DNA of 64,000 nt, from NCBI RefSeq assembly GCF_014217565.1, contig NZ_CP043661.1:2170001-2234000 (forward strand), given 5' to 3'. The stretch's first letter is position 1, and every line of letters begins with the position of its first letter. This DNA comes from Kribbella qitaiheensis. Its GTDB lineage: Bacteria > Actinomycetota > Actinomycetes > Propionibacteriales > Kribbellaceae. Positions 1 through 64,000 of the stretch are shown piece after piece. The position numbers and the translations under genes are program-made. Below the pieces are notes generated by a model, which saw nothing but the letters and a program-made list of their open reading frames with translations, was not told the DNA's origin and searched no databases.

Positions 1-1
1 G

Positions 2-319
2 CAGAAGGCCCGGCATGAGCGTGCCGCCGGCTTCGTCGCCGACGAAGCCACGTACCTGGTCGACGCGATCGTCTCCGCCTTCGGCGACGTCCTCTCGCAG
101 GCCGGCGCGACGACCGAGGTCGTCTACGTATACGGCGGCGGCGCGGGACCGGTCCGCGAGATGCTGCACCCACGGCTCCTGCAAGCCGCCGGCGACATCC
201 CGGTCCTCTACCTCGACTCGAGCTACTCACGGCACCTGAATCGAGAAGGCATGTACATCGCCGCCCGCCACGTGGAGATGGCCAGCACAGTACGCGCCGT
301 TGCTGAGCCCGACTCGTGA
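2..319 (+). CDS. ParM/StbA-like actin-family segregation protein, C-terminal part (partial)
   Basis: The reading frame is open from the first complete codon to a TGA at 317-319 and gives 105 residues, so the N-terminus lies outside the window. The fragment carries an adenine-binding-loop-like motif (VVYVYGGGAGPVREML) and an ending of the type seen in actin-like plasmid segregation proteins (YLDSSYSRHLNREGMYIAAR). Such proteins form filaments that push plasmid copies apart. The stop overlaps the GTG start of the next gene (GTGA), so the two are translationally coupled. The assignment rests on motif resemblance in a fragment; a ParM partner (ParR) and centromere would lie to the left. Confidence 0.6.
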   Translation, partial: QKARHERAAGFVADEATYLVDAIVSAFGDVLSQAGATTEVVYVYGGGAGPVREMLHPRLLQAAGDIPVLYLDSSYSRHLNREGMYIAARHVEMASTVRAVAEPDS

Positions 320-1047
320 GCGATTACAAGAAGATCGTGAAGCTGCTCGAGGCGAACGCTGGCGCGAAACGAATGTCGGAAGTGTTTGACGACTTCGTCG
401 AGATGTCCGCGCTCACCTTTCGGAACGCGGTGGATTCCTGGGGATACGACGAACGGGAGGCGCAGTACCTGCGCATTGCCGGGCGGTACGACCGCGAGGA
501 GTTGAACCGCTTCGCGCACGCCCTCGCGCTCGTCGTGAAAGCCATGGAACAAGAGCCCTGCGACGTACTCGGCCGTCTCTACATGGAGCTGGAGTTGGGC
601 AACGGTCGTCTCGGCCAGTTCTTCACCCCCTACGACGTCGCCAGGCTCGTAGCCGGGATGCAGATCGATGGGATTGCCGAACGCGTCCGCTCCCACGGTT
701 TTGCGGAACTGTACGAGCCGGCGTGTGGAGCGGCCGCGTTCATCGTCGCTGTCTCTCAGGAGATGCGCACCGCCGGGTTGAACCCCCAAACGCAACTGCA
801 CGTGACGGCAGAAGACATCGCGCGCCAGGCCGTGCACATGGCCTACATCCACCTGTCCCTGCTCCACGTTCCCGCGGTCGTTCACCGCAGGAACACCCTC
901 ACCATGGAAACGTTCGACACCTGGCGAACACCAGCGCACATCCTCGGTGGATGGGGCTGGAAGTTCCGCCATGCCGATGCTGTGCAAGAGATGCAGACTT
1001 TGCTCGGCGCGACGACGCTGCGCTCTATGGCGGAGGCTCGCTCATGA
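316..1047 (+). CDS. N6-adenine DNA methylase-like protein without a visible catalytic NPPY motif
   Basis: A 243-residue protein starting at a GTG that overlaps the preceding stop by four bases. It has the HsdM-type features QFFTPYDVA (about residue 101) and the SAM-binding motif EPACGAAAF (about residue 134), as in type I methylase subunits and phage or plasmid methylases. Where motif IV (N/D-P-P-Y/F) is expected it reads TMETFDTWRTPAHILGGW (about residues 193-210), so the catalytic motif is absent. It may bind SAM and DNA without methylating, or act as a decoy or regulator. The length is short for a solo adenine methylase. Confidence 0.7.
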   Translation: MSDYKKIVKLLEANAGAKRMSEVFDDFVEMSALTFRNAVDSWGYDEREAQYLRIAGRYDREELNRFAHALALVVKAMEQEPCDVLGRLYMELELGNGRLGQFFTPYDVARLVAGMQIDGIAERVRSHGFAELYEPACGAAAFIVAVSQEMRTAGLNPQTQLHVTAEDIARQAVHMAYIHLSLLHVPAVVHRRNTLTMETFDTWRTPAHILGGWGWKFRHADAVQEMQTLLGATTLRSMAEARS

Positions 1048-1060
1048 ATCGTCCTGACCT

Positions 1061-1195
1061 ATGCATTGGGGGGTGATCGTCTTCCTGCTCGCGATCTTCT
1101 TGTCGATCGCACTGCACGAATTCGGCCACCTGTATTTCACGAGGAAGTACGGCTGCCGGGTCAGCCAGTACGCGGTGGGCTTCGGCCCGACACTG
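1061..1195 (+). pseudogene. N-terminal stub of a site-2 (M50) membrane protease
   Basis: The first 45 or so residues match the start of RseP/site-2 proteases: a hydrophobic helix with the zinc motif HEFGH (IALHEFGHLYFTRKYG) and then the typical VGFGPTL. After that the frame runs into unrelated sequence with no further family similarity up to its stop at 1364-1366. The PDZ domain, the C-terminal LDG zinc ligand and the remaining membrane helices are missing. I read it as a truncated remnant. It starts 13 bases after the methylase stop. Confidence 0.55.
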
Positions 1196-1308
1196 CCCCA
1201 CTCTCAGCAGAGGTGTGAGGAGAACGTGAGGGTTCTCGCCGAGAGGGGCCGGGGGTTGGTGGGCGGGACGCTCGCGGACGCAGCGATCGGCACACACGCC
1301 CCGCCTGT

Positions 1309-1506
1309 TCAGGGGGTGGCTTCGCGGTGGAACAGGAGCGCCAGTTCCCGCACGTCGGCCAGGTAGTGGCGCAGCTCCACCGGGCTACCGCCGTGGATGG
1401 CGAAGTGCTCGATTCCCGGGATCACGCCGGCGGCATCGTCCGTGACCGTGGCGTTGACCAACGCACCGAACCGGGACCACCAGCCGCGCCGATGCTGACC
1501 TTTCAC
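1309..1506 (-). pseudogene. C-terminal fragment of an unidentified protein
   Basis: A minus-strand frame of up to 65 residues (ending in LADVRELALLFHREATP) has high third-position GC and a protein-like composition, unlike the overlapping frames. The upstream end between 1507 and 1668 shows no continuation. I do not recognise the family. It may be a relic cut by the rearrangement that also truncated the protease stub. Confidence 0.3.
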
Positions 1507-1668
1507 GAGTCGGTATCAGTTTCATCCACCACCGACCTGGACCTCCGAAGAGGTGTTGTCGGGGAGGTGTTGGCAGCGGTGATGCAGGCGATGGACACCC
1601 CGTCCCGCTCGACCGCCGGTCTCCGCGCCTCACCATCCGTCTTCGCTCAACGTAGCTCGGTAACTCCA

Positions 1669-2319
1669 TCAGGAAGGCCGCACTTCCCGCCCAAGAGCCG
1701 CAGTGACGGCCCGCTGGTGGACGAGGCCGGTGCGCACGAGCTTGGCCTCCGGGGTGAAGCAGTCCACGATCGTCATGTGGTTGGCCGCGGGGCATACCCC
1801 GCCGTCGACGATGACGGACACCGCGAGGCCGGAGACGGCGAGGAAGGCATGGACCTCGTCGAGGGTCACGGCGGGACCACGGTCATTCGGCCCCGCGTCG
1901 CCGGAGATGTTGGCCGTCGTCGCGGCGACGGGGACCTTGGCCCGTGCCGCCAGTTCGCCGAGGACTCCGGGCGCCATGGTGGTAAGCGCCGGCGAGCCGA
2001 CGGCGGCATGGCGTGCGGCGTCGTCGGGGTCTCGCCATGGCAGGAGGAGTGCGAGGTCACCGGGCCAGAACTGCTCGGCGAGTTTCCGTGCTTCGGCGCC
2101 GAGTTGGAAGTGCTGCTCGCAGATGGCGAGTGAGGGGACGACGTAGACGAGGGACTTGCCGCTGGGGCGCCGCTTGCCCGCGAAGATGCTGCCGGAGGCG
2201 TCCGCGTTGCTGGCGTTGGCGCAGATCATGTACCAGCGGTTGGTGGGGACGATGACGAGCTCTCCGGCCTCGATGGCACGGGCTGCAGTGTCGAGTTCGC
2301 CGGGGTGAATCGTGCGCAT
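1669..2319 (-). CDS. Sua5/YciO/YrdC-family protein
   Basis: 216 residues from an ATG preceded by AGGAG at a good distance (the frame is open further upstream, but that part overlaps the PhyH gene). Typical YrdC features are the start-proximal PTNRWYMICANA, the KRRPSGKSLVYVV block (the K-R-x3-K substrate-binding signature) and a mid-protein FWPGDLALLLP. The family binds threonine, bicarbonate and ATP and makes threonylcarbamoyl-AMP, or in antibiotic pathways carbamoyl-AMP for transfer. Its place as last gene of a coupled metabolic operon, four bases after PhyH, argues for a pathway-specific acyl- or carbamoyl-adenylate role rather than tRNA modification. That role is inferred. Confidence 0.8.
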   Translation of the reverse strand: MRTIHPGELDTAARAIEAGELVIVPTNRWYMICANASNADASGSIFAGKRRPSGKSLVYVVPSLAICEQHFQLGAEARKLAEQFWPGDLALLLPWRDPDDAARHAAVGSPALTTMAPGVLGELAARAKVPVAATTANISGDAGPNDRGPAVTLDEVHAFLAVSGLAVSVIVDGGVCPAANHMTIVDCFTPEAKLVRTGLVHQRAVTAALGREVRPS

Positions 2320-2323
2320 GGTG

Positions 2324-3088
2324 CTACTCCTGGAAGGTAGGCGCGGGGACATCCCTGAGTGGCGGGTAGTCGAGCCACGGGTCGCGAAGGGCTTCGAGGC
2401 GACGACCCGCGTGGTCCGGGTGGGAAACGCGAAAGTACGCCATCACCCTGGGGAAGGGCATCAGGTTCTTGGCCACCGTGTGAGGAACGAGGTGGTGCAT
2501 CAGCAGGACGTCCCCCGGCATGCCGAGAAACGGAGTCCCGCGTTCCCGGTCGATCTCCGGCGCAACCTGCTCCGTCATCCCGAGTGACCACTCACCGGCG
2601 AACCAGCGGGCCATGGCGACGTGCCCACCGGGGAGATAGTGCAGGGCCCCGCACTGCGGGTCGCTGATGTTGGACAGGACGACGCCAACGAGCAGGGAGA
2701 ACGTACGCAGTTCGCGCGGGTCCAGGTGCGGGCAGGAGACGCCATCGACGTGCATGGCCTTCTCCGGTTGCACGCCGGGGAACTCGCCTTCGGGCACGCG
2801 AATCTGGATCTGGGAGGTCGTGACCGGGGCGGCGTCACCGAGTAGATCGACGACGAGCCCAGTCGCGCCGGTCTCCGTGTAGAGGGAGAGCAGCTCTGCG
2901 CTGTCTCCCAGTTCCGGGGCGAAGGTGCGCCGGGAGTACGCGGGTATGTCCTCCGGAGTCATTTCCCTGCGGTACGACGCGTCGATCAGGGAGACGGCTC
3001 GCTTAACCAGGCCGGGGGCTGCCAGCCCGCGTCGTATGAGGACGCCGTCTCGTTTGAAAGTCGCCTTCTCCTCAGCTGTGAGACTCAT
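2324..3088 (-). CDS. PhyH-type Fe(II)/2-oxoglutarate dioxygenase
   Basis: 254 residues. The start chosen is the ATG reading MSLTAEEK; it lies inside the 3' end of the creatininase-family gene (17-base overlap). The fold signature of phytanoyl-CoA hydroxylase-like enzymes is present: the H-x-D pair at H113/D115 (AMHVDG), a distal histidine near H203 (HHLVPHTVA) and an arginine for 2-oxoglutarate nearby (R214 or R220). These enzymes hydroxylate or desaturate small molecules and are frequent in secondary metabolism. The substrate is not predictable from sequence. Confidence 0.8.
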   Translation of the reverse strand: MSLTAEEKATFKRDGVLIRRGLAAPGLVKRAVSLIDASYRREMTPEDIPAYSRRTFAPELGDSAELLSLYTETGATGLVVDLLGDAAPVTTSQIQIRVPEGEFPGVQPEKAMHVDGVSCPHLDPRELRTFSLLVGVVLSNISDPQCGALHYLPGGHVAMARWFAGEWSLGMTEQVAPEIDRERGTPFLGMPGDVLLMHHLVPHTVAKNLMPFPRVMAYFRVSHPDHAGRRLEALRDPWLDYPPLRDVPAPTFQE

Positions 3089-3908
3089 TGGCCCTCCGTA
3101 CGTCGGTCGGTTCGTGCGGTGTGGGTCGGACGAGCCGATCGAGGATGTCCGTGCATGCATGGAGAGCAGCGGTGACGAGGGTCTGGCCGTGCTCCGCGGT
3201 GGCGTGGCGCGGGTCGCCGCCGATGACACCGTGCGCGGAGATCGCGGGACTGCCGGATGACCAGGGCCAGGTGACGCCGCGGCCGAAGACGAGGCGCTGG
3301 ATCTCCTCCCGCTGGCCGAGGTCGGGGATGGACCCGTTGGGGAGGAGATCCAGCCGTACGTGGTCGGGGGCGAGGGCGAGCATGAGGGAGGTCTCGCGGA
3401 TGCCGGCGTGAACCTCAGGGAATTCGTCGGCGGCCTGGAGCTGACTGGCGGCAAGGGAGCCGGGGTTGACCACGCAGGTGGCTACGTCGTGCGTGCGCTG
3501 GAGCTGGTGCACGAGGGCCTCTAGGACGCCCTTGTTGCCGCCATGGCCGTTGACGATGAGGATCGCCTGTGCCGGTGTGGAGCGGACGTACTCCCCCACG
3601 AGCGTCTCGATCAGGGAGGTGTAGAGCGCGATGTTCAAGGTGATGGTGCCGGACGCCCACACGTGCTCCGGGGAAAGCCCGTAGGGCACAGGTGGCACGA
3701 CCCAGAGGTCGTACCGGTCCGCGACATGCGTGGCCAGTCGGGCGGCGAAGCGCTCGGCGATGACGGCGTCGGTATTGAGCGGCAGGTGCGGGCCGTGCTG
3801 CTCCAGCGACCCCACCGGCAGGCAGAGAATCGACTGCTCACTCAACTCGGACGAGACGCACGGGGCCGTCAGCCTGCCGTACGACCTGTCCTCGCCTTCA
3901 GCCGTCAC
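3072..3908 (-). CDS. Creatininase-family amidohydrolase (MftE/ArfB-like)
   Basis: 278 residues from a GTG that overlaps the methyltransferase stop (GTGA). The metal-binding signature is clear: GSLEQHGPHLPLNTDA with E36, H38 and D47, then NGHGGN at 120-125, and a downstream GIRE. The family comprises metal-dependent amide hydrolases such as creatininase, the mycofactocin protein MftE and a deformylase of F420/riboflavin-like pathways. Together with a radical-SAM-like protein upstream this resembles the way MftE is used in mycofactocin maturation, but no precursor peptide is visible. An upstream extension of the frame (to 4250) overlaps the methyltransferase gene and is not coding. Confidence 0.8.
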   Translation of the reverse strand: MTAEGEDRSYGRLTAPCVSSELSEQSILCLPVGSLEQHGPHLPLNTDAVIAERFAARLATHVADRYDLWVVPPVPYGLSPEHVWASGTITLNIALYTSLIETLVGEYVRSTPAQAILIVNGHGGNKGVLEALVHQLQRTHDVATCVVNPGSLAASQLQAADEFPEVHAGIRETSLMLALAPDHVRLDLLPNGSIPDLGQREEIQRLVFGRGVTWPWSSGSPAISAHGVIGGDPRHATAEHGQTLVTAALHACTDILDRLVRPTPHEPTDVRRANESHS

Positions 3909-4702
3909 TTCCTGCCCCGCCGGCCGAGCCGGATGAGGAATTCGTTCTCCTCGGGAAAAGTGTCGTTGTCGCTGAAATCGGTCAGCCGGTTCTTCACAGC
4001 GGCCTCGAACTCCTTCAACCGGTCGCCGAAGAGATGGGGAGCGGCGAAGGACGTGGAGTAGAGGTAGCCGAGGATGCTCTCGGCGGACCAGATGCGCTGG
4101 ACGGGGACGCGGACTTCCTCGACCTCGTCGAAGGGCGACTCCTCCATGATCTCGCTGTAGGGGCGGTTGTGGTGCTGGAAGGTGCCGGTCCCCGCGCGGC
4201 GCTCCTCCCCCAGGAAGCTCTTCACCACATCCCGGACGGCTTCCTTCCAAGGGCTGCCAGCAACCCAGAAGCTGTTGTCCCCAAAGATCGCGACCACGCC
4301 GTCAGGAGCGACCTGGCCGTCGAGGAGGGCCAGGACGGCGGCTTGGTCGAGCCAGTGGAACGCCCGGCAGATGGTGACGAGTTCGGCCTGCCAGCCAGCA
4401 GGTGGGCTGAAGTCCTCAGCCGTGCTCTGGACGAGCAACAGGCTGGACCCCTCGGGGAGCTTCGGCCGCAGCGCCAACTCGGCCGCGGCGAGCATGTCGG
4501 CGTCGTTATCGACGGCGATGATGTCGCCGAAGCGGCCGACGAGCGCCTCGGCCACAAGACCTGTCCCCGTGCCGACGTCCAGGAGCCGGCGGGGGCCGTC
4601 GTTGCGTACGGAGGCGGCGCGGTCGAGTACCGCTGCGACATCCTCGGGGATGCCGGGGCGGAACTGGCGGTAGTACGAAGTGGTACCGGTGAAGAGGCTC
4701 AT
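3905..4702 (-). CDS. Class I SAM-dependent methyltransferase
   Basis: 265 residues. The SAM-binding glycine motif LLDVGTGTG lies at 40-48, followed by the acidic ribose-binding residue in IIAVDNDADML and a post-II motif, as in UbiE/COQ5-like small-molecule methyltransferases. ATG start overlapping the HAD stop (ATGA); its stop overlaps the creatininase-family start. It is expected to methylate an intermediate of the operon's pathway; acceptor unknown. Confidence 0.82.
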   Translation of the reverse strand: MSLFTGTTSYYRQFRPGIPEDVAAVLDRAASVRNDGPRRLLDVGTGTGLVAEALVGRFGDIIAVDNDADMLAAAELALRPKLPEGSSLLLVQSTAEDFSPPAGWQAELVTICRAFHWLDQAAVLALLDGQVAPDGVVAIFGDNSFWVAGSPWKEAVRDVVKSFLGEERRAGTGTFQHHNRPYSEIMEESPFDEVEEVRVPVQRIWSAESILGYLYSTSFAAPHLFGDRLKEFEAAVKNRLTDFSDNDTFPEENEFLIRLGRRGRK

Positions 4703-5364
4703 GTGACGCTCCCTGCTGCGAGGTGTTCGATGTGCGTGGCGGCTGCCGCCAGGTCCGTTGCAACGAGTACACGACTGTCAACGACCAATGATTCATCGGG
4801 GACTTGGCGACCGCGGGATATCCAGACGGCCCTGAGGCCCGATTCCACGGCTCCCACAATGTCGCAGGTCCAGTCGTCGCCGACGTGGATCACGCGACCG
4901 GGGCCGACCCCGAGTTGGTCAAGGACAGTGTGGAAGGCGCGCGGGTCCGGTTTGGTGTGGCCGATGCGGCAGGAGGGGAAAAAGTCGCTTACCCATGGGG
5001 AGAGCAGGCCGCGTAGTCCCTCGGTGTCGGCGTCGACGCAGGTGACGTTGGACAGCGTGACCACAGTCGCCACGGCACTGACTCGGCGCAGCGCCTCCGT
5101 GGTGCCGGGAAAGAGTCGGAACGGGGCCGGGGCAAGGTCGCGGGGAAAGGCTTCCGAGGGCATCTCCAACGCCTCGCAGACCTCCGCCACCACGGCGTCG
5201 GTGAGCGCTGGTTGGGTGTGGAGACTGGCCCGCATGACCGACCGAGCCTCAGCCGCTGGCAGCGGGGAGGCTTCGGTCAGTCGCATCGTCAGACCGGGGC
5301 CGTCGGCGGTGCCGAGGGTTCCGCCGACGTCGACCGTTACCAGGAGCGAGGGTGCGGTGGTCAT
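4699..5364 (-). CDS. HAD-superfamily hydrolase with altered motif I
   Basis: 221 residues. HAD landmarks are motif I at residue 12 (TVDVGGTLG), motif II serine/threonine near 98 (TLSNV), the lysine in HTKPDPRAF and motif IV VGDDWTCD near 160. Motif I reads D-V-G-G-T instead of D-x-D-x-T, so the acid/base aspartate used by phosphatases is absent; dehalogenase-like or unusual phosphatase activity is possible. It is coupled on both sides (TGATG with the upstream gene, ATGA with the methyltransferase). Confidence 0.78.
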   Translation of the reverse strand: MTTAPSLLVTVDVGGTLGTADGPGLTMRLTEASPLPAAEARSVMRASLHTQPALTDAVVAEVCEALEMPSEAFPRDLAPAPFRLFPGTTEALRRVSAVATVVTLSNVTCVDADTEGLRGLLSPWVSDFFPSCRIGHTKPDPRAFHTVLDQLGVGPGRVIHVGDDWTCDIVGAVESGLRAVWISRGRQVPDESLVVDSRVLVATDLAAAATHIEHLAAGSVT

Positions 5365-5807
5365 CAGGGCTTCTCCGTAGTCGTCGGCAGGGCGGAGACG
5401 ATGGCTTCGACGCGTGCCTCCCGGATGGCGGTCGTGGTGGACTCGGACAGGTAGGTCAAGACGTAGCGCAGCTCAGCCGCGTCCAGCGCCTCCAGGGATC
5501 GCCCCTCCTCTGCTGCCACCTCCTGCAGGTCGGCTGGAATGGTTCGCGGTCGCAGACCGTGTGGCAGGTGGAGCGTCCCCTGCCACACGGCGCCCAGGTC
5601 GGGAACGGCGGAGTGGTCCACCGGACGCAGCACGGTGACGTCGTCCAGGGTCAGGATGCGGACAGGGACCGACGAGCTTCCCACGTCGAGGCTGCCCTTG
5701 AGGAAGGTGTTATGTCCGTCGAGCCGCTCGGAGAGCACCAGCAGCGGTCCGTCCGGGCCGTGGCTGACTGTGCCGGTCACGGGTAGGTTCAGCGATGTGC
5801 TGGGCAT
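5364..5807 (-). CDS. Conserved-type protein of unknown function in the metabolic operon
   Basis: 147 residues from an ATG with GAGGAG eight bases upstream; the longer open frame to 5915 would lie deep inside the enolase gene. The N-terminal half reads like a small beta-barrel (short alternating hydrophobic strands around VTGTVSHGPDGPLLVL), the C-terminal third like helices. No signal peptide or membrane segment. The start overlaps the enolase-family stop by 19 bases and the stop abuts the HAD start (TGATG), so it is made together with the enzymes. I do not recognise a family; it could be a scaffold or carrier-binding partner. Confidence 0.7.
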   Translation of the reverse strand: MPSTSLNLPVTGTVSHGPDGPLLVLSERLDGHNTFLKGSLDVGSSSVPVRILTLDDVTVLRPVDHSAVPDLGAVWQGTLHLPHGLRPRTIPADLQEVAAEEGRSLEALDAAELRYVLTYLSESTTTAIREARVEAIVSALPTTTEKP

Positions 5808-6860
5808 GTGGTGCTCCTCGGGATCGTGCCGAGACCAGGGGTGTCCGGCAAGGCGATGCGTCCGTGCTCGAGGCGAAGTGGAACGTCGTACAGGCGCTGG
5901 CGTCGCGGCTCCCACTGGAGCCGGTACTCAACTGCTGGCACCGCGTCGGGGAAGGCTGCCGCGAGGTGGAGGCCGGGAACGATCGAGCGACCATGTGGGT
6001 ATACGGGGACAGCCTGGGCTTGGGCCAGCTCGACGATCTGCGTCGCGCGAGTGAGCCCGCCGCAGCCGACAGCGTCGAGAGTCAGCGCGCTCGGACGGAC
6101 GTACTGGATGAGATCGGCGGGGTCCTCGTCGCAGTGGACACGCTCGCCGACGGCCAGAGGCAACCCTGTGGCCGTGACAAGTCCGTAGATATTCAGGTCG
6201 TGCTGCGGTAGCGGATCCTCCAGCCAGCGCAGGCCGGCGACGTCCACGCGCCGCGCGAAAGCCATGGCCACGACTGGAGTCCAGGTGCCGACGGCATCGA
6301 CGGCGACAGGGGCACCGATGGCATCGGAGCAACGCTCCACAGCTCGTGCCATTCGCGTAGCGGCCTCGTCGGAGGAGTCCTTCGCGGCTCGGCGAAGTCC
6401 CCACTTGGTGAACCGCCAGCCGCCCGTCGCGACTCCGCGCAACACATCCAGGTCGTCGCAACTGGTGAGGTCTTGGGAGAGCCACGAGGCATAGGCCGCC
6501 ACGGATACCTGCGGCGTCCCGGTCGCAAGGAGATCTGCAACAGAGCGCGAGGTGAGGCGACCGTGGAGATCCCACGCTGCACAGTCGACCGCGCCGACCG
6601 CCCACGACGCGACGTCGGAGGGTGCGATGCGAGCAGCCTGCCGCAGTCGGTTGAGTAGGCCATGGTGGTCCGCGGCGTCGGTCCCCTGCACCACCGACGC
6701 CAGTGTGTCTCTCGCGTAGACCCCGATCCGCTCGCTGACCGGACCATAACAGCCGGTCTCTCTCGCAGTGTGGACCATGACGAACAGCGCGTCGTCTCCC
6801 GGGCCCGGCGCCCTCGCGTACCTCGGTGACCTCCAGCCGTCCGATCGTGGAAGAGGTCAT
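5789..6860 (-). CDS. Enolase-superfamily (mandelate racemase/muconate cycloisomerase-like) enzyme, one apparent frameshift
   Basis: The main frame (from an internal ATG at 6778) encodes a barrel with the superfamily signature: a catalytic-type lysine in GWRFTKWGLRR, metal ligands in VAVDAVGTW, LRWLEDPLP and LAVGERV, and a late histidine in VYPHGRS. The missing N-terminal strand is found in another frame starting at an ATG at 6860 (MTSSTIGRLEVTEVREG), which overlaps the phosphoketolase stop as ATGA like the other operon genes. Deleting one G in the run GGGCCCGGG near 6800 joins the two into a normal N-terminal domain (GPGDDALFVMVHTARETG). The family abstracts a proton alpha to a carboxylate. 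Either a recent lesion or a sequencing indel; substrate unknown. Confidence 0.75.
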
Positions 6861-8908
6861 CGGACCACCTCATGGGTCGCGAGCAGGAGCCCGGCGGCCC
6901 GCTCAACCCCTGCCCGGTCCATGCCAAGGGTGTGGGCGAGCAGTCGCTGGGGCATGGGGCCGGGTGGTTCTTGCCAGCCGATGACATCGACGGCGCGGTT
7001 GAGCCGTCCGGCCAGGAGGCTCCAGACAGCGGCCGGGTGGCCGAGGGTGAGAACGAGAACAGCGGCGCGGGCGCCGAAGTAGTGGTCGATCTCCTGGGCA
7101 CTGAGCCCGCGCGGCCACAGCTGGGCAGAGCCGAGGACGGTCAGATCGAGCAGCGTCACCACGCGGATGCGGCAGCCGTGGCGTTCCCGGAGGTAGTCCA
7201 CCGCGTCAGCGGCGACGGCAGCCGGGATGTCACCCGCCGTGACAACCGTGAGGTCAGGCTCTTCGTCGTCGCTCAGGTGCGGCCAGATCGCGAGGCCCCG
7301 CTCGCATTCCTCCTTGATCGTCTCCACGGGGTGAGCGGTGCGGGTGTACTTTCCCGCGACAACGAGGTTGACCCTGTCGACCGAGTCGAATGCCTCGTCC
7401 AGAACGGCGGCAGTGCGCGCCGGATCGGCCGGTGTCAGCACGTGCACCGCAGGAACACACAGGCCAAGGAGCGTGGTCGCAAGAGACGGATCACCGTGGC
7501 TGTGGACGTTGTTCCAGCCGTAGGACGTGAGCAGGAGGTTGAGGCTGGGAAGCCCTCGCGCGCCGACCATGCGCCGCTGCTTGATGTGGCTCACCAAGCC
7601 GCTGGTGAGCAGTGGTGCGAACGCTTCGTACGAGACCATCACGCCTCGGCGCCCGCTGGCAGTCCAACCGGCGAGCCACTCCAACAGCACTTCCTCCGCG
7701 AGGAGTTCGTGCGTCCAGCACTCGCCGACGAGATCCGGGAGTCGGTTGGAGGACAGCTCATCCGGGCTGAGGACGCGGAAGTCCCCGCGCGTAGCGTGCT
7801 GCTTGACGACGTCGGTGACCGCCTCGGCGAAGGTCCTTACCCGCCGGTACGCCGAGGCTCGCTCCTCCGCGCCTAGGGACTTGACGGGAGCGAGGGAGCA
7901 CCAGCGAACCGCAGTCACCGCCTCGGCGAGCGCACCGCGAGGACGCCCGTCCGGGCCGAAGAGATCCGCAGGCCGGTAGGAGGCGAGCCAGTGTTCCAGT
8001 CTCGTGAGCTGATCCGGGTCGGCGCGTGGGCTGACCAGCGGAGTCTTGTGCAGGTCGGGGGTGCCCAGCAGCGCACGGTCTCCGAGCGATGCGGGGCCAC
8101 CCCATCCCTTCACGCAACGCAGGATCAGCACCATCCGTCGTCCCATGAGCGTGTAGTCCAGCGCGTTCCACAACGCCGTCTGGAAGATGCTGTGCTCGTG
8201 CGGAGTCCCCGTCACGACATGGACTACCTGGGCCACCCAGCCCAGGCCGCCGAAGTACGCACACAGCTCTTCGTCGTTCATCGCGCCGAGCAGCGACTGC
8301 TGCCCCATACGGAATCCATTGACATGCACGATGGGCAGGACCGCGGCATCAGGAAGAGCTCTCTGCCCCAGCCAGCTCGCGGCGGTCGTGGGGGTCTCGC
8401 ACTCACCGTCCCCGATGATGGGCACGACAACCCTGTCCGGGGCGTCGAGTGCGGCGCCCTGGGCGAAGGGAAGACAGCCACCGAGCCGTCCGCCCAGGAA
8501 GCCGCCGGCGGGGAGCGCGGGCGAGACCTCAGATCCGAGGCCGTCCACGTCCGGGAACGCCTGGACCAGTCGCCGCAGGCCATCCGCATCCGGGCCGAAC
8601 CGCGACCGTACCTTCCCGAGTTCCCCGGTCACCCAGGTCGCGGAGAGCTGGACGACGCCAGCGTGTCCTGCGCCCAAGAGCGGCACCATATCCACTCGCC
8701 GGTCCAGGCGCCCGGCGGCGAGCACGATGTGGGACAACGCCCACGCGGTGCCGGGCACGGTACCCCAGTGCCCGGAGGGGCGTTCCTTCACCTGCTCGGC
8801 GACCAGCGGCTCCGCGAGCAGAACGTTGTCCCGCAGGTGCAACTGGCAGACCGAGGCGTAGACGGTCGCCCGCCACAGAGCATCGGCCAGAACGGCGGTC
8901 TCGGTCAC
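6857..8908 (-). CDS. Phosphoketolase-like thiamine-diphosphate enzyme
   Basis: 683 residues, somewhat shorter than the roughly 800 of xylulose-5-P/fructose-6-P phosphoketolase. Matching landmarks: GHWGTVPGTAW (46-56), LLGAGHAG (78-84, in place of GPGHG), FPDVDGLGSEVSP (118-130), the ThDP-binding GDGECETPTTAASW (167-179) and LPIVHVNGFRMG. Phosphoketolases cleave ketose phosphates to acetyl phosphate; the altered GAGHAG and shorter tail suggest a different substrate. It is coupled by ATGA on both sides, between the radical-SAM-like and enolase-family genes. It would supply or consume a C2 or sugar-phosphate unit of the pathway; this is inference. Confidence 0.75.
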   Translation of the reverse strand: MTETAVLADALWRATVYASVCQLHLRDNVLLAEPLVAEQVKERPSGHWGTVPGTAWALSHIVLAAGRLDRRVDMVPLLGAGHAGVVQLSATWVTGELGKVRSRFGPDADGLRRLVQAFPDVDGLGSEVSPALPAGGFLGGRLGGCLPFAQGAALDAPDRVVVPIIGDGECETPTTAASWLGQRALPDAAVLPIVHVNGFRMGQQSLLGAMNDEELCAYFGGLGWVAQVVHVVTGTPHEHSIFQTALWNALDYTLMGRRMVLILRCVKGWGGPASLGDRALLGTPDLHKTPLVSPRADPDQLTRLEHWLASYRPADLFGPDGRPRGALAEAVTAVRWCSLAPVKSLGAEERASAYRRVRTFAEAVTDVVKQHATRGDFRVLSPDELSSNRLPDLVGECWTHELLAEEVLLEWLAGWTASGRRGVMVSYEAFAPLLTSGLVSHIKQRRMVGARGLPSLNLLLTSYGWNNVHSHGDPSLATTLLGLCVPAVHVLTPADPARTAAVLDEAFDSVDRVNLVVAGKYTRTAHPVETIKEECERGLAIWPHLSDDEEPDLTVVTAGDIPAAVAADAVDYLRERHGCRIRVVTLLDLTVLGSAQLWPRGLSAQEIDHYFGARAAVLVLTLGHPAAVWSLLAGRLNRAVDVIGWQEPPGPMPQRLLAHTLGMDRAGVERAAGLLLATHEVVR

Positions 8909-10002
8909 CGCACACCAACCAAGGGCTCACCGGCGAAAGTGAAGTACCACAAGGGCCGGTAGCACTCCCATGCGGCGGGTCGCAGACCAGATGAACCCAT
9001 GATGTCCTCGATCACCACGCGTGCTTGGAGGTAGTGCTCCAGGTCCTGGGCTCCGGGGGTACGCAGGCCCGCCATGACCGAGTTATGGGCCTGGTAGACC
9101 TGGAAATTGGGGAACTCGGTGACGTACGGAGCCAGCGCACCGACGCCCGCCTGCAGCGCTGCGAGTCCGTCCAACCCCACGATGTAGGTGAACGAGGTGC
9201 CGTGACCGGCGGCCAGCGCACGGCGGAGCACTCCTGGCATCTCTGATGCGACGAGGACGGCCTTGCTGGCCTTCAGTAACAGATCCCGGCGGGTAAAGCA
9301 CTCCGCTGTCAGCCGCAGGACGAAGGGAGCAACATAGGTAGCGAGTTGATCGAACGCCTCCTCGGACCCCAACACCGACGTCAAGAACCCGATGCGCGCG
9401 TTCACGCGATGCTCGCTGAGCACGGTCCGCAGAGTGCGCAGATGCTGCACCGCCGCCGCCTCCCGCTCGAAGCACCCGGTCGAAACGGTCACCTCTCGCA
9501 GTTCCGCCAGGTCGCGACGCGGATGCTGCTCACGCAACGCCGCAAAGAGCTCCCGCAGGTCCCGCTCCTCCGAGAGACGAGGATCAGCCGCAGCCTCCAG
9601 GGTGTTGGGGCAGAAGGCGCACCCCACACAACGGCTGCGCGCATTCGGGTTGAGCGTGAGCGCCGCGCCGCCGTCGCGGAAGTATCCGCCGACTGCCTCG
9701 TCCGCCTCAATACGCTCGACAGTTCCAACCGGCGCGTCGCCCAGCGTGAGATGCCCACCCCTGAGCCGGAACGGGGACCCCGTGACGTTCAGGGGAACAA
9801 TGAGCTGCCAGGGCACCGATGGGGCGCTCGCCAGTCGGACCCGGACGCGTGCGCGGTAGCGCGGCAGATCGGAGTTGATGCCGTGCAGGTTGACCGCGAT
9901 GAGCAGCGCGTCCTCGACGGGCACACGATACTTGGCCGCGAGCCGTTCCACCTCCCCGAGCATGGAGGTGGTGCTGGCTTGTCCGCTTAGTAGTGCCGTC
10001 AT
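8905..10002 (-). CDS. Radical-SAM-like iron-sulfur protein with a CxxCxxC cluster motif
   Basis: 365 residues from the ATG reading MTALLSGQ; the longer frame upstream has no supporting ribosome site. The cluster motif is RCVGCAFCPNTLE with cysteines at 125, 128 and 131, followed by TIM-barrel-like alternation and a conserved-looking VTVSTGCFERE. The spacing C-x2-C-x2-C is one residue shorter than the classic C-x3-C-x2-C. It is the first of the coupled genes and its stop overlaps the phosphoketolase start. Likely a radical enzyme on a small molecule; other Fe-S chemistry cannot be excluded. Confidence 0.7.
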   Translation of the reverse strand: MTALLSGQASTTSMLGEVERLAAKYRVPVEDALLIAVNLHGINSDLPRYRARVRVRLASAPSVPWQLIVPLNVTGSPFRLRGGHLTLGDAPVGTVERIEADEAVGGYFRDGGAALTLNPNARSRCVGCAFCPNTLEAAADPRLSEERDLRELFAALREQHPRRDLAELREVTVSTGCFEREAAAVQHLRTLRTVLSEHRVNARIGFLTSVLGSEEAFDQLATYVAPFVLRLTAECFTRRDLLLKASKAVLVASEMPGVLRRALAAGHGTSFTYIVGLDGLAALQAGVGALAPYVTEFPNFQVYQAHNSVMAGLRTPGAQDLEHYLQARVVIEDIMGSSGLRPAAWECYRPLWYFTFAGEPLVGVR

Positions 10003-10146
10003 GCGCGTGCTCCGTCCAGTCAGCCGGAGGAGATGGGGGCGCCGGCGGCCCGTGGAGCAGTCAGCCGCCGCCGGCACAGAGACTGCCGTGGAACGCGAGG
10101 ACGCCGAACGCCGTCCTGGGATTTCTCCGGGACGTCCTGGGGCGTT

Positions 10147-10845
10147 TCAGTCGCTGCCGTGCGCCAGCGAACGCAGATGACTCACCAGAGCAGAGACATC
10201 CCGCAGGTCAGCAAGCACAACAGCCGCCCCGGCTGCCCGCAGCTCGGCGACGCTATGGATGCCAGATGCCACCGCGATGACATGCGCATCAGAGTCGTGG
10301 GCGGCCCGAACGTCGCGAGGGGTGTCCCCGATGAGCACGACGGGGGTGTCGTGCGGAAAACCATGGGCCTGCTGAATGTGCTCTCGGGCCACCTTCACGA
10401 GGGCGGCACGGTCCTCCGAGTGCTCTCCGTACGCCCCGCACTCCATATCCAGCAGCACATCGAGCCCAAAGGCCCGCAGCTTCACACCGGCGTTGGCCGC
10501 GATGTTCCCGGTCAGCACCGATGAGACCATGCCCGGCTCCACTGCCACCGCGGCGAGAGCTTCAGGCACGCCGGGAAGAGCACGACCGCGCGCCGCGAGG
10601 TCCGCGTCACGCCCCACACCCGCAGCCTCCAAGGCGAGCACGATGCGCTCCCAAGCCGGTGATTGCATCCCGTGGGCCCGGAACATCTCGGCGAGGATCA
10701 AGCGGTCGGTCCGGCCTTCCGTACGGGGCGGTTGGAGGGGCGCATGGCCGGCGACCGCTGCGAAGGCCGCCGCGTAGATCTCCTTGCTGACACCGGAATT
10801 CTCGATCAGCGTGTGGTCGATGTCCCAGAGCACGATGAGTGGCAC
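10147..10845 (-). CDS. HAD-superfamily phosphatase
   Basis: 232 residues from a GTG (MPLIVLWDIDHTL). Motif I is the complete D8-x-D10-H-T, with motif II in SSVLTGNIA and motif IV in VVLIGDTPRDV, typical of phosphoglycolate-phosphatase-like HADs with a helical cap. The frame is open to 11085 but that part runs into the divergent regulator gene. It is separated from the radical-SAM-like gene by 144 bases without a gene, and is the likely promoter-proximal gene of the minus-strand operon, 94 bases from the divergent regulator. Confidence 0.78.
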   Translation of the reverse strand: MPLIVLWDIDHTLIENSGVSKEIYAAAFAAVAGHAPLQPPRTEGRTDRLILAEMFRAHGMQSPAWERIVLALEAAGVGRDADLAARGRALPGVPEALAAVAVEPGMVSSVLTGNIAANAGVKLRAFGLDVLLDMECGAYGEHSEDRAALVKVAREHIQQAHGFPHDTPVVLIGDTPRDVRAAHDSDAHVIAVASGIHSVAELRAAGAAVVLADLRDVSALVSHLRSLAHGSD

Positions 10846-10939
10846 ACCGTCAGCGTAGGCACGCGCAGGTTTCAGTGTTTCAGCCCAATGTCGGAAGTGG
10901 CTCTTGCGGTAGGCGGGGCGGTCCGGTTGGCTTACCTGA

Positions 10940-11719
10940 GTGAATGAGCGACTGCGCTCCGCACTCGTACAACGCGGACTGGGGGTAGAGGAGATGGCGA
11001 AAGCCTGCGCGGTCGACCCCAAGACGGCCAGCCGCTGGATCGGCGGCCGGGTTCCCCACCGTCGGCATCGCTGGACCGTCGCCAACCTGCTCCGTGTGGA
11101 CGAGACTTACCTGTGGCCAGAGGCAGACCAAAAGACGTCGCGCTTCGGTTCCCCCCAGTCCGAGATCGCCGATACATACCCGAACCGCGCGAGCGTCCCC
11201 CGCGACGTCTGGATCTCCCTGCTGTTAGGGACGATGAAACAGATCGACGTCCTGGTCTTTTCCGGCACCTTCTTCGCCCAGACCAACCCTCACATCGCGC
11301 GCATGCTCCAGGAACGCGCGCAGGCCGGGGTGCGAGTGCGGCTGTGCTTCGGCGATCCGACGGGAGAAGCCGTACGCATCCGTGGCCACGAGGAAGGCAT
11401 CGGCGACAGCCTGGCCGCCAAGATCAGGGCTTCGCTCACCTACTACCGCACCCTCGTCGGCCACCCGGGCTGCGAGATCCGGTTGCACGACACGACGCTG
11501 TACAACTCGATCTTCCGCTACGACGACCACCTCCTGGTCAACCCTCACATCTGGGGCCAGCCGGCCAGCGCAAACCCGCTCTTCCAGCTCCGCCGCACCG
11601 CCAACGCAGAATGGTTCGACCGGTACGACGAGAGCTTCGAAGCGGTCTGGACGACCGCGCGCCTTTGGGCGCCCGACAACGCCGACAGTAAGGAGTACCG
11701 CCGCAGTGGGCAGGATTGA
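10940..11719 (+). CDS. XRE-family regulator with C-terminal phospholipase-D-like (DUF5919-type) domain
   Basis: 259 residues from a GTG. Residues 1-60 form a Cro/C1-type helix-turn-helix (LGVEEMAKACAVDPKTASRWIGG). The rest resembles a PLD-like sensor domain found behind such HTHs in actinomycetes (ISLLLGTMKQIDVLVFSGTF; VRVRLCFGDPTGEAV; LHDTTLYNSIFRYDDHLLV). It probably controls the divergent metabolic operon and/or its own operon with the Nudix gene, whose start lies inside its last codons. Ligand unknown. Confidence 0.75.
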   Translation: MNERLRSALVQRGLGVEEMAKACAVDPKTASRWIGGRVPHRRHRWTVANLLRVDETYLWPEADQKTSRFGSPQSEIADTYPNRASVPRDVWISLLLGTMKQIDVLVFSGTFFAQTNPHIARMLQERAQAGVRVRLCFGDPTGEAVRIRGHEEGIGDSLAAKIRASLTYYRTLVGHPGCEIRLHDTTLYNSIFRYDDHLLVNPHIWGQPASANPLFQLRRTANAEWFDRYDESFEAVWTTARLWAPDNADSKEYRRSGQD

Positions 11720-12173
11720 GTACTACAACGACCCCAAGGCTCCCAAAGCCAATACCCTGATTCCCGCCAGCGACATGCTGGTCGTGAACGATGAAGGCGA
11801 GATCCTCCTGCAACGGCGCCGCGACACCGGCCAATGGGCCCTGCCCGGAGGTGCCCAGGACATCGGAGAGACCGCAGCCCAGTGCGCGGTGCGCGAATGC
11901 GAGGAAGAGACCGGCATCGTCGCCGAGGTCACCGGATTCCTCGGCGTCTATACCAACCCGCATCACATCGTCGCCTACACCGACGGTGAGATCCGCCAGC
12001 AGTACGAGACCACCTACATCGGCCGCCCCATCAGCGGTGAACCCACCATCAACGACGAAGCCGACGGCGTCCGTTTCGTCCGGCCCGACGATCTCGACGA
12101 CTACGACATCCACCCCAGCATGCGCCAGCAGATCGGCGACTACCTGGCCGGCACCTACCCCTACCTGGGATAG
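11706..12173 (+). CDS. Nudix hydrolase
   Basis: 155 residues from a GTG that overlaps the regulator gene by 14 bases. The Nudix box is complete (GAQDIGETAAQCAVRECEEE followed by TGI; pattern G-x5-E-x7-R-E-U-x-E-E-x-G-U). The family hydrolyses nucleoside diphosphates linked to another group. Pairing with the XRE/PLD-like regulator suggests the regulator senses a nucleotide-like compound, or that the enzyme clears one made by the divergent operon. The frame is open far upstream but that part lies inside the regulator gene. Confidence 0.85.
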   Translation: MGRIEYYNDPKAPKANTLIPASDMLVVNDEGEILLQRRRDTGQWALPGGAQDIGETAAQCAVRECEEETGIVAEVTGFLGVYTNPHHIVAYTDGEIRQQYETTYIGRPISGEPTINDEADGVRFVRPDDLDDYDIHPSMRQQIGDYLAGTYPYLG

Positions 12174-12190
12174 TTACCTGAGATAGCTAC

Positions 12191-12757
12191 TCAGGGCACC
12201 ACGCCCAGCTCGGTCGCCGCCGCCCGCACCCGACCCACGCTCTCGTGGATCTCAGGTGCGGCTCGGCGGATGAATCGCCCGACGACACTGTCCTCGCCGT
12301 AGCGGCCCAGGATCTCGGCCACCCGCTCATCCGACGTCGTACGCCCGCCGTTCGGTGTCGTGGTCATGTCGCAGTAAACCAACGCGTCCACCAACGGAAG
12401 ATCGTCAAGCAACGGGAACTCGTCGGCCAGCTCTGCCCGCAGCCCGCGCTCCTCGGCCTCCATGAGCGCGAAGGAGTGGTTCGCCACCAAGCGCGCGACT
12501 CGATCGTCGACCGCGTCGAGCGTCCGCAGATGACGTGCACCGTCGAGCGGATGAAAGCCGGTAACGACCAGCGGCGGCGCGTACCCGACGTCGTGCAGCG
12601 CGGCAGCCGCCTCCAGCGCCTCAGCCCTGTCGCCCACGAGGGGGGCGAGTCGCTTGGCGCAGGCCGCCACCCCCTGCGTGTGCGCCCACCTCCGTGGCAG
12701 GCTCTCACTCAGCAGTGCTTCTGCCAGGTCGTATGCATGCCCGAGTGTTGTCGTCAC
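12191..12757 (-). CDS. HD-domain hydrolase
   Basis: 188 residues from a GTG (VTTTLGHAYDL); no good ribosome site marks the start, and a further upstream start is possible. The HD phosphohydrolase signature is present: WAHTQGVAACA, LEAAAALHDVGYAP and a late aspartate in VDALVYCDMTT. Such proteins hydrolyse nucleotides or phosphate esters with bound metal. It converges on the Nudix gene with 17 bases between the stops. Confidence 0.75.
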   Translation of the reverse strand: MTTTLGHAYDLAEALLSESLPRRWAHTQGVAACAKRLAPLVGDRAEALEAAAALHDVGYAPPLVVTGFHPLDGARHLRTLDAVDDRVARLVANHSFALMEAEERGLRAELADEFPLLDDLPLVDALVYCDMTTTPNGGRTTSDERVAEILGRYGEDSVVGRFIRRAAPEIHESVGRVRAAATELGVVP

Positions 12758-12803
12758 CCCGGGAGGATACGGCGGAAGCAGTGCGCAGGCATGGGGATTT
12801 GTG

Positions 12804-12962
12804 ATGGCAAGCAGGGCGAACTCCGCCACAACCAAGGACGCGGATACTCTGCCGACACCGGGAGTCATCCCCCGCGAGACCGTCGAGGACCTCACTGCGA
12901 CGCTCGCCGAGTTCGAGGCGGTCGCGCAGCGTTGGAGGGCCGGGGTCAATGGCGATCCCTGA
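12804..12962 (+). CDS. Small protein paired with a DUF3024 gene
   Basis: 52 residues from an ATG (a GTG three bases upstream is also possible). Acidic, with a predicted helix (VIPRETVEDLTATLAEFEAV). Its end overlaps the start of the DUF3024 gene by 14 bases, an arrangement I believe recurs for DUF3024 genes in actinomycetes. Function unknown. Confidence 0.55.
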   Translation: MASRANSATTKDADTLPTPGVIPRETVEDLTATLAEFEAVAQRWRAGVNGDP

Positions 12963-13266
12963 GGCTGACCTGCACCGCATCCGGCTCTGGCGCCGCAAGC
13001 GCGTCCCCGAGCACCTCTGGGACGACGCCGACGTGTCCGTCATGTCGACCTCGTCGAAGTCCGGCCGCCATGGAACGGGATCGGCGAGCACAACCGCTTC
13101 CCGATCGCGCGCCTGCGCTACACCAAGTCGACCGGGTTGTGGAGCCTCTACTGGCGGGACCGGCACCTCGAGTTCCACGTTTACGACCGCACACAGCCGA
13201 CCAAGGCCGTGCAAACACCTGCTTACCTACCTTGCCGAGGGCAACGACCCGATCTTCTGGGGATAG
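12949..13266 (+). pseudogene. DUF3024-family gene with two frameshifts
   Basis: The start frame gives MAIPEADLHRIRLWRRKRVP and the end frame LLTYLAEGNDPIFWG, both typical of DUF3024. The middle is in another frame (VDLVEVRPPWNGIGEHNRF through LRYTKSTGLWSLYWRDRHL to HVYDRTQPTKAVQ). The first change lies near 13035-13045 and may include a small deletion. The second is one extra A in CAAACACCTG near 13212. It is probably not functional unless both are sequence errors. Confidence 0.7.
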
Positions 13267-13714
13267 CCCGCATTGCCCAGAACCCACTGCCACAGGCATA
13301 CGCGACTCCCTGGTCCACATCACCTGCCCGACGATGCGCACAACGTTGACAAGAGTCAAGTGTTGGCTGTGGCCAGGCGCCCTGAGGCCACGATTGCGTG
13401 ATCCGATCAGCGGCGGTGGAGAGGATCAGCGGGCTACAGGTCCGAGCCTGAGTCTGTGGCCACGTCCGACGCAGCAGTGTGGCGGTATTTCGTGGCTCTA
13501 CACCCTCATCTGTGAAGAGCCGCTTTTCGACTCGGTGCCGCCGCATTCTCACACTCCCCCGTTCACCACGGCGATCCGGAGGACCGATCCAAGATGCGAC
13601 ACTCAGGATCTGGCCCGCGATGAGCAGTGGCCCCTCCGAGAGCCGGGTACTCAAGTAGGCTGCGTCCTGGCGCCGCTGGGGACGGGGCTATAGAGGTACG
13701 ACCTCAGCGAAAAG
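13267..13714. other. Intergenic stretch without a supported gene
   Basis: No frame shows convincing protein character. An imperfect inverted repeat, CAACGTTGAC-aaga-GTCAAGTGTTG, lies at 13341-13364 and may be an operator or a hairpin. A long antisense frame crossing this region (12245-13693, plus strand) has no family features and is discounted. Confidence 0.5.
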
Positions 13715-13749
13715 GAAGCCCTCCCGGATCAGAGATCCAGGAGGGCTTC
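13715..13749. terminator. Strong inverted repeat, probable bidirectional terminator
   Basis: A ten-base arm GAAGCCCTCC pairs with GGAGGGCTTC, and inside it GGATC pairs with GATCC around a three-base loop. On the minus strand it is followed by CCTTTTCG. It lies 22 bases beyond the stop of the NADAR gene and fits its terminator. Confidence 0.65.
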
Positions 13750-13770
13750 TTCGGGTGACGATCGGGCGGT

Positions 13771-14206
13771 TCAGTTCTGATGCGCGCGAACGGCCATCAA
13801 CAACTCTCCGAGCATGTTTCGTGCCAGGGATCTGCTCATGCTGCGGTTGCACGAACCCCAGAAGGTCGTGCCAATAGTTCGTCTCCACCAGCCTCAGATC
13901 GCCCGTGTCAGCCAACCGCACCGAGAGAGCAGGGACGGCGAACTTCGCCGTGATCGCTCGCTGCATCGCCCAGACCCGACCGCCGACGTCCCAGCCGGGC
14001 CGAAGGGCAACCCGGCGGCCGCGGAGCTTGTTCTCCCCTGGCGTCGGCGCCTCGAGCACATGGTGCTGCTGGTCTTCGTCGACGGTCTTCAAGACGTTGA
14101 ATGCGTGCTCGGCCGAGGCAACTTCGGCATCGAGGAGCGACACAAGAAAAGGCGTCTGGTCGAAGTTCGACAGGAAAGCGAGCTCCGGTGAACATGGGTG
14201 TCCGAT
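13771..14206 (-). pseudogene. NADAR-domain gene, no start codon and one frameshift
   Basis: The frame contains the NADAR/YbiA core: FLSNFDQTPF, then VASAEHAFNVLKT and ITAKFAVPALSVRLADTG. A full ending, WGSCNRSMSRSLARNMLGEL and MAVRAHQN, is in the next frame; removing one base in GACCTTCTGG near 13853 restores the conserved NYWHDFWGSCNRS. Upstream the frame meets a stop at 14207-14209 with no start codon before the conserved core, so the 5' end is also damaged. NADAR proteins hydrolyse N-glycosidic bonds of NAD-derived or riboflavin-pathway compounds. Confidence 0.65.
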
Positions 14207-14342
14207 CTAAATGGCCCACGGCTATCACTCCCAAGTCTTATCCACTCGTCTGGCCGGGCGCCCCCGAATCAGCTGTGCTGATGCCTGAGCAGCACAGCTC
14301 AGCGCAAGAGTGCGAAGGGGTCCCCGTAGCGAGGCGTGCGCG

Positions 14343-14370
14343 GGGGCCTTGACCCTGGTTCTTGGACACG
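14343..14370 (+). repeat. IS3 left terminal inverted repeat
   Basis: Begins GGGGCCTTGACCC and ends GGTTCTTGGACACG. It pairs with 15703-15730 with three mismatches. Confidence 0.85.
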
Positions 14371-14399
14371 CTGAATCCAGCATCTGCTGGAGAAGCGAG

Positions 14400-14780
14400 A
14401 TGATCCTGACCATGGCCCGCAAGAACTACTCCGATGAGTTCCGTCGGCAGGCCGTCGACTTGTACGAGTCCACCCCGGGCGCGACGCTGAAGAGCATCGC
14501 GGCTGATCTGGGGGCCGAACGGGCAACCCTGAAACGCTGGGTCGACCTGTACGGGACGGGCAAGAAGACGGCCGCGGACGGCACGACAAGCACCCGTCGC
14601 GTGTCCAGCCCGAGAAGCGGCGGCTCGCAGCCACCGTCGGAACCGGAGACCCCCGAGCAGAAGATCGCCCGCCTCGAGACCGAGAACGCCGCGTTGCGCG
14701 GCGACAAGACCAAGCTCACCACCGAGCGTGAAATCCTCCGCCAGGCGGCCAAGTATTTCGCCGGAGAGACGAACTGGTGA
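14400..14780 (+). CDS. IS3 transposase OrfA (helix-turn-helix subunit)
   Basis: 126 residues from an ATG with GGAGAA about seven bases upstream; an ATG at 14412 (MARKNYSDEFRRQAVDLYES) is the alternative. It has the HTH_Tnp_1 fold (LKSIAADLGAERATLKRW) and a C-terminal leucine-zipper-like helix (KIARLETENAALRGDKTKL) used for oligomerisation. It overlaps OrfB by four bases (GTGA), so OrfB is produced by coupled re-initiation or frameshifting. Confidence 0.9.
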   Translation: MILTMARKNYSDEFRRQAVDLYESTPGATLKSIAADLGAERATLKRWVDLYGTGKKTAADGTTSTRRVSSPRSGGSQPPSEPETPEQKIARLETENAALRGDKTKLTTEREILRQAAKYFAGETNW

Positions 14781-15694
14781 GTCGCTTCCAGTTCGTCGCC
14801 GACCACTCCACCACCTCTACCAGGTCATGTCCTGGCTGGAGCGTGAAGCGGCTATGTGAGCTCGTCGAGATCGAACGATCGTTGTACTACGCCTGGATCA
14901 AGGCAGCCCCGGCCCGCCGGGTCCGGGGCGCCGCGGACACCCAGCTCGCAGACCGGATCCGGAAGGTCCACACCGACGACAACACCTGCGGTGCACCGCG
15001 GATCACCGCCGAGCTCAACGACGGTGTCCCCGCTGATCAGCGAGTGAATCACAAGCGGGTCGCGCGGGTGATGCGCGTCAACGGCATCGCCGGCTACCGG
15101 CGACGACGCAAGGTCCGCACCACCATCCCCGAGCCCGCGGACCAGAAAGTGCCCGACCTACTGAACCGAGACTTCACCGCCCCGGCCCCGAACCTGCGCT
15201 ATGTCGGGGACATCACCTACCTACCACTTGCCGACGGCAACAACCTCTACCTGGCGACCGTGATCGACTACTACTCACGCCGCCTGGCCGGCTGGGCGAT
15301 CGCTGACCACATGCGCACCGAACTCGTCGAGGACGCGCTCAAGGCCGCGCAGACGACCCGTGGAAACCTCGCCGGAGCGGTCTTTCACAGCGATCACGGG
15401 TCGGTCTACACGTCCAAGGACTACGCCCGGCTGTGCCACGACCTGGGTATCACCCAATCCAAGGGCGCCGTGGGCACGAGTGCCGACAACAGCCTCGCCG
15501 AATCGTTCAATGCTTCGTTGGAACGCGAGGTCCTCCAAGACGACAACACCTGGCCCGACGAAGCCACCTGCCGCCGCCAGACCTTCCGATGGCTGGCCCG
15601 CTACAACACCCGCCGCCGGCACTCCTGGTGCCGCTACCAATCCCCGATCACCTACGAAACCAGCTACGCCGCTACGCTCCCGTCAGCGGCATAA
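14777..15694 (+). CDS. IS3 transposase OrfB (DDE integrase)
   Basis: 305 residues from a GTG overlapping the OrfA stop. It has an N-terminal HTH_21 region (KLRxIHxD-like IRKVHTDDNTCGAPRITAEL) and an rve catalytic core with the three acidic residues in YVGDITYLPL, FHSDHGSVYTS and NSLAESFNASLERE. Full length for the family and uninterrupted. Confidence 0.92.
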   Translation: MSRFQFVADHSTTSTRSCPGWSVKRLCELVEIERSLYYAWIKAAPARRVRGAADTQLADRIRKVHTDDNTCGAPRITAELNDGVPADQRVNHKRVARVMRVNGIAGYRRRRKVRTTIPEPADQKVPDLLNRDFTAPAPNLRYVGDITYLPLADGNNLYLATVIDYYSRRLAGWAIADHMRTELVEDALKAAQTTRGNLAGAVFHSDHGSVYTSKDYARLCHDLGITQSKGAVGTSADNSLAESFNASLEREVLQDDNTWPDEATCRRQTFRWLARYNTRRRHSWCRYQSPITYETSYAATLPSAA

Positions 15695-15702
15695 TCCACC
15701 AC

Positions 15703-15730
15703 CGTGTCCAAGAACCGGGGGTAAGGCCCC
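15703..15730 (-). repeat. IS3 right terminal inverted repeat
   Basis: Reverse complement of the left repeat except at three positions. It begins nine bases after the transposase stop. Confidence 0.85.
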
Positions 15731-15747
15731 GGAGACTGAAGTCGGGA

Positions 15748-16482
15748 TCACACCACAATGTTGTGCTCGCCGGCCAGCTCTTCCAACTCTGTCGTGAGTC
15801 GGCATAGGTCAGCTGCGGCCGCAGACCAAGAGAACTCTGATGCTGTCTCTAGGCCCATTGCGCTCAAGGCCCCCGCGATCTCCCGTACGCACGGCAGGTA
15901 CTTACGAAGCAGCCGCAGCATCCGCTCGTCCTCCCCATACCCCAGCTGGTACGGGATAGATCCAGCGTTGTCTTTGAGATCGCTGGCCTTGATCAGCACC
16001 GCCGGAGTCCGCGACCAGGCCAGCGCCGTCACGTGGATCTGGTAGCTCTCCAGGTCGACCACAGCATCGGGGTTCGTCACCTGATGCACGTACTCTGCCG
16101 TCCCGTCGCCGTAGAGCCGGGCCAGGCAACACAGCGTCGTCTCGCCTTGACAACCAAATACGCTGAGCAGCTCTCCGGAGCAATCTTCTACAACGTCATG
16201 CAGCAGAGCCGCGGCCACCACCTCTGGATCACGCACGCCCCATCGCATCAGCCGCAACGCCACGCGAAGCGGGTGCTCGACATACGGCACCCACGGCAGA
16301 CGACCGCGCACGAACCTGGTTTGCCGGCGGTGCAGGAAGGAGGCCATCGCAGCGGCCGAGGTGATGAGCTCGCTCGACTCGGGCATGAGTCGAGCAGCCT
16401 CACGGCCGAGCTCGAACACCAGCATCGACGGATCCATTTGTTTGAGTGGGACCTGCGGGAAGTCAGTGGGCAGTGCGCTCAT
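15748..16482 (-). CDS. RelA/SpoT-type HD hydrolase
   Basis: 244 residues. The N-terminal half carries the (p)ppGpp hydrolase HD signature: PYVEHPLRVALRLM, then VAAALLHDVVEDC, and later LIKASDLKDNAGS (the Mn-binding N-x-D-like region). No synthetase or TGS domain is present, so it is a small stand-alone hydrolase of the MESH1/SAH kind. It lies 18 bases past the IS3 element and may be separate cargo or part of a defence or toxin-related nucleotide system. Confidence 0.75.
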   Translation of the reverse strand: MSALPTDFPQVPLKQMDPSMLVFELGREAARLMPESSELITSAAAMASFLHRRQTRFVRGRLPWVPYVEHPLRVALRLMRWGVRDPEVVAAALLHDVVEDCSGELLSVFGCQGETTLCCLARLYGDGTAEYVHQVTNPDAVVDLESYQIHVTALAWSRTPAVLIKASDLKDNAGSIPYQLGYGEDERMLRLLRKYLPCVREIAGALSAMGLETASEFSWSAAAADLCRLTTELEELAGEHNIVV

Positions 16483-16658
16483 GGTGTGCTCGCATTTCTT
16501 TGTGGGAACGAGCTACTCGATGGTCGCCATTCCCCCGGCGCTGCGATGCAGCGCACTCATCCAGTCCTTCGTGACCGCACGAAGAAGACACCGACCGGGA
16601 TACCTCCCGCCGGAGGCGTCGCATCAACCCACCGGCACCCCCATCCGGCTGAATCAGC

Positions 16659-17702
16659 TCAGCCCTGCACCGGCCCCGGCACGTGCTCCAGCGGATACAG
16701 CTTCTTCCAGAGTCGAGCCAAAAACTGCTGGTCGTCCATCTCGTCCTCATACCCCGAGGCGACGCTGAGTGCATGCGGATGCAATCCTCTGTGGTCGCCT
16801 TCAAGTAGTTGGACCAACTCTGACTTGAAGGTCGTCAACTCCTCGTCATCAGGCGCAGCGATGGCCACACGGCGTATCAGGTAGTGGTAGTTGTTGAAGC
16901 GAATCTCCGGGTGGACGTACTTCTCCATGAAGTTCAGGACAGTGGTGAACGGAAGCGCCCCAGGGTGCAACCAGTAGCGGTCGGCGACCTCCAGTCGGGG
17001 ATCCTGCAAGACATGCCGCTCCGGCTCGGGAGTCAGCGCGCAGATCTGGTGACCGCCCGCCTCCGTCTGCGAGTTCGGCACGAACCGCACAATGAAGTGC
17101 CCGTTCTCAAAACTGGGGATCTGCTCAACAGCCGGCTTGGCGAATTCGCTCAGATCTTCCCCGGTCCACCGCGCCCAAGTCAGTCTCCGCCGCACCAACC
17201 GGGCGTCCAGCCAGTCACCGGCCAAGGCGAATCCCGAACAGGTCTCGTGACCCGTTGGACCGAGCAGGTCGGCGATCGGGATCTTCACAGCATCAGGAAT
17301 TCTGCCGCCAACAGCCGGCGTGTGGAGGCCGCGACGCCCTTCCGGGTGCTCGACGACAGCCATGAACGCCACCACGAAAGCAGTCGCGTCGTGAACTCTC
17401 GTCGCCTCCGCACCGCAGACATGTTGCCGGTCATGCTTGAACCCATCGAAGCCCATCATCCGCATCCGGGAGTGCACCTGCGCTGGGTCCTCGCAGTAAG
17501 CAACCCGCCGCCGCTGGAGCGTGTCATCACCGAAAGCCGCGTGCCGCTTGTGTGAATGCCCGAGACCTCGGTCGATCGACGCGTACACGCGCTGCACCCG
17601 CGGATCACACTTCGACACCGGCTCCAACCACGGTCGCTGCTTCTTGAACGCGGCGACATACTCGACCGCACCCTTCAGCTCAAGCTCCCTCTGGTTATTC
17701 AT
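16659..17702 (-). CDS. Orphan toxin C-terminal domain fused to an immunity-like domain
   Basis: 347 residues from an ATG with AAGGAAG eight bases upstream. Residues 10 to about 220 match the C-terminal domain of the 18748-20406 toxin (RPWLEPV; GLGHSHKRHAAFGDD; RVAYCEDPAQ; EATRVHD; DLLGPTGHETCSGFAL). The last 110 residues match the separate immunity-like proteins at 17787 and 18388 (RYWLHPGALPFTTVLNFMEK; FKSELVQLLEGDHRGLH; FLARLWKKLYP). It lacks the long N-terminal region of the toxins, so it is an orphan module in which the toxin and immunity frames were joined. It may act as an antitoxin or decoy, or be a recombination reservoir. Confidence 0.65.
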   Translation of the reverse strand: MNNQRELELKGAVEYVAAFKKQRPWLEPVSKCDPRVQRVYASIDRGLGHSHKRHAAFGDDTLQRRRVAYCEDPAQVHSRMRMMGFDGFKHDRQHVCGAEATRVHDATAFVVAFMAVVEHPEGRRGLHTPAVGGRIPDAVKIPIADLLGPTGHETCSGFALAGDWLDARLVRRRLTWARWTGEDLSEFAKPAVEQIPSFENGHFIVRFVPNSQTEAGGHQICALTPEPERHVLQDPRLEVADRYWLHPGALPFTTVLNFMEKYVHPEIRFNNYHYLIRRVAIAAPDDEELTTFKSELVQLLEGDHRGLHPHALSVASGYEDEMDDQQFLARLWKKLYPLEHVPGPVQG

Positions 17703-17786
17703 CAACTAACTTCCTTCCACGCCTTTTTGGTCAGGAACCGGGCGGCTAAACAAATGTGACCGCGAGGTCCATGCAGTACGGCGCAA

Positions 17787-18110
17787 TTACCCGCCAGGCC
17801 TAGCAACAGGCTCATCTGGATACAGCTCGTGCCACAGCCAGTCCAGGAACTCCTCGTCGGTGCTCCAGTCGTCATACTCTGTTGCTGCCTCGATCGCTCC
17901 TGGTCGCAGACCTTCACGTTCGCCCTGGACCAGGCGGGCCAGTTCCGCCTTGAAGACCGCCATCTTCTCCCCACCTCGCCCAGCCCGCGCCCACTCAACC
18001 AGCTCTTCGAAGTTGTCATTTCGAGCTTCGGGATGGTAGAAGGTCTGAATAACTGCAAGGAACGTTGCAAATGGCACGGAGTTATCATCCAGCCAATATG
18101 ACTTCGCCAT
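17787..18110 (-). CDS. Immunity-like protein (CdiI_2-like), copy 2
   Basis: 107 residues from an ATG with GGAG eight bases upstream. It shares with the 18388 gene the blocks YWLDDNSVPFATFL, YHPEARNDNF, FKAELARLVQGEREGL and FLDWLWHELYPDEPV. Small, acidic and alpha-helical with conserved C-terminal DD-E-FL motif, as in immunity proteins of contact-dependent toxins. Downstream of the toxin gene on the same strand. Confidence 0.6.
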   Translation of the reverse strand: MAKSYWLDDNSVPFATFLAVIQTFYHPEARNDNFEELVEWARAGRGGEKMAVFKAELARLVQGEREGLRPGAIEAATEYDDWSTDEEFLDWLWHELYPDEPVARPGG

Positions 18111-18177
18111 AAACGGCACTCCTTCCAACGCTTCCAAATACGAGGGAAATCACCGACTGGCAGGCCGGCTCTGGCAC

Positions 18178-18330
18178 AGGTACGGCGGGATACAGTTCGC
18201 TACAACCGGGCTAGGAACTCGCCATCGTTCCATCGGTCGTAACCCGCCGCGAAGCCGAGCGTCTGCAGATGAAGCCCTCACGATTCCCTTCCAGAAGCGC
18301 GATCAACTCTTCCTTGAATGTTTCTCAACT
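18178..18330 (-). pseudogene. Immunity-like gene relic
   Basis: The minus strand encodes TFKEELIALLEGNREG, then after a one-base shift LHLQTLGFAAGYDRWNDGEF and LARL followed by an in-frame TAG. This is the C-terminal half of the same immunity family as the neighbours on both sides, with a frameshift and an early stop. The N-terminal half is lost. It shows that the array once held at least one more member. Confidence 0.65.
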
Positions 18331-18387
18331 CTGGCACTCGACCACCAATATCGAGGCATGCTACGAAACAACCCAGGGCTGGCCGAT

Positions 18388-18732
18388 TCAGTCTGACTCA
18401 GCCACGGCGGACGTCGGTACTGGTTCACTTGGAAAGAGCTCATACCACAGCCACGCGAGAAACTCGTCGTCAGTGTCCCAGTCGTCATACCCGGCCGCTG
18501 TCACAATCGCCAGTCGATGGATTCCCTCTCGGTTACCCTTCAATAAACTGCCGAGTTCGGACTTGAAGGTAGCCAAACCGACATCGCCCGGATCACTCAA
18601 TCTCGCTCTGGCAACCAGGGCATCATAGTTGTCATTGCGAATCTCCGGATGGTAATACTTCTCCATATACCTTAGAAATGTTCCAAACGGAACGGATTTA
18701 TCATCGAGCCAATACCTATCGATCTGCGGCAT
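18388..18732 (-). CDS. Immunity-like protein (CdiI_2-like), cognate to the 18748-20406 toxin
   Basis: 114 residues; ATG with AGGAGGA upstream. Family blocks are RYWLDDKSVPFGTFLRYMEK, YYHPEIRNDNYDAL, FKSELGSLLKGNREGIH and FLAWLWYELFPSEPV. It starts 15 bases after the toxin stop, the usual position of a cognate immunity gene. Expected to bind the toxin C-terminal domain in the producing cell. The CdiI_2 link is a resemblance in length and in the DD-E-FL ending, not a firm match. Confidence 0.65.
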   Translation of the reverse strand: MPQIDRYWLDDKSVPFGTFLRYMEKYYHPEIRNDNYDALVARARLSDPGDVGLATFKSELGSLLKGNREGIHRLAIVTAAGYDDWDTDDEFLAWLWYELFPSEPVPTSAVAESD

Positions 18733-18747
18733 TTGTAGCTCTTCCTC

Positions 18748-20406
18748 CTACTTATCGACTGATGGCGGTTCGACGAACATGGTGCTGATCTCGTACGCCG
18801 TGCCGTTCGACTTGAATCTGACTACTATTTCTCCACCCTCGAACGTTTCGATGGGGATCGCCCTCGGCTCAGCTAAATCGGTAAGGTCTTCGCCGAGCGC
18901 CCGTGCCTTCAGCCACTCCTTGCGAACCTTCCGTGCATCTTCGCCTTCAAGCCGATAGCCCGAGCAGTACTTATGACCGTCATCGCCAAGAAGTTGCGCA
19001 ATGGGCACCCTGAACGAGTCTGGCGATTCGATCGACGGGCCGACCGGCGTGGCAAGTGCCGCCTGAACTTCGGGGAGTTTGACCGCCGCAGCGAAGGCGG
19101 TGACGAACGCTGCCACGTCGTGAATGCGCGTGGCCTCTATATCGCAATAATGCTTCGTATTCGGGTTCAGACCATCAATTCCTGCCTCGCGCTTGGCGAT
19201 GTCGGTCTGCGCGGGGTCATTGAGATAGGCGACACGATCGGCGTACATCTGGTCGGTACCCATCGGGCCGTGGCGGATATGGGCATGCCCTGCGCCTTGG
19301 TCGATGGCGGCGAAGATTCTTTGCACCGCCGGCGAAGCGTCCATGGCTGGTTCGAGCCAAGGGCGCGCTTCCACGTTCTTAGCGATGTATTCACCCGCGC
19401 CTTGGTACTCGAGTAGGAGCCGGACATCGGGGTCCAGCGACTCGATGACGTCGGGATCGAGGTTTTTGGCGGAATCAGGCAGCGGCCCAGGTGGGAGATT
19501 GGCCTCGGCCGTGTCCCAGTGCTTTTCATGCTCGGCCAGACGCTCTGCGGAGCCTGTCCTGGGAAGCTCGGTGGGAGTGTTCTGATCAACAGCCTCGGGC
19601 ACATCGGCAACCCAGGTCTCGCTAGGTGGGTCCCCGAGGCCTGCGCCCGGCTTCGAGTCATCCGGCCGAGTTGGTGCCTCTGTCGACGACACCTCCGGCA
19701 CGCCGCCCTCAATAACGGGTTCCGGGACGTCGCCTGCCCCTGCAAGGTTCGGCCCTTCCGGTACCGCCGGCCGATCGGCGACTGCGGTCGGATCCACCAC
19801 CTCGGCGGCCGCTGACTGGTCGTCGTTCGCGTCGCTATCGGCGGCATGCTCATTGGCGTGAATCTCGGGCTGCTCCAGCGGCGCACGGTCTTCGGCCTCA
19901 ACGGTCCGGGTCGCAATCTGATCGTCAGGAGTGGCTCGGTCCTGAACATCACCGCCCGCCTCAGTATGGTCGTCGGATCCCTTGCCGAGGCGGGTAAATG
20001 CGGGGTGCTCGAGCATCTTTGCGCGCAGGTCCGCGGGCAGCCGGTCAGCTGAAGCCGGGAGAGTCGGTGCCGAGTCACCCTCCGGCGATGCGTCACGTCG
20101 ACCTTGCTGGTCGACGGTGTCTGCAGCATCATGAGCAGGCCGGGTCGAGGGCTCATCCGGCCGATCTGCCTGAGCCTCGTTCAGGCGTGGGGCAGGTGTG
20201 TCCTTGCTTGACTCGGCCGGGGGCGTGGAGCGCCCGTCGGCAGTTCGGTCCCCGCGATCGGTGGGTTCCTGCGGCCTGGGGCCGGCGAGGTCCGCCGGGC
20301 GATCGACACCTTCACGGATGGGCCGCTCGACCGGAACGTCAGAGCTGGGCGTCTGGTCCGAAGAGTCGTCCGGCTCGATGGGTTCTGGCCTGCGTGGACG
20401 GTCCAT
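18748..20406 (-). CDS. Polymorphic toxin with disordered N-terminus and unknown C-terminal toxin domain
   Basis: 552 residues. Residues 1-150 match the other toxin (21871-23427): MDRPRRPEP start, the block PSTRPAHDAADTVDQ and the motif DRLPADLRAKMLEHPAFTRL followed by GKGSDD (121-146). Residues 150-320 are low-complexity, rich in P, E, D, A and T. The C-terminal domain (about 330-552) has a histidine-rich motif GAGHAHIRHGP (371-381), RVAYLNDPAQ, IEATRIHD and DDGHKYCSGYRL. The H-x-H-x-x-R-H arrangement suggests a nuclease or RNase active site, but I cannot name the family. A signal peptide and WXG motif are absent. A piece of ATPase 3' sequence precedes it. Confidence 0.65.
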   Translation of the reverse strand: MDRPRRPEPIEPDDSSDQTPSSDVPVERPIREGVDRPADLAGPRPQEPTDRGDRTADGRSTPPAESSKDTPAPRLNEAQADRPDEPSTRPAHDAADTVDQQGRRDASPEGDSAPTLPASADRLPADLRAKMLEHPAFTRLGKGSDDHTEAGGDVQDRATPDDQIATRTVEAEDRAPLEQPEIHANEHAADSDANDDQSAAAEVVDPTAVADRPAVPEGPNLAGAGDVPEPVIEGGVPEVSSTEAPTRPDDSKPGAGLGDPPSETWVADVPEAVDQNTPTELPRTGSAERLAEHEKHWDTAEANLPPGPLPDSAKNLDPDVIESLDPDVRLLLEYQGAGEYIAKNVEARPWLEPAMDASPAVQRIFAAIDQGAGHAHIRHGPMGTDQMYADRVAYLNDPAQTDIAKREAGIDGLNPNTKHYCDIEATRIHDVAAFVTAFAAAVKLPEVQAALATPVGPSIESPDSFRVPIAQLLGDDGHKYCSGYRLEGEDARKVRKEWLKARALGEDLTDLAEPRAIPIETFEGGEIVVRFKSNGTAYEISTMFVEPPSVDK

Positions 20407-20410
20407 AGCG

Positions 20411-20467
20411 CTATTCCCCCGCGCTTCTCAGCGCCCGGAGGACATGTCGATGCCACTGTCTGGGCAC
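20411..20467 (-). pseudogene. Relic of the HerA-type ATPase 3' end
   Basis: Read on the minus strand this stretch encodes TVPRQWHRHVLRALRSAGE and a stop, matching the last residues of the ATPase at 23432-26125 (IVPGHWHRYVFRTLESAGE). As at the intact locus it ends just before a toxin gene starting MDRPRRPEP. This indicates that the second toxin gene came from a locus with the same ATPase-toxin junction. Confidence 0.75.
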
Positions 20468-20469
20468 CG

Positions 20470-20904
20470 TCATCGTGTGCATTCCCGTGGGGTCTGCAGC
20501 AACTCGGGTGGATCGACCGCGTGATCGACCCTGCTCGCCTCAATGTCGTCTTTGGTCATCCCTGTGCGGAGCTCTACGTGCCCGTTGTAGGCCTCGTCGA
20601 CAGCCCAGATGCGCCCACCCGGATCATCGGGAAGAATTGACCGAGCCCACAGCATGACCTCGACCGCCTGTTCGTCGGTACCGTCGGTGGAGATGCTGTC
20701 GCCAGTGCGGAAATGGAAGATCTGGAATGCTGGCTCGCCCGGGCGATCGATCCGCGCCGCGACGTCGACAGGCGATTCGTCACCCGCTCGCGGCACGAGG
20801 GAGGCGGCCTGTGCCCCGAAGCCGTCCACAATTGATTCCTCGAATCGATCCTTAGCCAGCTCGAAACCATCCGCATCAGGCGACAGGATGATGATCGTCG
20901 GCAT
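20470..20904 (-). CDS. Duplicate of the 21467 candidate immunity protein
   Basis: 144 residues from the ATG reading MPTIIILSPDADGFELAKDR. It is about 80 percent identical by eye to the protein at 21467-21871 over its whole length (both contain DRPGEPAFQIFHFR and MLWARSILP). The paralogue ends in NPPE; here the stop codon is changed (TAG to TTG), which adds LLQTPRECTR up to the ATPase relic. Preceded by a relic of the toxin it may once have served. Probable orphan immunity gene. Confidence 0.6.
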   Translation of the reverse strand: MPTIIILSPDADGFELAKDRFEESIVDGFGAQAASLVPRAGDESPVDVAARIDRPGEPAFQIFHFRTGDSISTDGTDEQAVEVMLWARSILPDDPGGRIWAVDEAYNGHVELRTGMTKDDIEASRVDHAVDPPELLQTPRECTR

Positions 20905-20937
20905 CGCTATCCTTCCTCGGACCAGGTTCCACATCAG

Positions 20938-21010
20938 CACCTCCAACGCGCACCCTCTGGTGACGCGCCCACGGCTTATCCGACGTGACCGGTTTCGTAT
21001 ACTCAGGCTC
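20938..21010 (-). pseudogene. Relic of the restriction-endonuclease-fold toxin gene
   Basis: The minus strand encodes EPEYTKPVTSDKPWARHQRV then RVGGADVE, matching PEHTKPVTSDKPWAQYQRAR of the toxin at 21871-23427. The upstream and downstream parts of that toxin are missing. It sits directly before the duplicate immunity gene, as the complete toxin sits before the original. Confidence 0.75.
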
Positions 21011-21012
21011 AG

Positions 21013-21435
21013 TTAGCCGCGCACCTTCGCGGGGTGCCAATCGGGCAGCAGTTCGTTGTCGCGCGGGTAGAGCTCCTGATCTTCTTTCAAGAGGTCATCG
21101 GCGGCTTGTTCACCGAAGGGCCGACGATCGTAGTCGAACTCGGCTTCGATTCGACTCTCCGGGTTGACTATGAAACTGGCGTTGTACCAAGTGCCTTTGC
21201 CTGGTTGATACATCTCTGCTCGAAGACGGTCGCAGGCGATACGTCCGGCGCGTTCGATCGTGTTTGAGAGGTCGGTGGAGCCGTCTTCCATGTCGATCTC
21301 AAGGTCGGTGCCGATCATGCCTGCCGCGCCGGTCGCAGAGAGCCGGAGGACTCGCCAACCTGGGCGAGTGGCGCGGAGCATGGCCGCACCGATCTCGGTG
21401 AGTCGCTCGCTGCTCTGCTCAAGCACTGGGGTCAT
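21013..21435 (-). CDS. YezG/DUF600-like immunity protein
   Basis: 140 residues from the ATG reading MTPVLEQSSERL. The centre (GTWYNASFIVNPESRIEAEF followed by DYDRRPF) and acidic end (EDQELYPRDNELLPDW) resemble YezG-type immunity proteins that protect against secreted nucleases. It lies downstream of the first toxin and its neighbour on the same strand. The family call is by motif resemblance; it may protect against the REase-fold toxin or a toxin now lost. Confidence 0.5.
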   Translation of the reverse strand: MTPVLEQSSERLTEIGAAMLRATRPGWRVLRLSATGAAGMIGTDLEIDMEDGSTDLSNTIERAGRIACDRLRAEMYQPGKGTWYNASFIVNPESRIEAEFDYDRRPFGEQAADDLLKEDQELYPRDNELLPDWHPAKVRG

Positions 21436-21466
21436 CCTTTCGCTGCGCTGTCTCGTGAGTCTGCAG

Positions 21467-21871
21467 CTACTCAGGTGGATTATCCGCGTGATCGACCCAG
21501 CCTGCCTCAATGTCTTCCTTGGTCATCCCTGAATTGAGTTCTACGTGGCCGTTGTAGGCCTCATCGACGGCCCAAATGCGCCCGCCCGGATCCTCAGGAA
21601 GAATAGAGCGGGCCCACAGCATGACCTCGATTGCCTGTTCATCTGTGCCATCGGTGTAGATGCCGTCGCGGGCGCGGAAGTGGAAGATCTGGAACGCCGG
21701 TTCTCCCGGCCGATCGACCCGTGCCGCGACGTCGACAGGCGATTCGTCAGGTGCCTCTGGTACGAGGGAAGTCACCTGTGCCCCGAAGCCGTCGACGACC
21801 GCTTCCTCGAAACGCTCCTTGGCCAGGTCGAACCCGTCCACATCGGGCGACAGGATGATGATGTTCGGCAT
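21467..21871 (-). CDS. Candidate immunity protein for the REase-fold toxin
   Basis: 134 residues. Its ATG overlaps the toxin stop by one base (TAATG), the closest coupling in the module. Acidic, no signal peptide or membrane segment; begins with a short strand (NIIILSPDVDGFDLAKERF). A near-identical copy lies at 20470-20904. I do not recognise a named family; the immunity role is inferred from position. Confidence 0.6.
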   Translation of the reverse strand: MPNIIILSPDVDGFDLAKERFEEAVVDGFGAQVTSLVPEAPDESPVDVAARVDRPGEPAFQIFHFRARDGIYTDGTDEQAIEVMLWARSILPEDPGGRIWAVDEAYNGHVELNSGMTKEDIEAGWVDHADNPPE

Positions 21872-23427
21872 TAGTGCTCTTCCTCCGACCAGACCTGGAT
21901 ATCCAGGTCGATGTCCTCGCCGAGAATCCTTCGTGCTCGCTCTCCCAGGAAGCGCGCTGCGGCGTCCGTACTCGTCACGAGTCTGATCCTCTCAACGGGA
22001 TTGGCATTGTGTTGCACGACACTTGCATAGCGATACATCTCGCGATCGAACGGGCGCAGCATCACCTCGAGCATGCGGGGCGGCACTGTGCCCTCGTACA
22101 GGCTGCGATCGGGCCGCGTCACATACTTCACCTCCACCACGACCACGGTGTCGGGGTCGATCTCCAGACCGTCTGCCCAGATCGTGCTGCCGGGCTCCGC
22201 CGTCTGTAGTTCCACCTCGACATCTCCAACACGCGCCCTTTGGTATTGCGCCCACGGTTTATCCGACGTGACCGGTTTCGTGTGTTCCGGATCAGCCAGC
22301 CGTTCTTCGACCCAACTGCGACGCTTCTCGGGATCCGTCCACTGGCGCTCCTCCAAACCAGTCTGAACACCGCCCGAGGCATCGGCGTTCGACGCCAGCA
22401 GCGAAGTCTCGGATTCCTTCCGGCCTTCTGCGACAGCTTTGCTATCGCGGAGCGTCGTGAGCGACTCGCCATCTGGCACCACCGACTCGCCGGCACCCTG
22501 CACCACCGACTCGGTGTCGACTGCAGCACCGAGCCAATGTGGCTGCTCTTCATCGGCACCAACCTTTGCGACCGAGTCCGCTTCATCGAAGCTGCGTTGG
22601 TCGTCCAGCTCAATGTCGGAGCGTGGTTCGGCGCTCCTCGGGTCGTCTCTGCCATCGGAGTCCGGGATTATGTCCTCTGGCGTGGCCGCGATCTCATCTG
22701 CTTGGTTCGGAGCGTCGGCTACGGCCGGGGTCTCCGGACCGGCGCCCGCGGTCTCCTCATTGCGCGCGGAGTCGCCTTCGGATTGCTCCTCGGGGGAAGA
22801 GGATCTGTCGTGGCTTTCGGTATCGGGACTCGCAGCGTCGCCGTTCCGCGTCGCTGGCTCGGTCACATCCGCGAGTTCCGGCTTGCCCCCGTCCTGCTGT
22901 CCCTCAGGACCTACCGCCTGTTCCCCCGGCTCGCGGCTCCGGAGGTCGTCGTCTTCTTTCGAGTCAGCATCGTCACCGGATCCCCAGCCGAGGCGCGTGA
23001 AGACCGGGCTCTGAAGCATCTTTTCGTGCATGTTCGCGGGCAGCCGGTCAGTGGCATCATGAACGGCCGATGTCGCCTCGCCGGACGTCTGTGGGTTCTC
23101 GGTCGTTGCTGCGTCGCGCTGGCCTCGCTGGTCCACGACGTCTGCGGCGTCACCTGCGGGCCGAGTCGAGGGTCGATCCGGCCGGCCTTCCTGAAGTTCG
23201 TCCAGCCGCGAGTCAGGCGAGTCTTTGTCCGGCCCGGTCGAGGCTGCGGCTCGCTCCTCGACGGTTCGCTCGGCCGAATCGGCGACACCCTGCTGCACGC
23301 GGGATTCAGCATCCGGCCGGTTGTCGACGGGGTCCGGGACGGTCCGCTCTACCGGAGCGTCCGGGACGGAGGCTTGCTCGGAAGGGCCGTCCGGTTCGTT
23401 TGGTTCGGGTCTGCGTGGTCGGTCCAT
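21871..23427 (-). CDS. Polymorphic toxin with restriction-endonuclease-fold C-terminus
   Basis: 518 residues from the ATG reading MDRPRRPEPNEP, five bases downstream of the ATPase stop. The N-terminal 150 residues share with the second toxin the blocks PSTRPAGDAADVVDQ and KMLQSPVFTRLGWGSGDD; the middle is a disordered acidic linker. The last 120 residues hold a PD-(D/E)xK core: IWADGLEIDPDTVVVVEVKY, as in the restriction endonuclease fold toxin domains of polymorphic toxins (DNase). No secretion signal is recognisable, so export, if it occurs, would depend on the coupled ATPase. Confidence 0.75.
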   Translation of the reverse strand: MDRPRRPEPNEPDGPSEQASVPDAPVERTVPDPVDNRPDAESRVQQGVADSAERTVEERAAASTGPDKDSPDSRLDELQEGRPDRPSTRPAGDAADVVDQRGQRDAATTENPQTSGEATSAVHDATDRLPANMHEKMLQSPVFTRLGWGSGDDADSKEDDDLRSREPGEQAVGPEGQQDGGKPELADVTEPATRNGDAASPDTESHDRSSSPEEQSEGDSARNEETAGAGPETPAVADAPNQADEIAATPEDIIPDSDGRDDPRSAEPRSDIELDDQRSFDEADSVAKVGADEEQPHWLGAAVDTESVVQGAGESVVPDGESLTTLRDSKAVAEGRKESETSLLASNADASGGVQTGLEERQWTDPEKRRSWVEERLADPEHTKPVTSDKPWAQYQRARVGDVEVELQTAEPGSTIWADGLEIDPDTVVVVEVKYVTRPDRSLYEGTVPPRMLEVMLRPFDREMYRYASVVQHNANPVERIRLVTSTDAAARFLGERARRILGEDIDLDIQVWSEEEH

Positions 23428-23431
23428 GGCG

Positions 23432-26125
23432 CTACTCGCCCGCGCTTTCCAGCGTCCGGAAGACATAGCGATGCCAGTGTCCAGGCACGATCAGTCCGTG
23501 CGTCGCCTCGAGCAGTTGCGAGTACGGATCGGTCGCGATGGACAGACTGGCGGCGGCACGAAGCAGGCTGCCATCACCGAGCAGCAATGCCGGCGGCACG
23601 CTGGCGGAGCCGACCTTCAGGAAGCTCCAGATCTGCTCCTCGATCGTCGATCCCCACAGCTTCAACCCACGCACACCCCACTCGTTGGTCAATGGGTGTG
23701 GCGCGTTCAGCGGTCCGGTATGGGTCCGCAAGGCGTCGGCAACATCGGCGAACCGGAACGCGCCAGCCTGCCACTCGATCTCCGTCGCCGCACAACTGAA
23801 CTCTTGCTCCCTCACGACACCACGCACGACCTCGGTCAGATGAGCGGCCAGCCTGGCCGGTACGACCTGGCCCTCGATCGCCTGCAAGCGTCCAAATACG
23901 GCCGAGCTGACTGACTCCTCGATCGCGCACTCGACCACCCCTGACGAGACGTCGTTGAACACCCACGGGGATCCGGGTACCGGTCTAGGCGCGGCGACCA
24001 AGTGAGCAACCGTCAGCAGCTCCACCCACAAAACGAATCTTGGGTTGTGCTCAAGAAGCTGGGCAACATCGGCGATCTCGCGAACTGTGGAAAGTCGATC
24101 AGCGCTACCCCCTCCACGCAAGAAGTTCCGGCGGCCGGCGGCTTTGACTGTCGGGGGTGTAGCGGCTCGTTGCTCGCGTGGTTCGCCGTGCGGGATGCGA
24201 ACTCGAACTGGGCGGTCCATGCCATCGGTGAAGACCGCGGCCTGGCCAGACGGGAGTGAGACGACAGCTCGGGATTGGGGCTCGTCGAGGTTCATGGTGG
24301 CGCCGACCGTTTCGCGGTCGTCAGCGGCGGGCAGCCGGTGCAGGATCTTGAGGGCAGAGTTCTTGACGACGTCCGGAATCACCTTGCTGGGGATCTGCTC
24401 CGCAACGACGATGCCTTCTCCGTACGCGCGGATCTCGGCAAGCAAGCCGGCGAACATCTCGACCGCGTGACTCGTGGTGCCGTCGGCACTTGCCTTGAGC
24501 AAGCGGTGGGCCTCTTCCACGACGGTCACGTGGCGCAGATTCGAGGACGGTCCTCGGCGCACGCGGAGGTGTTCGATCAGCCGGATCAGTACGACGCCCA
24601 TACAGAAGGCCTTGTCCTGGTCGTCACCAACGTCTTCGAGCTCGAGTACGACGTTGCGGCTCAGCAAATCAGCAACATCGAGCGGGTATCCCCCGCCGAG
24701 GAACCGGCCAGGCGTCCCGAGGAGCAGCGAGGTCAGGCGGACATCGACGAAACCACGCACATCCGCCGCGAGCTCGGCGCCGTACCCGATGTCGTCAACC
24801 ACCGTTCGTGCTGTCGTCTGCAGGTCCGCGAGAGACGGATACTCCGTTCCACCGCGGCTCAGCGCGAGATCCCATCCGTACGACGTGTAGCACCGTGTCA
24901 GCGCCTGGCTGAGCACCTGAGGGAACGGCTCGTTCGCCTCGAACGCGGCCAGGAACAGGGCACGAACGAGATCCAGGTGCGTCTGCAACGGGAACCCGGC
25001 CTCCGGTTCCAGAGGGTTCAGGCTCAGCGGTACCGCGTCAGGGTCGCCGAGGCGAATGACTGCGACACTCGAGTCCGAGCCCAACCGGCCCGCCATCGCC
25101 GCGTACTCGGCTTTCGCGGGCTCGATCACCAGCCACGGTACGGATGCGTCGGTGAGTCCTTCGAGCAGGTGCCGGATGGTTTGGGATTTGCCGGAACCGG
25201 TAGCGCCGGCGACGAACGCGTGCCGGTTGAGCGTGCTCTGCGAAACTGTCATGGTCCCGACCGCACGCCCTGAGGCGTCGATGACGTCGCCGAGGGGGAT
25301 GCCGTCTGGCGGCGTTTCGGGTGTCAGGTCGAACCGCACCTGTTCGACCACACGGACGCCGGCGATCTCGCGCACCGGCGGCCTCGCGATCGCGGCGAGC
25401 AGCTCGCCTGTCGCCTTGAAGCCAGTCGTCTCGTCGCGAGTCGAGGGCTGAGTGGTCAATGTGTAGGGGGTGGTGTGCAGGTCGGCTACCCCTGCCAGGG
25501 TCTGCGCTGCCAGCTTTGCACTATCTTCGTCTGCCCCACCGGCGAAGATCTGCGCCGACCACAGGCCGCCCTGCGCCGCGGAGAAGTCGCGGTATCGGGC
25601 GCGGTTGCGCTCCAGTTCGAGCGCGTCGCGGCCCGAGATCTTCTCGCGGTCCAGTCCGACCGTGATCTGCAGATGAAGATCGTCAAGGAGCTCCCGCCGC
25701 TCTTGCTCGCTGATCGGGACAGCCTGGATCTGCCAGGCGAAAGCGGGCAGCACCTCAGCAAAGTCCTCCAGCGTCCCTGCCGGTTCGACCTCGGCCTCGG
25801 GCAGTGCAGTGAGTACGTCATGCAGGCCGTCGACGCTTACCCAGTAGGGAAACTCGATCGGGTCTGCGGCGACAGCCCTGGCGCCCGCCGGGTAGGAGAC
25901 CGCACCGTGCGACGGCTCGATCCCGGCTCGAACCTCGATCGGCCCGCCGGCTGACGCGCGAGTCCAGCAGAAGCTGAACGGCCGCCCCGCCGACGCCTGC
26001 AACATCAAGGCAGGCAACAGCCCGCGCCGCAGTGCAGTCAGCCGTTGCCCGCCGTTCGTGTCCGGTCCGCCGACCAGCGGCACTTCGGTGATGCGCCACT
26101 GCGGAATCAGCGGCTGGACGGTCAT
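23432..26125 (-). CDS. HerA/FtsK-type ATPase (DUF87-like) at the head of the toxin module
   Basis: 897 residues. Walker A is GATGSGKS at 307-314; Walker B is HVTVVEEAHRLL near 535, followed by the sensor-like IVVAEQIPSKVIPDVVKNSA typical of HerA helicases and conjugative coupling ATPases. Residues 1-290 are a HAS-barrel-like region plus a unique domain; about 200 residues follow the ATPase core. The start overlaps the upstream stop (ATGA) and the stop is four bases before the toxin start. HerA-type motors pump DNA or protein; direct coupling to a toxin suggests toxin translocation or loading. Confidence 0.8.
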   Translation of the reverse strand: MTVQPLIPQWRITEVPLVGGPDTNGGQRLTALRRGLLPALMLQASAGRPFSFCWTRASAGGPIEVRAGIEPSHGAVSYPAGARAVAADPIEFPYWVSVDGLHDVLTALPEAEVEPAGTLEDFAEVLPAFAWQIQAVPISEQERRELLDDLHLQITVGLDREKISGRDALELERNRARYRDFSAAQGGLWSAQIFAGGADEDSAKLAAQTLAGVADLHTTPYTLTTQPSTRDETTGFKATGELLAAIARPPVREIAGVRVVEQVRFDLTPETPPDGIPLGDVIDASGRAVGTMTVSQSTLNRHAFVAGATGSGKSQTIRHLLEGLTDASVPWLVIEPAKAEYAAMAGRLGSDSSVAVIRLGDPDAVPLSLNPLEPEAGFPLQTHLDLVRALFLAAFEANEPFPQVLSQALTRCYTSYGWDLALSRGGTEYPSLADLQTTARTVVDDIGYGAELAADVRGFVDVRLTSLLLGTPGRFLGGGYPLDVADLLSRNVVLELEDVGDDQDKAFCMGVVLIRLIEHLRVRRGPSSNLRHVTVVEEAHRLLKASADGTTSHAVEMFAGLLAEIRAYGEGIVVAEQIPSKVIPDVVKNSALKILHRLPAADDRETVGATMNLDEPQSRAVVSLPSGQAAVFTDGMDRPVRVRIPHGEPREQRAATPPTVKAAGRRNFLRGGGSADRLSTVREIADVAQLLEHNPRFVLWVELLTVAHLVAAPRPVPGSPWVFNDVSSGVVECAIEESVSSAVFGRLQAIEGQVVPARLAAHLTEVVRGVVREQEFSCAATEIEWQAGAFRFADVADALRTHTGPLNAPHPLTNEWGVRGLKLWGSTIEEQIWSFLKVGSASVPPALLLGDGSLLRAAASLSIATDPYSQLLEATHGLIVPGHWHRYVFRTLESAGE

Positions 26126-27945
26126 TGATCACCCAGCCGTGGATCGCAGTCGCCGAGCCGGGGACTGGCCGGGTCGAGGGGGTCCACCATCACGAACGCC
26201 GTCGGTGACAGCCCTTGCAGCACTGTCGGCTCCATCGAGTACTCGTAGGTGCGCTGGTATCCGATCGAGGTGCTCTCCGTGGACCCACTCGATGCGGAGC
26301 TCGAGGTCGCCTCCGACCAGGACGTTCCGCCGGTGGTCGAGGTCGAAGACTGCTCGCCGGACGTCTTGGAACCGGATCGGTGCCGCCGGCTGAACAGCAG
26401 CCCGAAGGTCGCTTGCCGGCTGTCCGATGTCTGTACGCCGACAGAGTCGCTCGTCGACGCACTGTTGCCGCGCGTCGTGCTGTCGGACGTCGACGTGGAG
26501 GTGTTCGTGCCGTGCGAGTAGGTGAACTGGCTGGCCACCAGCCGGTGCTGGCGCCCGATGAAGGTCGCGGCCTGTTCGGCCTCCTTCGCGTTGCCGAGTC
26601 GCATGAACAGCACTGCGTCGCCGCTGCCAAGTAGTTCGACTGCGCTGTCTCGCAGATGTGCGAACAGCAGGACCAGGCGGATCCCGTTGCGCCGGCAGAT
26701 GCTGTCGAACCGCTCGAGCTCCGGTCGCGCCAATGCATCGGCACCAGCAATCACGATGATGCGCTCGCCCCGGCCCGACAGCTGGCCGCGCTGGATCCGG
26801 ACCATGGTGATCTGGAACAGCAGATGTCTGAGCAGCGAAGCGGTCAGCTCTGATTCGCGGGCCGACAGCTCGAACACTCGCAGCGAGACGTCGTCTTGCT
26901 CCCAGCCGTCCATCGGAGCATCGCCGGTGACGGCGGACAACCGCTGGATGCCGGCGGCCAGCCGGAAGAGCCGCGGTTCTGCCGTACGCCGGGCGGATTC
27001 GCTGAGCAGATCTGCGAGCTTCATGTACTCCGTCCGGGTCAGCTCACCGCGCTGGTCCGGCGTCAACTGCCGCAGCAGAACCTGGAACGCCAGGTGAAGT
27101 CGTGTGAACGTGACCGGACCATCGGTCAAGCATTCGACGACCTGCAGGACCAGCGTTGCGTCGACACCCCGCGATTCGCTCTGCTCTGGCTCCGCGCCGC
27201 GCAGGCTCTCCGCAACCACCAGGCCGATCTCGTCGGGGCTCAAACCCGTCAGCGGATTCAGTGCTCGCGCTTCGTCCGGGACGATGGCCGACCGGATCGG
27301 TGCTCCGTACTCGGCGGCCATGCTCCGCAGCGGCTCGACCACGGCGTCCTGGGTAAGGTCGAGCACCACGAGTCGTCCGCCCGCACTCATCAGTGAGCTA
27401 CCCATCGCGAGCAGCGCAGCGCGCCAGCCCGCGGCGGTTCCGCCGTAGAGGTCTACGCGTTCCTTGGTCACCGGACCCACTGGAACCCACGCCCGCACGG
27501 TGCTGACCTGCAGGGATTTCGTCTGCTCGCGCTCGCTCAGCTGCTGTTGCCAGGTCTGTACGTCGCGCTCGAACCCGGCCATCGCGGTGACGCACTCGGC
27601 CAGCCACCGCTGGTGTTCCTTCACGGCCGCTCGCCGAAGGATCTCGGGGCGGCCCCAGGACAGCCAGCCAGCACCGAGCGCCACCGCAGCAGGCACCAGG
27701 GCCACGAGCGGATGCACGACAACAGCAACCACACCCGTGGCGACGAGGGCCGCGGTCGTCACCCATGCCAGCACTGGACGCACGCGCTTGGCCGCAGCCC
27801 GCTTGGTGTTCAGCGTCGCGAGTGCCGACGGCGGCGGCACGGCGGGAAGCGGCGGGTCCTGCTGCTCCACAACTACGACCTCGGTTCCGCGGTATTCCCA
27901 GCCCCAGTGCTCGGCCTCATAAGTCGCGACTGCCCGCTCAACCAT
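26122..27945 (-). CDS. Membrane protein with P-loop-like cytoplasmic domain and Ser/Thr-rich tail
   Basis: 607 residues. Two hydrophobic segments (about residues 60-75 and 80-95) anchor a large domain with alternating strands such as LVVLDLTQDAVVE, RIIVIAGADALAR and IRLVLLFAHL. The layout recalls a FtsK/HerA-like ATPase, but I see no Walker A motif. Residues 470-560 are a serine/threonine-rich low-complexity stretch. The start overlaps the upstream gene and the stop overlaps the ATPase start. Probably a membrane partner of the HerA-type ATPase. Confidence 0.65.
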   Translation of the reverse strand: MVERAVATYEAEHWGWEYRGTEVVVVEQQDPPLPAVPPPSALATLNTKRAAAKRVRPVLAWVTTAALVATGVVAVVVHPLVALVPAAVALGAGWLSWGRPEILRRAAVKEHQRWLAECVTAMAGFERDVQTWQQQLSEREQTKSLQVSTVRAWVPVGPVTKERVDLYGGTAAGWRAALLAMGSSLMSAGGRLVVLDLTQDAVVEPLRSMAAEYGAPIRSAIVPDEARALNPLTGLSPDEIGLVVAESLRGAEPEQSESRGVDATLVLQVVECLTDGPVTFTRLHLAFQVLLRQLTPDQRGELTRTEYMKLADLLSESARRTAEPRLFRLAAGIQRLSAVTGDAPMDGWEQDDVSLRVFELSARESELTASLLRHLLFQITMVRIQRGQLSGRGERIIVIAGADALARPELERFDSICRRNGIRLVLLFAHLRDSAVELLGSGDAVLFMRLGNAKEAEQAATFIGRQHRLVASQFTYSHGTNTSTSTSDSTTRGNSASTSDSVGVQTSDSRQATFGLLFSRRHRSGSKTSGEQSSTSTTGGTSWSEATSSSASSGSTESTSIGYQRTYEYSMEPTVLQGLSPTAFVMVDPLDPASPRLGDCDPRLGDQ

Positions 27946-28561
27946 GCGAGGCCCCGCTCAGCCGATCCAGGGTTACGCCACGGGCCAGATCTGCGAGGAT
28001 CGCCGCTGCCTCGTCGAGAGTTGCTGAGGCGCGGCTGATCGTCGCCTCGTGCTCCGCGTCGTCGGCTGTCGTGAACCGCCGGCGGCAACCGGCACAGTGC
28101 GTCGCAGACATGCCCGACCAGGAAGCGCAGTAGGAGCAACGGCGGGCTTCGAGGAGACGCTCGGCTGTGGCCGTTCGTCGGCGTTCGAGCAGCGCGCGCT
28201 GCCACCGCGCCTGGGCCTGGGGCAGGTACTCGACGAGTTCGCGATCCGTGAGACTCTTCCCGCCGCCGGCCACCACAGCTGCCGTCAGCCTGGCAGCGGC
28301 GTCGCGATGAGCTGAGGTCGCTTTCCCGATGGCGCCCACGGTCACCAGGAGCGGGAACCAGCCGAGTGTCTGAAGTCGCAATGCTGCCTGGCGGCGATTC
28401 CAGCGTAGCGACATACTCGACGAGTCATCCGGGTCGGCCGTCCAGCCAGCCGGACGCAACGCCGACTCGAACAGTGTTCGTTGCGGATCGTCCAATGCGG
28501 CGCTGGGCAAGAGTAGATGGGTGTGCTGCCGGCGCACCAGCGTGTCAGGCTTGCCAGCCAC
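27938..28561 (-). CDS. Small zinc-ribbon protein with one hydrophobic segment
   Basis: 207 residues. A hydrophobic stretch near 60-80 (LQTLGWFPLLVTVGAIG) is followed by a charged helical region and a four-cysteine ribbon (RCSYCASWSGMSATHCAGCR). First gene of the toxin module; its 3' end overlaps the next start by eight bases. Family not recognised. Confidence 0.65.
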   Translation of the reverse strand: MAGKPDTLVRRQHTHLLLPSAALDDPQRTLFESALRPAGWTADPDDSSSMSLRWNRRQAALRLQTLGWFPLLVTVGAIGKATSAHRDAAARLTAAVVAGGGKSLTDRELVEYLPQAQARWQRALLERRRTATAERLLEARRCSYCASWSGMSATHCAGCRRRFTTADDAEHEATISRASATLDEAAAILADLARGVTLDRLSGASHG

Positions 28562-28792
28562 TGCGTCCTCCCCGATCTCTGGCGCCCTCCCCAGCGGACC
28601 GCGCCAGGGGCAACTGTAGTTACTGAACGTGCCTAGCGCACCACAGAGCTGACATCAGGCGCGGTTACTGTCCACCGAACCGTGCAGGCAACGTCGGCGT
28701 CGTGGGTGACCTCGCCCGTGAGAGAAGATGGTCCCAGTCTGGTAGCGGAGCGCCTCCGTGATGGGTTGGTGCAACCACCGCGATCGGATCAT

Positions 28793-28863
28793 GAATGCCC
28801 CGTCTGAGGCAGGTGTGAAGCACAGGAGCTCCCTTCACTTTGCGCCTTCCGGACGGGGCATTC
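28793..28863. repeat. Long inverted repeat with nested stem
   Basis: A perfect 12-base pair of arms, GAATGCCCCGTC and GACGGGGCATTC, encloses 47 bases in which GTGAAG pairs with CTTCAC around a short loop. This could be a structured RNA, a leader attenuator for the toxin operon, or a terminator from the other side. Confidence 0.5.
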
Positions 28864-28933
28864 GCTCTCCCGGGCCCGTCGGTGACCTGAGTATCCAGGG
28901 CGCGGGCACCAGACTGACTCGGGTCAGAAAATC

Positions 28934-28964
28934 GGCCCCTGCCAGCCGAAGCTGGACAGGGGCC
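28934..28964. terminator. Hairpin terminator candidate
   Basis: GGCCCCTG-c-CAGC, loop cgaa, GCTG-ga-CAGGGGCC form a stable stem. No long T run follows on either strand, as often in high-GC actinomycetes. Confidence 0.45.
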
Positions 28965-28989
28965 AGGTACCACGCAGCTCAGTAGCCGT

Positions 28990-29169
28990 TCAGCTCGTCA
29001 CCTTCCTGATCTTCCGCCTGAGCCAACGGATCCAGCTCACCGCCGCAGATGTCGATGATGGTCTGTCGTCGTGGAGCCCGCATTCGGGACAACCGAGGTC
29101 GGCGACCACAGCCTCGAACCAGGCCTCTGGATCGGTACTCTCGGCGATCAGGTCGGGGACACCGAGTGG
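28990..29169 (-). pseudogene. Fragment of an unidentified protein beside the IS256 element
   Basis: A frame reading GVPDLIAESTDPEAWFEAVV then ADLGCPECGLHDDR up to a stop at 28990 has good coding character and a C-x2-C pair, but no start codon. The upstream part is probably lost at the IS end. Confidence 0.3.
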
Positions 29170-29217
29170 CGTCCAGCAGAGTGGTGTACGGCAGGCCCGA
29201 TAGGGCGTGGCGTAGAC

Positions 29218-30593
29218 GTGTGAAAGCGGTCATCGCGTGATCCTTTGGAAGACCTCTCACAGTGCTTCTGAAGGAGAACTACGCGATGACCGCGAACACC
29301 AGTATCGACCCTGCCGAGTTCCTGCAAGATCACCTGGCGGCCGCGTCGCCGGATCTGTTGCGTGACATGTTGACCACGTTCATTCAGGCGCTCATGTCGG
29401 CGGAGGGCCGACGCGGTCTGCGGCGCCCCGTACGGCGTGGCGAGCCCGGACCGGACCAACTCGCGCAACGGGTACCGGCACCGTGATTTCGACACCCGCG
29501 CCGGCACCGTGGACGTGGCGATCCCCAAGCTCCGCTCCGGCTCCTACTTCCCCGACTGGCTGCTGGAACGGCGCCGCCGCGCCGAACGGGCCCTGACTAC
29601 GGTGGTGGCGACCTGTTACCTGCTGGGGGTGTCCACGCGCCGGATGGAGAAGCTGGTCGAGACCCTCGGCATCACCCGGCTCTCGAAGTCGCAGGTCTCG
29701 GTGATGGCCGCCGAGCTCGACGAGCAGGTCCACCAGTTCCGGACCCGCCCACTGGATGCCGGCCCATACACGTTCGTCGCTGCGGACGCGCTGGTGCTGA
29801 AGGTCCGCGAAGGTGGCCGGGTCGTCAACGTCCACGCGCTGGTCGCGACCGGCGTGAACGGTGACGGACACCGTGAAATCCTTGGCCTGCAAGTGACTTC
29901 GGCCGAAGACGGCGCCGGCTGGCTAGGGTTCCTGCGGGACCTGACCGCGCGCGGCCTGACCGGGGTCAAGCTCGTCACCAGCGACGCACACAGTGGACTC
30001 ACCGCGGCGATCGGCGCCACCTTGCCGGGCGCTTCGTGGCAGCGCTGCAGAACCCACTACGCCGCCAACCTCATGTCCGTGACCCCGAAGGCCAGCTGGC
30101 CGTGGGTGAAGACCCTGCTGCACTCGGTCTACGACCAACCCGACAAAGACGCGGTACACGAACAGTTCGACCGGGTCCTGGACGCGCTGGCCGACAAGCT
30201 GCCCGCGGTCGTCGACCACCTCGAGCAAGCCCGCGCCGACGTGCTCGCGTTCACCGCGTTCCCGAAGGAGATCTGGCGACAAATCTGGTCCAACAACCCC
30301 CAAGAACGGCTGAACCGTGAGATCCGCCGCCGCACCGACGTGGTCGGCATCTTCCCAGCCCGAGACGCCCTGATCCGCTTGGTCGGCGCCGTGCTGGCCG
30401 AGCAGCACGACGACTGGATCGAGGGCCGCCGCTACCTCGGCCTCGACGTCCTCGCCAAGTCCCGAATGACCCTCACCGAGACCACCGAGGAGGCCACCAC
30501 CGACACCGAAATCGCGGCGCTCAGCGCCTAACCATCCCAAGGATCACGCGACACAACCGCTACACCATCCAAATGGACTTGACCGGACACCGG
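29218..30593. mobile_element. IS256-family insertion sequence (left end uncertain)
   Basis: The transposase gene is flanked by related inverted sequences: AGCGGTCATCGCGTGATCCT on the left (near 29224-29243) and its near-complement on the right (near 30550-30570). The right end probably extends to the GACCGGACACC at 30583-30593; a matching outer sequence is not visible on the left, so that end may be truncated. The right end cuts into a zinc-ribbon gene. Confidence 0.6.
29286..30531 (+). pseudogene. IS256-family transposase (mutator type), one frameshift
   Basis: The first 40 residues (MTANTSIDPAEFLQDHLAAA onward) are in one frame and the rest, from NSRNGYRHRDFDTRAG to the end, in another. 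Deleting one G in GCGGAGGGCCGAC near 29402 restores the family sequence SAEADAVCGAPYGVAS. The downstream part holds the mutator signature with acidic residues in FVAADALVLKVRE and LVTSDAHSGLTAAI, the motif WQRCRTHYAANLM and NNPQERLNREIRRRTDVVG. It is either an inactive transposase or one read by frameshifting. Confidence 0.8.
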
Positions 30594-30807
30594 CGCCGTA
30601 CCTGTTATTCCAGTGCAGATTGCCGCCGAGCGGGTGCGTGCAGTTTCGCGATGAACCGTGCCAGGGGAATCGCTCGTCCTGCCAACTCCCATCTCTGAAC
30701 CTCACGATCTGGGCGCCACAGTCGACACACTCGAAGCAGGCCATTTCGTGTCGCAGATACTTGGTGTCCCATGACTTCGCGCAATGTGCGCACGAGACAT
30801 CAGCCAT
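30544..30807 (-). pseudogene. Small zinc-ribbon protein, 3' end replaced by IS256 sequence
   Basis: Starts MADVSCAHCAKSWDTKYLRH and has two C-x2-C pairs (CAHC, CVDC), the look of a small zinc-ribbon protein. From about residue 72 the frame runs into the IS256 right end (below 30594), so the true C-terminus is lost. Confidence 0.5.
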
Positions 30808-31125
30808 TCGATACTCCCTTCAACCGCCGCCCGGGTGATGGCCAGACGGCTGCTGCCTGAGCGACAGCGGGCCAGGCGCCGGCAAAAAGGCCGGTGCCTC
30901 ACCCTCGGTCCTCAGACCTGCGGCAAGCAGGGCGGGTCAGCAGGGCCCATCGGTGGAAAGAAAAGACCCCGCCGACGGAGCGCCAGGCTCGATCGGCGGG
31001 GTCCCCCGGTCCTCAATTGGTGGTTCAGATCAGCAGGGTCTGCCCGGATTACGCATCCTCAACGGGCGTCGTTGGGGGCTTCCCTGCCCGGGGCTGGCTC
31101 GGGTATCCGATGCTCGCGGCGCGGA
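30808..31125. other. Gene-free stretch
   Basis: No supported gene; holds the hairpin at 30965-31003 that can end the small-gene series to its right. Confidence 0.5.
30965..31003. terminator. Hairpin terminator after the small-gene series
   Basis: Perfect 11-base arms GACCCCGCCGA and TCGGCGGGGTC, preceded on the plus strand by AAAGAAAA, which reads as a TTTTCTTT run after the stem on the minus strand. It fits the end of the minus-strand transcripts coming from 31.1-38 kb. Confidence 0.7.
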
Positions 31126-31500
31126 TCAGGCTTTGCTTCCGGCCAGTCCCTCATCGTGCGGGGGCAGCGTTTCGGGGTCGGTACTGCAACCTGGATGAGT
31201 GAGGTGATCGGCCATTCCGTCGCGATCGACGATCAGGACCCGCCAGGGCGCCGGGATGCCGCCTTGGTGGTGGGTATGGCGGTGCAGCTCAACGCCGGCC
31301 AGGGCCACTGCGTCGCTGGTTGCCTGGGCGGCGCTGCCATATCCGGTCTGCAGGGTGACAGTGGCCGTGATGCCGCCTTCGTCGGCGAACAGCATCACCT
31401 GATCGCTTGGATCGTCGTCAGCCCGGCGCAGGATCATCGCGACAGTGGCCGCGGGAATCGTGTACTGCAGTTCGGCGTACTTGTGGACGAGGTTGGTCAA
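31126..31500 (-). CDS. Hypothetical plasmid protein
   Basis: 124 residues from a TTG 11 bases after the upstream stop. Soluble, with a strand-rich centre (GGITATVTLQTGYGSA; WRVLIVDRDGMADHL). Last gene of the minus-strand small-gene series. No family recognised. Confidence 0.5.
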   Translation of the reverse strand: MTNLVHKYAELQYTIPAATVAMILRRADDDPSDQVMLFADEGGITATVTLQTGYGSAAQATSDAVALAGVELHRHTHHQGGIPAPWRVLIVDRDGMADHLTHPGCSTDPETLPPHDEGLAGSKA

Positions 31501-31511
31501 GCAGCGCTCCT

Positions 31512-31868
31512 CTACTCGGCAGGCTCGGTGCCGTGTGCGCCTTGGGCGTCGACCGCAACTCGGTCCTGGCTGGTGGCGTCATCGATGCTGATCAGCCAGG
31601 TCAACGGCACCGAGGTCAACATCAGGGTCGGGTGAACTGCATTGCGCAGGACCGCGAGATTCTGGCCTGTGCTTGGGGTGGTTGCCACGCCGACCCAGTG
31701 AGCAGTGATGCGATGGGTGCGGTGCCGCAGTCTGGCCTCGTGATCGAGCCAGCCCGGACGGCGCAGGGCAAGGCTGACCAGGTCGTCGTGACACGTTGCG
31801 GCTGTGGCTTGGACAAGTGCGACGCTGACGCGACGGCCGGCTCTCGCACTGGCAATCGTGCTAGCCAT
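31512..31868 (-). CDS. Hypothetical plasmid protein
   Basis: 118 residues from the ATG reading MASTIASARAGRRV, which lies inside the end of the upstream gene (8-base overlap). Contains TRITAH-like strand segments (HRTHRITAHWVGVATTPST) and a hydrophobic stretch LMLTSVPLTWLISI. No family recognised. Confidence 0.5.
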   Translation of the reverse strand: MASTIASARAGRRVSVALVQATAATCHDDLVSLALRRPGWLDHEARLRHRTHRITAHWVGVATTPSTGQNLAVLRNAVHPTLMLTSVPLTWLISIDDATSQDRVAVDAQGAHGTEPAE

Positions 31869-32151
31869 TGATCGGTTCCTTGCCCACTGGTACGCCGTAG
31901 ATCGAGGCTGTCGCAGCTGGACCATCGGGAGTCAGTTGGTGGTCGGCGCGATAGGTGAGCTTCTGTTCGCGTGGGCTCCACCGGTTCTCGGTAAGCAGGT
32001 AGCGGTGGCCCGCCACGACGAGGTAACCGGCGCTCTCCAGGGCGGGGTGCATCGGGGCCCACACCCCGGTCACGAACAAGGCCGTGGTCCACCCGATGTC
32101 CCAGACGTAATCGCCCCGGTTCAGGTCCGACACCGCGGTGGGCTGGCTCAT
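31861..32151 (-). CDS. Hypothetical plasmid protein
   Basis: 96 residues, starting with the ATG that overlaps the upstream stop (ATGA). Tryptophan- and tyrosine-rich, strand-like (DYVWDIGWTTALFVTGVW; GYLVVAGHRYLLTENRW). The long open frame upstream to 32610 is not coding. No family recognised. Confidence 0.55.
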   Translation of the reverse strand: MSQPTAVSDLNRGDYVWDIGWTTALFVTGVWAPMHPALESAGYLVVAGHRYLLTENRWSPREQKLTYRADHQLTPDGPAATASIYGVPVGKEPING

Positions 32152-32513
32152 CCAGTCGTCGCCTCGTCCCCGGATTCGTTGGTGACCGTCGATTCCATCG
32201 GGTGACCTGCCTGGTTCTGCGGCGATTCGGCTGCCCAGGCGAACAAGGTGGCCAGATTGACCGCGGCGATGTCGGTCGAAACCATGACGGCGCCAGTGAA
32301 GTTGTCGCGGATCACCCGAGACAAGATCACGTGCTGTTCGAGTGGCTGCTTCAAGGTGCGCTGGCTCTCGCGGGGCCAGTGACCGTGGGCAGTGAACGCG
32401 CGTCCTTCGACTCTGGCGTCGAGGTAGCTCTCGGCGGCGTGCTGCCAATCGGTACTGCTCAGGTTGTCTTCGGTGAACTGTGTGAACTCGGAGCGGTCGG
32501 TGATGAGCTGCAT
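32148..32513 (-). CDS. Hypothetical plasmid protein
   Basis: 121 residues, coupled to the next gene by ATGA. Mixed alpha/beta composition (MQLITDRSEFTQFTEDNL; ILSRVIRDNFTGAVMVSTDI). No family recognised. Confidence 0.55.
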   Translation of the reverse strand: MQLITDRSEFTQFTEDNLSSTDWQHAAESYLDARVEGRAFTAHGHWPRESQRTLKQPLEQHVILSRVIRDNFTGAVMVSTDIAAVNLATLFAWAAESPQNQAGHPMESTVTNESGDEATTG

Positions 32514-32705
32514 CGGGTTCTATCTCCCATGGTTCAGTGCCACAGATCGACGCGGTCGATCTGTGGCAGGCGTGGGTTGGTTGACTCTTTGGTTTCGTTG
32601 CTCGCGCCATGCCCGTTGCGGAGGTGGCTGCAGGCCACAGCCGGTATCGGTGGGTTCGGGGAGGACGCCTGTGGTGCAGTGATGCGAAGCTGACGGCGCT
32701 TTTGG

Positions 32706-33119
32706 TCAGGCGGTCCGGTCGGCGTGGGCAATCTCGTCCCAGCTGGCCGTGTGCACTGTGATGTCGAGGTCATGGTCGGCGGGGATCGGCTGGTTGACCT
32801 CGTCCCACTCGCGCCAATGCGCGAGCCTGGCCTCTATCTGGGCCTGGTCGATCCTGGAATCGTGGTGGTGGTGAGCCAGCCGATCCGGCACCTGCGCGTC
32901 TTCGACGGCATGGGCGGTCAGCAGGAGGCCCGCGAACTCTGGCTCACCCAGCGCGCACAGCAGGTCGGCTAGCGAAATTGCCTCAGAACACGTGGTCCGT
33001 GGGCCGAGTTCGTCGACCATCGCATGCGTGGCCCAAGCAGCACGGAAGCCTTGCGCTGCGCGCAATACCTGGCCGCGGCGCAGGAAGCGCCACGTCTTCG
33101 TCAGCAGTGGTTCGGACAT
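32706..33119 (-). CDS. Hypothetical plasmid protein
   Basis: 137 residues from the ATG reading MSEPLLTKTWRFLRRG. Helical, with an HHHHD stretch and an acidic C-terminal half (WREWDEVNQPIPADHDLDI). The ~190 bases on each side carry no supported gene. No family recognised. Confidence 0.55.
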   Translation of the reverse strand: MSEPLLTKTWRFLRRGQVLRAAQGFRAAWATHAMVDELGPRTTCSEAISLADLLCALGEPEFAGLLLTAHAVEDAQVPDRLAHHHHDSRIDQAQIEARLAHWREWDEVNQPIPADHDLDITVHTASWDEIAHADRTA

Positions 33120-33314
33120 GCGGGAGCACTCTCTTTTCAGTGTCGATGGCGGGACCAATCATGGGTCTGGGCAATGAGCACAGGTCTTCGTCCAGAAGGT
33201 GGCCGTTGTGCCTGGCCCCGATCGTCTTCACGATCAGGACCAGGCCCGGCTGATGTGCATCGGCGTCGGGATTGCGTACCCATCCGCGGATGTTTGCTTT
33301 GCTTGGCGGATGTG

Positions 33315-33794
33315 TCAGCTGAAGGGGAGTTCGGAGCCAATCGGCGAGTTCTGCGCACCGACAAGGGCCTCTGCCTGGGCCGGCGTAGCTGCTCGAGCCG
33401 CCTGGTTGGTCTGCTCGGCGGCGACGACTCGCTCGGCCAGCCGGGCTTGTGTGACCTGCAGTGACTCGAGGAAAGTGATTCTCTCGACAACGACCTTCAG
33501 GTCATAGATGTTCTCGCCGTCGCGCACGTAGTTGTCCATGCGCAACGTCGTGCTCAGCGCGACCTTGTCTCCGCGGTGAATCTTGGCGAAAGGCGTGTCG
33601 TCCACGTCGGTTTCCTTGCGTACGAACGCCTCGACGGAAATCGCGTCCGACAGCACCTCGCCCCGGGCGTTCTTGTGATCGCGGTCCGCGAAGACCGTGA
33701 ACACGACCTTGTGCGAGCCGTCGCTGTTCTTGAACCGCATCGGGTCGCGGGCCAGGCGGCCGATGAGGGTGCCTTGGTTGACCGGGTTCGACAT
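33315..33794 (-). CDS. ssb: Single-stranded DNA-binding protein
   Basis: 159 residues. The OB-fold core is clear: VNQGTLIGRLARDPM, HKVVFTVFADRDHKNARGE, DAISVEAFVRKE and the DNA-binding strand NYVRDGENIYDLKVVVERI. The C-terminus ends in ELPFS, a variant of the acidic DDDIPF tail that recruits partner proteins. Plasmid SSBs coat the entering single strand during conjugation. It sits in the minus-strand series of small genes, as in plasmid leading regions. Confidence 0.85.
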   Translation of the reverse strand: MSNPVNQGTLIGRLARDPMRFKNSDGSHKVVFTVFADRDHKNARGEVLSDAISVEAFVRKETDVDDTPFAKIHRGDKVALSTTLRMDNYVRDGENIYDLKVVVERITFLESLQVTQARLAERVVAAEQTNQAARAATPAQAEALVGAQNSPIGSELPFS

Positions 33795-34164
33795 GTTGTC
33801 TCCTTGAAGAGTTAGCGGATTGTCAGAGCAGGCATGGCTGCCGGATCCCTGATCCGGCTGCCGAGACGGCTCGCCGGAGATGTCTGAGGCCAGCCATGTC
33901 CGGGCTCGAAAGAGCTGGGCCGAACAGGTGACTGGCCACGACTCATTGGTCGTCCCGCGCCCGAATCGGCTTCGCCGATCGCGTGCAGCAGTGTTCTTCC
34001 AGGTCGCCGATCAGCCGCGCTGGTCGAGCCAGCGGTCCTCACTGCACTCGCTGTGCTCGCGCAGCTCGGCGCGACCTGGATTCATCGAACGCATGTCGTG
34101 ATGGTGGAGGTACGCGCGACCCAGCACCGACAGGATCAGAGCGGTCGCGACGGCATATTGCAGA
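33795..34164. other. Stretch with only weak open frames
   Basis: Two minus-strand frames are possible but unsupported: 34011-34164 (ATALILSVLGRAYLHHHDMR, no good start) and 33812-34042 (GTG start, low coding character). It should also hold the ssb promoter. Confidence 0.35.
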
Positions 34165-34395
34165 TCAGCTCTTCAAGCGGCTGCGAATCTCCAGCCCAAG
34201 CGCTTCAAGCTCCTTGTGGTCGGCACCCGGGCCGGCAGGCTGCTTGAGGGCATCAAAGTACGCAATCAGGTTCCGGGTTCTCAGCTCCACGCGGATCTTG
34301 TCCTGAACTAGCATCTGTTCCTTGGCGAGCTTGGCGAGTTCTTTCTGTGCTAGCACGATGTCGATCTCGATATCGCTCGGATCGTGAGCGGACAT
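34165..34395 (-). CDS. Small coiled-coil protein
   Basis: 76 residues from the ATG reading MSAHDPSDIEIDIV. Residues 10-40 form a charged heptad-like helix (LAQKELAKLAKEQMLVQDKI). The frame is open to 34530 but that part contains the start-less spacer. No family recognised. Confidence 0.55.
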   Translation of the reverse strand: MSAHDPSDIEIDIVLAQKELAKLAKEQMLVQDKIRVELRTRNLIAYFDALKQPAGPGADHKELEALGLEIRSRLKS

Positions 34396-34539
34396 AAGGC
34401 AGTCCTCCTGTGTACGCCGTAGGCCTCCTCCGGGCCGAGGCGTCATACGCCGGTCGACGGGGTGGCGCGATTGAGGGACGACGAGCAGACCGCCGAGGCC
34501 GAGATCAGCCAGACCAGGTGTGCTGTCCAAATGAAACCC

Positions 34540-34558
34540 GGATCAACTCCGTTGATCC
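34540..34558. repeat. 19-bp palindrome, copy 1
   Basis: GGATCAAC-TCC-GTTGATCC. A copy with one compensating pair change lies at 37951-37969. Possible operator or site for a plasmid function. Confidence 0.5.
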
Positions 34559-34674
34559 CCGCTCGTGTCCTGCCTGTCCTTCTCCCCCACCGAAGCCGCG
34601 CTGTGTCTCTGTTTCCCGGATGCTTTGTGGGTTCTCCTGGTAAGGAACAGGCTCGTCGTCCTCGGTGATGCTGA

Positions 34675-35023
34675 TCAGCTCGCCTGCTTCGGGAGAATGC
34701 GCAGGCGCACGGCCCGCGACGAGAAGGATCCGACGCTGTGCTCGCCGACGATCTCGGCCAGGGCCTGCGTCGACGAGGCTCTGCGCGATCCCGTTACCTT
34801 CGGACCAGTCTTTGACGAACACTTCGTCGGCTTCTCGCCAGATGCCGTAGGCCGCGAGCGAGATGCTCAGGTACTCCTCGGGCTCGCCGTCGCCGGTATC
34901 CAGTACGAGTAGCCCCGTCGACGGGTCGTGGAGCACAGAACCGACAAACGTGACTATGCCTCCGGAGAAGCGAATCGGTATCTGGTTGCCGATGGTGGTC
35001 AGGTTCGGAGCGGATTTGGTCAT
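34675..35023 (-). CDS. Hypothetical plasmid protein, one apparent frameshift
   Basis: Starts MTKSAPNLTTIGNQIPIRFS. After SLVDA (near 34775) third-position GC collapses in the start frame, while the neighbouring frame reads ALAEIVGEHSVGSFSSRAVR then LRILPKQAS and stops at 34675. One extra base in GCAGGCCCTGG explains this. Read straight, the start frame runs on to 34505 and gives 172 residues. No family recognised. Confidence 0.5.
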
Positions 35024-35221
35024 GACGGAACCTCCTCATTGTTCTTCAACGGCTCGTTAGGAATGCGCACAGGTGGCGTGCTCGTTGTCCTGCGTACGCA
35101 CTGCAGGGGAAGGCTTCAGGACCGCGCGATGGTCCTGGAACGAGAAGTCGGATCGGCCCTTGCCAGCTCAGCAGCGAGGCCCCGGGGCGGCGCCGAGGGG
35201 TGAGTGGCCGCAGTTGCGCGG

Positions 35222-35470
35222 TCAGAAGGCACCCTCCACGGGACAAAACACGCTGCCCGCAGCCAGATGCGGCGAAGCATCACCAAGGATCTGGACGCGG
35301 GTCCGCTCTGGGCACAGCCAGATCTCGTCGTCGAGGCGCGGATCGTCTGTGGTGGTGTTCGCCTCGTACTCGTGCATTCGTCGACGGGCTGACGCCTCGT
35401 CCTCGGCGATCACCACCATGCTGATGATTGGCGCGTCGCTATCCACCGATTCACCGTGATAGATCCGCAT
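35222..35470 (-). CDS. Small hypothetical plasmid protein
   Basis: 82 residues from the ATG reading MRIYHGESVDSDAPII, with AGGA eight bases upstream; the open frame continues to 35665 without a good start. Begins with a ferredoxin-like strand-helix (ISMVVIAEDEASARRRMHEY). No family recognised. Confidence 0.5.
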   Translation of the reverse strand: MRIYHGESVDSDAPIISMVVIAEDEASARRRMHEYEANTTTDDPRLDDEIWLCPERTRVQILGDASPHLAAGSVFCPVEGAF

Positions 35471-35661
35471 TTCGGAGTTCCTGTCTGCTCGAAGATTGTG
35501 GATCAAGAAGGCCTTGGCTGTTGCATCGCGCACCCCGAATCGGTCTTGCCGGCTCGAACCTCGGTCAAGATCACGGATCAAAGTGTTGCTGCAGGCAACG
35601 TTGCCCAGTGAGCGCCTCAGGCCCTCAGGCTGTCGTCGCTGCGGGGCGCCACCGTTGCTCT

Positions 35662-36385
35662 TCAATCAGGCCTGGGTGAGCCCTCACGGTGCGGGCTCGG
35701 GTACTGCCCTGTTAGTCCAGCCGCGAGTACTCGCCGCGCGTGGGCGTCGGTCAGCGGGGCGTAGGTCGGGCAGCGGTCGTCGCCTAGCCGGGGGGTTCCG
35801 CTTGGAGTGGTGGCGCCGCCTAGCGGGGGGGTTCCGCTTGGAGTAGTGGCGCCGCGCGGAGTCATGGTCGGCTCGACGGTAGTTGTGACTGTGGTTGTCG
35901 GGGGCTGAGTCTGTGCACCAGCCGGCGCCGGTCCGCTCTCGCGGTCAGCTGCGCATCCGTAGTGGGCGCCGTAGCCAACAGGCCATACGCCCACCGGGTA
36001 GTAGCCGGGGTAGTTGGGATAGGTGCGGTAGTCGTATCCGTGGTAGTTCACGATCACCGGCTGCGGCACGACCGGCATGTTCTTGCGGTACGGCTGCGAC
36101 CAGTTGCGGCCGCCGGTGTTGTAGCCGCCCCAGGTGGTCGGCTTGCTCGACGTGCGCCAGTACGGGGTGGTCGTAGCCCCCTTGCTGCCGGGCGGCTTCG
36201 ATCCGGATGTCCGCATCGGCCTGTCCTGCACCTTCGACGAGGTGCGCTGGGATCCCGGCTTCGGCGGGTTCGGCTTCGGGGGACCCCTGCCACCGATGCA
36301 CAGGCCTGCTGGTCATCGCTGCAGGCCACCAGCGCACCCGCCGCGACCAGTACGACGGCGAGGATTCGTGCGGGATTGCGATACA
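35662..36385 (-). CDS. Proline- and glycine-rich lipoprotein, one apparent frameshift
   Basis: The start region (near 36385; CTG after AGGAGAATCGCT, no ATG) encodes YRNPARILAVVLVAAGALVAC, a signal peptide with lipobox LVAC. Near 36290 one base appears missing in CAGGGGTCCCCC; the other frame then continues PPKPNPPKPGS and a Tyr/Pro-rich extracytoplasmic part (YDYRTYPNYPGYYPVGVWPV). The end carries a short tandem repeat, ATTPSGTPPLGG/ATTPSGTPRLGD. Probably a surface lipoprotein of the element. Confidence 0.45.
35788..35855. repeat. Tandem repeat in the lipoprotein gene
   Basis: Two copies of about 32 bases containing GGTTCCGCTTGGAGT and GTGGCGCCGC, encoding GATTPSGTPxLG. Confidence 0.55.
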
Positions 36386-36707
36386 GAGCGATTCTCCTGT
36401 CTTGATGGCCGCTGTCTGCCAGCTGCCGGGGTGTCGTTGACGCGCTTCATGTACTTCGGGCTGCGCCCTCGGTGACGCGGTGGCTCGGTGACTGCCCTTG
36501 CACAGCGGCACCACCGGGCAGCGCCCATCAGCCGCGGTACCGCCTTCCAGGGCGTGGCGGATGCGACGATCGGCCGCGGCGGAACGGAGACCAGGAGCTT
36601 GCTAGCGGCGGCGCGGAGGGCCGATCGAGAGATCGGGCTACTGGCAACCGGGAATGAGTCCTCAGGTTCGGCAGCGGCGTAGTCAAATGCTGCCGCCAGC
36701 CGGGTGA
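36386..36707 (-). other. Open frame with coding character but no clear start
   Basis: On the minus strand the frame LITRLAAAFDYAAAEPEDSF up to about 36313 has high third-position GC, but no ATG, GTG or TTG near its beginning and an Arg/Pro-rich end that overlaps the lipoprotein start. It may be a further small gene with an indel. Confidence 0.3.
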
Positions 36708-36989
36708 TCAGGCGGTGTGCACGTCCTCAGTGCTCGTCGTGGGTCGAGCTGTATCAGTGACTGTCAGCAGGACAACTTCGTCAGGCTCGTAGACGCAGCT
36801 CTCGTCATCGCCGATGCGCGTTCTGACGCTCAGCCCGGAGGCGAACGGATTGGGCTCGCGGGCAACGATCTCGACGACCTGGGCGATCGCGAGCTGGGGC
36901 ATCATGTCGTCGTTGCAGACCGCGATGATCACCCGATCTCCAGCGCGGCCGATGATTCCGAGCTTGTCGGTGAAGGTGGAGTTGGTCAT
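36708..36989 (-). CDS. Small hypothetical plasmid protein
   Basis: 93 residues; the ATG overlaps the stop of a weak upstream frame (ATGA). Strand-rich (DRVIIAVCNDDMMPQLAIAQ; EPDEVVLLTVTDTARP), like a small beta-barrel. No family recognised. Confidence 0.55.
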   Translation of the reverse strand: MTNSTFTDKLGIIGRAGDRVIIAVCNDDMMPQLAIAQVVEIVAREPNPFASGLSVRTRIGDDESCVYEPDEVVLLTVTDTARPTTSTEDVHTA

Positions 36990-37157
36990 GGCGGGTCTCC
37001 TGTCAACGGGGCCTGGTCAGGACCGAGCCGTTCTGTGTCGGTGGAGATCCCGAGCCAGCCGTGCTGGCCGGCCACCTGGTCCGGCCGCCGCCTGCACCCG
37101 TGTACTGCCGGCGAGTTTGAGGGCCTGGCTTCGACAGTCCGGCCGATGTCTGTCCCG
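36986..37157 (-). other. Possible short gene between two small plasmid genes
   Basis: A frame ending at 36986 (VAGQHGWLGISTDTERLGPD and QAPLTGDPP) has coding character and overlaps the next start, but no start codon is visible after the stop of the 37158 gene. It may be a continuation of that gene through a frameshift. Confidence 0.3.
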
Positions 37158-37544
37158 TTATCCGAGGTCGATCCTGTGTCCTCGGGCGATCTCCGCGGCG
37201 GAGACGACGATGCGGTGCCCGCCGACCGGGTAGCTGGGATGATCGGAGAGGACCACGGCGCAGACCCACAACCCGCAATTGCGGCGGCGAGGCAGCTCCT
37301 CCGGGTCAACCTCGCCAGCAGGCGAGTCCCGCCGGTATTCGATAGGTACCACGACGACACGGTGCTGCTTGGTGGTGCGCGGTGGCGTCCAAGGCAGCTC
37401 GACGAGTAGGTCTTGGGGCCATTCGGCGATGGTGGCGGCGAGGGTGGACAGGTAGTGGTTGGTCGAGCCTGGTGGGGAATCCGCGAGCCGTGCTCGCTCC
37501 TGGGCCTCGGTCTCGACAAGGCCACTGCGTTCGAGGAAGGACAT
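37158..37544 (-). CDS. Hypothetical plasmid protein
   Basis: 128 residues from the ATG reading MSFLERSGLVETEAQERA. Amphipathic N-terminal helix, then strands (QHRVVVVPIEYRRD; CGLWVCAVVLSDHPSYPVGG). No family recognised. Confidence 0.55.
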   Translation of the reverse strand: MSFLERSGLVETEAQERARLADSPPGSTNHYLSTLAATIAEWPQDLLVELPWTPPRTTKQHRVVVVPIEYRRDSPAGEVDPEELPRRRNCGLWVCAVVLSDHPSYPVGGHRIVVSAAEIARGHRIDLG

Positions 37545-37591
37545 GATGATCGGTGCTCCCGGATAGCGACGTCGATGATTCGGGCTGGCGC

Positions 37592-37873
37592 TCAGGCCTC
37601 CTGGTACTCGACGGCGTAGACCGGTGTGCTCACGCACAGCGCGTTGAACGTCGTCGGAAAGGCGGCCCAGTCGGTGTTCTCGTCGATGCCGATGTTGATC
37701 CGGTCTCGGTGGGTCACGACGTACGAAGCTGCCTGCCGGTCGACATACGAGGCGCTCTCTCCCTCGAAGGCCACCTTGTGCCAGGTCTCGCCGTCCAGGC
37801 TCACTGGCAGGAGCAAGGCGATCAGACCGGCGGCGGTCCGGTTGGCGGTCGTGGTCACGGTGTTCGTGGACAT
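37592..37873 (-). CDS. Small hypothetical plasmid protein, first of the minus-strand series
   Basis: 93 residues from the ATG reading MSTNTVTTTANRTAAG with AGAGGAG eight bases upstream. Reads like a small beta-rich protein (TWHKVAFEGESASYVDRQ). It faces the plus-strand regulator gene across about 180 bases with two palindromes, so the series may be controlled from there. Confidence 0.55.
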   Translation of the reverse strand: MSTNTVTTTANRTAAGLIALLLPVSLDGETWHKVAFEGESASYVDRQAASYVVTHRDRINIGIDENTDWAAFPTTFNALCVSTPVYAVEYQEA

Positions 37874-37950
37874 GTAGAGGCTCCTCTGAGATGAGTTGGC
37901 ACGTGCGATCCGTCTAGCCATTGGCCAGTCAGCTTCTTCACTGAGATCCC

Positions 37951-37969
37951 GGATCGACTCCGTCGATCC
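37951..37969. repeat. 19-bp palindrome, copy 2
   Basis: GGATCGAC-TCC-GTCGATCC, the partner of 34540-34558 with the central TCC unchanged. Lies in the divergent promoter region. Confidence 0.5.
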
Positions 37970-38017
37970 CACGAACCAGCAACTGCCGATCATTCAAAAC
38001 GACACATACATCTATCC

Positions 38018-38038
38018 GAATCATGCATAGAATGATTC
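38018..38038. promoter_or_regulatory. Probable RHH operator 1
   Basis: GAATCAT-gcataga-ATGATTC, perfect seven-base arms with a seven-base spacer, just upstream of the ribbon-helix-helix gene. The same arms and spacing recur upstream of the topoisomerase gene. Confidence 0.65.
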
Positions 38039-38051
38039 ATCGAAGGGGTTA

Positions 38052-38414
38052 ATGTCGCCCAGAGAGGAGTTCGGCGTGTCAGGAGCCGTCGGTCAGGACC
38101 ATCGAGAACGTACGGTCGTACGCCTTCACCCGGACACGAAGCAGCGCGCCGGCTACTGGGCACAGCGTCACGGTCACAGCTCGGTCAATGAGTACATCGT
38201 GGAAGCAGTGGAGGAGAAGATCCAGCGCGAGAGCCGCGACTACGACCTGCCGACCCTCGAGATTGCGCGGGTCAACCAGCTGGCCGACGAGGTGAAAGCC
38301 CTCTCGGTCAACGCCGCAAACCTCGAGCGGGTCATCACGCAGGGCTTCGACTCCCTCATCGGGTTGACACGAGGCGACAACTACCTGCTCGACGTCGAGG
38401 ACGGGGAGTTATGA
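38052..38414 (+). CDS. Ribbon-helix-helix regulator or relaxosome-type protein
   Basis: 120 residues from ATG 38052; a GTG at 38076 with AGAGGAG seven bases upstream is a better-placed start (112 residues). The RHH fold is seen in TVVRLHPDTKQRAGYWAQRH and SSVNEYIVEAVEEKIQRES: a basic strand followed by two helices, as in CopG/MobC/ParG-like proteins. A second helical part follows (LEIARVNQLADEVKALSV). It likely binds the GAATCAT/ATGATTC sites and controls the divergent promoters. The stop overlaps the next start (ATGA). Confidence 0.7.
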   Translation: MSPREEFGVSGAVGQDHRERTVVRLHPDTKQRAGYWAQRHGHSSVNEYIVEAVEEKIQRESRDYDLPTLEIARVNQLADEVKALSVNAANLERVITQGFDSLIGLTRGDNYLLDVEDGEL

Positions 38415-39583
38415 CGGTGAGCGGCAATAGCTTCCAGGACCTGCTGGATGACGCAAAGGCGAGCCAGTCGACGGACGTCGACACCTCGTTCCTCGACCAG
38501 TTTCGGCGCACCAGCAGCAGACCATCGGTTCAGACTGAGGCGCCCGAGAATGAGCAGCAGAACCGCGACGCAGACGTGCCGCAACTCGACGCCTCCGATG
38601 ATCCCGAGGTGGCAGTCGAGGGTCCGGCCATGGAGCCTGAGCAGGATCCGCCGGAGGTCGCCCCCGATTCACCCGGGCACGCGAGGACACCACACGCGGG
38701 CCGCACGAGTGGCCGCACCGACCGTAGAACGAACACCGGCTCGACAGGAGGGAGCGCGTCGGCCTCGGTGCACGCCGCAGCGTCGACAGCGACAAAACCC
38801 GGGCCAGCGGATGGGACCGATGCCGGATTGGCGGCTCATCCGAAGGGCGGCCGAGCACGACGGGAGCTGGACGCCGTACTCGATGCCGAGGACACGGAGA
38901 AGCTGGACCGTCAGGCCGAAATGGAGAGGTCGTCCCACCGCAAGAGCGATCAGCAAGACGCGATCCAGTCCGCGGGCACCAAGGGCGGGGCCGCCAGCGG
39001 TTCAGAGGCTGCATTTCCGGACTCCGGCTTCCGGATCCCTGGTCTGCAGAGTCAGCCGTTGGTCCGAAATCTGCCCCGCCCGCTCGTGGACGTACTGCGT
39101 GCGCAGCTGCGCGCTGCGGCGGTCCGCGAACGCGGCGCCGGCGAGGGCACCGCCGAGGCGTTCAGCCGACGGTTGAGCCAAGGTGCTCTGGTGACCGCAT
39201 TCCTAGTGGCTCAGCTCGATGTGCGCCTGGATACCGACCCTGCGACCCAGACGGCAGTTGAGTTGTTCCGGTCACAGGACCCGCTGCTCGGCTCGATAGC
39301 AGGCCGCATGGACGCGCTCGAGCAGCGGGAACGCGACCGCGGCGCCCAGCTGGAGCGCCTGCACACGCTCGCTGCTGCCATCCAGGAGACCAGTGCAGTG
39401 ATCGAGCAGTCGGTGGCGTACTCGATCGCGGATCGCACAGAGAACTTCCTGCGCGGCTCGCACGACATCCGCGACACACCGATCACCCACAAGGACGCGA
39501 TCTACATCCGCGACCGGGCGCGCGAGGAGACACAGAAGCGCAGCCGCTTCGAACACGACCAGGATGGCCGGCCCATCCGTTGA
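38411..39583 (+). CDS. Coiled-coil protein coupled to the RHH gene, unknown function
   Basis: 390 residues, ATG overlapping the RHH stop. Residues 1-200 are disordered and acidic or basic by turns; residues 205-390 are helical (LPRPLVDVLRAQLRAAAVRE; MDALEQRERDRGAQLERLHT) and end in a charged tail. The conserved-looking piece is in the C-terminal half. The coupling suggests a partner in DNA processing, partition or mobilisation; no family recognised. Confidence 0.6.
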   Translation: MTVSGNSFQDLLDDAKASQSTDVDTSFLDQFRRTSSRPSVQTEAPENEQQNRDADVPQLDASDDPEVAVEGPAMEPEQDPPEVAPDSPGHARTPHAGRTSGRTDRRTNTGSTGGSASASVHAAASTATKPGPADGTDAGLAAHPKGGRARRELDAVLDAEDTEKLDRQAEMERSSHRKSDQQDAIQSAGTKGGAASGSEAAFPDSGFRIPGLQSQPLVRNLPRPLVDVLRAQLRAAAVRERGAGEGTAEAFSRRLSQGALVTAFLVAQLDVRLDTDPATQTAVELFRSQDPLLGSIAGRMDALEQRERDRGAQLERLHTLAAAIQETSAVIEQSVAYSIADRTENFLRGSHDIRDTPITHKDAIYIRDRAREETQKRSRFEHDQDGRPIR

Positions 39584-39676
39584 GCAGTGCGTGGCACCCC
39601 CACGGCTGCCCGCGCTAGACGGCCGAGTCCCGCCGCGCCTGACAGTGAGCTCACAGCACCCCGATCACAGTCGCTC

Positions 39677-39718
39677 GAATCACTTGGAATCATCTGTTTA
39701 ATGATTCAATGGACGATT
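39677..39718. promoter_or_regulatory. Probable RHH operator 2 before the topoisomerase gene
   Basis: GAATCAT-ctgttta-ATGATTC at 39687-39707 repeats operator 1. A further GAATCAC half-site lies ten bases upstream (39677) and CGATTC about ten downstream, one helical turn apart, as expected for cooperative RHH binding. Confidence 0.65.
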
Positions 39719-39781
39719 CCGACTCATTCGATATAGGCTGCTTGCTGTCCGAGAGCTGTCTATCGCGAGACGGGGGTCGAT

Positions 39782-42220
39782 ATGACTGTGGGAATCCTGA
39801 CCGAGAAGCCGTCGGCAGCGCGTCACTTCGCGGCTGCACTGGGTGGCAGCAGCGGCACATACAACGGGGAGCAGTTCGTCGTCGCCCACGCCCGCGGTCA
39901 TCTGTATGAGTTCGTCGATCCGCACTGGATGGTTTCCGGTCCGGCGCTGGTCGAGAAGTATCAGAAGTGGGACCTGGCGAACCTTCCCTGGGATCCGAAC
40001 GATCTCAGCTGGGAACTGGAGCTCATCAAGGGTGCCGGCAGCCTGGCCCGGGATGTGAACCAAACGTTGTCCGGCTGCGACGAGATCGTCATCGCGACCG
40101 ACGTCGACCCGACCGGCGAAGGCGGCATGATCGCCGTGAATCTCCTGCTCGAGCTCGGCCTGCGGCCGAGATCCTGGTCACGGATGTACTTCACCGACGA
40201 GGCTCCGGCGTCACTGCAGTCGGGGTTCACGTCGCGCACGGCGATCGCCTCGCTGCAGGATCTCGACGAGTACAAGAAGGCGGTGTACCGCTCGAAGTTC
40301 GATTTCTTGTCGATGCAGTGGACTCGCTGCGCGACCAACATGGCGCGCGGCTGCGGCAGGGACATTGTGCTGAGGCAGGGCCGGCTGAAGTCCGCGATGG
40401 TCAAGCTCGTGGGTGACCAGCTGCAGGCCTACAACAGCTACGTCAAGCAGCCGTTCTTCCAGAACCGGTTCCGCGACGAGAACGGTGTCCTGTACACGAA
40501 TCCGGCCGAAACACGGTTCGGGCAGAAGAACCAGGTGCCCGGGCTCTACTCGGCCTCACCGGTCGTGGTCGACGGCACGGCCATGAAGCAGACCGCCCCG
40601 CCGCAGCTGCTCGATCTCGCGGCGCTGTCGTCGATGCTGGTGGGCCAGGGCGTGAAGGCAAAGTTCGTGCTCGAGACCTACCAGAAGATGTACGAGGCGC
40701 AGGTCGTCAGCTATCCGCGCACCGAGGACAAGACGATCACGCCGGCTCAGTTCAACGAGCTCGCGCCGCTGGTCGACAAGATCGCCGCGGTCGTCGGCAT
40801 CGGCACAGCGCTCCTGACGCACCGCCAGCCACGCGGTACCCACGTCAAGCCGCAGGGTGCGCACGGCGCGAACCGGCCCGGACCGAAGGTGCCGGCGTCG
40901 CTGGACCACGTCACGCAGCGGTTCGGCCAGACGGGCCGGCTCATTTACGAGACTCTGGCCAAGAACTACCTGGCCATGCACGCCGAGGACTATCGCTACG
41001 AGCAGCAGAAGGGCCACGTGCAGCGCTACCCGGCGTTCGTCGGGATCACGCACGTACCCAAGAGCGCGGGCTGGAAGGCCGTGTTCGACCCCGACGCCGG
41101 CGACGACTCTCCTGACCCGGGTGGAAACACGGCGCCCGACGGCGTTGCGGTCGAGAACGGTAAGGGGCTTGGGCGCATCGCTGAGCCGTTCGTCTTCGAC
41201 GGCGCCAACAAGCGCCCGGAGCACCCGACCATGAAGTGGCTGATGAACCAACTCGCGAAGAGCGACGTGGGCACCGGGGCGACGCGCACCTCGACCTACA
41301 GCGAGGTGACATCGACGAGTGCCAACTACCCGCTACTCGTGGAGCGCGGCCGCAGGCTCACGCTGGCCGAAGCGGGCGAGATGAGCTGGCTGCTGCTGCC
41401 CGGTACACGGATCGGCGACCTGGAGCTCACCGAGAAGGTCTACGCCGACATGCGCGACATCGCTGCCGGGACCGCGACCGCCGACGACCGCCTCGCCGTT
41501 GTTGCCGGATGGGTACGTGAGGACGTCGCCCAGATGCAGAAGAACGCCGAGGTGATGCGATCGCGTCTCGGCTTGCAGAAGACCGCGGTCACGCAGAGCG
41601 AACGGGCGGCAGGGACGTGGACGGCTACCGGTCGCGACGTCACCTTCGCTCGTTCCTGGAGCGGGCATCGTTTCAGCGATTCAGAGGTGCAGCGGCTACT
41701 GGCCGGCGAGACCATCGAGTTCCAGGCAGTCAACCGGCAGGCGACGTCGTATGACGTGTTCGGTGCGCTGGCAGTGCAGACGTTCAAGGGCACCAAATTC
41801 GTCGGGTTCAAGAAGCTCGGGCTCGGCCACCGCGACGCCGGTGGCAACGCCCAGCCTCCTACGCAGTGGTGCTCACACGTCTTCACGCCCAAGGAGATCG
41901 CCAAGCTGGCCGCCGGTGAGCCGGTCGAGGCCAGCGACTTCGTCAGTAAGGACGGCAACGCCTTCCAGTGCAAGGTCTGGTTCAAGGAGGACAAGCCCGG
42001 CAACGGCAAGAAGATCATTCCTGACTTCGACGCCTCGCTGGACTCCCCGCCGGTGAGCTGGTGCAAGCACACCTTCACCGATGCCGAGCGCTCCGCGCTG
42101 TCCAGCGGAACGAGCATCCACGTGAAAGGCCTGACCTCGGCGAAAGGCCGGAAGTTCGACGCCGACCTCACCTGGAAGGAGCAGGACGGCAAAAAGAAGA
42201 TCGTGCCGGCCTTCGCCTGA
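39782..42220 (+). CDS. Type IA DNA topoisomerase (TopB/TraE-like)
   Basis: 812 residues. Toprim domain with E8 (ILTEKPSAA) and the metal motif ATDVDPTGEGG at 105-115, a variant of the usual DxDxEGE. The active-site tyrosine is Y311 in VVSYPRTEDKTITP. Three C-terminal repeats of about 60 residues (WSGHRFSDSEVQRLLAGE; WCSHVFTPKEIAKLAAGE; WCKHTFTDAERSALSSGT) resemble topoisomerase C-terminal repeats but lack zinc cysteines. Plasmid enzymes of this kind unlink or process DNA during replication and transfer. Preceded by an RHH operator. Confidence 0.85.
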   Translation: MTVGILTEKPSAARHFAAALGGSSGTYNGEQFVVAHARGHLYEFVDPHWMVSGPALVEKYQKWDLANLPWDPNDLSWELELIKGAGSLARDVNQTLSGCDEIVIATDVDPTGEGGMIAVNLLLELGLRPRSWSRMYFTDEAPASLQSGFTSRTAIASLQDLDEYKKAVYRSKFDFLSMQWTRCATNMARGCGRDIVLRQGRLKSAMVKLVGDQLQAYNSYVKQPFFQNRFRDENGVLYTNPAETRFGQKNQVPGLYSASPVVVDGTAMKQTAPPQLLDLAALSSMLVGQGVKAKFVLETYQKMYEAQVVSYPRTEDKTITPAQFNELAPLVDKIAAVVGIGTALLTHRQPRGTHVKPQGAHGANRPGPKVPASLDHVTQRFGQTGRLIYETLAKNYLAMHAEDYRYEQQKGHVQRYPAFVGITHVPKSAGWKAVFDPDAGDDSPDPGGNTAPDGVAVENGKGLGRIAEPFVFDGANKRPEHPTMKWLMNQLAKSDVGTGATRTSTYSEVTSTSANYPLLVERGRRLTLAEAGEMSWLLLPGTRIGDLELTEKVYADMRDIAAGTATADDRLAVVAGWVREDVAQMQKNAEVMRSRLGLQKTAVTQSERAAGTWTATGRDVTFARSWSGHRFSDSEVQRLLAGETIEFQAVNRQATSYDVFGALAVQTFKGTKFVGFKKLGLGHRDAGGNAQPPTQWCSHVFTPKEIAKLAAGEPVEASDFVSKDGNAFQCKVWFKEDKPGNGKKIIPDFDASLDSPPVSWCKHTFTDAERSALSSGTSIHVKGLTSAKGRKFDADLTWKEQDGKKKIVPAFA

Positions 42221-42251
42221 CCCCTGCGACAAAGACAGAAAGGCTCTCCTC

Positions 42252-43136
42252 ATGACCATGCTCCAGCCCTTCGGGGCCGCGACGCGCCCGAGTCTGGCGT
42301 CCAGCCCAGTGCTGGGCGGCCGCGTCGGCCTGATCGGCGATGCACACGGCGACGGCGGATTCCTGAGGGGCGCTACGGCGCTGCTGGCCCAGCGCGGCTG
42401 CACCTCGCTGGTGCAGCTCGGCAACTTCGGCCTCATCTGGCGTGGAACCCGCTCGGAGTCACGGGCCCTCGACCAGCTGAACAGTGCACTGACCACTGTT
42501 GGGCTCCAGCTCTACGTCGTGCTCGGCACTCTCGAAAATTACGACTTCATCGATTCGCTCCCTTGTGACGTCGACGGCATCGCGTGGATCTCCTCCCACA
42601 TCGGTCTGCTGCCCCGCTCCGGCGTCGCCCTCGCGGGCAGCAGCGGCCTCGCCGATCCGGTACATGCGATCGGCTGGCTGTCAGGTGCCGCGAGCCGTGA
42701 CCGCCGTACCCGCATCCCCGGCAGGGACTGGTGGCCTGCGGAGCTCACCACCGATGCACAGGCGCGAGGCCTCCTGTTCTCGCCCGTCAGCCCCAGCGTC
42801 GTCCTTGCTCACGAGGCTCTGGCCACTCCGGACCTGCTCGCCCGGCTTGCAGACGGCTCAGGGCAAGACCCTCGTGACCTCGACTATGCACAGACGGCGC
42901 AGCGCGAACACACCGATCGCGTGCTCTCGGTTCTCGATCCGGAACGAGAGACGCTGATCGTCAGCGGGCGATACCACCTGCGCCACTCCGAACGCAGCGT
43001 CTTTCGCCGGGCCACCGCGGACGGCTCAACTCAAGCTGTCCCGATCCGTCAGGAGATCCTCGACCGCGAGCGGACACCGGGCTGTCTGGCCGTCTTGGAC
43101 CTGAGCGGTCCCCTCCCCGTCTTCGAGGCGCCATGA
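42252..43136 (+). CDS. Metallophosphoesterase-like protein with degenerate metal site
   Basis: 294 residues, 31 bases after the topoisomerase. The N-terminus has the D-x-H motif (GLIGDAHGD) and the fold order of calcineurin-like phosphoesterases. The following ligands deviate: GD appears as LGN in VQLGNFGLIW, GNHE as LGTLENYD, and GHxH as SGRYHLRH; VLAHEAL keeps its histidine. Activity is therefore doubtful. It may be a binding protein in the transfer region. Confidence 0.6.
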   Translation: MTMLQPFGAATRPSLASSPVLGGRVGLIGDAHGDGGFLRGATALLAQRGCTSLVQLGNFGLIWRGTRSESRALDQLNSALTTVGLQLYVVLGTLENYDFIDSLPCDVDGIAWISSHIGLLPRSGVALAGSSGLADPVHAIGWLSGAASRDRRTRIPGRDWWPAELTTDAQARGLLFSPVSPSVVLAHEALATPDLLARLADGSGQDPRDLDYAQTAQREHTDRVLSVLDPERETLIVSGRYHLRHSERSVFRRATADGSTQAVPIRQEILDRERTPGCLAVLDLSGPLPVFEAP

Positions 43137-43189
43137 GACCCGCCGCCAGGCCGCCGGCCACTAGCACCGACACATGGGACGGGTGACCA

Positions 43190-44071
43190 GTGGCCCGGCG
43201 GTCGTACTCGATTCCAGCACCCTTGAACCGCAGCTTCCTCGACCACGAGATCTCGTTCAGCCTGGGCGGCTGGCAGGTGCCGGCCTCCCCGATGAAACAG
43301 ATCTTGTTCCTGGGCGGAGGGGTCCTCGTCACGCTGTGGGCGGCGACGACAACATTCATCAAGTCGGCCGGCCCGGCGCTCATCGTGCTGTTCGTCGCCT
43401 GGGCGCTCGTCGCGGTGTTCTATCTCGGCGGGCTGACCAAGACCAGGGAACTGCGGCTCATGACTGTGCCCGCGTTGCTGGCCTACCTGCCGCGCACCGC
43501 CCGCCTGGTTCTCACCCGGCGCAGCGCCGGACCGAACGGGTTCTACTCGATCGCCGGTATCGACGGCCTTGCCGACGACGGCACGATCAGCTTCTCCGAC
43601 GGAAGCGTCGGGCGCGTCTATCTCGTGGTCGGCTCGGCGAGCTATCTGCTGTTCGACGAGGACCAGAACTCGATCCTGAACCGCGTCGACTCGTTCTGGA
43701 GGAAGGTACCGACGACCTGCGAACACGTCTTCATCACGACCAAAGAGCCACAGCGGATCTACCACCAGGTGGCCAACCTGGAACGCCGCAACCTGGCTCT
43801 CGCGGTCCGCGACCCGGACCTGCTGGAGTTGCAGGACGAGCAGTACGACATCCTCACCAGCCACGTCGGCGGCCGGTTCACCTCGATCCACCAGTACGTC
43901 GTTCTCAAGGGCAAGAGCACCGACGCACTGCGTCAGGCCCATCTCGTCCTGCAGTCCGAAGTCGAAGGATCCTCGCTGATGATCAGGGAGGTCACCATCC
44001 TCGGCCGCGACGAATCCGAGCAGATGCTCCGCATCTTCTACCAGGGCACGGGCGACAGCCTCATGGGCTGA
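43190..44071 (+). CDS. VirB3/PrgI-like transfer membrane protein
   Basis: 293 residues from a GTG. Two membrane helices near residues 37-55 and 58-80 follow a short N-terminus (FSLGGWQVPASPMKQILFLG), the layout of PrgI/VirB3-type proteins; an extended cytoplasmic domain follows (VFITTKEPQRIYHQVANLER). It directly precedes the VirB4-like gene, as VirB3 precedes VirB4 in type IV secretion loci. Likely part of the inner-membrane base of the mating channel. Confidence 0.6.
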   Translation: MARRSYSIPAPLNRSFLDHEISFSLGGWQVPASPMKQILFLGGGVLVTLWAATTTFIKSAGPALIVLFVAWALVAVFYLGGLTKTRELRLMTVPALLAYLPRTARLVLTRRSAGPNGFYSIAGIDGLADDGTISFSDGSVGRVYLVVGSASYLLFDEDQNSILNRVDSFWRKVPTTCEHVFITTKEPQRIYHQVANLERRNLALAVRDPDLLELQDEQYDILTSHVGGRFTSIHQYVVLKGKSTDALRQAHLVLQSEVEGSSLMIREVTILGRDESEQMLRIFYQGTGDSLMG

Positions 44072-44113
44072 AGCCCACGATTCCGCGACACACCAGCAGA
44101 GGACGACCGGACA

Positions 44114-47100
44114 ATGGCACCGACCCCCAACCTTCGAGCATCACTCGGCAACCTGAAGCGGCTCAGACCCGCCAGCCAGCTCCCGCCAGGCTCCTTGGCC
44201 GCAGCATCTGAAACGACCGAGCTGGATCCAGCCGCCGCAACCACCGATCGCCGACAACCGCGCAGATGGCTGTCCTGGTGGCACCGCCACCAGGACACGA
44301 AACGTCTCGAGGGCCAGTTCGAGTCCTACCCGCACCTGCTCGCACTGAAGCCGAAAGAGAAGTACCTGTTCCGGTCGGACTACTTCCAGGTCGACGGATC
44401 GGTCGGCTGTGTGCTGGCCTTCTTCCACGATCTGGCCGCCCACGACGGCTTCGGCCCGTTCTGGGGCATCGGGCGCATCCCTGATGGGCTCGACGAGCGT
44501 GTAACCGCTGTCGTGCTCGAGCAGGTCGCGCGGCGGACCGACAAGTGGGTCGACCAGTACACCAAGCAGTCCGAGAAGCTCGACAGTCTGGAGGCCGGCG
44601 AGCAGGCTGACGGTGGCACGACATCGTCCAAGCTCAGGGCAAAGAAGGTCGCCGGCGATCTCGAGGTCACGATCAGCGAGATCCAGGACGGCGCTAGCTA
44701 CCTGTCCGTGCACAATCGGCTCTTACTCAAGGCCCCGGACCTGGCTGCGCTGGAAGACAGCATCGAGCGGATCTCGCGCCTCTACATCGACCGATTCGGC
44801 ACCCTGAAGGCAGCTGCCTACGCCGGTGAGCAGCGCCAGGAGCTGGCCGGGCTCCTGAAGAGGAACGACAAGAAGCGCGGCCGTGGTTTCCACTTCACCT
44901 CGACGGAATTCGCCGGCTCGTACTCATTGGTCACCAACGGCCTCAACGACGCCGCCGGGGAGTACGTCGGCTACATGGTCGGCGACGTGAACAACTCGGC
45001 AGTGCTCTTCGACAGCAACGGCTACGACCACCACGTGGTCGTAGCCGACAACGCGATCTCGGACTACCTGAGCCGTGCACAGATCTCGGACATGTGGTGC
45101 TCGAAACTGTCACAGTCGTGCCTGCTGAACAACGGCCAGGTGGTGCACCTGGTGCTCGACGGCGCGGACCTGAACAGGCTGGGACCGCGCTTCGACACAC
45201 TCACCTCCCGCGTCGACCTGAACACCGGCGACGTGAACATGTTCGAGATGTTCGGCGAGGAGGCCGACGAGCTGGCGGTCTTCGCAGCACAGATGCAAAA
45301 GCTCACCCTGATGTTCGAGCAACTCTACGAGGCCACCGATGGCGGCGTCGGGTCCATCATCCGCAACGAACTGGAAAAGACCGCCACGCAGTTCTACATC
45401 GACCAGCGCATGTGGGCGCGCAACGCCAAGACGCAGCGCCACCGCCTGCGCGTCGTGGGTATTCCGCACGAGCAAGTACCGCGCCTGCAGATGTTCACGG
45501 CCTACCTCGACACCGAGCACAAGGCGCTACTCAACTCCTCCAAGAACGACCCCGACCAGCTGCGCGCATACAACGTACTGAAAGGCGTGGCGAAGAACCT
45601 GCTCGACAACAACGGTGACCTGTTCAACAACCACACCGCCGCCGCCGTCGACGGCATCCGCGAGGCCAAGCGGGTGGTCTACGACTTCTCGCGTCTGATG
45701 CGCAGGGGCCGCGGTGTGGCCATGGCTCAGCTGGTCAACATCGTTGGCTTCGCGATCGGCAAACTAGAGCGCGGCGACACGGTGATCATCCACGGCGCCG
45801 AAACCATCGACGACCGGGTCAAGGCCTACGTCGAGCTGCAGTTCGAGCAGCTCTACCAGCGCGGGGGCCGCGTGGTGTTCAGCTACAACGACGTCGACAA
45901 GATGCTCGCCGACGTGAAGTTCAACAAGTTCGACGCCGCGGACTACACGATCTTCGGCGCGATGCGGGACAAGACCGTGGCGGACTACCAGCAGTTGCTG
46001 CACCAGCGGATCCCGCCGGATCTTGCCCAGCTCATCACCCGCAAGGGCGAGAACCTGAGCTACCTGCGTCGCGGCGTCTCCAACGTCGTGTTCCATCTGG
46101 ACCTGGCGCTGGGGATCAATCCGAACCGGGAAAAGCAGCGCCGCGAGCTGCACCGCGCCGCGCGGCGCACCGAAGCGACCTTGAAATTCGATGCCGTGAT
46201 GACCACCAAGCCGGTCCCCGGCGCCAACGTCACCTCGGTCGGCGGAGCCAGCAGCGACACAGAACCGCACGCAGCAGAACCTGGGCGCAGCCAGCCCTCC
46301 ACGGATGTGGAGGAAGACCCTCGGCGCCGGCCCCCTGGCGGGAACGCGGCCCGGCGCTCCAGGACAGAAGACGCCGAGGGCGATGAGGAAGCGACAAGAC
46401 AGGAGCACAGGATGACTCCGTTGAGCAACGCGGCACAGGCCATCACACGGACCCGCGTGCGCGCCCTTGCCGCCGCCGGCGCGCAGCCGACCTGGGTCCG
46501 GACCGTCGCGGGCGGGCTCCTCGGGACGCTGGTCCTGGTCCTCCTGCTGGTTGCACTCGCACCGGTCGCGCACGCAGACGACCCACGCGACGAGGATCAG
46601 AAGGACTACAGCCTCTACCACCTAACCTCCAATGCAAGCGTGTACTTCAGTGAGAAGAGCGCACCCGAGAACGACGGGAAAGGCACCGGCGACTCATGGA
46701 AGACCGTCGTCTCCAACCCTGCCCAGGCCGGGTCCATGCTCGGCTACGCCGACGACGACGGCTTCGTCAAATGGCTGTTCTCGACGATCTCGGGCTCGTC
46801 GCAGACGATCAAGTACGACGCCTTCGACAGCGCACACGCCTCCGGCATGAAGGACTACTCCCACTTCGGTGCGGCCACACGCGACCTCGGCTTCGACGAC
46901 ATGATCTCGTCCGCGGGCTTCGATCCGATGATCCACGCAGTCGGCGGCTCACTGATCTGGACGGTCTACGCGCTCGCCATGGGCGTGTCGATCCTGTTCT
47001 GGATCTTCGTCCAGATCCTGAAACTCCTCAACCCCTTCCTCTGGTTCCACAACGGCATCGCCGCGGTCTCCCCCAGCTACAAGGTCTGGGCAGACGGCAT

Positions 47101-49681
47101 GGTCACCACCTCATCGGGCACCAACACAACACCCGAAGCGCTCTCAGGCCTGTCCGGGTTCGTCTCACAGTGGTACGGCACGCTCGTGGCGCTGTCCTGG
47201 GGCGTGCTGGTGCCGCTGTTCATCGGGTTCCTGCTCCTGGGCTTGGCCTTCTTCAAAAAGATGGACCGCGGCAGCACAATCAAGAAACTCGTTGTGCGCT
47301 TGGTGTTCATCGGTGTCGGCCTGCCGCTCATCGGCGGCATGTACACGTCGATCCTCGACCAGTTCGACGACTCGCTGCTGTCGCAAAGCGTGGGACCGAC
47401 CAAGGTCGTGCTGTCGACCTACGTCGACTTCAACGCGTGGATGAACACCAATCGGCTCCACATCCCCGCCAACGCCTCGATCACCTGGGACGCCGAAACC
47501 GGGCACGCCCAGCCCGTCTCGGTGTTCTCGGCCAGGAACTCCGCGCTGGCCATCAACGCACAGACCGGGAAGTACCCCGGTATCACCGCCGGCGACAAGA
47601 TCAGCGATGCGGGTAGCGCCTGGGCAAACAACAACCCCGGGCTGAAGAACAGCGAGACCGACAAGAACGCGGTCTTCGCGACCCTGGGCATGCTCGGCCG
47701 CTACATCCAGGGCCAGAAGGTGAACGCCTCGGACTTCGAGTCGAACGTCCAGGGCGCCGTCACAGCCATCCCCAGTGACGACGTCAACTGGGACCTGAAG
47801 AAGAACTGGTTTCTGGGCAAGAGCTACAAGGACTCGAAAGACTTCGGCGAAGGCGGCAACCCCGTACCGCCCAGCGAGCATCCACTGGTCGCAACGAGCA
47901 GCACCGGCCTGACCGCCACCACCAACGGGGCCGGCACCGAATTCAGTTCGACCAGCGGCAACCCACGCTGCGGCTTCACCGTCGTCGAACCCAACACCGA
48001 TGGGAAGCCCGCCGACTGCAACCTGGCCCCACTCGCGGCATACAACTATTTGAACACCGAGTTCAACAGCGACTCGATGACCATCTTCTCCTCCAACAAG
48101 GTGACCTCCGGTTTCACGCGCTCGTTCCACTCCTCGGTAGCACAGATCGGCACCGGGCCGGCCTCGTTCATGTACTGGGCCAACGCCTTCACACTGCTGA
48201 GCTCGATCACCATGATCGGTCTCTTCTACGGCATCGGAATGCTGACCGGCGCGCTACGCCGCACCTTCGGCACGGTCGCAGCGATCCCGTTCGCGACGAT
48301 GGGCGCGATGGCCGGCATCGCCAAGGTGATCATCTACTCCGTCGCCATGATGCTTGAAGTGCTGGTCACCTTGTTCCTCTACCAGTTCGTCTCAGAATTC
48401 CTGGTCTCGCTGCCGCAGATCATCGAAGGACCGATCGCGAAGCTCGTCAGCAGCAACCCCACCGGTACCGATCGCGGCATCACGAACATCTTCGGCAACC
48501 CAGTCCTCGGCTCGATCGCCGTCGTCGTCATGACCGTCGTGTCCATCGTCTTGATCATCAGCGTGACCCTCACGCTGCTACGGGTACGTAAGTCGGCCCT
48601 GAAAGCCCTCGACGAGGCCGTGACCAAGCTGGTCGACAAGTTCCTCGACACCACCACACCACCCAAGCAATCCAGCAACGGCCTCCTCCCGGCGCTCGCG
48701 GGTGGGCTGGGAGCGGGTGCCGGGATGGCTGCGGGGCAAGGTCTCATGGGGAAGCTCGGCGGAAAGCCACCCAAGGCACGCGTGAACAAGCCCAGCAACA
48801 CCGGCCAGCCCACCTCACCCAGCGTTTCGGCGAACGCCGGCGGGACGAACGGCAACATGGCGCTCACCAGCGCGAAAGCTGCCGAACTCACCGGTCGCAC
48901 ACCAGGAGAGCTAGGCAGCGGCTCACCAGGATCAGAAACTCCCCCGAGCGACCCCCCGAACGGACCCGGTGGTCCCCGGGGTACCGGCGGCGCAGGACCA
49001 CGCGGGCCAGGTTCTCTTCGTGAACCGACTGGCGAGCCTGGCACCGGCGACTCTGTAGGAACAGGAACCGCAGAGGAGGCCGCCGGGAGCAACGGCATCG
49101 ACACCAGGAGCAACAGCAAATGCGGCCGCAGCAAGCCGACCGTGGCCGATACGGGCTCACCGATCGCCTCCAGCAAACGGAAGAACCGCGCCGAGTCGAG
49201 CCCGCCGCAGGATGACCGGGAACTGGCCGAGCGCGTCAGTAATCAGGGTGGACTCAGCGACCTAGGCACTGATAAGCAGCACCGAAGCCCCCGCAGGACT
49301 CCTGGCCAGACAGACCCATCCGCACGCAAAAAGCCTGGCAGCGCCAAAGGCCCAGCTGGCCACGGCGGCACCAGCAACAACCCGAAGATTGGCGATCAAC
49401 CCCGACCGAACAGGGCCAGCACACCGCCGAGCTCACCGCAACGCGGTCACGGCCCCGAGCCGCCGCGCCACCCCACGCGGTTCCGCCAACAACGGCGCAC
49501 CGAAAGCCCCGGACCGCGCGGATCCGCACCGCACCGAGGCACCCACTGGTCCGTTGAACAGACGCAACCCACCCCAGCCGGTCACGAAGCCATCGCCCAG
49601 AGCCCGTATCTGGGAAGTGCCGCCCGCACCAGAGCCACCACGACCAAGAAAGCCAGCTCGCCCCATGCCGTCTACCCCTGA
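44114..49681 (+). CDS. VirB4-like protein, in frame with a VirB6/TrbL-like protein
   Basis: One uninterrupted frame of 1855 residues. Residues 1-766 follow the VirB4/TraE layout, but at the Walker A position it reads DHHVVVADNAISDYLSRAQ and at Walker B GDTVIIHGAETIDD, so both nucleotide motifs are lost. At residue 767 a second start with its own AGGAG (46401-46405) begins a membrane protein, listed separately. An alternative reading is that the VirB4-like gene ends in another frame at TGA 46413-46415 (ATGA overlap) after an indel near 46310, because that frame has higher third-position GC there. Real fusion and two genes are both possible. Confidence 0.65.
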   Translation: MAPTPNLRASLGNLKRLRPASQLPPGSLAAASETTELDPAAATTDRRQPRRWLSWWHRHQDTKRLEGQFESYPHLLALKPKEKYLFRSDYFQVDGSVGCVLAFFHDLAAHDGFGPFWGIGRIPDGLDERVTAVVLEQVARRTDKWVDQYTKQSEKLDSLEAGEQADGGTTSSKLRAKKVAGDLEVTISEIQDGASYLSVHNRLLLKAPDLAALEDSIERISRLYIDRFGTLKAAAYAGEQRQELAGLLKRNDKKRGRGFHFTSTEFAGSYSLVTNGLNDAAGEYVGYMVGDVNNSAVLFDSNGYDHHVVVADNAISDYLSRAQISDMWCSKLSQSCLLNNGQVVHLVLDGADLNRLGPRFDTLTSRVDLNTGDVNMFEMFGEEADELAVFAAQMQKLTLMFEQLYEATDGGVGSIIRNELEKTATQFYIDQRMWARNAKTQRHRLRVVGIPHEQVPRLQMFTAYLDTEHKALLNSSKNDPDQLRAYNVLKGVAKNLLDNNGDLFNNHTAAAVDGIREAKRVVYDFSRLMRRGRGVAMAQLVNIVGFAIGKLERGDTVIIHGAETIDDRVKAYVELQFEQLYQRGGRVVFSYNDVDKMLADVKFNKFDAADYTIFGAMRDKTVADYQQLLHQRIPPDLAQLITRKGENLSYLRRGVSNVVFHLDLALGINPNREKQRRELHRAARRTEATLKFDAVMTTKPVPGANVTSVGGASSDTEPHAAEPGRSQPSTDVEEDPRRRPPGGNAARRSRTEDAEGDEEATRQEHRMTPLSNAAQAITRTRVRALAAAGAQPTWVRTVAGGLLGTLVLVLLLVALAPVAHADDPRDEDQKDYSLYHLTSNASVYFSEKSAPENDGKGTGDSWKTVVSNPAQAGSMLGYADDDGFVKWLFSTISGSSQTIKYDAFDSAHASGMKDYSHFGAATRDLGFDDMISSAGFDPMIHAVGGSLIWTVYALAMGVSILFWIFVQILKLLNPFLWFHNGIAAVSPSYKVWADGMVTTSSGTNTTPEALSGLSGFVSQWYGTLVALSWGVLVPLFIGFLLLGLAFFKKMDRGSTIKKLVVRLVFIGVGLPLIGGMYTSILDQFDDSLLSQSVGPTKVVLSTYVDFNAWMNTNRLHIPANASITWDAETGHAQPVSVFSARNSALAINAQTGKYPGITAGDKISDAGSAWANNNPGLKNSETDKNAVFATLGMLGRYIQGQKVNASDFESNVQGAVTAIPSDDVNWDLKKNWFLGKSYKDSKDFGEGGNPVPPSEHPLVATSSTGLTATTNGAGTEFSSTSGNPRCGFTVVEPNTDGKPADCNLAPLAAYNYLNTEFNSDSMTIFSSNKVTSGFTRSFHSSVAQIGTGPASFMYWANAFTLLSSITMIGLFYGIGMLTGALRRTFGTVAAIPFATMGAMAGIAKVIIYSVAMMLEVLVTLFLYQFVSEFLVSLPQIIEGPIAKLVSSNPTGTDRGITNIFGNPVLGSIAVVVMTVVSIVLIISVTLTLLRVRKSALKALDEAVTKLVDKFLDTTTPPKQSSNGLLPALAGGLGAGAGMAAGQGLMGKLGGKPPKARVNKPSNTGQPTSPSVSANAGGTNGNMALTSAKAAELTGRTPGELGSGSPGSETPPSDPPNGPGGPRGTGGAGPRGPGSLREPTGEPGTGDSVGTGTAEEAAGSNGIDTRSNSKCGRSKPTVADTGSPIASSKRKNRAESSPPQDDRELAERVSNQGGLSDLGTDKQHRSPRRTPGQTDPSARKKPGSAKGPAGHGGTSNNPKIGDQPRPNRASTPPSSPQRGHGPEPPRHPTRFRQQRRTESPGPRGSAPHRGTHWSVEQTQPTPAGHEAIAQSPYLGSAARTRATTTKKASSPHAVYP
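46412..49681 (+). CDS. VirB6/TrbL-like polytopic membrane protein (internal start)
   Basis: 1089 residues if translated from ATG 46412, which has AGGAG at a six-base spacing. It starts like a signal-anchor (TVAGGLLGTLVLVLLLVALA, then APVAHADD) and has about six further membrane segments, for example YALAMGVSILFWIFVQIL, ALSWGVLVPLFIGFLLLGLA and GSIAVVVMTVVSIVLIISVT. A Gly/Ala-rich helix (PALAGGLGAGAGMAAG) and a Pro/Gly/Ser-rich tail of about 300 residues follow. This is the layout of the mating-channel proteins VirB6/TrbL of Gram-positive systems. Confidence 0.65.
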   Translation: MTPLSNAAQAITRTRVRALAAAGAQPTWVRTVAGGLLGTLVLVLLLVALAPVAHADDPRDEDQKDYSLYHLTSNASVYFSEKSAPENDGKGTGDSWKTVVSNPAQAGSMLGYADDDGFVKWLFSTISGSSQTIKYDAFDSAHASGMKDYSHFGAATRDLGFDDMISSAGFDPMIHAVGGSLIWTVYALAMGVSILFWIFVQILKLLNPFLWFHNGIAAVSPSYKVWADGMVTTSSGTNTTPEALSGLSGFVSQWYGTLVALSWGVLVPLFIGFLLLGLAFFKKMDRGSTIKKLVVRLVFIGVGLPLIGGMYTSILDQFDDSLLSQSVGPTKVVLSTYVDFNAWMNTNRLHIPANASITWDAETGHAQPVSVFSARNSALAINAQTGKYPGITAGDKISDAGSAWANNNPGLKNSETDKNAVFATLGMLGRYIQGQKVNASDFESNVQGAVTAIPSDDVNWDLKKNWFLGKSYKDSKDFGEGGNPVPPSEHPLVATSSTGLTATTNGAGTEFSSTSGNPRCGFTVVEPNTDGKPADCNLAPLAAYNYLNTEFNSDSMTIFSSNKVTSGFTRSFHSSVAQIGTGPASFMYWANAFTLLSSITMIGLFYGIGMLTGALRRTFGTVAAIPFATMGAMAGIAKVIIYSVAMMLEVLVTLFLYQFVSEFLVSLPQIIEGPIAKLVSSNPTGTDRGITNIFGNPVLGSIAVVVMTVVSIVLIISVTLTLLRVRKSALKALDEAVTKLVDKFLDTTTPPKQSSNGLLPALAGGLGAGAGMAAGQGLMGKLGGKPPKARVNKPSNTGQPTSPSVSANAGGTNGNMALTSAKAAELTGRTPGELGSGSPGSETPPSDPPNGPGGPRGTGGAGPRGPGSLREPTGEPGTGDSVGTGTAEEAAGSNGIDTRSNSKCGRSKPTVADTGSPIASSKRKNRAESSPPQDDRELAERVSNQGGLSDLGTDKQHRSPRRTPGQTDPSARKKPGSAKGPAGHGGTSNNPKIGDQPRPNRASTPPSSPQRGHGPEPPRHPTRFRQQRRTESPGPRGSAPHRGTHWSVEQTQPTPAGHEAIAQSPYLGSAARTRATTTKKASSPHAVYP

Positions 49682-49744
49682 ACCACGAGATCAGCGAAGC
49701 ACCAGCGCAGAGCCGCCGAAGGAGTAGCTCCCCTGGAGCAAACG

Positions 49745-49782
49745 AGAGCCCCGTGGAGCGATGCACAACTCCAGGGGGCTCT
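49745..49782. terminator. Terminator between the transfer block and the helicase gene
   Basis: AGAGCCCCGTGGAG pairs with CTCCAGGGGGCTCT around a ten-base loop and is followed by TCAGTTC. It lies between converging genes and can serve both. Confidence 0.7.
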
Positions 49783-49797
49783 TCAGTTCGCACCGGG

Positions 49798-52567
49798 CTA
49801 GGACCGGCGGGTATGCAGCGTGATGACCTTTTCGATCTGCGTCCAGATGCCGTCCTTGTCCCACTGGTGGTACCAGGCCGAGACCGTAACCGTGGAACCG
49901 TAGTCGATGCGTATGTCGTCCCAACGGGCACCGGTGCGTAGTTTCCAGACGATGTTCTCGATCACGTTGCGCAGATCGTTGTTGCGCCAGGTTTCGCTGC
50001 CTTGGGCTGGTTCGGGGATCAGTGGCCGAATCTTGGCCCAGGAGCGGTCGGTGAGCTGAAAGAAGTTCCGGGTGTACTCGCTGGTCAGCGACTCGCTCTC
50101 GGAGTACCAGTGGGGGTCGATCTCGGCGAGTTCCGCAGCGGCCTCGTCAGGGAGCGCGCCTAGGTTTCGCTTCTTGCGCTGCTGGTAGAGCCACGACTGC
50201 AACGGCGTCTTACCTGGCACTTTGATGTGCCCGTTGCGTGCAACGAAGTTCGCAAGCTCGGCCAGCCGCTGGTTCCACTGCTCATCGCCCGGGTTCCAAG
50301 AGAATCCGACCCGATCCAGCAGATCGATCTGCCAGTCGTCCAGCTGGCCGAAGCGTCGCGCTCGACGCTGCGCCTTGGTCCACGAGGACAGATTCACCCC
50401 GTCGACCGTGATCAGACCATCGGGCACGTACATCACCTTCAGTTGGCCTAGCTCGGCGCGGAGCGCCTTCAACTCCTCATATGTGTTCCGCCACGCGGTT
50501 TCGGTGCGGTTCTGGAAGTCGATGCCGATCTCGTGCAGCAGCTGGATCTGTTCAGCGGTGAGGTGACCGCGCCGGTTGGTGGCGACCTGACCTTCGATCC
50601 AGCGAGCTTCTCGCGAGGTACTCGGCAGGCGCAGCAGGCTGCCGCGGTGCTCGTAGAGGGCTTTGACTTCCTGGTAGCGCTGCATCCAGCGGGCGGCCAC
50701 TCCGTCCCAAGGGAACTCGATCTCATCGAGCAGCCGGATCCTCTCCTCGGACAGCTTGCCGACGCGGTGACGTTGCCGCTGCGCGTTGAACCAATTCGCC
50801 AGGACGACTCCGTGCGGGGTCGCATAGTCTTCGTCGACCAGCAGATGCCCGTTGTCTTCCTTCAGGCGCCGGGCATCGGAGTAGGTGCGCATCCAGTTCT
50901 CTTCGAGTTGCGACCAGACGATCCCGAGCTTCTCCAGCAGTTCGGCGCGATCCTCGGACAGCTCACCCGCGTTGTAGAAAACCCTTTGTCTGTTCCACCA
51001 GGAGCCGAGCCTCAGCCCGTCGTTGGTGATCCAGGTCCACGGGATCTCCACATTTCCCTGGACCTGAAGGTAGGCGCAGGCTGCGCCGTAGTACTCCTCC
51101 CAGCTCGGCGCGGTCGACTGCACAGCGCGGATGGTGATCGCCCGGGCAAACAGGTCGGGAACGTCGACGCCGGTCACGCTCAACCACGGCGGCAACTTCA
51201 CCTCCCGCGACGCCGGCTCGAACAGCGTTCCCTCGCCGAGCTGGCGACGCTTCAAGCGCAACTGATCGTCGAGCCGGTCGTCGTGGTCACGCAGTGCCCG
51301 CAGAACCTGCCAGACCGGTTCCCAGTCGCTGCCTTCCAGAGCAGCCTCGGGGCTTTCCCCTTCGCTGAGCAGCAGGGGGACGACGATGGTGGCGACCTTG
51401 TCCTGCCGGCCGCCGGTGCGCAGGGCGCGGCCGAGTGCCTGGATGGTGTCGATCGCCGATCGACGTGGCCGGGTGAACACCACGGCATCGACCGCCGGGA
51501 CGTCCACACCTTCCGACAGCACGCGCGCGTTGCTGACCACAGCCAACTCGTCGCCGGCGGCGGCGAGCCGGTCAATGACCCGGCGGCGCAGGTGCGGTGG
51601 CTGGGCGCCAGATACGTGCCCGGCCCACAGGTTCAGCGGCCCACCGGGTAGCAGTCCGGCCGCTGCAGGCAGTGTGGTCGCCCAGGTACGCGCGTCCGCA
51701 ACGCGGTGGTGGTAGCTGATCGCGCGACGCACGCCGTACTCGGTCATCGTGCGCAGGACCGCGATCTGCCCAGCCAGCGTCGCCGGCTGGATCGACGAAG
51801 CACCCAGACGCATCGCCAGGCTCTCGTCCAGAGTCAGCCGGTGAATCTCTTCGTTGGTCACCACCGGAACAATCACGCGGTAGTCGGCGAGCAGCCCCAT
51901 TGTGATGGCCCGGCTGAACGGCAGCCGCCAGCACACCTGGCCGTAGATCTTCTCATCATCCATCGAGACCACAGCGTCGCCGCTGGTGGTCGCGACCCGC
52001 GGCGTTGCAGTCATGTACAGCCGGCGTTTGGCGGGCACCTGGGCGTCGTGGTGGACGACCTTCCACGGACCGTCGGCCTTTCCCGTCGTCCGGTGCGCCT
52101 CATCCACCACCGCCAGATCCCACCTGCGCATCAGATAACTGCTGTGCGCGGCCGCGATCACCGGCAGCGACGCATAGGTCGACAGCACCGTCACCCGACG
52201 GCGACCACGTACGGTGTCCGCGAGCACGTCGGCGGTTGTGGTGACCACGACATCCGGCTGGCCTTCAAGCAGTGCGATCTCGGCGATCGTGGGATCTGAG
52301 CAGACCGCGACAACAGTGCCCAGCGACATGCCAGCGACGGCACGGTAGGCCTGCAGCGTCTGCACGAGCAGTTCGATGGTCGGCAAGACCACCAGTACTC
52401 GGCCGGTCGCAGCCAGGTTGGCTGCGACCGGCCCCGCCGATGCGGGTCTTCCCGATCCCACAGGCTCCGATCAAACTCGTCCGGCCGCCTACACCGATCG
52501 CGGTGGTCACCGCGTCCACGGCTTCCACCTGATGCGGCCACAGCTCGCTCTGCACAGTCTGTCCCAT
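49798..52567 (-). CDS. DEAH-type helicase with helicase-associated repeats and a DUF4096 transposase-like domain, one apparent frameshift
   Basis: The N-terminal piece (ATG 52567, MGQTVQSELWPHQVEAVDAV, Walker A GACGIGKT) is in one frame; from about 52440 the gene continues in another (AANLAATGRVLVVLPTIELL). One extra G in GGCGGGGCCGG explains the break. Then come DEAH in VVDEAHRTTG, a LYMTATPR motif and helicase C-terminal motifs (VVSNARVLSEGVDVPAVDAV; IQALGRALRTG). Five tryptophan-rich helicase-associated repeats follow (such as LRLGSWWNRQRVFYNAGELS). The last 90 residues match the DUF4096 domain of IS5-type transposases (LTDRSWAKIRPLIPEPAQG; IVWKLRTGARWDDI). Likely DNA-binding defence helicase. 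Confidence 0.75.
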
Positions 52568-52587
52568 CCGCACGTCGCTCAGCTTTG

Positions 52588-52818
52588 CTAATCCCTCGAC
52601 CCGACGGGCCTCGCCGGCACCGCCGTACCGGGCAGGAGTTCTACCGGGCTCAGTATCGCCTGCTGGATGTCGTCGACCAGGAACTGAGCGTCACCGACCG
52701 CCGGACTCGCGAACAGCGCGGTGGCGATCGCGCCGAGGGTCGTCTGCGACTGCGGACGACCCTCAACTTGGAGCCAAGCGCAATCGTCAACGGGTTCTTC
52801 AGTTCGCGCAGTCGCCTC
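52588..52818 (-). pseudogene. Coding fragment without start upstream of the helicase gene
   Basis: The minus-strand frame QSQTTLGAIATALFASPAVG through DAQFLVDDIQQAILSPVELL to a TAG at 52588 has strong coding character. Upstream it meets a TGA next to the lipoprotein end and has no start codon. Family not recognised. Confidence 0.35.
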
Positions 52819-52829
52819 GGGTCACTCGA

Positions 52830-53234
52830 TCAGCCGCACATGGGCTGGTAACTCTGGAGAGCCTTGTCCTTGGCCATCTTGGTGTACTGCTTGCCGTCGA
52901 TATCGACGGTGTCACCGCTCTTGCTAGCGGTGACCTTGCCGGTGCCACCCCCGTCCGACCAAATGATCTGATCGCCTTCCGTACTGAGTTCGCCGGACGA
53001 GGTCGCCTCGGTATCGATGACCGCATTGCTCTTGCCAGGTTTGTCGCACCCGAACTCGTAGTAGGCAACCGAGTTCCCGTCGATCACGAGCTGGCCTTCC
53101 TTGTCGTAGTACTCGCCGCTGGGACCGTCAGACCCGCCGCTACAGCCAGCCAGCACGCACGCAAGTGCCGAGAGCAGTACCGCCGCCGGGATCGCGAGGC
53201 GCTGCTTCCGGAGTCGGACACTTCTGATGATCAT
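52830..53234 (-). CDS. Small lipoprotein
   Basis: 134 residues from the ATG reading MIIRSVRLRKQR. Positive N-terminus, hydrophobic stretch and lipobox (AAVLLSALACVLAGCSGGSD), so it is anchored outside the membrane. The mature part is a short beta-rich domain (GQLVIDGNSVAYYEFGCDKP; IIWSDGGGTGKVTAS) of the kind seen in many actinomycete lipoproteins. No family recognised. Confidence 0.7.
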   Translation of the reverse strand: MIIRSVRLRKQRLAIPAAVLLSALACVLAGCSGGSDGPSGEYYDKEGQLVIDGNSVAYYEFGCDKPGKSNAVIDTEATSSGELSTEGDQIIWSDGGGTGKVTASKSGDTVDIDGKQYTKMAKDKALQSYQPMCG

Positions 53235-53384
53235 GCGGTTGGCCCCCAGTGTCTTCGTTGGCGCATGCCCTTCGACACGCTGCTCCGGGGACCATTGTCC
53301 CATAGATGAAATTTCAACTTAAATCTCTGCTTGGAGCATCGCACCGAGCGCTGGTTCTCCTTGCGGGGTGGCACGATGTTGGGC

Positions 53385-53609
53385 ATGTCCACCGATGTTG
53401 TGCATCACATGTACACGCGTGCCGCCGACCTTGTCCCTTACTGCGGTGTAGTGCCCGGGCCGGATCCGGTCACTGGTGACTGGCACACCGGCCACGAGCG
53501 GGACGATCTGCTGAAATGCGTGGAGTTCGGCCTGCCTGCGTGCACTACCTGCCTGTCACCCCAGGCGCTCGGTGGCTTCACGCCGCTGATCATGGAGGAG
53601 GAGCGGTAG
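53385..53609 (+). CDS. Small cysteine-containing protein
   Basis: 74 residues from the ATG reading MSTDVVHHMYTRAADLVPYC; an ATG nine bases earlier is also possible. Contains GDWHTGHERDDLLKCVEF and a C-x2-C pair (ACTTC), perhaps a zinc site. No family recognised. Confidence 0.5.
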   Translation: MSTDVVHHMYTRAADLVPYCGVVPGPDPVTGDWHTGHERDDLLKCVEFGLPACTTCLSPQALGGFTPLIMEEER

Positions 53610-54134
53610 TCGCGTGCAGGAGGTGGACATGCCGGCAGCCGTGTCGAACCAAGTCGTGATTGGCCTCAAGCCCGAGGGAACGCGCGCAGGTCGCGGACGT
53701 GCTCTACGGATCGACCCAGCGGCCTCAGTCGGAAGTCACCGCGCCGCCTAGCTGGAGCGGCTAGGTGCCATCGGACTGGGCATGGCTCGTACGCTCTCGC
53801 GTGATGAGGAGTGCCATCTGGAGCACCCCTGCATGACAGATGCAGCTCCGCGATGTTCACCATCAGTCCTGGCGCCGACTGGCGCGAAGCTGTCCGGATC
53901 AATTCTAGGCAAGCACGGCCGCGGCGTTCTTGCGGCTGACGTCGAGTCGTGGATGCCCCGGTGTAACTGCCTGGCTCTGCGCGATTGGCACTATGCCGAC
54001 GACCTGGTGTGGCTGGTGCCTGCGCTCGGGCTGCCAGTAACGTGTCGCTCTCGCATGCTGTGACACGTCGGCTTGGTCGCCTACAATTGGCAGGTCACTC
54101 CCCCCTAGTAGCGCCATAGGCACAGTGCGGAAGG
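53610..54134. other. Stretch without a supported gene
   Basis: A plus-strand frame at 53782-54063 has moderate coding character near its end (WMPRCNCLALRDWHYADDLV) but no good start and no family. The promoter of the restriction gene should lie in the last part. Confidence 0.4.
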
Positions 54135-57100
54135 ATGCGGCCTATGGTCACGATCCACGAGGTACTCGAGCAGTTGCGGGCGACTGCTCTTGACGAGCGC
54201 GACAAGGGCGACAAGTTCGAGCGGCTGGTTGCCAGCTATTTGCGCAGCGACCCTGAGTGGACAGCGCGCTTCTCCGAGGTGTGGCTTTGGTCGCAGTGGC
54301 CTGGTCGGCAGGGTCGGCCCGATACCGGAATCGATTTGGTGGCGGCGAACCGTGACCGCGACGACTACACCGCAATTCAGTGCAAGTTCTATGACCCCAG
54401 CCACAAAGTTGCCAAGGCAGACATCGACTCCTTTGTGGCATCGTCAGGCCGTGTCGAGTTCTCTGACCGTTATATCTTCGACACCGCCGCAGACTGGTCC
54501 GACAACGCCAAGCACGCGCTTGAGGGGCTCGCTGTCCCTGTGCAGCGAATCGACATCGGCTACTTGTCCGAGGCCAGGGTGGACTGGTCTCAATTTTCGT
54601 GGACGACCCCTGAGGTCCTGGTGCCGACCGGACCGAAGGTACTCCCGCCTCATCAGCAACGCGCCCTCGACGATGTCCGCCGCGGGTACCTCGAGCACGA
54701 TCGAGGCAAGCTCGTCATGGCTTGCGGCACTGGAAAGACGTTCACTTCATTGCGGATCGCCGAGGATCTGGTCGGCGTCGGCGGCAGTGTGCTGTTCCTT
54801 GTTCCGTCTATCCAACTGCTAAGCCAGTCACTGCGCGAATGGATGGCCGAGGCGTCGCTCGACATTCGCCCGTTTGCCGTCTGTTCTGATGTGCGGGTCG
54901 GTCGCCGTGTAAACAGCGACGACGCGGATATGTCGATCATCGACCTCACAGAGCCCGCCACTACCGACGCAGCCGCCCTCCTGGCCAGAATGACCAGCGG
55001 CCGGCATGCAACGGACCGGATGAAGGTGGTCTTCGCCACCTACCAATCCATCGACGTTGTGGCCAAGGCACAGCAGGCTGGCCTGGATGCGTTCGACCTG
55101 ATCATTTGCGACGAGGCCCACCGGACCACCGGTGTCACCATCGCTGGGACAGACGAGTCTCACTTCGTGAGGGTGCACGACAATGACTATTTGAAGGCAG
55201 CCAAGCGGCTCTATATGACCGCAACGCCCAGAGTCTTCGGTGAGGAGGTTCGTCGCAAGGCCCTCGATGCCGAGGCCATCCTCGCCGATATGGGAGATGC
55301 GGGTACCTACGGCCCCGAGCTGCACCGGCTCGGCTTCGGGGACGCAGTTGAGGCGGACCTGCTGACCGATTACAAGGTGCTGGTCCTGGCTGTCGACGAG
55401 TCCTATGTCGCGGAGAACTTCCAGGGCGCCATGGCGCACGGGGGCGAGATCGCTCTCGGTGATGCGGCCAAGCTGATCGGGTGCTGGAACGGTCTATCGA
55501 AACATTATGGCTCGGCAAGCACGGAGATCGAAGACAGAGCGCCGATGCGCATGGCGGTTGCCTTTGCCAAAGACATCAAGGCCTCCAAGATCGCAGCATC
55601 CAGCTTCCCGGCCCTGATCGACCGGGCACTCCAGGACGAGGCCGCGAACGGTGCCGTGCGCAACCAACTCCGCGTTGAGGCTGCACATGTGGACGGCACG
55701 ATGGGAATCCACGAGCGCAACATGCATCTGGCCTGGCTGAGAGACAAGACTCCCGATGACGTATGCCGCGTCCTTACCAACGCCCGTTGCCTCTCCGAGG
55801 GCGTGGACGTGCCGGCCCTCGACGCTGTGCTCTTCTTGACCCCGCGTGGCTCCCAGGTGGATGTCGTACAGTCCGTGGGACGCGTGATGCGCAAGGCGCC
55901 CGGTAAGGAACTGGGCTACATCATCCTTCCAATCGTGGTGCCTTCAGGTGTAAGTCCCGAAGAGGCGCTGCGAGATAATGAGCGCTACAAGGTCGTCTGG
56001 CAGGTACTGCAAGCACTGCGTTCTCACGACGACCGGTTCCACGCGATGATCAACCAGATCGAGCTGAACAAGAATAAGACCAACCGGCTCGTGATCGACG
56101 ATGTGACTCCTCGACCCGAGGCCGAGCGTCCGCACGAGAACCCGAGCAACGAAGGCGATCAAAGTTCCCAGCTCACTCTCGACTACGGCTTCGAGGGATT
56201 CCGCGACGCGATGTACGCACGGATCGTGCAAAAGGTCGGCGAGCGACGCTACTGGGAGACCTGGGCACGGGACGTCTCAGATATCGCTCAAGCTCACATC
56301 ACCCGCATTCAGGGACTGCTGGCGGATCCTGAATCGCCGCCGGCCAGGGAGTTCGAGGCGTTCTTGGCCGGTTTACAGGGAAATCTCAACGAGTCGATCA
56401 GCCACAGCGAGGCCGTTGAGATGCTGGCCCAACACCTGGTCACCCGGCCTGTGTTCGAGGCCCTGTTCGAAGGCTACGACTTCACGGCACACAACCCCGT
56501 CGCGCAGACGATGGAGCTAATGCTGCGTAGCCTCGACGAGCACAACCTCGGGGCGGAGAACGACAAGCTCGAGCGGTTCTACGCTTCGGTGCGTCGCCGT
56601 GTCGAGGGTGTCCGAGACGCAGATGGTAAGCAGCGCGTCATCGTCGAGCTCTACGACAAGTTCTTCGCCACTGCCTTCAAGAAGACCGTCGACCGGCTCG
56701 GTATCGTCTACACGCCGATCGAGATCGTCGACTTTATCCTTAAGTCGACCGATGAGGTGCTGCGCCAAGAGTTCGGGCAGGGCCTCAGCGACGAAGGCAT
56801 CCACATCCTGGACGGGTTCACGGGCACCGGCACGTTCATCGTGCGGCTGCTGCAATCGGGGCTGATATCCCCCCACGATCTGGCCCGCAAGTACGCCCAA
56901 GAGCTTCATGCCAACGAAATGTTGCTACTGGCGTACTACATTGCTGCGGTCAACATCGAGACCACCTATGCTGCGCTGGCGATTGACGGTGGCGAGGATC
57001 CTGGCTCCTACAAGCCGTTTCCCGGGCTGGTGCTCACCGACACCTTTCAGTCCTATGAGGACGGCGACCGAGACGATCTCCATATCTTCCCGGAGAACAA

Positions 57101-58961
57101 CCAGCGCATCAGCCGTCAGCGTGATCTGCCGATCACGGTCATCGTCGGCAATCCCCCCTACTCGGTGGGTCAGGCCTCGGCCAACGACGACAACGCCAAC
57201 ACCGTGTATCCGACCATCGATGCAGCGATCCGCGAAACCTACGCCGCGAAGTCGGCGACGAGTTCGATTCGCGGGCTCTACGACTCATACGTTCGGGCGA
57301 TCAAGTGGGCCTCCCTACGCATCGGCGACCGCGGGGTCATCGCCTACGTCACCAACGGCGGCTTCCTAAACTCGAACTCCGCCGACGGGATGCGAAAATC
57401 ACTTCACGAAGAGTTCGCTGGTATCCACGTGTTCAATCTGCGCGGCAACCGTCGCAACGCCGGCGCCGAGGGTCGACCGATATTCGAGGCATACGCCAAA
57501 GGCTCTGGTGGATCCATCGCAGGTATCGCGATCGTGGTGCTGGTCAAGGACACGTCTCGTCCCGGCCCGGCAGAACTGCACTATGCGCAGGTGGGCGACT
57601 TCACTACTGCGAAGGAGAAGGTCTCCGAGATCGTCGAGGCAGGTTCGATCTTGGGCACTGGGTCACTTCGCATCACACCTGACGAGCACGGTGACTGGCT
57701 GGACCAGCGACGCGAGGAGTTTGGTGGCTTCCTGCCTCTGCACACAAAGGCCGGCGTGTCGATATTCGCCGTAACCTCGAAGGGACTCACCACCAACCGG
57801 GATGCCTGGGTCTACAACTCCTCGGCAGCAGAGCTGACGGCGAGCGTGGACCGCCTCGTCAGCACCTACCAGGGCGCCTTGGCGGAGGGACTCAGCGAAC
57901 GGGACATACCACGCGATCCACGTCTGATCAGCTGGTCGCGCCGACTCCTTGCCCGGTTCTCACAAGGTCAGCCGATCACCGCCGATTCGTCATCGCATCG
58001 GATCGCATGCTACCGGCCGTTCCAGCTGCAACATGTGTACTTCTCGGCCGCGCTGAACGAGGACCGCCGAAGGTTGCCGAGTGCATTTCCGACGCCCAAT
58101 CACGACAACTACGGCTTCCTGCTGACAGGGGTATCGTCGCACTACGAGTTCAGCGTGATCGCGACCGACCGGTTGCCCGATCTGCACCTACTTGATACTG
58201 GGCAGTTCTTTCCTCGGTGGGTCTGGGAGCCACTCACCGCTCAGGAGGGCACTCTGGACCTGGCCTTCGGCGTCGAGGAGGAGGGCGGCGTCGGCGGGTA
58301 CCGGATGGTTGACAACATCACCGACGAGGCGCTGGCAAAATTCCGGCAATCCTATCCAGATCAGTCCGTCACGAAGGACGACGTCTACTTCTACTGCTAT
58401 GGCTTGTTGCACTCGCCGGTGTACCGGAAGACCTATGCTGCGGACTTGAAGAAGCTACTGCCTCGAGTGCCCCTGGTCCGGGACTTCCGCGGCTTCGTCC
58501 GCGCCGGGCGCGGACTGTCGAACCTTCACCTCGGCTATGAGTCGGTGACGCCGTATCCTTTGGGCGGACTCGACGCTGCTGGCCAAGGCGATGGAGATGA
58601 TTACCGGTATTACCGGGTCGAGAAGATGCGGCCAGGAACCCCCAGCGCTGAGCAGAAAACCGCAGGGGAAAAGGCGGACCGCAGCACAGTCATCTACAAC
58701 GATCACATCACGCTAGACGGCATCCCGGAAGATGCACACCGATACCGGCTGGGACCCCGGACGGCATTGGAATGGGTCCTGGAGCGCTACCAGGTGCGCA
58801 CCGACAAGAACTCCGGGATCGTTAATGATGCAAACCGGTGGTCTATCGAGGTAGACGACCCGCGCTACATCATCGACCTGGTCGGTCGGGTCGTGACCGT
58901 TTCCGTGGAGACCATGAAGATCATCGATGTCTTGCCCGATCTGGAGATCGTCGAACCTTGA
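54135..58961 (+). CDS. Type ISP single-chain restriction-modification enzyme (LlaGI/LlaBIII-like)
   Basis: 1608 residues from ATG 54135; ATG 54144 (MVTIHEVLEQL) has better spacing to GGAAGG. In order: an Mrr-like nuclease with GRPDTGIDLVAA and AIQCKFYDP (61-88); a DEAD-type translocase with ACGTGKT (about 195), DEAHRTT (about 324), LYMTATPR and SVGRVMRKAP; an adenine methylase with DGFTGTGTF (about 893) and VGNPPYSVG (about 1004); and a C-terminal target-recognition domain of about 450 residues. Length and order match type ISP enzymes, which translocate from a methylatable site and cut. All catalytic motifs are present, so it is probably active. Confidence 0.9.
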   Translation: MRPMVTIHEVLEQLRATALDERDKGDKFERLVASYLRSDPEWTARFSEVWLWSQWPGRQGRPDTGIDLVAANRDRDDYTAIQCKFYDPSHKVAKADIDSFVASSGRVEFSDRYIFDTAADWSDNAKHALEGLAVPVQRIDIGYLSEARVDWSQFSWTTPEVLVPTGPKVLPPHQQRALDDVRRGYLEHDRGKLVMACGTGKTFTSLRIAEDLVGVGGSVLFLVPSIQLLSQSLREWMAEASLDIRPFAVCSDVRVGRRVNSDDADMSIIDLTEPATTDAAALLARMTSGRHATDRMKVVFATYQSIDVVAKAQQAGLDAFDLIICDEAHRTTGVTIAGTDESHFVRVHDNDYLKAAKRLYMTATPRVFGEEVRRKALDAEAILADMGDAGTYGPELHRLGFGDAVEADLLTDYKVLVLAVDESYVAENFQGAMAHGGEIALGDAAKLIGCWNGLSKHYGSASTEIEDRAPMRMAVAFAKDIKASKIAASSFPALIDRALQDEAANGAVRNQLRVEAAHVDGTMGIHERNMHLAWLRDKTPDDVCRVLTNARCLSEGVDVPALDAVLFLTPRGSQVDVVQSVGRVMRKAPGKELGYIILPIVVPSGVSPEEALRDNERYKVVWQVLQALRSHDDRFHAMINQIELNKNKTNRLVIDDVTPRPEAERPHENPSNEGDQSSQLTLDYGFEGFRDAMYARIVQKVGERRYWETWARDVSDIAQAHITRIQGLLADPESPPAREFEAFLAGLQGNLNESISHSEAVEMLAQHLVTRPVFEALFEGYDFTAHNPVAQTMELMLRSLDEHNLGAENDKLERFYASVRRRVEGVRDADGKQRVIVELYDKFFATAFKKTVDRLGIVYTPIEIVDFILKSTDEVLRQEFGQGLSDEGIHILDGFTGTGTFIVRLLQSGLISPHDLARKYAQELHANEMLLLAYYIAAVNIETTYAALAIDGGEDPGSYKPFPGLVLTDTFQSYEDGDRDDLHIFPENNQRISRQRDLPITVIVGNPPYSVGQASANDDNANTVYPTIDAAIRETYAAKSATSSIRGLYDSYVRAIKWASLRIGDRGVIAYVTNGGFLNSNSADGMRKSLHEEFAGIHVFNLRGNRRNAGAEGRPIFEAYAKGSGGSIAGIAIVVLVKDTSRPGPAELHYAQVGDFTTAKEKVSEIVEAGSILGTGSLRITPDEHGDWLDQRREEFGGFLPLHTKAGVSIFAVTSKGLTTNRDAWVYNSSAAELTASVDRLVSTYQGALAEGLSERDIPRDPRLISWSRRLLARFSQGQPITADSSSHRIACYRPFQLQHVYFSAALNEDRRRLPSAFPTPNHDNYGFLLTGVSSHYEFSVIATDRLPDLHLLDTGQFFPRWVWEPLTAQEGTLDLAFGVEEEGGVGGYRMVDNITDEALAKFRQSYPDQSVTKDDVYFYCYGLLHSPVYRKTYAADLKKLLPRVPLVRDFRGFVRAGRGLSNLHLGYESVTPYPLGGLDAAGQGDGDDYRYYRVEKMRPGTPSAEQKTAGEKADRSTVIYNDHITLDGIPEDAHRYRLGPRTALEWVLERYQVRTDKNSGIVNDANRWSIEVDDPRYIIDLVGRVVTVSVETMKIIDVLPDLEIVEP

Positions 58962-59225
58962 AACGGGCCCTCAAATCAGTTGCTAAAGGCAAGGAGTTCG
59001 AATCGAAGGACCCTGCCGCCGCTACCTTCTTTCGCTGAAGTACACGGGTTTGAATGAGCTGTGCGGGGACGAACGCGGCGGCTATCGATTGGACCTCAGG
59101 CAGACAGTCGCGATCCCCGGCCTCACATATACTTTGGATGCCCGGGTTGACAGAGTACCTGGCAGGCTCCATAGTCGATACATCCCGATACGCAAGGTAT
59201 CAGGTATTCGAATTGGTGGCATCTA

Positions 59226-59762
59226 ATGATCATCATCACTCTTGGACCTGAGCGGACGCTCGAAGCAGGAGAAGACGACCTTGGCCGCGATCGCGTGGGC
59301 TACAGCTCAACGATGAGCCCTGGCGCGCTGTACGACGCCAACCACGGCACGTGGCACCTGGGCGAGCGGGCAAGCCGGGAGCGCTACGCCTTGGTCACCT
59401 TCGAGGGAAGTGTGGTTCAGGCCATCGGCATCAACTACGTCGAGCCGGTGGCTGGAACGTATGCTGGCCGGGAGACCTCCAAGCGTTCAGTCATCCATGG
59501 CGACATCTTGACCGAAGGCCACCCAGTCCACGACAGGTATGTCGGCCGCCCCTCCCCCATTCCACCGCAGCGCAACCCGGTCGGCTACTTCGACGCTCCC
59601 GAAGACCACACGCAATGCCTGTGCGGCTGCGGTGAGCCGACACCGGCTGGCAAGGACTTCGTTCCCGGGCACGATCAGACCGCCCTGCACGATCGGGTAC
59701 GTCAGGTCGGGACGGTTAAGGAGTTCATCGAATGGTTCGACAATCTCCGCAAGCCATTCTGA
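59226..59762 (+). CDS. Hypothetical protein with CxCGCG zinc-like motif
   Basis: 178 residues. The N-terminal half reads like a small alpha/beta domain (RYALVTFEGSVVQAIGINYV). The C-terminal part has CLCGCGEPTPAGKDFVPGHD followed by QTALHDRV, a recurrent cysteine/histidine motif in actinomycete proteins linked to DNA modification and HNH-like contexts. It follows the restriction gene after 264 bases that hold no supported gene. Role in the defence island is possible but unproven. Confidence 0.55.
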   Translation: MIIITLGPERTLEAGEDDLGRDRVGYSSTMSPGALYDANHGTWHLGERASRERYALVTFEGSVVQAIGINYVEPVAGTYAGRETSKRSVIHGDILTEGHPVHDRYVGRPSPIPPQRNPVGYFDAPEDHTQCLCGCGEPTPAGKDFVPGHDQTALHDRVRQVGTVKEFIEWFDNLRKPF

Positions 59763-59946
59763 CTGGAGCCCTGGCAATCGGCTGCAGGGCTGCTGCAGGC
59801 CAGCCGGAGGTGTCTCGGGGTTCGTCGGCCCCGAGGTCGGGGGCCACAGAAATCGACTCGCGTCGCCGGCACCTAACGCAGACGCGGCCGACATCCAGTT
59901 TCCTGATGTCTGGAAGGGCGTCACCCTGGCGCAGGGCTGTTTCAGT

Positions 59947-62515
59947 TCACGGTTCGTTCAGCTCGGATGTGTTCTCTCCGTGGTTGTGTGGGTGGTCGAG
60001 ATCGGAGCGTTCCGCGAGGTGCAGTGGCACCGGCTTCTTGGTCCGGTCATCCCAGGCAGCCGCCTGATGGCACAGCCTGGCTGTGAGTTCTACAAGGACT
60101 TTTGGTTGCCAGGATCCTGCTCGTGCGATCGTGATCTCGATCATGGTGAGCCCGTGCCAGTCTTCGGCGTGGAACTTCGCTTGATCGGTCGGCAGTGTCC
60201 ATCGGGTGTATTTGGCCCCGGTTTTTGCTCCGATCGATTTGCCCCGGTAGGTCTTGGACGCTTGCGCTAGGACCCAACTGCCTGTTCCGTTCTCGCTGTG
60301 TCCATATATCTGCATCTGTGGCAGCGCCGGTTGATGAGGGTCGGCTACCGGCGTGCCGTGTCCGCGATGGGTGGCTTGCGGAACCCTCTGTCCGCTGGCG
60401 CAGCGAACCACTGCAAGGTCTGGGTGGTTAAGGGAGTCGCCGGGCAGCGGTCCGCGGCCGAGAGCTGTGTCGTTGAGACCGGACCAGAGCCCTTTGCAGG
60501 ATTCGGCGTCAACGAACAGCACCACGGGTCGGTCACTGGGAAACTCGGCTGTCTGTAGCGCCTGTTCAACGTAGGCCTGCACGGCTTCGCGCTTGTCGAC
60601 TGTGCGGGACAGTTCCGCCATTCCGATGGGACCGGTGTAGTACTCGGCGTTAGCCTCGCGGTAGCTCAACCACGGCTGGCCTGGCTTGCCCGCACTCTTA
60701 ACTCGCCATGGCTGGTTCAGGTCTGCTTCGGCATGAAGCGCCGTGAGACGAATTACGAGGCTGTTGGCGGGTTTGTAGCCATTGCGTTGTCGTCGTGGCG
60801 TGTCCTGCCGGATATGGATCCCCACCAGGATCGCCGACCGATCCAGCGTCACCGTGTCACCCTTCACCATGGCCTGCCCCAGGCGGTCGTCGATCACGCC
60901 GGCCCTGGCGAAAGAGATCTCGCATTGCGCCGATTGCCGGATAGTCGGAAGCCTGCTTCGGCTTGACTGTCGTTTCGTTGCCCTGCGCATCTTTTGTCTT
61001 CGCCTTGTTGGCTGCTTTCGGCTTGGCGGGGGTCCAGTTGGAGTTGATGAACTGGCTGACGATTCCTTGTTCGCCCAGGAGGCGCCGAACGATCGGCTTC
61101 GCATCGTCCTTTGGCGGGTCTTTGGGATCCCAGAAGGTCTCGGCCAGAGCAGCGACGCCGGTCCCCGGCTGTGCCTTCAGCCAAGCCTGATCGTTGAGGA
61201 CACGAGACTGTGGGCCGTGATCGAGGATGTCGCCAGCCTCGGCCATGACGACGCTCAGTCTACCGGTCAGCTGAATAGTTTGACCGTCGGGGATTCCTGC
61301 CAGCGAGGTGTCCGGGGCAGCACTGTAGGTGGCCATGACTTCTTGCATGCGTCGACGAACGGTCGATGTGGAGTACAGGCAGACGATGCGCAGGTGCTGC
61401 AGGCCGCTGGCCAGTACCGCTTCGTCGATCTTGGCTGCCGGGATGGGGTGGTCGTCGAATGCCTTGACACTCATCGCGGTCTTGGCATAGCGCAGGGGCT
61501 GGATACCGAGCTGCCGTGTCGCGTGCCGGCCTAGCTGGTAAAGGAATCTAACTCCGGGTCCCTTGCCAGTGGGGTGAAACAGAGGGGTGCCAATCGCCCG
61601 AACCGGTCCAGCCTCAGCCCCGAATTCGGCGGGAAGCGTGATCGCGTTAAGGCCCAGGGCGTCGATGACATCTGCGACGTGGCCTTTGACCCGTGCATGG
61701 TCTCGTCCTATTTTCGGGTAGGGAGACAGGATCGGAAGCCTGAGGACCGGATCAGCCGGGTCGACGCCTCTGTCGATATAGGCATTTTTGGCGAATGACC
61801 ATGTCGGGAGGTGACGGGCCACGTGGCCATCGAGGCTGAGGTAGAAGTTCGCTGCACCAGGCACCGTGACGACGGCTGTCGAAACATACTGCGTGGCATG
61901 GCCAGTCCTGGTCTGCCCGGACGGCAGGCTGATCGGGTGATCGAAGGCAAGAAGGTTGCCCTCGGTGTCCATTCGCAGCTCAATGGGGTAGGTGCCGTCG
62001 ATGAGCAGCGGTTCGGCGGCGATCCGGCGGGCAAGTTCCCAGCGGGCAGCCTCATAGAACCAGCCAGGCGCTGAGACTGTCTGGGTTACCTCGTCGCGCT
62101 CGATGAAGTCGGCGAGGTTCTTGATGCGCGGCGTGATGCCGACTGGCAGCAGCGCGGCGAGCGTGTCAGAGGCGTGGTCGCCGGTAGTCAGCTGCTCGAA
62201 TTTCCGGATCGCGGTGTGCAAGACCCAGGGGTCGATCGGTTGGGTCGTGATGAGCAGGGCTTCGCTGTCGCGGATGCCTTTGCGACCGGGAAACAGGGTT
62301 ACTGGCTGGCCGGTGACAGCGGTCAGGGCGACGGTGAGGGCTGTGTAGCTAGGCAAGACTTCGTCGCGCGCCAGGCGGTTCTGCAGGATCTTGGTCACGC
62401 CGTCCCAGCCGGCCAGGAAGTCCGGGCTCATGGGATAGATCGCAACGGTTCCCAGCGATTGAGGGTCGATCTCGTAGGCGAGGGTGTGCAAGCCCTTGGC
62501 GAGGTCAGTCGTCAT
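59947..62515 (-). CDS. pPIWI-RE protein (MID-PIWI/RNase H-like), one apparent frameshift
   Basis: About 855 residues. The first frame runs from ATG 62515 (MTTDLAKGLHTLAYEIDPQS) to about 60906; removing one G of CAGGGCCGG at 60901-60906 joins DLFRQ to AGVIDDRLGQAMVKGDTVTL in the other frame, which continues to 59947. Length, order and the C-terminal RNase H-like part (VVLFVDAESCKGLWSGL; IYGHSENGTGSWVLAQASKT) fit the pPIWI-RE family, the prokaryotic Argonaute-related protein of a three-gene defence module with a DinG-type helicase and a nuclease. Its start overlaps the helicase stop by 11 bases. Confidence 0.75.
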
Positions 62516-63998
62516 AGTGTTCGTCAGCTTCCTGTCGCTGGTCGGCAAAGGTGAAGATCGCTTGGAGGGTGTCGCCGTACAGCGACTGCATGAGGTCTAG
62601 CTGGCCTTCGTCGCGCCAGTTGTCGCGGATCTGGTGGATGAGGCTGGGGAGGTCCGATCTTCCGCTGGTGTCGTGGAAGGCGTAGTCGACCAGGTGGATC
62701 TCGGCGTTGTCGCCGCCGCGCCTTGCACGGCCTGCCAACTGGATGAGTCCGTTGAGGATTTCCTTGGCGATAGCGATCTGCACCGCGGTGGGCAGCGCAC
62801 GGAAGTACGGCAGGCTGCGGAAGATGCGGTCGAAGGCCCGGGCTGCTTCGATGCGCATGTTCTCCAGCACCTCGGCGGGCGCGTCGGTGGCAGTGGAGAT
62901 GGCGTGAATGTCGGCGTTGACGTGGGCGAGCAGTTCAGCCGGCTCATCCATGACCGGGATGGGGCGGATCACGAGCCAGACGGATCCGATCTGGGAGCGG
63001 CCGTCGCGGTCGACGATGTTGAGTCCGCGTTCGGTTCGCGCCAGTGGTGCGATCAGGACGGATCCGGGCTCGGTTCCGACCGTGCGGCCGAACTCCTCCA
63101 GACGATCTGCCGGCACCTCGGTCCAGCGTGCGGTCAGCCGTGGTCCTTCCGGGGCATCAGCCGGGCGTACCCCCAAGACGATGCGTTCGGCGGGGACGCC
63201 TGCGGCGGACAGGCCGATCGCGAGGTCTTCTGCGCCTTCATAGGCTGTGGTGGCGAGCAGCAGCCGGGCCCGACGCGCCGTTTCAGGGTTGCTCAGCAGG
63301 TCGGTGATTTTGTTGTCCAAGTGCTGGATCCAGAGCAGCTTGCCCAGCTTGGTCATGGTCGCGCGGCGTTCCTTACCGCTGGTTCCGGACACGCGCAGGA
63401 ACTCCAGTTCCTCGTCGCTGACCGGGGTGGCGTGAATGGTGAGTCCACCGGTCACATCGTCGGGGACCCACCACGTCGGCTGGACATGGACATGGTGGTG
63501 GGGCGCGCCCGGGAAATAGCCCGTCGCCGACAACCCGACCACGATACGGCTGCGCCCCGTGTGGGCCCTGGCTGTGAGGTCTCCCAAGGTCACCACGTAC
63601 GTGTGCGGGTCACCACCGAACCCGCTGACCCGCAAAGAGGTGTCCCACGGCCGGTCGTCGTCGTGGAGCTCGGTGAACGCGAACAACACCCGGCCCATCG
63701 GCCCGTAAGGAACCGCTCTCCAGGTGGCGAACTGACCCAGCGCATCAGCGATTTCCGTGGCCGCCTTGACACCTGAGGCGTGGAGTTGGGGTGCTGCGTA
63801 GACCATGGACATCAGGCACTTGCGCAATGTCTCCAGATGCGCGCGACGTATCAGCCGATCTGCGACCAGTACTCGCATGTCCTCGCTGTCTAGGCGGCTA
63901 ACAGGGTAGGGGTGATCCTTGAGCATGCCGGCGAGGAGCTCACGGCCGACCATGAACAGATCGCCTCCGCTGGCGGGGCTGGTCAACGTCGTCAACAC
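62505..63998 (-). CDS. pPIWI-RE-associated DinG-type helicase, C-terminal part (partial)
   Basis: The frame is open to the window edge, so about 497 C-terminal residues are seen. Helicase features: VVGLSATGYFPGAPHHHVHV (SAT motif of domain 1), RRARLLLATTAYEGAEDLAI, and the late motif LIQLAGRARRGGD (Q-x2-GR-x-R). This matches the helicase of the pPIWI-RE module, which is thought to unwind target DNA for the PIWI protein. The third component, a restriction-type nuclease, would lie beyond 64000. Confidence 0.75.
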   Translation of the reverse strand: MLTTLTSPASGGDLFMVGRELLAGMLKDHPYPVSRLDSEDMRVLVADRLIRRAHLETLRKCLMSMVYAAPQLHASGVKAATEIADALGQFATWRAVPYGPMGRVLFAFTELHDDDRPWDTSLRVSGFGGDPHTYVVTLGDLTARAHTGRSRIVVGLSATGYFPGAPHHHVHVQPTWWVPDDVTGGLTIHATPVSDEELEFLRVSGTSGKERRATMTKLGKLLWIQHLDNKITDLLSNPETARRARLLLATTAYEGAEDLAIGLSAAGVPAERIVLGVRPADAPEGPRLTARWTEVPADRLEEFGRTVGTEPGSVLIAPLARTERGLNIVDRDGRSQIGSVWLVIRPIPVMDEPAELLAHVNADIHAISTATDAPAEVLENMRIEAARAFDRIFRSLPYFRALPTAVQIAIAKEILNGLIQLAGRARRGGDNAEIHLVDYAFHDTSGRSDLPSLIHQIRDNWRDEGQLDLMQSLYGDTLQAIFTFADQRQEADEHYDD

Positions 63999-64000
63999 CG

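Follow-up and report, generated by a model that had tools for sequence, protein, structure and literature searches.

A conserved, mobile operon of Kribbella qitaiheensis with radical SAM-like and phosphoketolase-related enzymes, probably biosynthetic for an undescribed small molecule

The window, a 64,000-nucleotide stretch of Kribbella qitaiheensis DNA (contig NZ_CP043661.1, positions 2,170,001 to 2,234,000), carried a ten-gene operon at 1669..10845. The gene set was conserved and mobile. As read from sequence, the chances are roughly two in three that it is a biosynthetic operon, spread by horizontal transfer, whose product is a small molecule not yet described. The operon was confirmed as real, and chance is excluded by the recurrence of a four-gene core (the XFP-like, enolase, HAD2 and small OmdA-like genes) with the radical SAM-like gene in 49 of 56 actinomycete loci. 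The presence of much the same gene set in numerous other bacteria and one archaeal bin, together with two central enzymes having unusual active sites, makes an undescribed small molecule the probable product. The original prediction knew of no pathway with this set, and among the matches listed from openly licensed, open-access papers no description of it was found. Few known catalysts are as versatile as radical SAM and TPP enzymes, and the operon combines a family of each, both with an unusual active site that is strictly conserved, in hosts that are only very distantly related. Should the biosynthetic reading be correct, the operon would offer a defined, clonable gene set, with apparently intact copies in Streptomyces (among them the type-A operons of S. 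aureocirculatus L010 and the S. goshikiensis plasmid L004), through which a new metabolite and two or more new enzyme reactions could be found. It would also account for the "hypothetical protein / phosphoketolase / radical SAM" annotations seen here and there on plasmids of actinomycetes.

Ten minus-strand ORFs had been predicted here, nine of them overlapping or within four bases of each other and HAD1 just upstream; ORF coordinates confirmed their positions and gap measurement their spacing. In coordinate order, with overlaps as negative values, the gaps were +4 bases for YrdC/PhyH, -17 for PhyH/creatininase, -4 for creatininase/methyltransferase (MT), -4 for MT/HAD2, -1 for HAD2/small gene, -19 for small gene/enolase, -4 for enolase/XFP (taking the start used by relatives), -4 for XFP/radical SAM and +144 for radical SAM/HAD1, the last being the first gene of the operon in the K. 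qitaiheensis subtype. No exporter or resistance gene was found inside the K. qitaiheensis operon.

The radical SAM search found 73 loci, 17 of them distant (including L065, a bin placed in Actinomycetota), leaving the 56 termed actinomycete here; a gene counted as present wherever it lay in the retrieved sequence, which extended up to 10 kb per side. Among the seven loci without the full core, the stretch reached contig ends in L033, L059 and L061, the match to the radical SAM gene was incomplete in L075 and L080, the enolase gene directly followed the radical SAM gene in L011, and L060 had no XFP, HAD2 or small gene. The predicted conserved co-occurrence of coupled genes was borne out by the 49 complete loci. 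A search of 394 genomes with the small gene gave four strong matches (K. qitaiheensis one of them), all beside HAD2 and XFP, while the 16 weaker matches examined were all not beside these two genes; in plasmids, its three matches all fell in plasmids already found. Copies were carried by plasmids of Streptomyces, Nocardia and Mycobacterium, and the operon occurred in 2 of 38 genomes of the genus Kribbella, including K. qitaiheensis. Operon architecture tracked the radical SAM tree, each architecture having its own enzyme subtypes, and Saccharopolyspora grouped with K. qitaiheensis and a Streptomyces copy (100/98). Horizontal spread is the best reading of the operon's distribution.

Judging from its predicted structure, the 8905..10002 product (minus strand) has a radical SAM fold. 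The K. qitaiheensis protein alone matched neither Pfam nor NCBIfam models at E ≤ 0.01 and a sequence search against solved structures was uninformative, but of the 50 family members in the alignment, 27 matched Pfam Radical_SAM at E ≤ 1, the best with 4.7e-8. The AF2 model (pLDDT 90.7, pTM 0.90) had an N-terminal beta region, and its first Foldseek matches were radical SAM proteins, with other barrels (8tnf, 3qtg) from rank 8 on and a modest TM-score, 0.46 by query length being the best among the 50 rows listed. All 50 rows listed by VIA-align were radical SAM proteins (best Z 13.7, 229 aligned, rmsd 4.0), at no more than 16% identity. Radical SAM enzymes canonically space their cluster cysteines as CX3CX2C. 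In this family C125, C128 and C131, three cysteines for a [4Fe-4S] cluster, were invariant in all 55 aligned rows, drawn from 77 full-length rows with K. qitaiheensis included (the short or split L042, L064, L075 and L080 were left out). The resulting CX2CX2C motif was free of insertions in these rows and in the 22 further full-length ones, and the canonical spacing was absent from both sets. In PMC9431491, CX2CX2C refers to ferredoxin motifs. The protein thus shares the barrel with the lipoyl synthase/MqnE/HydG/biotin synthase fold group and differs from it in cysteine spacing, in the N-terminal beta region and in having no NCBIfam match.

The adjoining XFP-like TPP enzyme (6857..8908, minus strand, 683 aa; Pfam XFP_N 2.1e-62) was homologous to phosphoketolase (XFP; PDB 8io8 and others) over almost its whole length, although about 100 aa shorter. 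One branch split the XFP-like proteins from ordinary XFPs in a tree built without L008 and the short ordinary rows L124 and L128, in which long branches meet at that very split. The residues of the phosphoketolase active-site model were listed following PMC10547157. His142 was replaced by Glu in 55/55 XFP-like proteins and was His in 28/28 ordinary XFPs; Gln321 had become Lys or Arg; and three residues around Gln546-Asp547 were deleted in 55/55, in a loop of full length in 28/28 ordinary XFPs (counted without L002, L003, L037, L057 and L064, system rows that were short or partial). The His548 column held His in 32/55. Invariant across the 55 were the TPP motif GDGE, Ser440, Asn549, Lys605 and each of the columns that, placed by motif, would correspond to His64, 97, 320 and 553; Glu479 was kept in 54 (Asp in one) and Arg442 in 49. 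Since Ser440, Asn549, Lys605 and mostly Arg442 were kept, the substrate may still be phosphorylated and sugar-like. The C2 or sugar-phosphate chemistry proposed originally is uncertain: the TPP site was retained, but several phosphoketolase active-site residues were lost or changed.

The enolase superfamily protein (5789..6860, minus strand; MR_MLE_C 1.5e-32) contained both MR/MLE Pfam domains, with metal ligands D/E/E in 60/60 scorable rows. The MR subgroup of this superfamily has a KxK motif with two lysines; here, in 60/60 scorable rows, the motif read KW with G, A, P, S or R as the next residue. HAD2 (4699..5364, minus strand; Pfam 4.3e-9) likewise departed from its family. The second Asp of the DxD motif of HAD phosphatases is the acid/base, and DxG replaced DxD in 62/62 scorable rows, K. 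qitaiheensis counted twice, so that the dephosphorylation suggested earlier is uncertain for HAD2.

These enzymes could also belong to a catabolic island, in which an uncommon sugar acid, or a sugar carrying an amino group, would be dehydrated by the enolase-type enzyme, cleaved by the TPP enzyme and dephosphorylated by a HAD protein. The MR/MLE enolases of the system are nearest to sugar-acid dehydratases, phosphoketolases are catabolic enzymes, most scored phosphoketolase residues were retained, and permease-like ORFs clustered in six loci, lying downstream of YrdC in L015, L016 and L018. However, the altered XFP active site and the absence of a sugar transporter from the operon argue against degradation, for which radical SAM, methyltransferase, PhyH and YrdC proteins together are not known to be typical; we consider such an island unlikely.

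The small protein (5364..5807, minus strand, 147 aa) was assigned as OmdA/YdeI-like through its family. The K. qitaiheensis sequence alone matched nothing in Pfam or NCBIfam at E ≤ 0.01, whereas 18 of 34 family members matched OmdA at E ≤ 1 (best 1.8e-5). Its predicted structure (pLDDT 87.5, pTM 0.61) consisted of beta strands and helices, a fold search returned nothing at E ≤ 0.001, and at some other loci it formed one ORF with HAD2 or GGDEF. The SAM-dependent methyltransferase (3905..4702, minus strand; Methyltransf_11 3.9e-9) had relatives in 52/56 actinomycete loci and was not specific to the system, since relatives at 45.5%, 43.6% and 41.4% identity occurred without the core on three Streptomyces plasmids examined.

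The remaining genes varied more between loci. The creatininase-family amidohydrolase (3072..3908, minus strand; Pfam 2.2e-55) and HAD1 (10147..10845, minus strand, with a GTG start at 10845 or 10833; Pfam HAD 1.6e-10) were confined to subsets (22/56 and 14/56 loci, respectively) and are not core. The creatininase belongs to the same family as MftE of mycofactocin, scoring 144.6 bits against a curated equivalog cut-off of 172, and at E ≤ 0.01 the other mycofactocin models found no match among the ten operon proteins. In the PhyH-type Fe(II)/2-oxoglutarate dioxygenase (2324..3088, minus strand; weak Pfam match, 3.1e-5), for which nothing was found among solved structures by sequence at E ≤ 0.01, HxD was present in 39/39 rows and the distal His in 38/38 scorable ones, K. 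qitaiheensis counted twice. The Sua5/YciO/YrdC-family protein (1669..2319, minus strand; Pfam 2.1e-23) reached 86.8 bits with the L-threonylcarbamoyladenylate synthase (TsaC/Sua5) NCBIfam equivalog, under its cut-off of 123.2, and its fold is the one feature pointing to the carbamoyl- or acyl-adenylate step suggested earlier. YrdC was found in 32 of the 56 loci, GGDEF in 17, neither in seven and both in none, and YrdC never accompanied the type C GGDEF gene. The sensor regulator and Nudix gene predicted opposite the operon were present and travelled with this subtype, each in 14/56 loci: an HTH regulator with DUF5919 (10940..11719, plus strand; DUF5919 2e-5, HTH by eye) and an adjoining Nudix hydrolase (11697..12173, plus strand, start codon approximate; NUDIX 7.5e-22). 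Beside the latter lay an HD-domain protein (12191..12949, minus strand; HD 9e-9), with look-alike ORFs, judged by eye, in 11 loci. Because the creatininase, HAD1 and regulator/Nudix genes vary, lineages may not all make the same end product.

Partners that bind or transfer nucleotides (GGDEF, DAC-like, YrdC and GrpB), and the location of several loci on mobile elements, raise the question of nucleotide-related signalling or defence. GGDEF occurred in 17/56 loci, L070 and L082 had DAC matches that fell short of the family cut-off, and GrpB-like ORFs, named by eye, clustered in eight distant loci. PADLOC matched one of the ten operon proteins, MT to mad2 (E 1.8e-11, 142/492 profile positions), but this covered a methyltransferase stretch, the other nine gave nothing at E ≤ 0.001, and most genes encode metabolic enzymes with intact cofactor sites, which makes such a role quite improbable.

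For the biosynthetic operon, we infer the product and each reaction step from sequence. The radical SAM enzyme would act on a small polar substrate, either rearranging it by radical chemistry or performing a C-C bond step, after which the XFP-like TPP enzyme might carry out cleavage or transfer beside a carbonyl of the radical SAM product. The enolase-type enzyme would dehydrate or epimerise by removing a proton from the position alpha to a carboxylate, with a His-Asp dyad as the likely base, and MT and HAD2 would finish the core. In the K. qitaiheensis subtype, tailoring may involve hydroxylation by PhyH, amide hydrolysis by creatininase and nucleotide-dependent activation by YrdC, in whose place other lineages carry a GGDEF-type nucleotide enzyme. 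Metal, TPP and Fe residues were conserved across the enolase, XFP-like and PhyH families; a single reaction order cannot be read from the genes. Octosyl acid and nikkomycin-polyoxin pathways employ radical SAM, phosphatase and PhyH-type oxygenase enzymes around a small nucleotide-like molecule. The operon resembles them in its radical SAM, HAD phosphatase-type and PhyH proteins and differs in that an enolpyruvyl transferase was absent among its ten proteins.

One correction to the original prediction concerns the enolase gene, whose frame was broken by a single base near 6808. As the sequence stands, the unbroken ORF (5789-6778) starts at 6778, 78 bases past the XFP stop, and about 27 residues are missing. 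The break may have inactivated the pathway in this strain, or it may be an assembly error. A decaying remnant without function in K. qitaiheensis, which would be compatible with the biosynthetic reading, could also be seen in an MT hit split across two frames in G002 and a fragmented HAD1 in L012. It seems improbable given nine other intact frames and an enolase that reads through in 9/9 relatives checked (eight loci and L088), its start codon overlapping the XFP stop.

A phosphonate pathway or tailoring module for K. qitaiheensis, prompted by a PEP mutase, phosphonopyruvate decarboxylase and alcohol dehydrogenase upstream in L042 and by a PhnX-like HAD1 match (4.7e-9, under that model's cut-off), was judged very unlikely from a survey in which PEP mutase at E ≤ 1e-30 was not found in its genome and occurred in 6/45 genomes, one being L042's own and five having just 34-40% identity.

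Distant loci bear on the proposed biosynthetic chemistry. In L065, L066 and L067 (candidate-phylum or related), a phosphonopyruvate/sulfopyruvate-decarboxylase-like TPP pair lay near the radical SAM gene in place of the XFP-like enzyme, pointing to a 2-oxo or alpha-hydroxyketone intermediate. Possible, though doubtful, is a new and broader biosynthetic logic common to bacteria and an archaeon, in which a CX2CX2C radical SAM enzyme would hand its product for cleavage to a TPP enzyme specific to the pathway. That enzyme would be a phosphoketolase turned to a new use in actinomycetes, Treponema and the archaeal bin, and the decarboxylase-like pair in candidate phyla; activation would follow by interchangeable nucleotide-transfer enzymes, either YrdC or a GGDEF palm domain, giving a new natural-product or cofactor-like class. 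The archaeal copy, in a bin labelled Thaumarchaeota (L049), may be mis-binned; eIF-6 lay on a different contig (C21) from the operon (C19), around which about 20 kb per side was read by eye. This copy comprised nine of the ten operon genes, the small gene matching weakly (30.4 bits), and had YrdC plus a different, receiver-linked GGDEF protein, so the two are not mutually exclusive everywhere.

Ten ORFs, all in one direction on the minus strand, occupied positions 1669–10845 of the window. Eight of the encoded proteins were named by Pfam and NCBIfam, which gave no name for the radical-SAM-like protein or the 147-residue small protein. HAD1 lay 144 bases upstream of the radical-SAM-like gene, and all eight junctions from the latter to YrdC overlapped or were at most 4 bases apart when the enolase start of the relatives was used. 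The enolase gene was out of frame near position 6808, where a single base shifts the frame, with an intact ORF from 6778. The frame was unbroken in all nine relatives compared, with a start codon overlapping the stop of XFP (the phosphoketolase-related thiamine diphosphate, TPP, enzyme), and the frameshift may be a true mutation or an assembly error.

The radical SAM gene was present in 2 of 38 genomes of the genus, including the genome of the window. When one genome was scanned for each species, 73 loci with radical SAM relatives were found, of which 56 were actinomycete loci. With a gene scored as present anywhere within the fetched stretch, the original prediction of a coupled gene set was supported, as XFP-like, enolase, HAD2 and small genes occurred together in 49 of these 56 loci. 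A related methyltransferase (MT) was found in 52, PhyH in 33, creatininase in 22, and HAD1, a DUF5919 regulator and a Nudix gene in 14 each. YrdC (32 loci) and a GGDEF gene (17) never occurred together, and seven loci had neither. A second search was started from the small gene, against counting only genes brought in by the radical SAM query. It gave 73 matches at E ≤ 0.001 among 394 genomes of the class; HAD2 and XFP adjoined in all four matches above 100 bits (one being the genome of the window), and none of the next 16 (≤40.9 bits) had query genes within the ∼1.5 kb fetched per side. The window's small protein matched three plasmids, all from Streptomyces and each among the eight found with radical SAM.

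Three gene orders were distinguished, and the radical SAM tree matched them. Type A, as in the window, was ordered radical SAM, XFP, enolase, small, HAD2, MT, creatininase, PhyH and YrdC; in type B, XFP lay close to the end and an extra PhyH was present; type C (Nocardia, Actinomadura, many Streptomyces and one Mycobacterium plasmid) mostly ran radical SAM, enolase, HAD, GGDEF, small, XFP and MT, with PhyH or extra radical SAM proteins added in some loci. In some loci the small gene formed one ORF with HAD2, and elsewhere its partner was GGDEF. Nine of the ten genes were carried by a bin labelled Thaumarchaeota (L049), which lacked HAD1 and had a weakly matching small gene (30.4 bits); it also had a GGDEF gene adjoining YrdC, different from that of type C, and a gene resembling ATP-grasp (below cut-off at E 0.0021), relatives of which occurred in four actinomycete loci. 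In Treponema lecithinolyticum, radical SAM, XFP and HAD preceded genes that by eye resembled ABC transporters, while the more distant L065, L066 and L067 carried a methyltransferase and a TPP pair resembling sulfopyruvate/phosphonopyruvate decarboxylase.

Other distant radical SAM relatives had a GrpB-like (by eye) or DAC-like (below cut-off) partner. The GrpB/UPF0157-like ORF lay near those of L062, L073, L074, L076, L077, L078, L079 and L081, from Saccharibacteria, Nomurabacteria, Erysipelotrichaceae, Bacilli and others, perhaps as a separate conserved pair. DAC (DisA)-like stretches adjoined at L070:6250-7404 (E 0.0073) and L082:11124-11669 (E 5.7e-5), both below the family cut-off.

The predicted structure of the radical-SAM-like protein (pLDDT 90.7, pTM 0.90) had radical SAM structures as its top matches, namely 9ccb with Foldseek (E 6.8e-6, TM 0.43) and lipoyl synthase 4u0o with VIA-align (Z 13.7, rmsd 4.0, 229 aligned), with MqnE, HydG and PylB within 1 Z of the latter. 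Canonical radical SAM enzymes have the spacing CX3CX2C, whereas this family had CX2CX2C throughout an alignment of 55 sequences that ranged from actinomycetes to archaeal bins, as well as in 22 of 22 additional full-length sequences.

In the genome of the window, XFP_N scored 572 bits against the ordinary phosphoketolase and 211 against the operon XFP. A comparison was made of 55 operon XFPs with 28 ordinary XFPs, using residue numbers that we assigned to alignment columns by motif. The TPP motif, the four active-site histidines, Ser440, Asn549 and Lys605 were each kept in 55/55 operon XFPs, Glu479 in 54 (Asp in one) and Arg442 in 49; we take Arg442 and Lys605 to be active-site positions. All 55, and none of the ordinary enzymes, had Glu for His142, Lys or Arg for Gln321, and a spacing of five rather than eight residues from a conserved Trp to the final His; columns Gln546 and Asp547 were empty in operon XFPs. 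The Bifidobacterium phosphoketolase active-site model of PMC10547157 includes His142, Gln321, Gln546, His548 and Asn549. A quick tree, built without L008 and two short ordinary rows (L124, L128), split 54 operon from 28 ordinary XFPs by one branch (SH-aLRT 100), where, as the program warned, long branches meet. The operon enzyme is therefore XFP-related, yet should not be named a phosphoketolase. A second XFP-like gene in the genome of the window (contig positions 400606-401558) was broken into several pieces, one with an internal TGA.

Among the remaining enzymes, enolase kept the metal ligands and beta-7 His in 60/60 scorable rows and the dyad Asp in 59 (Glu in one), with KW[GAPSR] where KxK is expected. 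HAD2 kept the nucleophile Asp, the second being Gly in all 62 scorable rows, and PhyH kept HxD in 39/39 and the distal His in 38/38 scorable rows (window counted twice in both). YrdC scored 86.8 bits against TIGR00057, under its cut-off of 123.2. The small protein was OmdA-like, with 18 of 34 members matching at E ≤ 1; it was predicted to form beta strands and a helical tail (pTM 0.61), and a fold search returned no solved structure at E ≤ 0.001.

Among the matches listed from openly licensed papers, no description of the gene set was found. Catabolism or defence fits less well than a biosynthetic operon, because of the patchy, partly plasmid-borne spread, the tight coupling, a regulator travelling with one subtype, and the combined presence of enzymes for radical, TPP, methyl-transfer and dioxygenase chemistry. 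We rate the operon as probably biosynthetic and built on two enzyme subfamilies without a description in the literature searched. The best clue to the pathway is the pairing of a TPP step with the radical SAM one, seen in actinomycetes, Treponema, the archaeal bin and candidate phyla; the radical SAM product would probably bear a carbonyl open to a TPP enzyme. As nucleotide-handling proteins that substitute for each other between actinomycete types, YrdC and GGDEF make a late nucleotide-dependent activation plausible, judging from gene content.

In an Actinophytocola bin, a phosphonate set (L042:2777-7702) lay upstream of a type C copy, comprising a PEP mutase that also bears a cytidylyltransferase domain, a phosphonopyruvate decarboxylase, an iron alcohol dehydrogenase and a LicD-like protein (by eye). 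Many Nudix, MazG, HIT, PIG-L and phosphotransferase genes lay near a relative of the operon MT on a Streptomyces plasmid (L110:6822-17272). Elsewhere in the window, a protein whose C-terminal part is a Tox-REase-2 toxin domain (21871-23466 for the whole protein) adjoined a gene with HerA-like helicase matches (23432-26125), which looks like a piece of an integrative element. Two proteins (16659-17705 and 18748-20406) were similar over one stretch by eye, the second without a Pfam match at E ≤ 0.001. Transposase-like ORFs, an IS3-type pair and an IS256-type, were seen by eye at 14310-15694 and 29437-30531.
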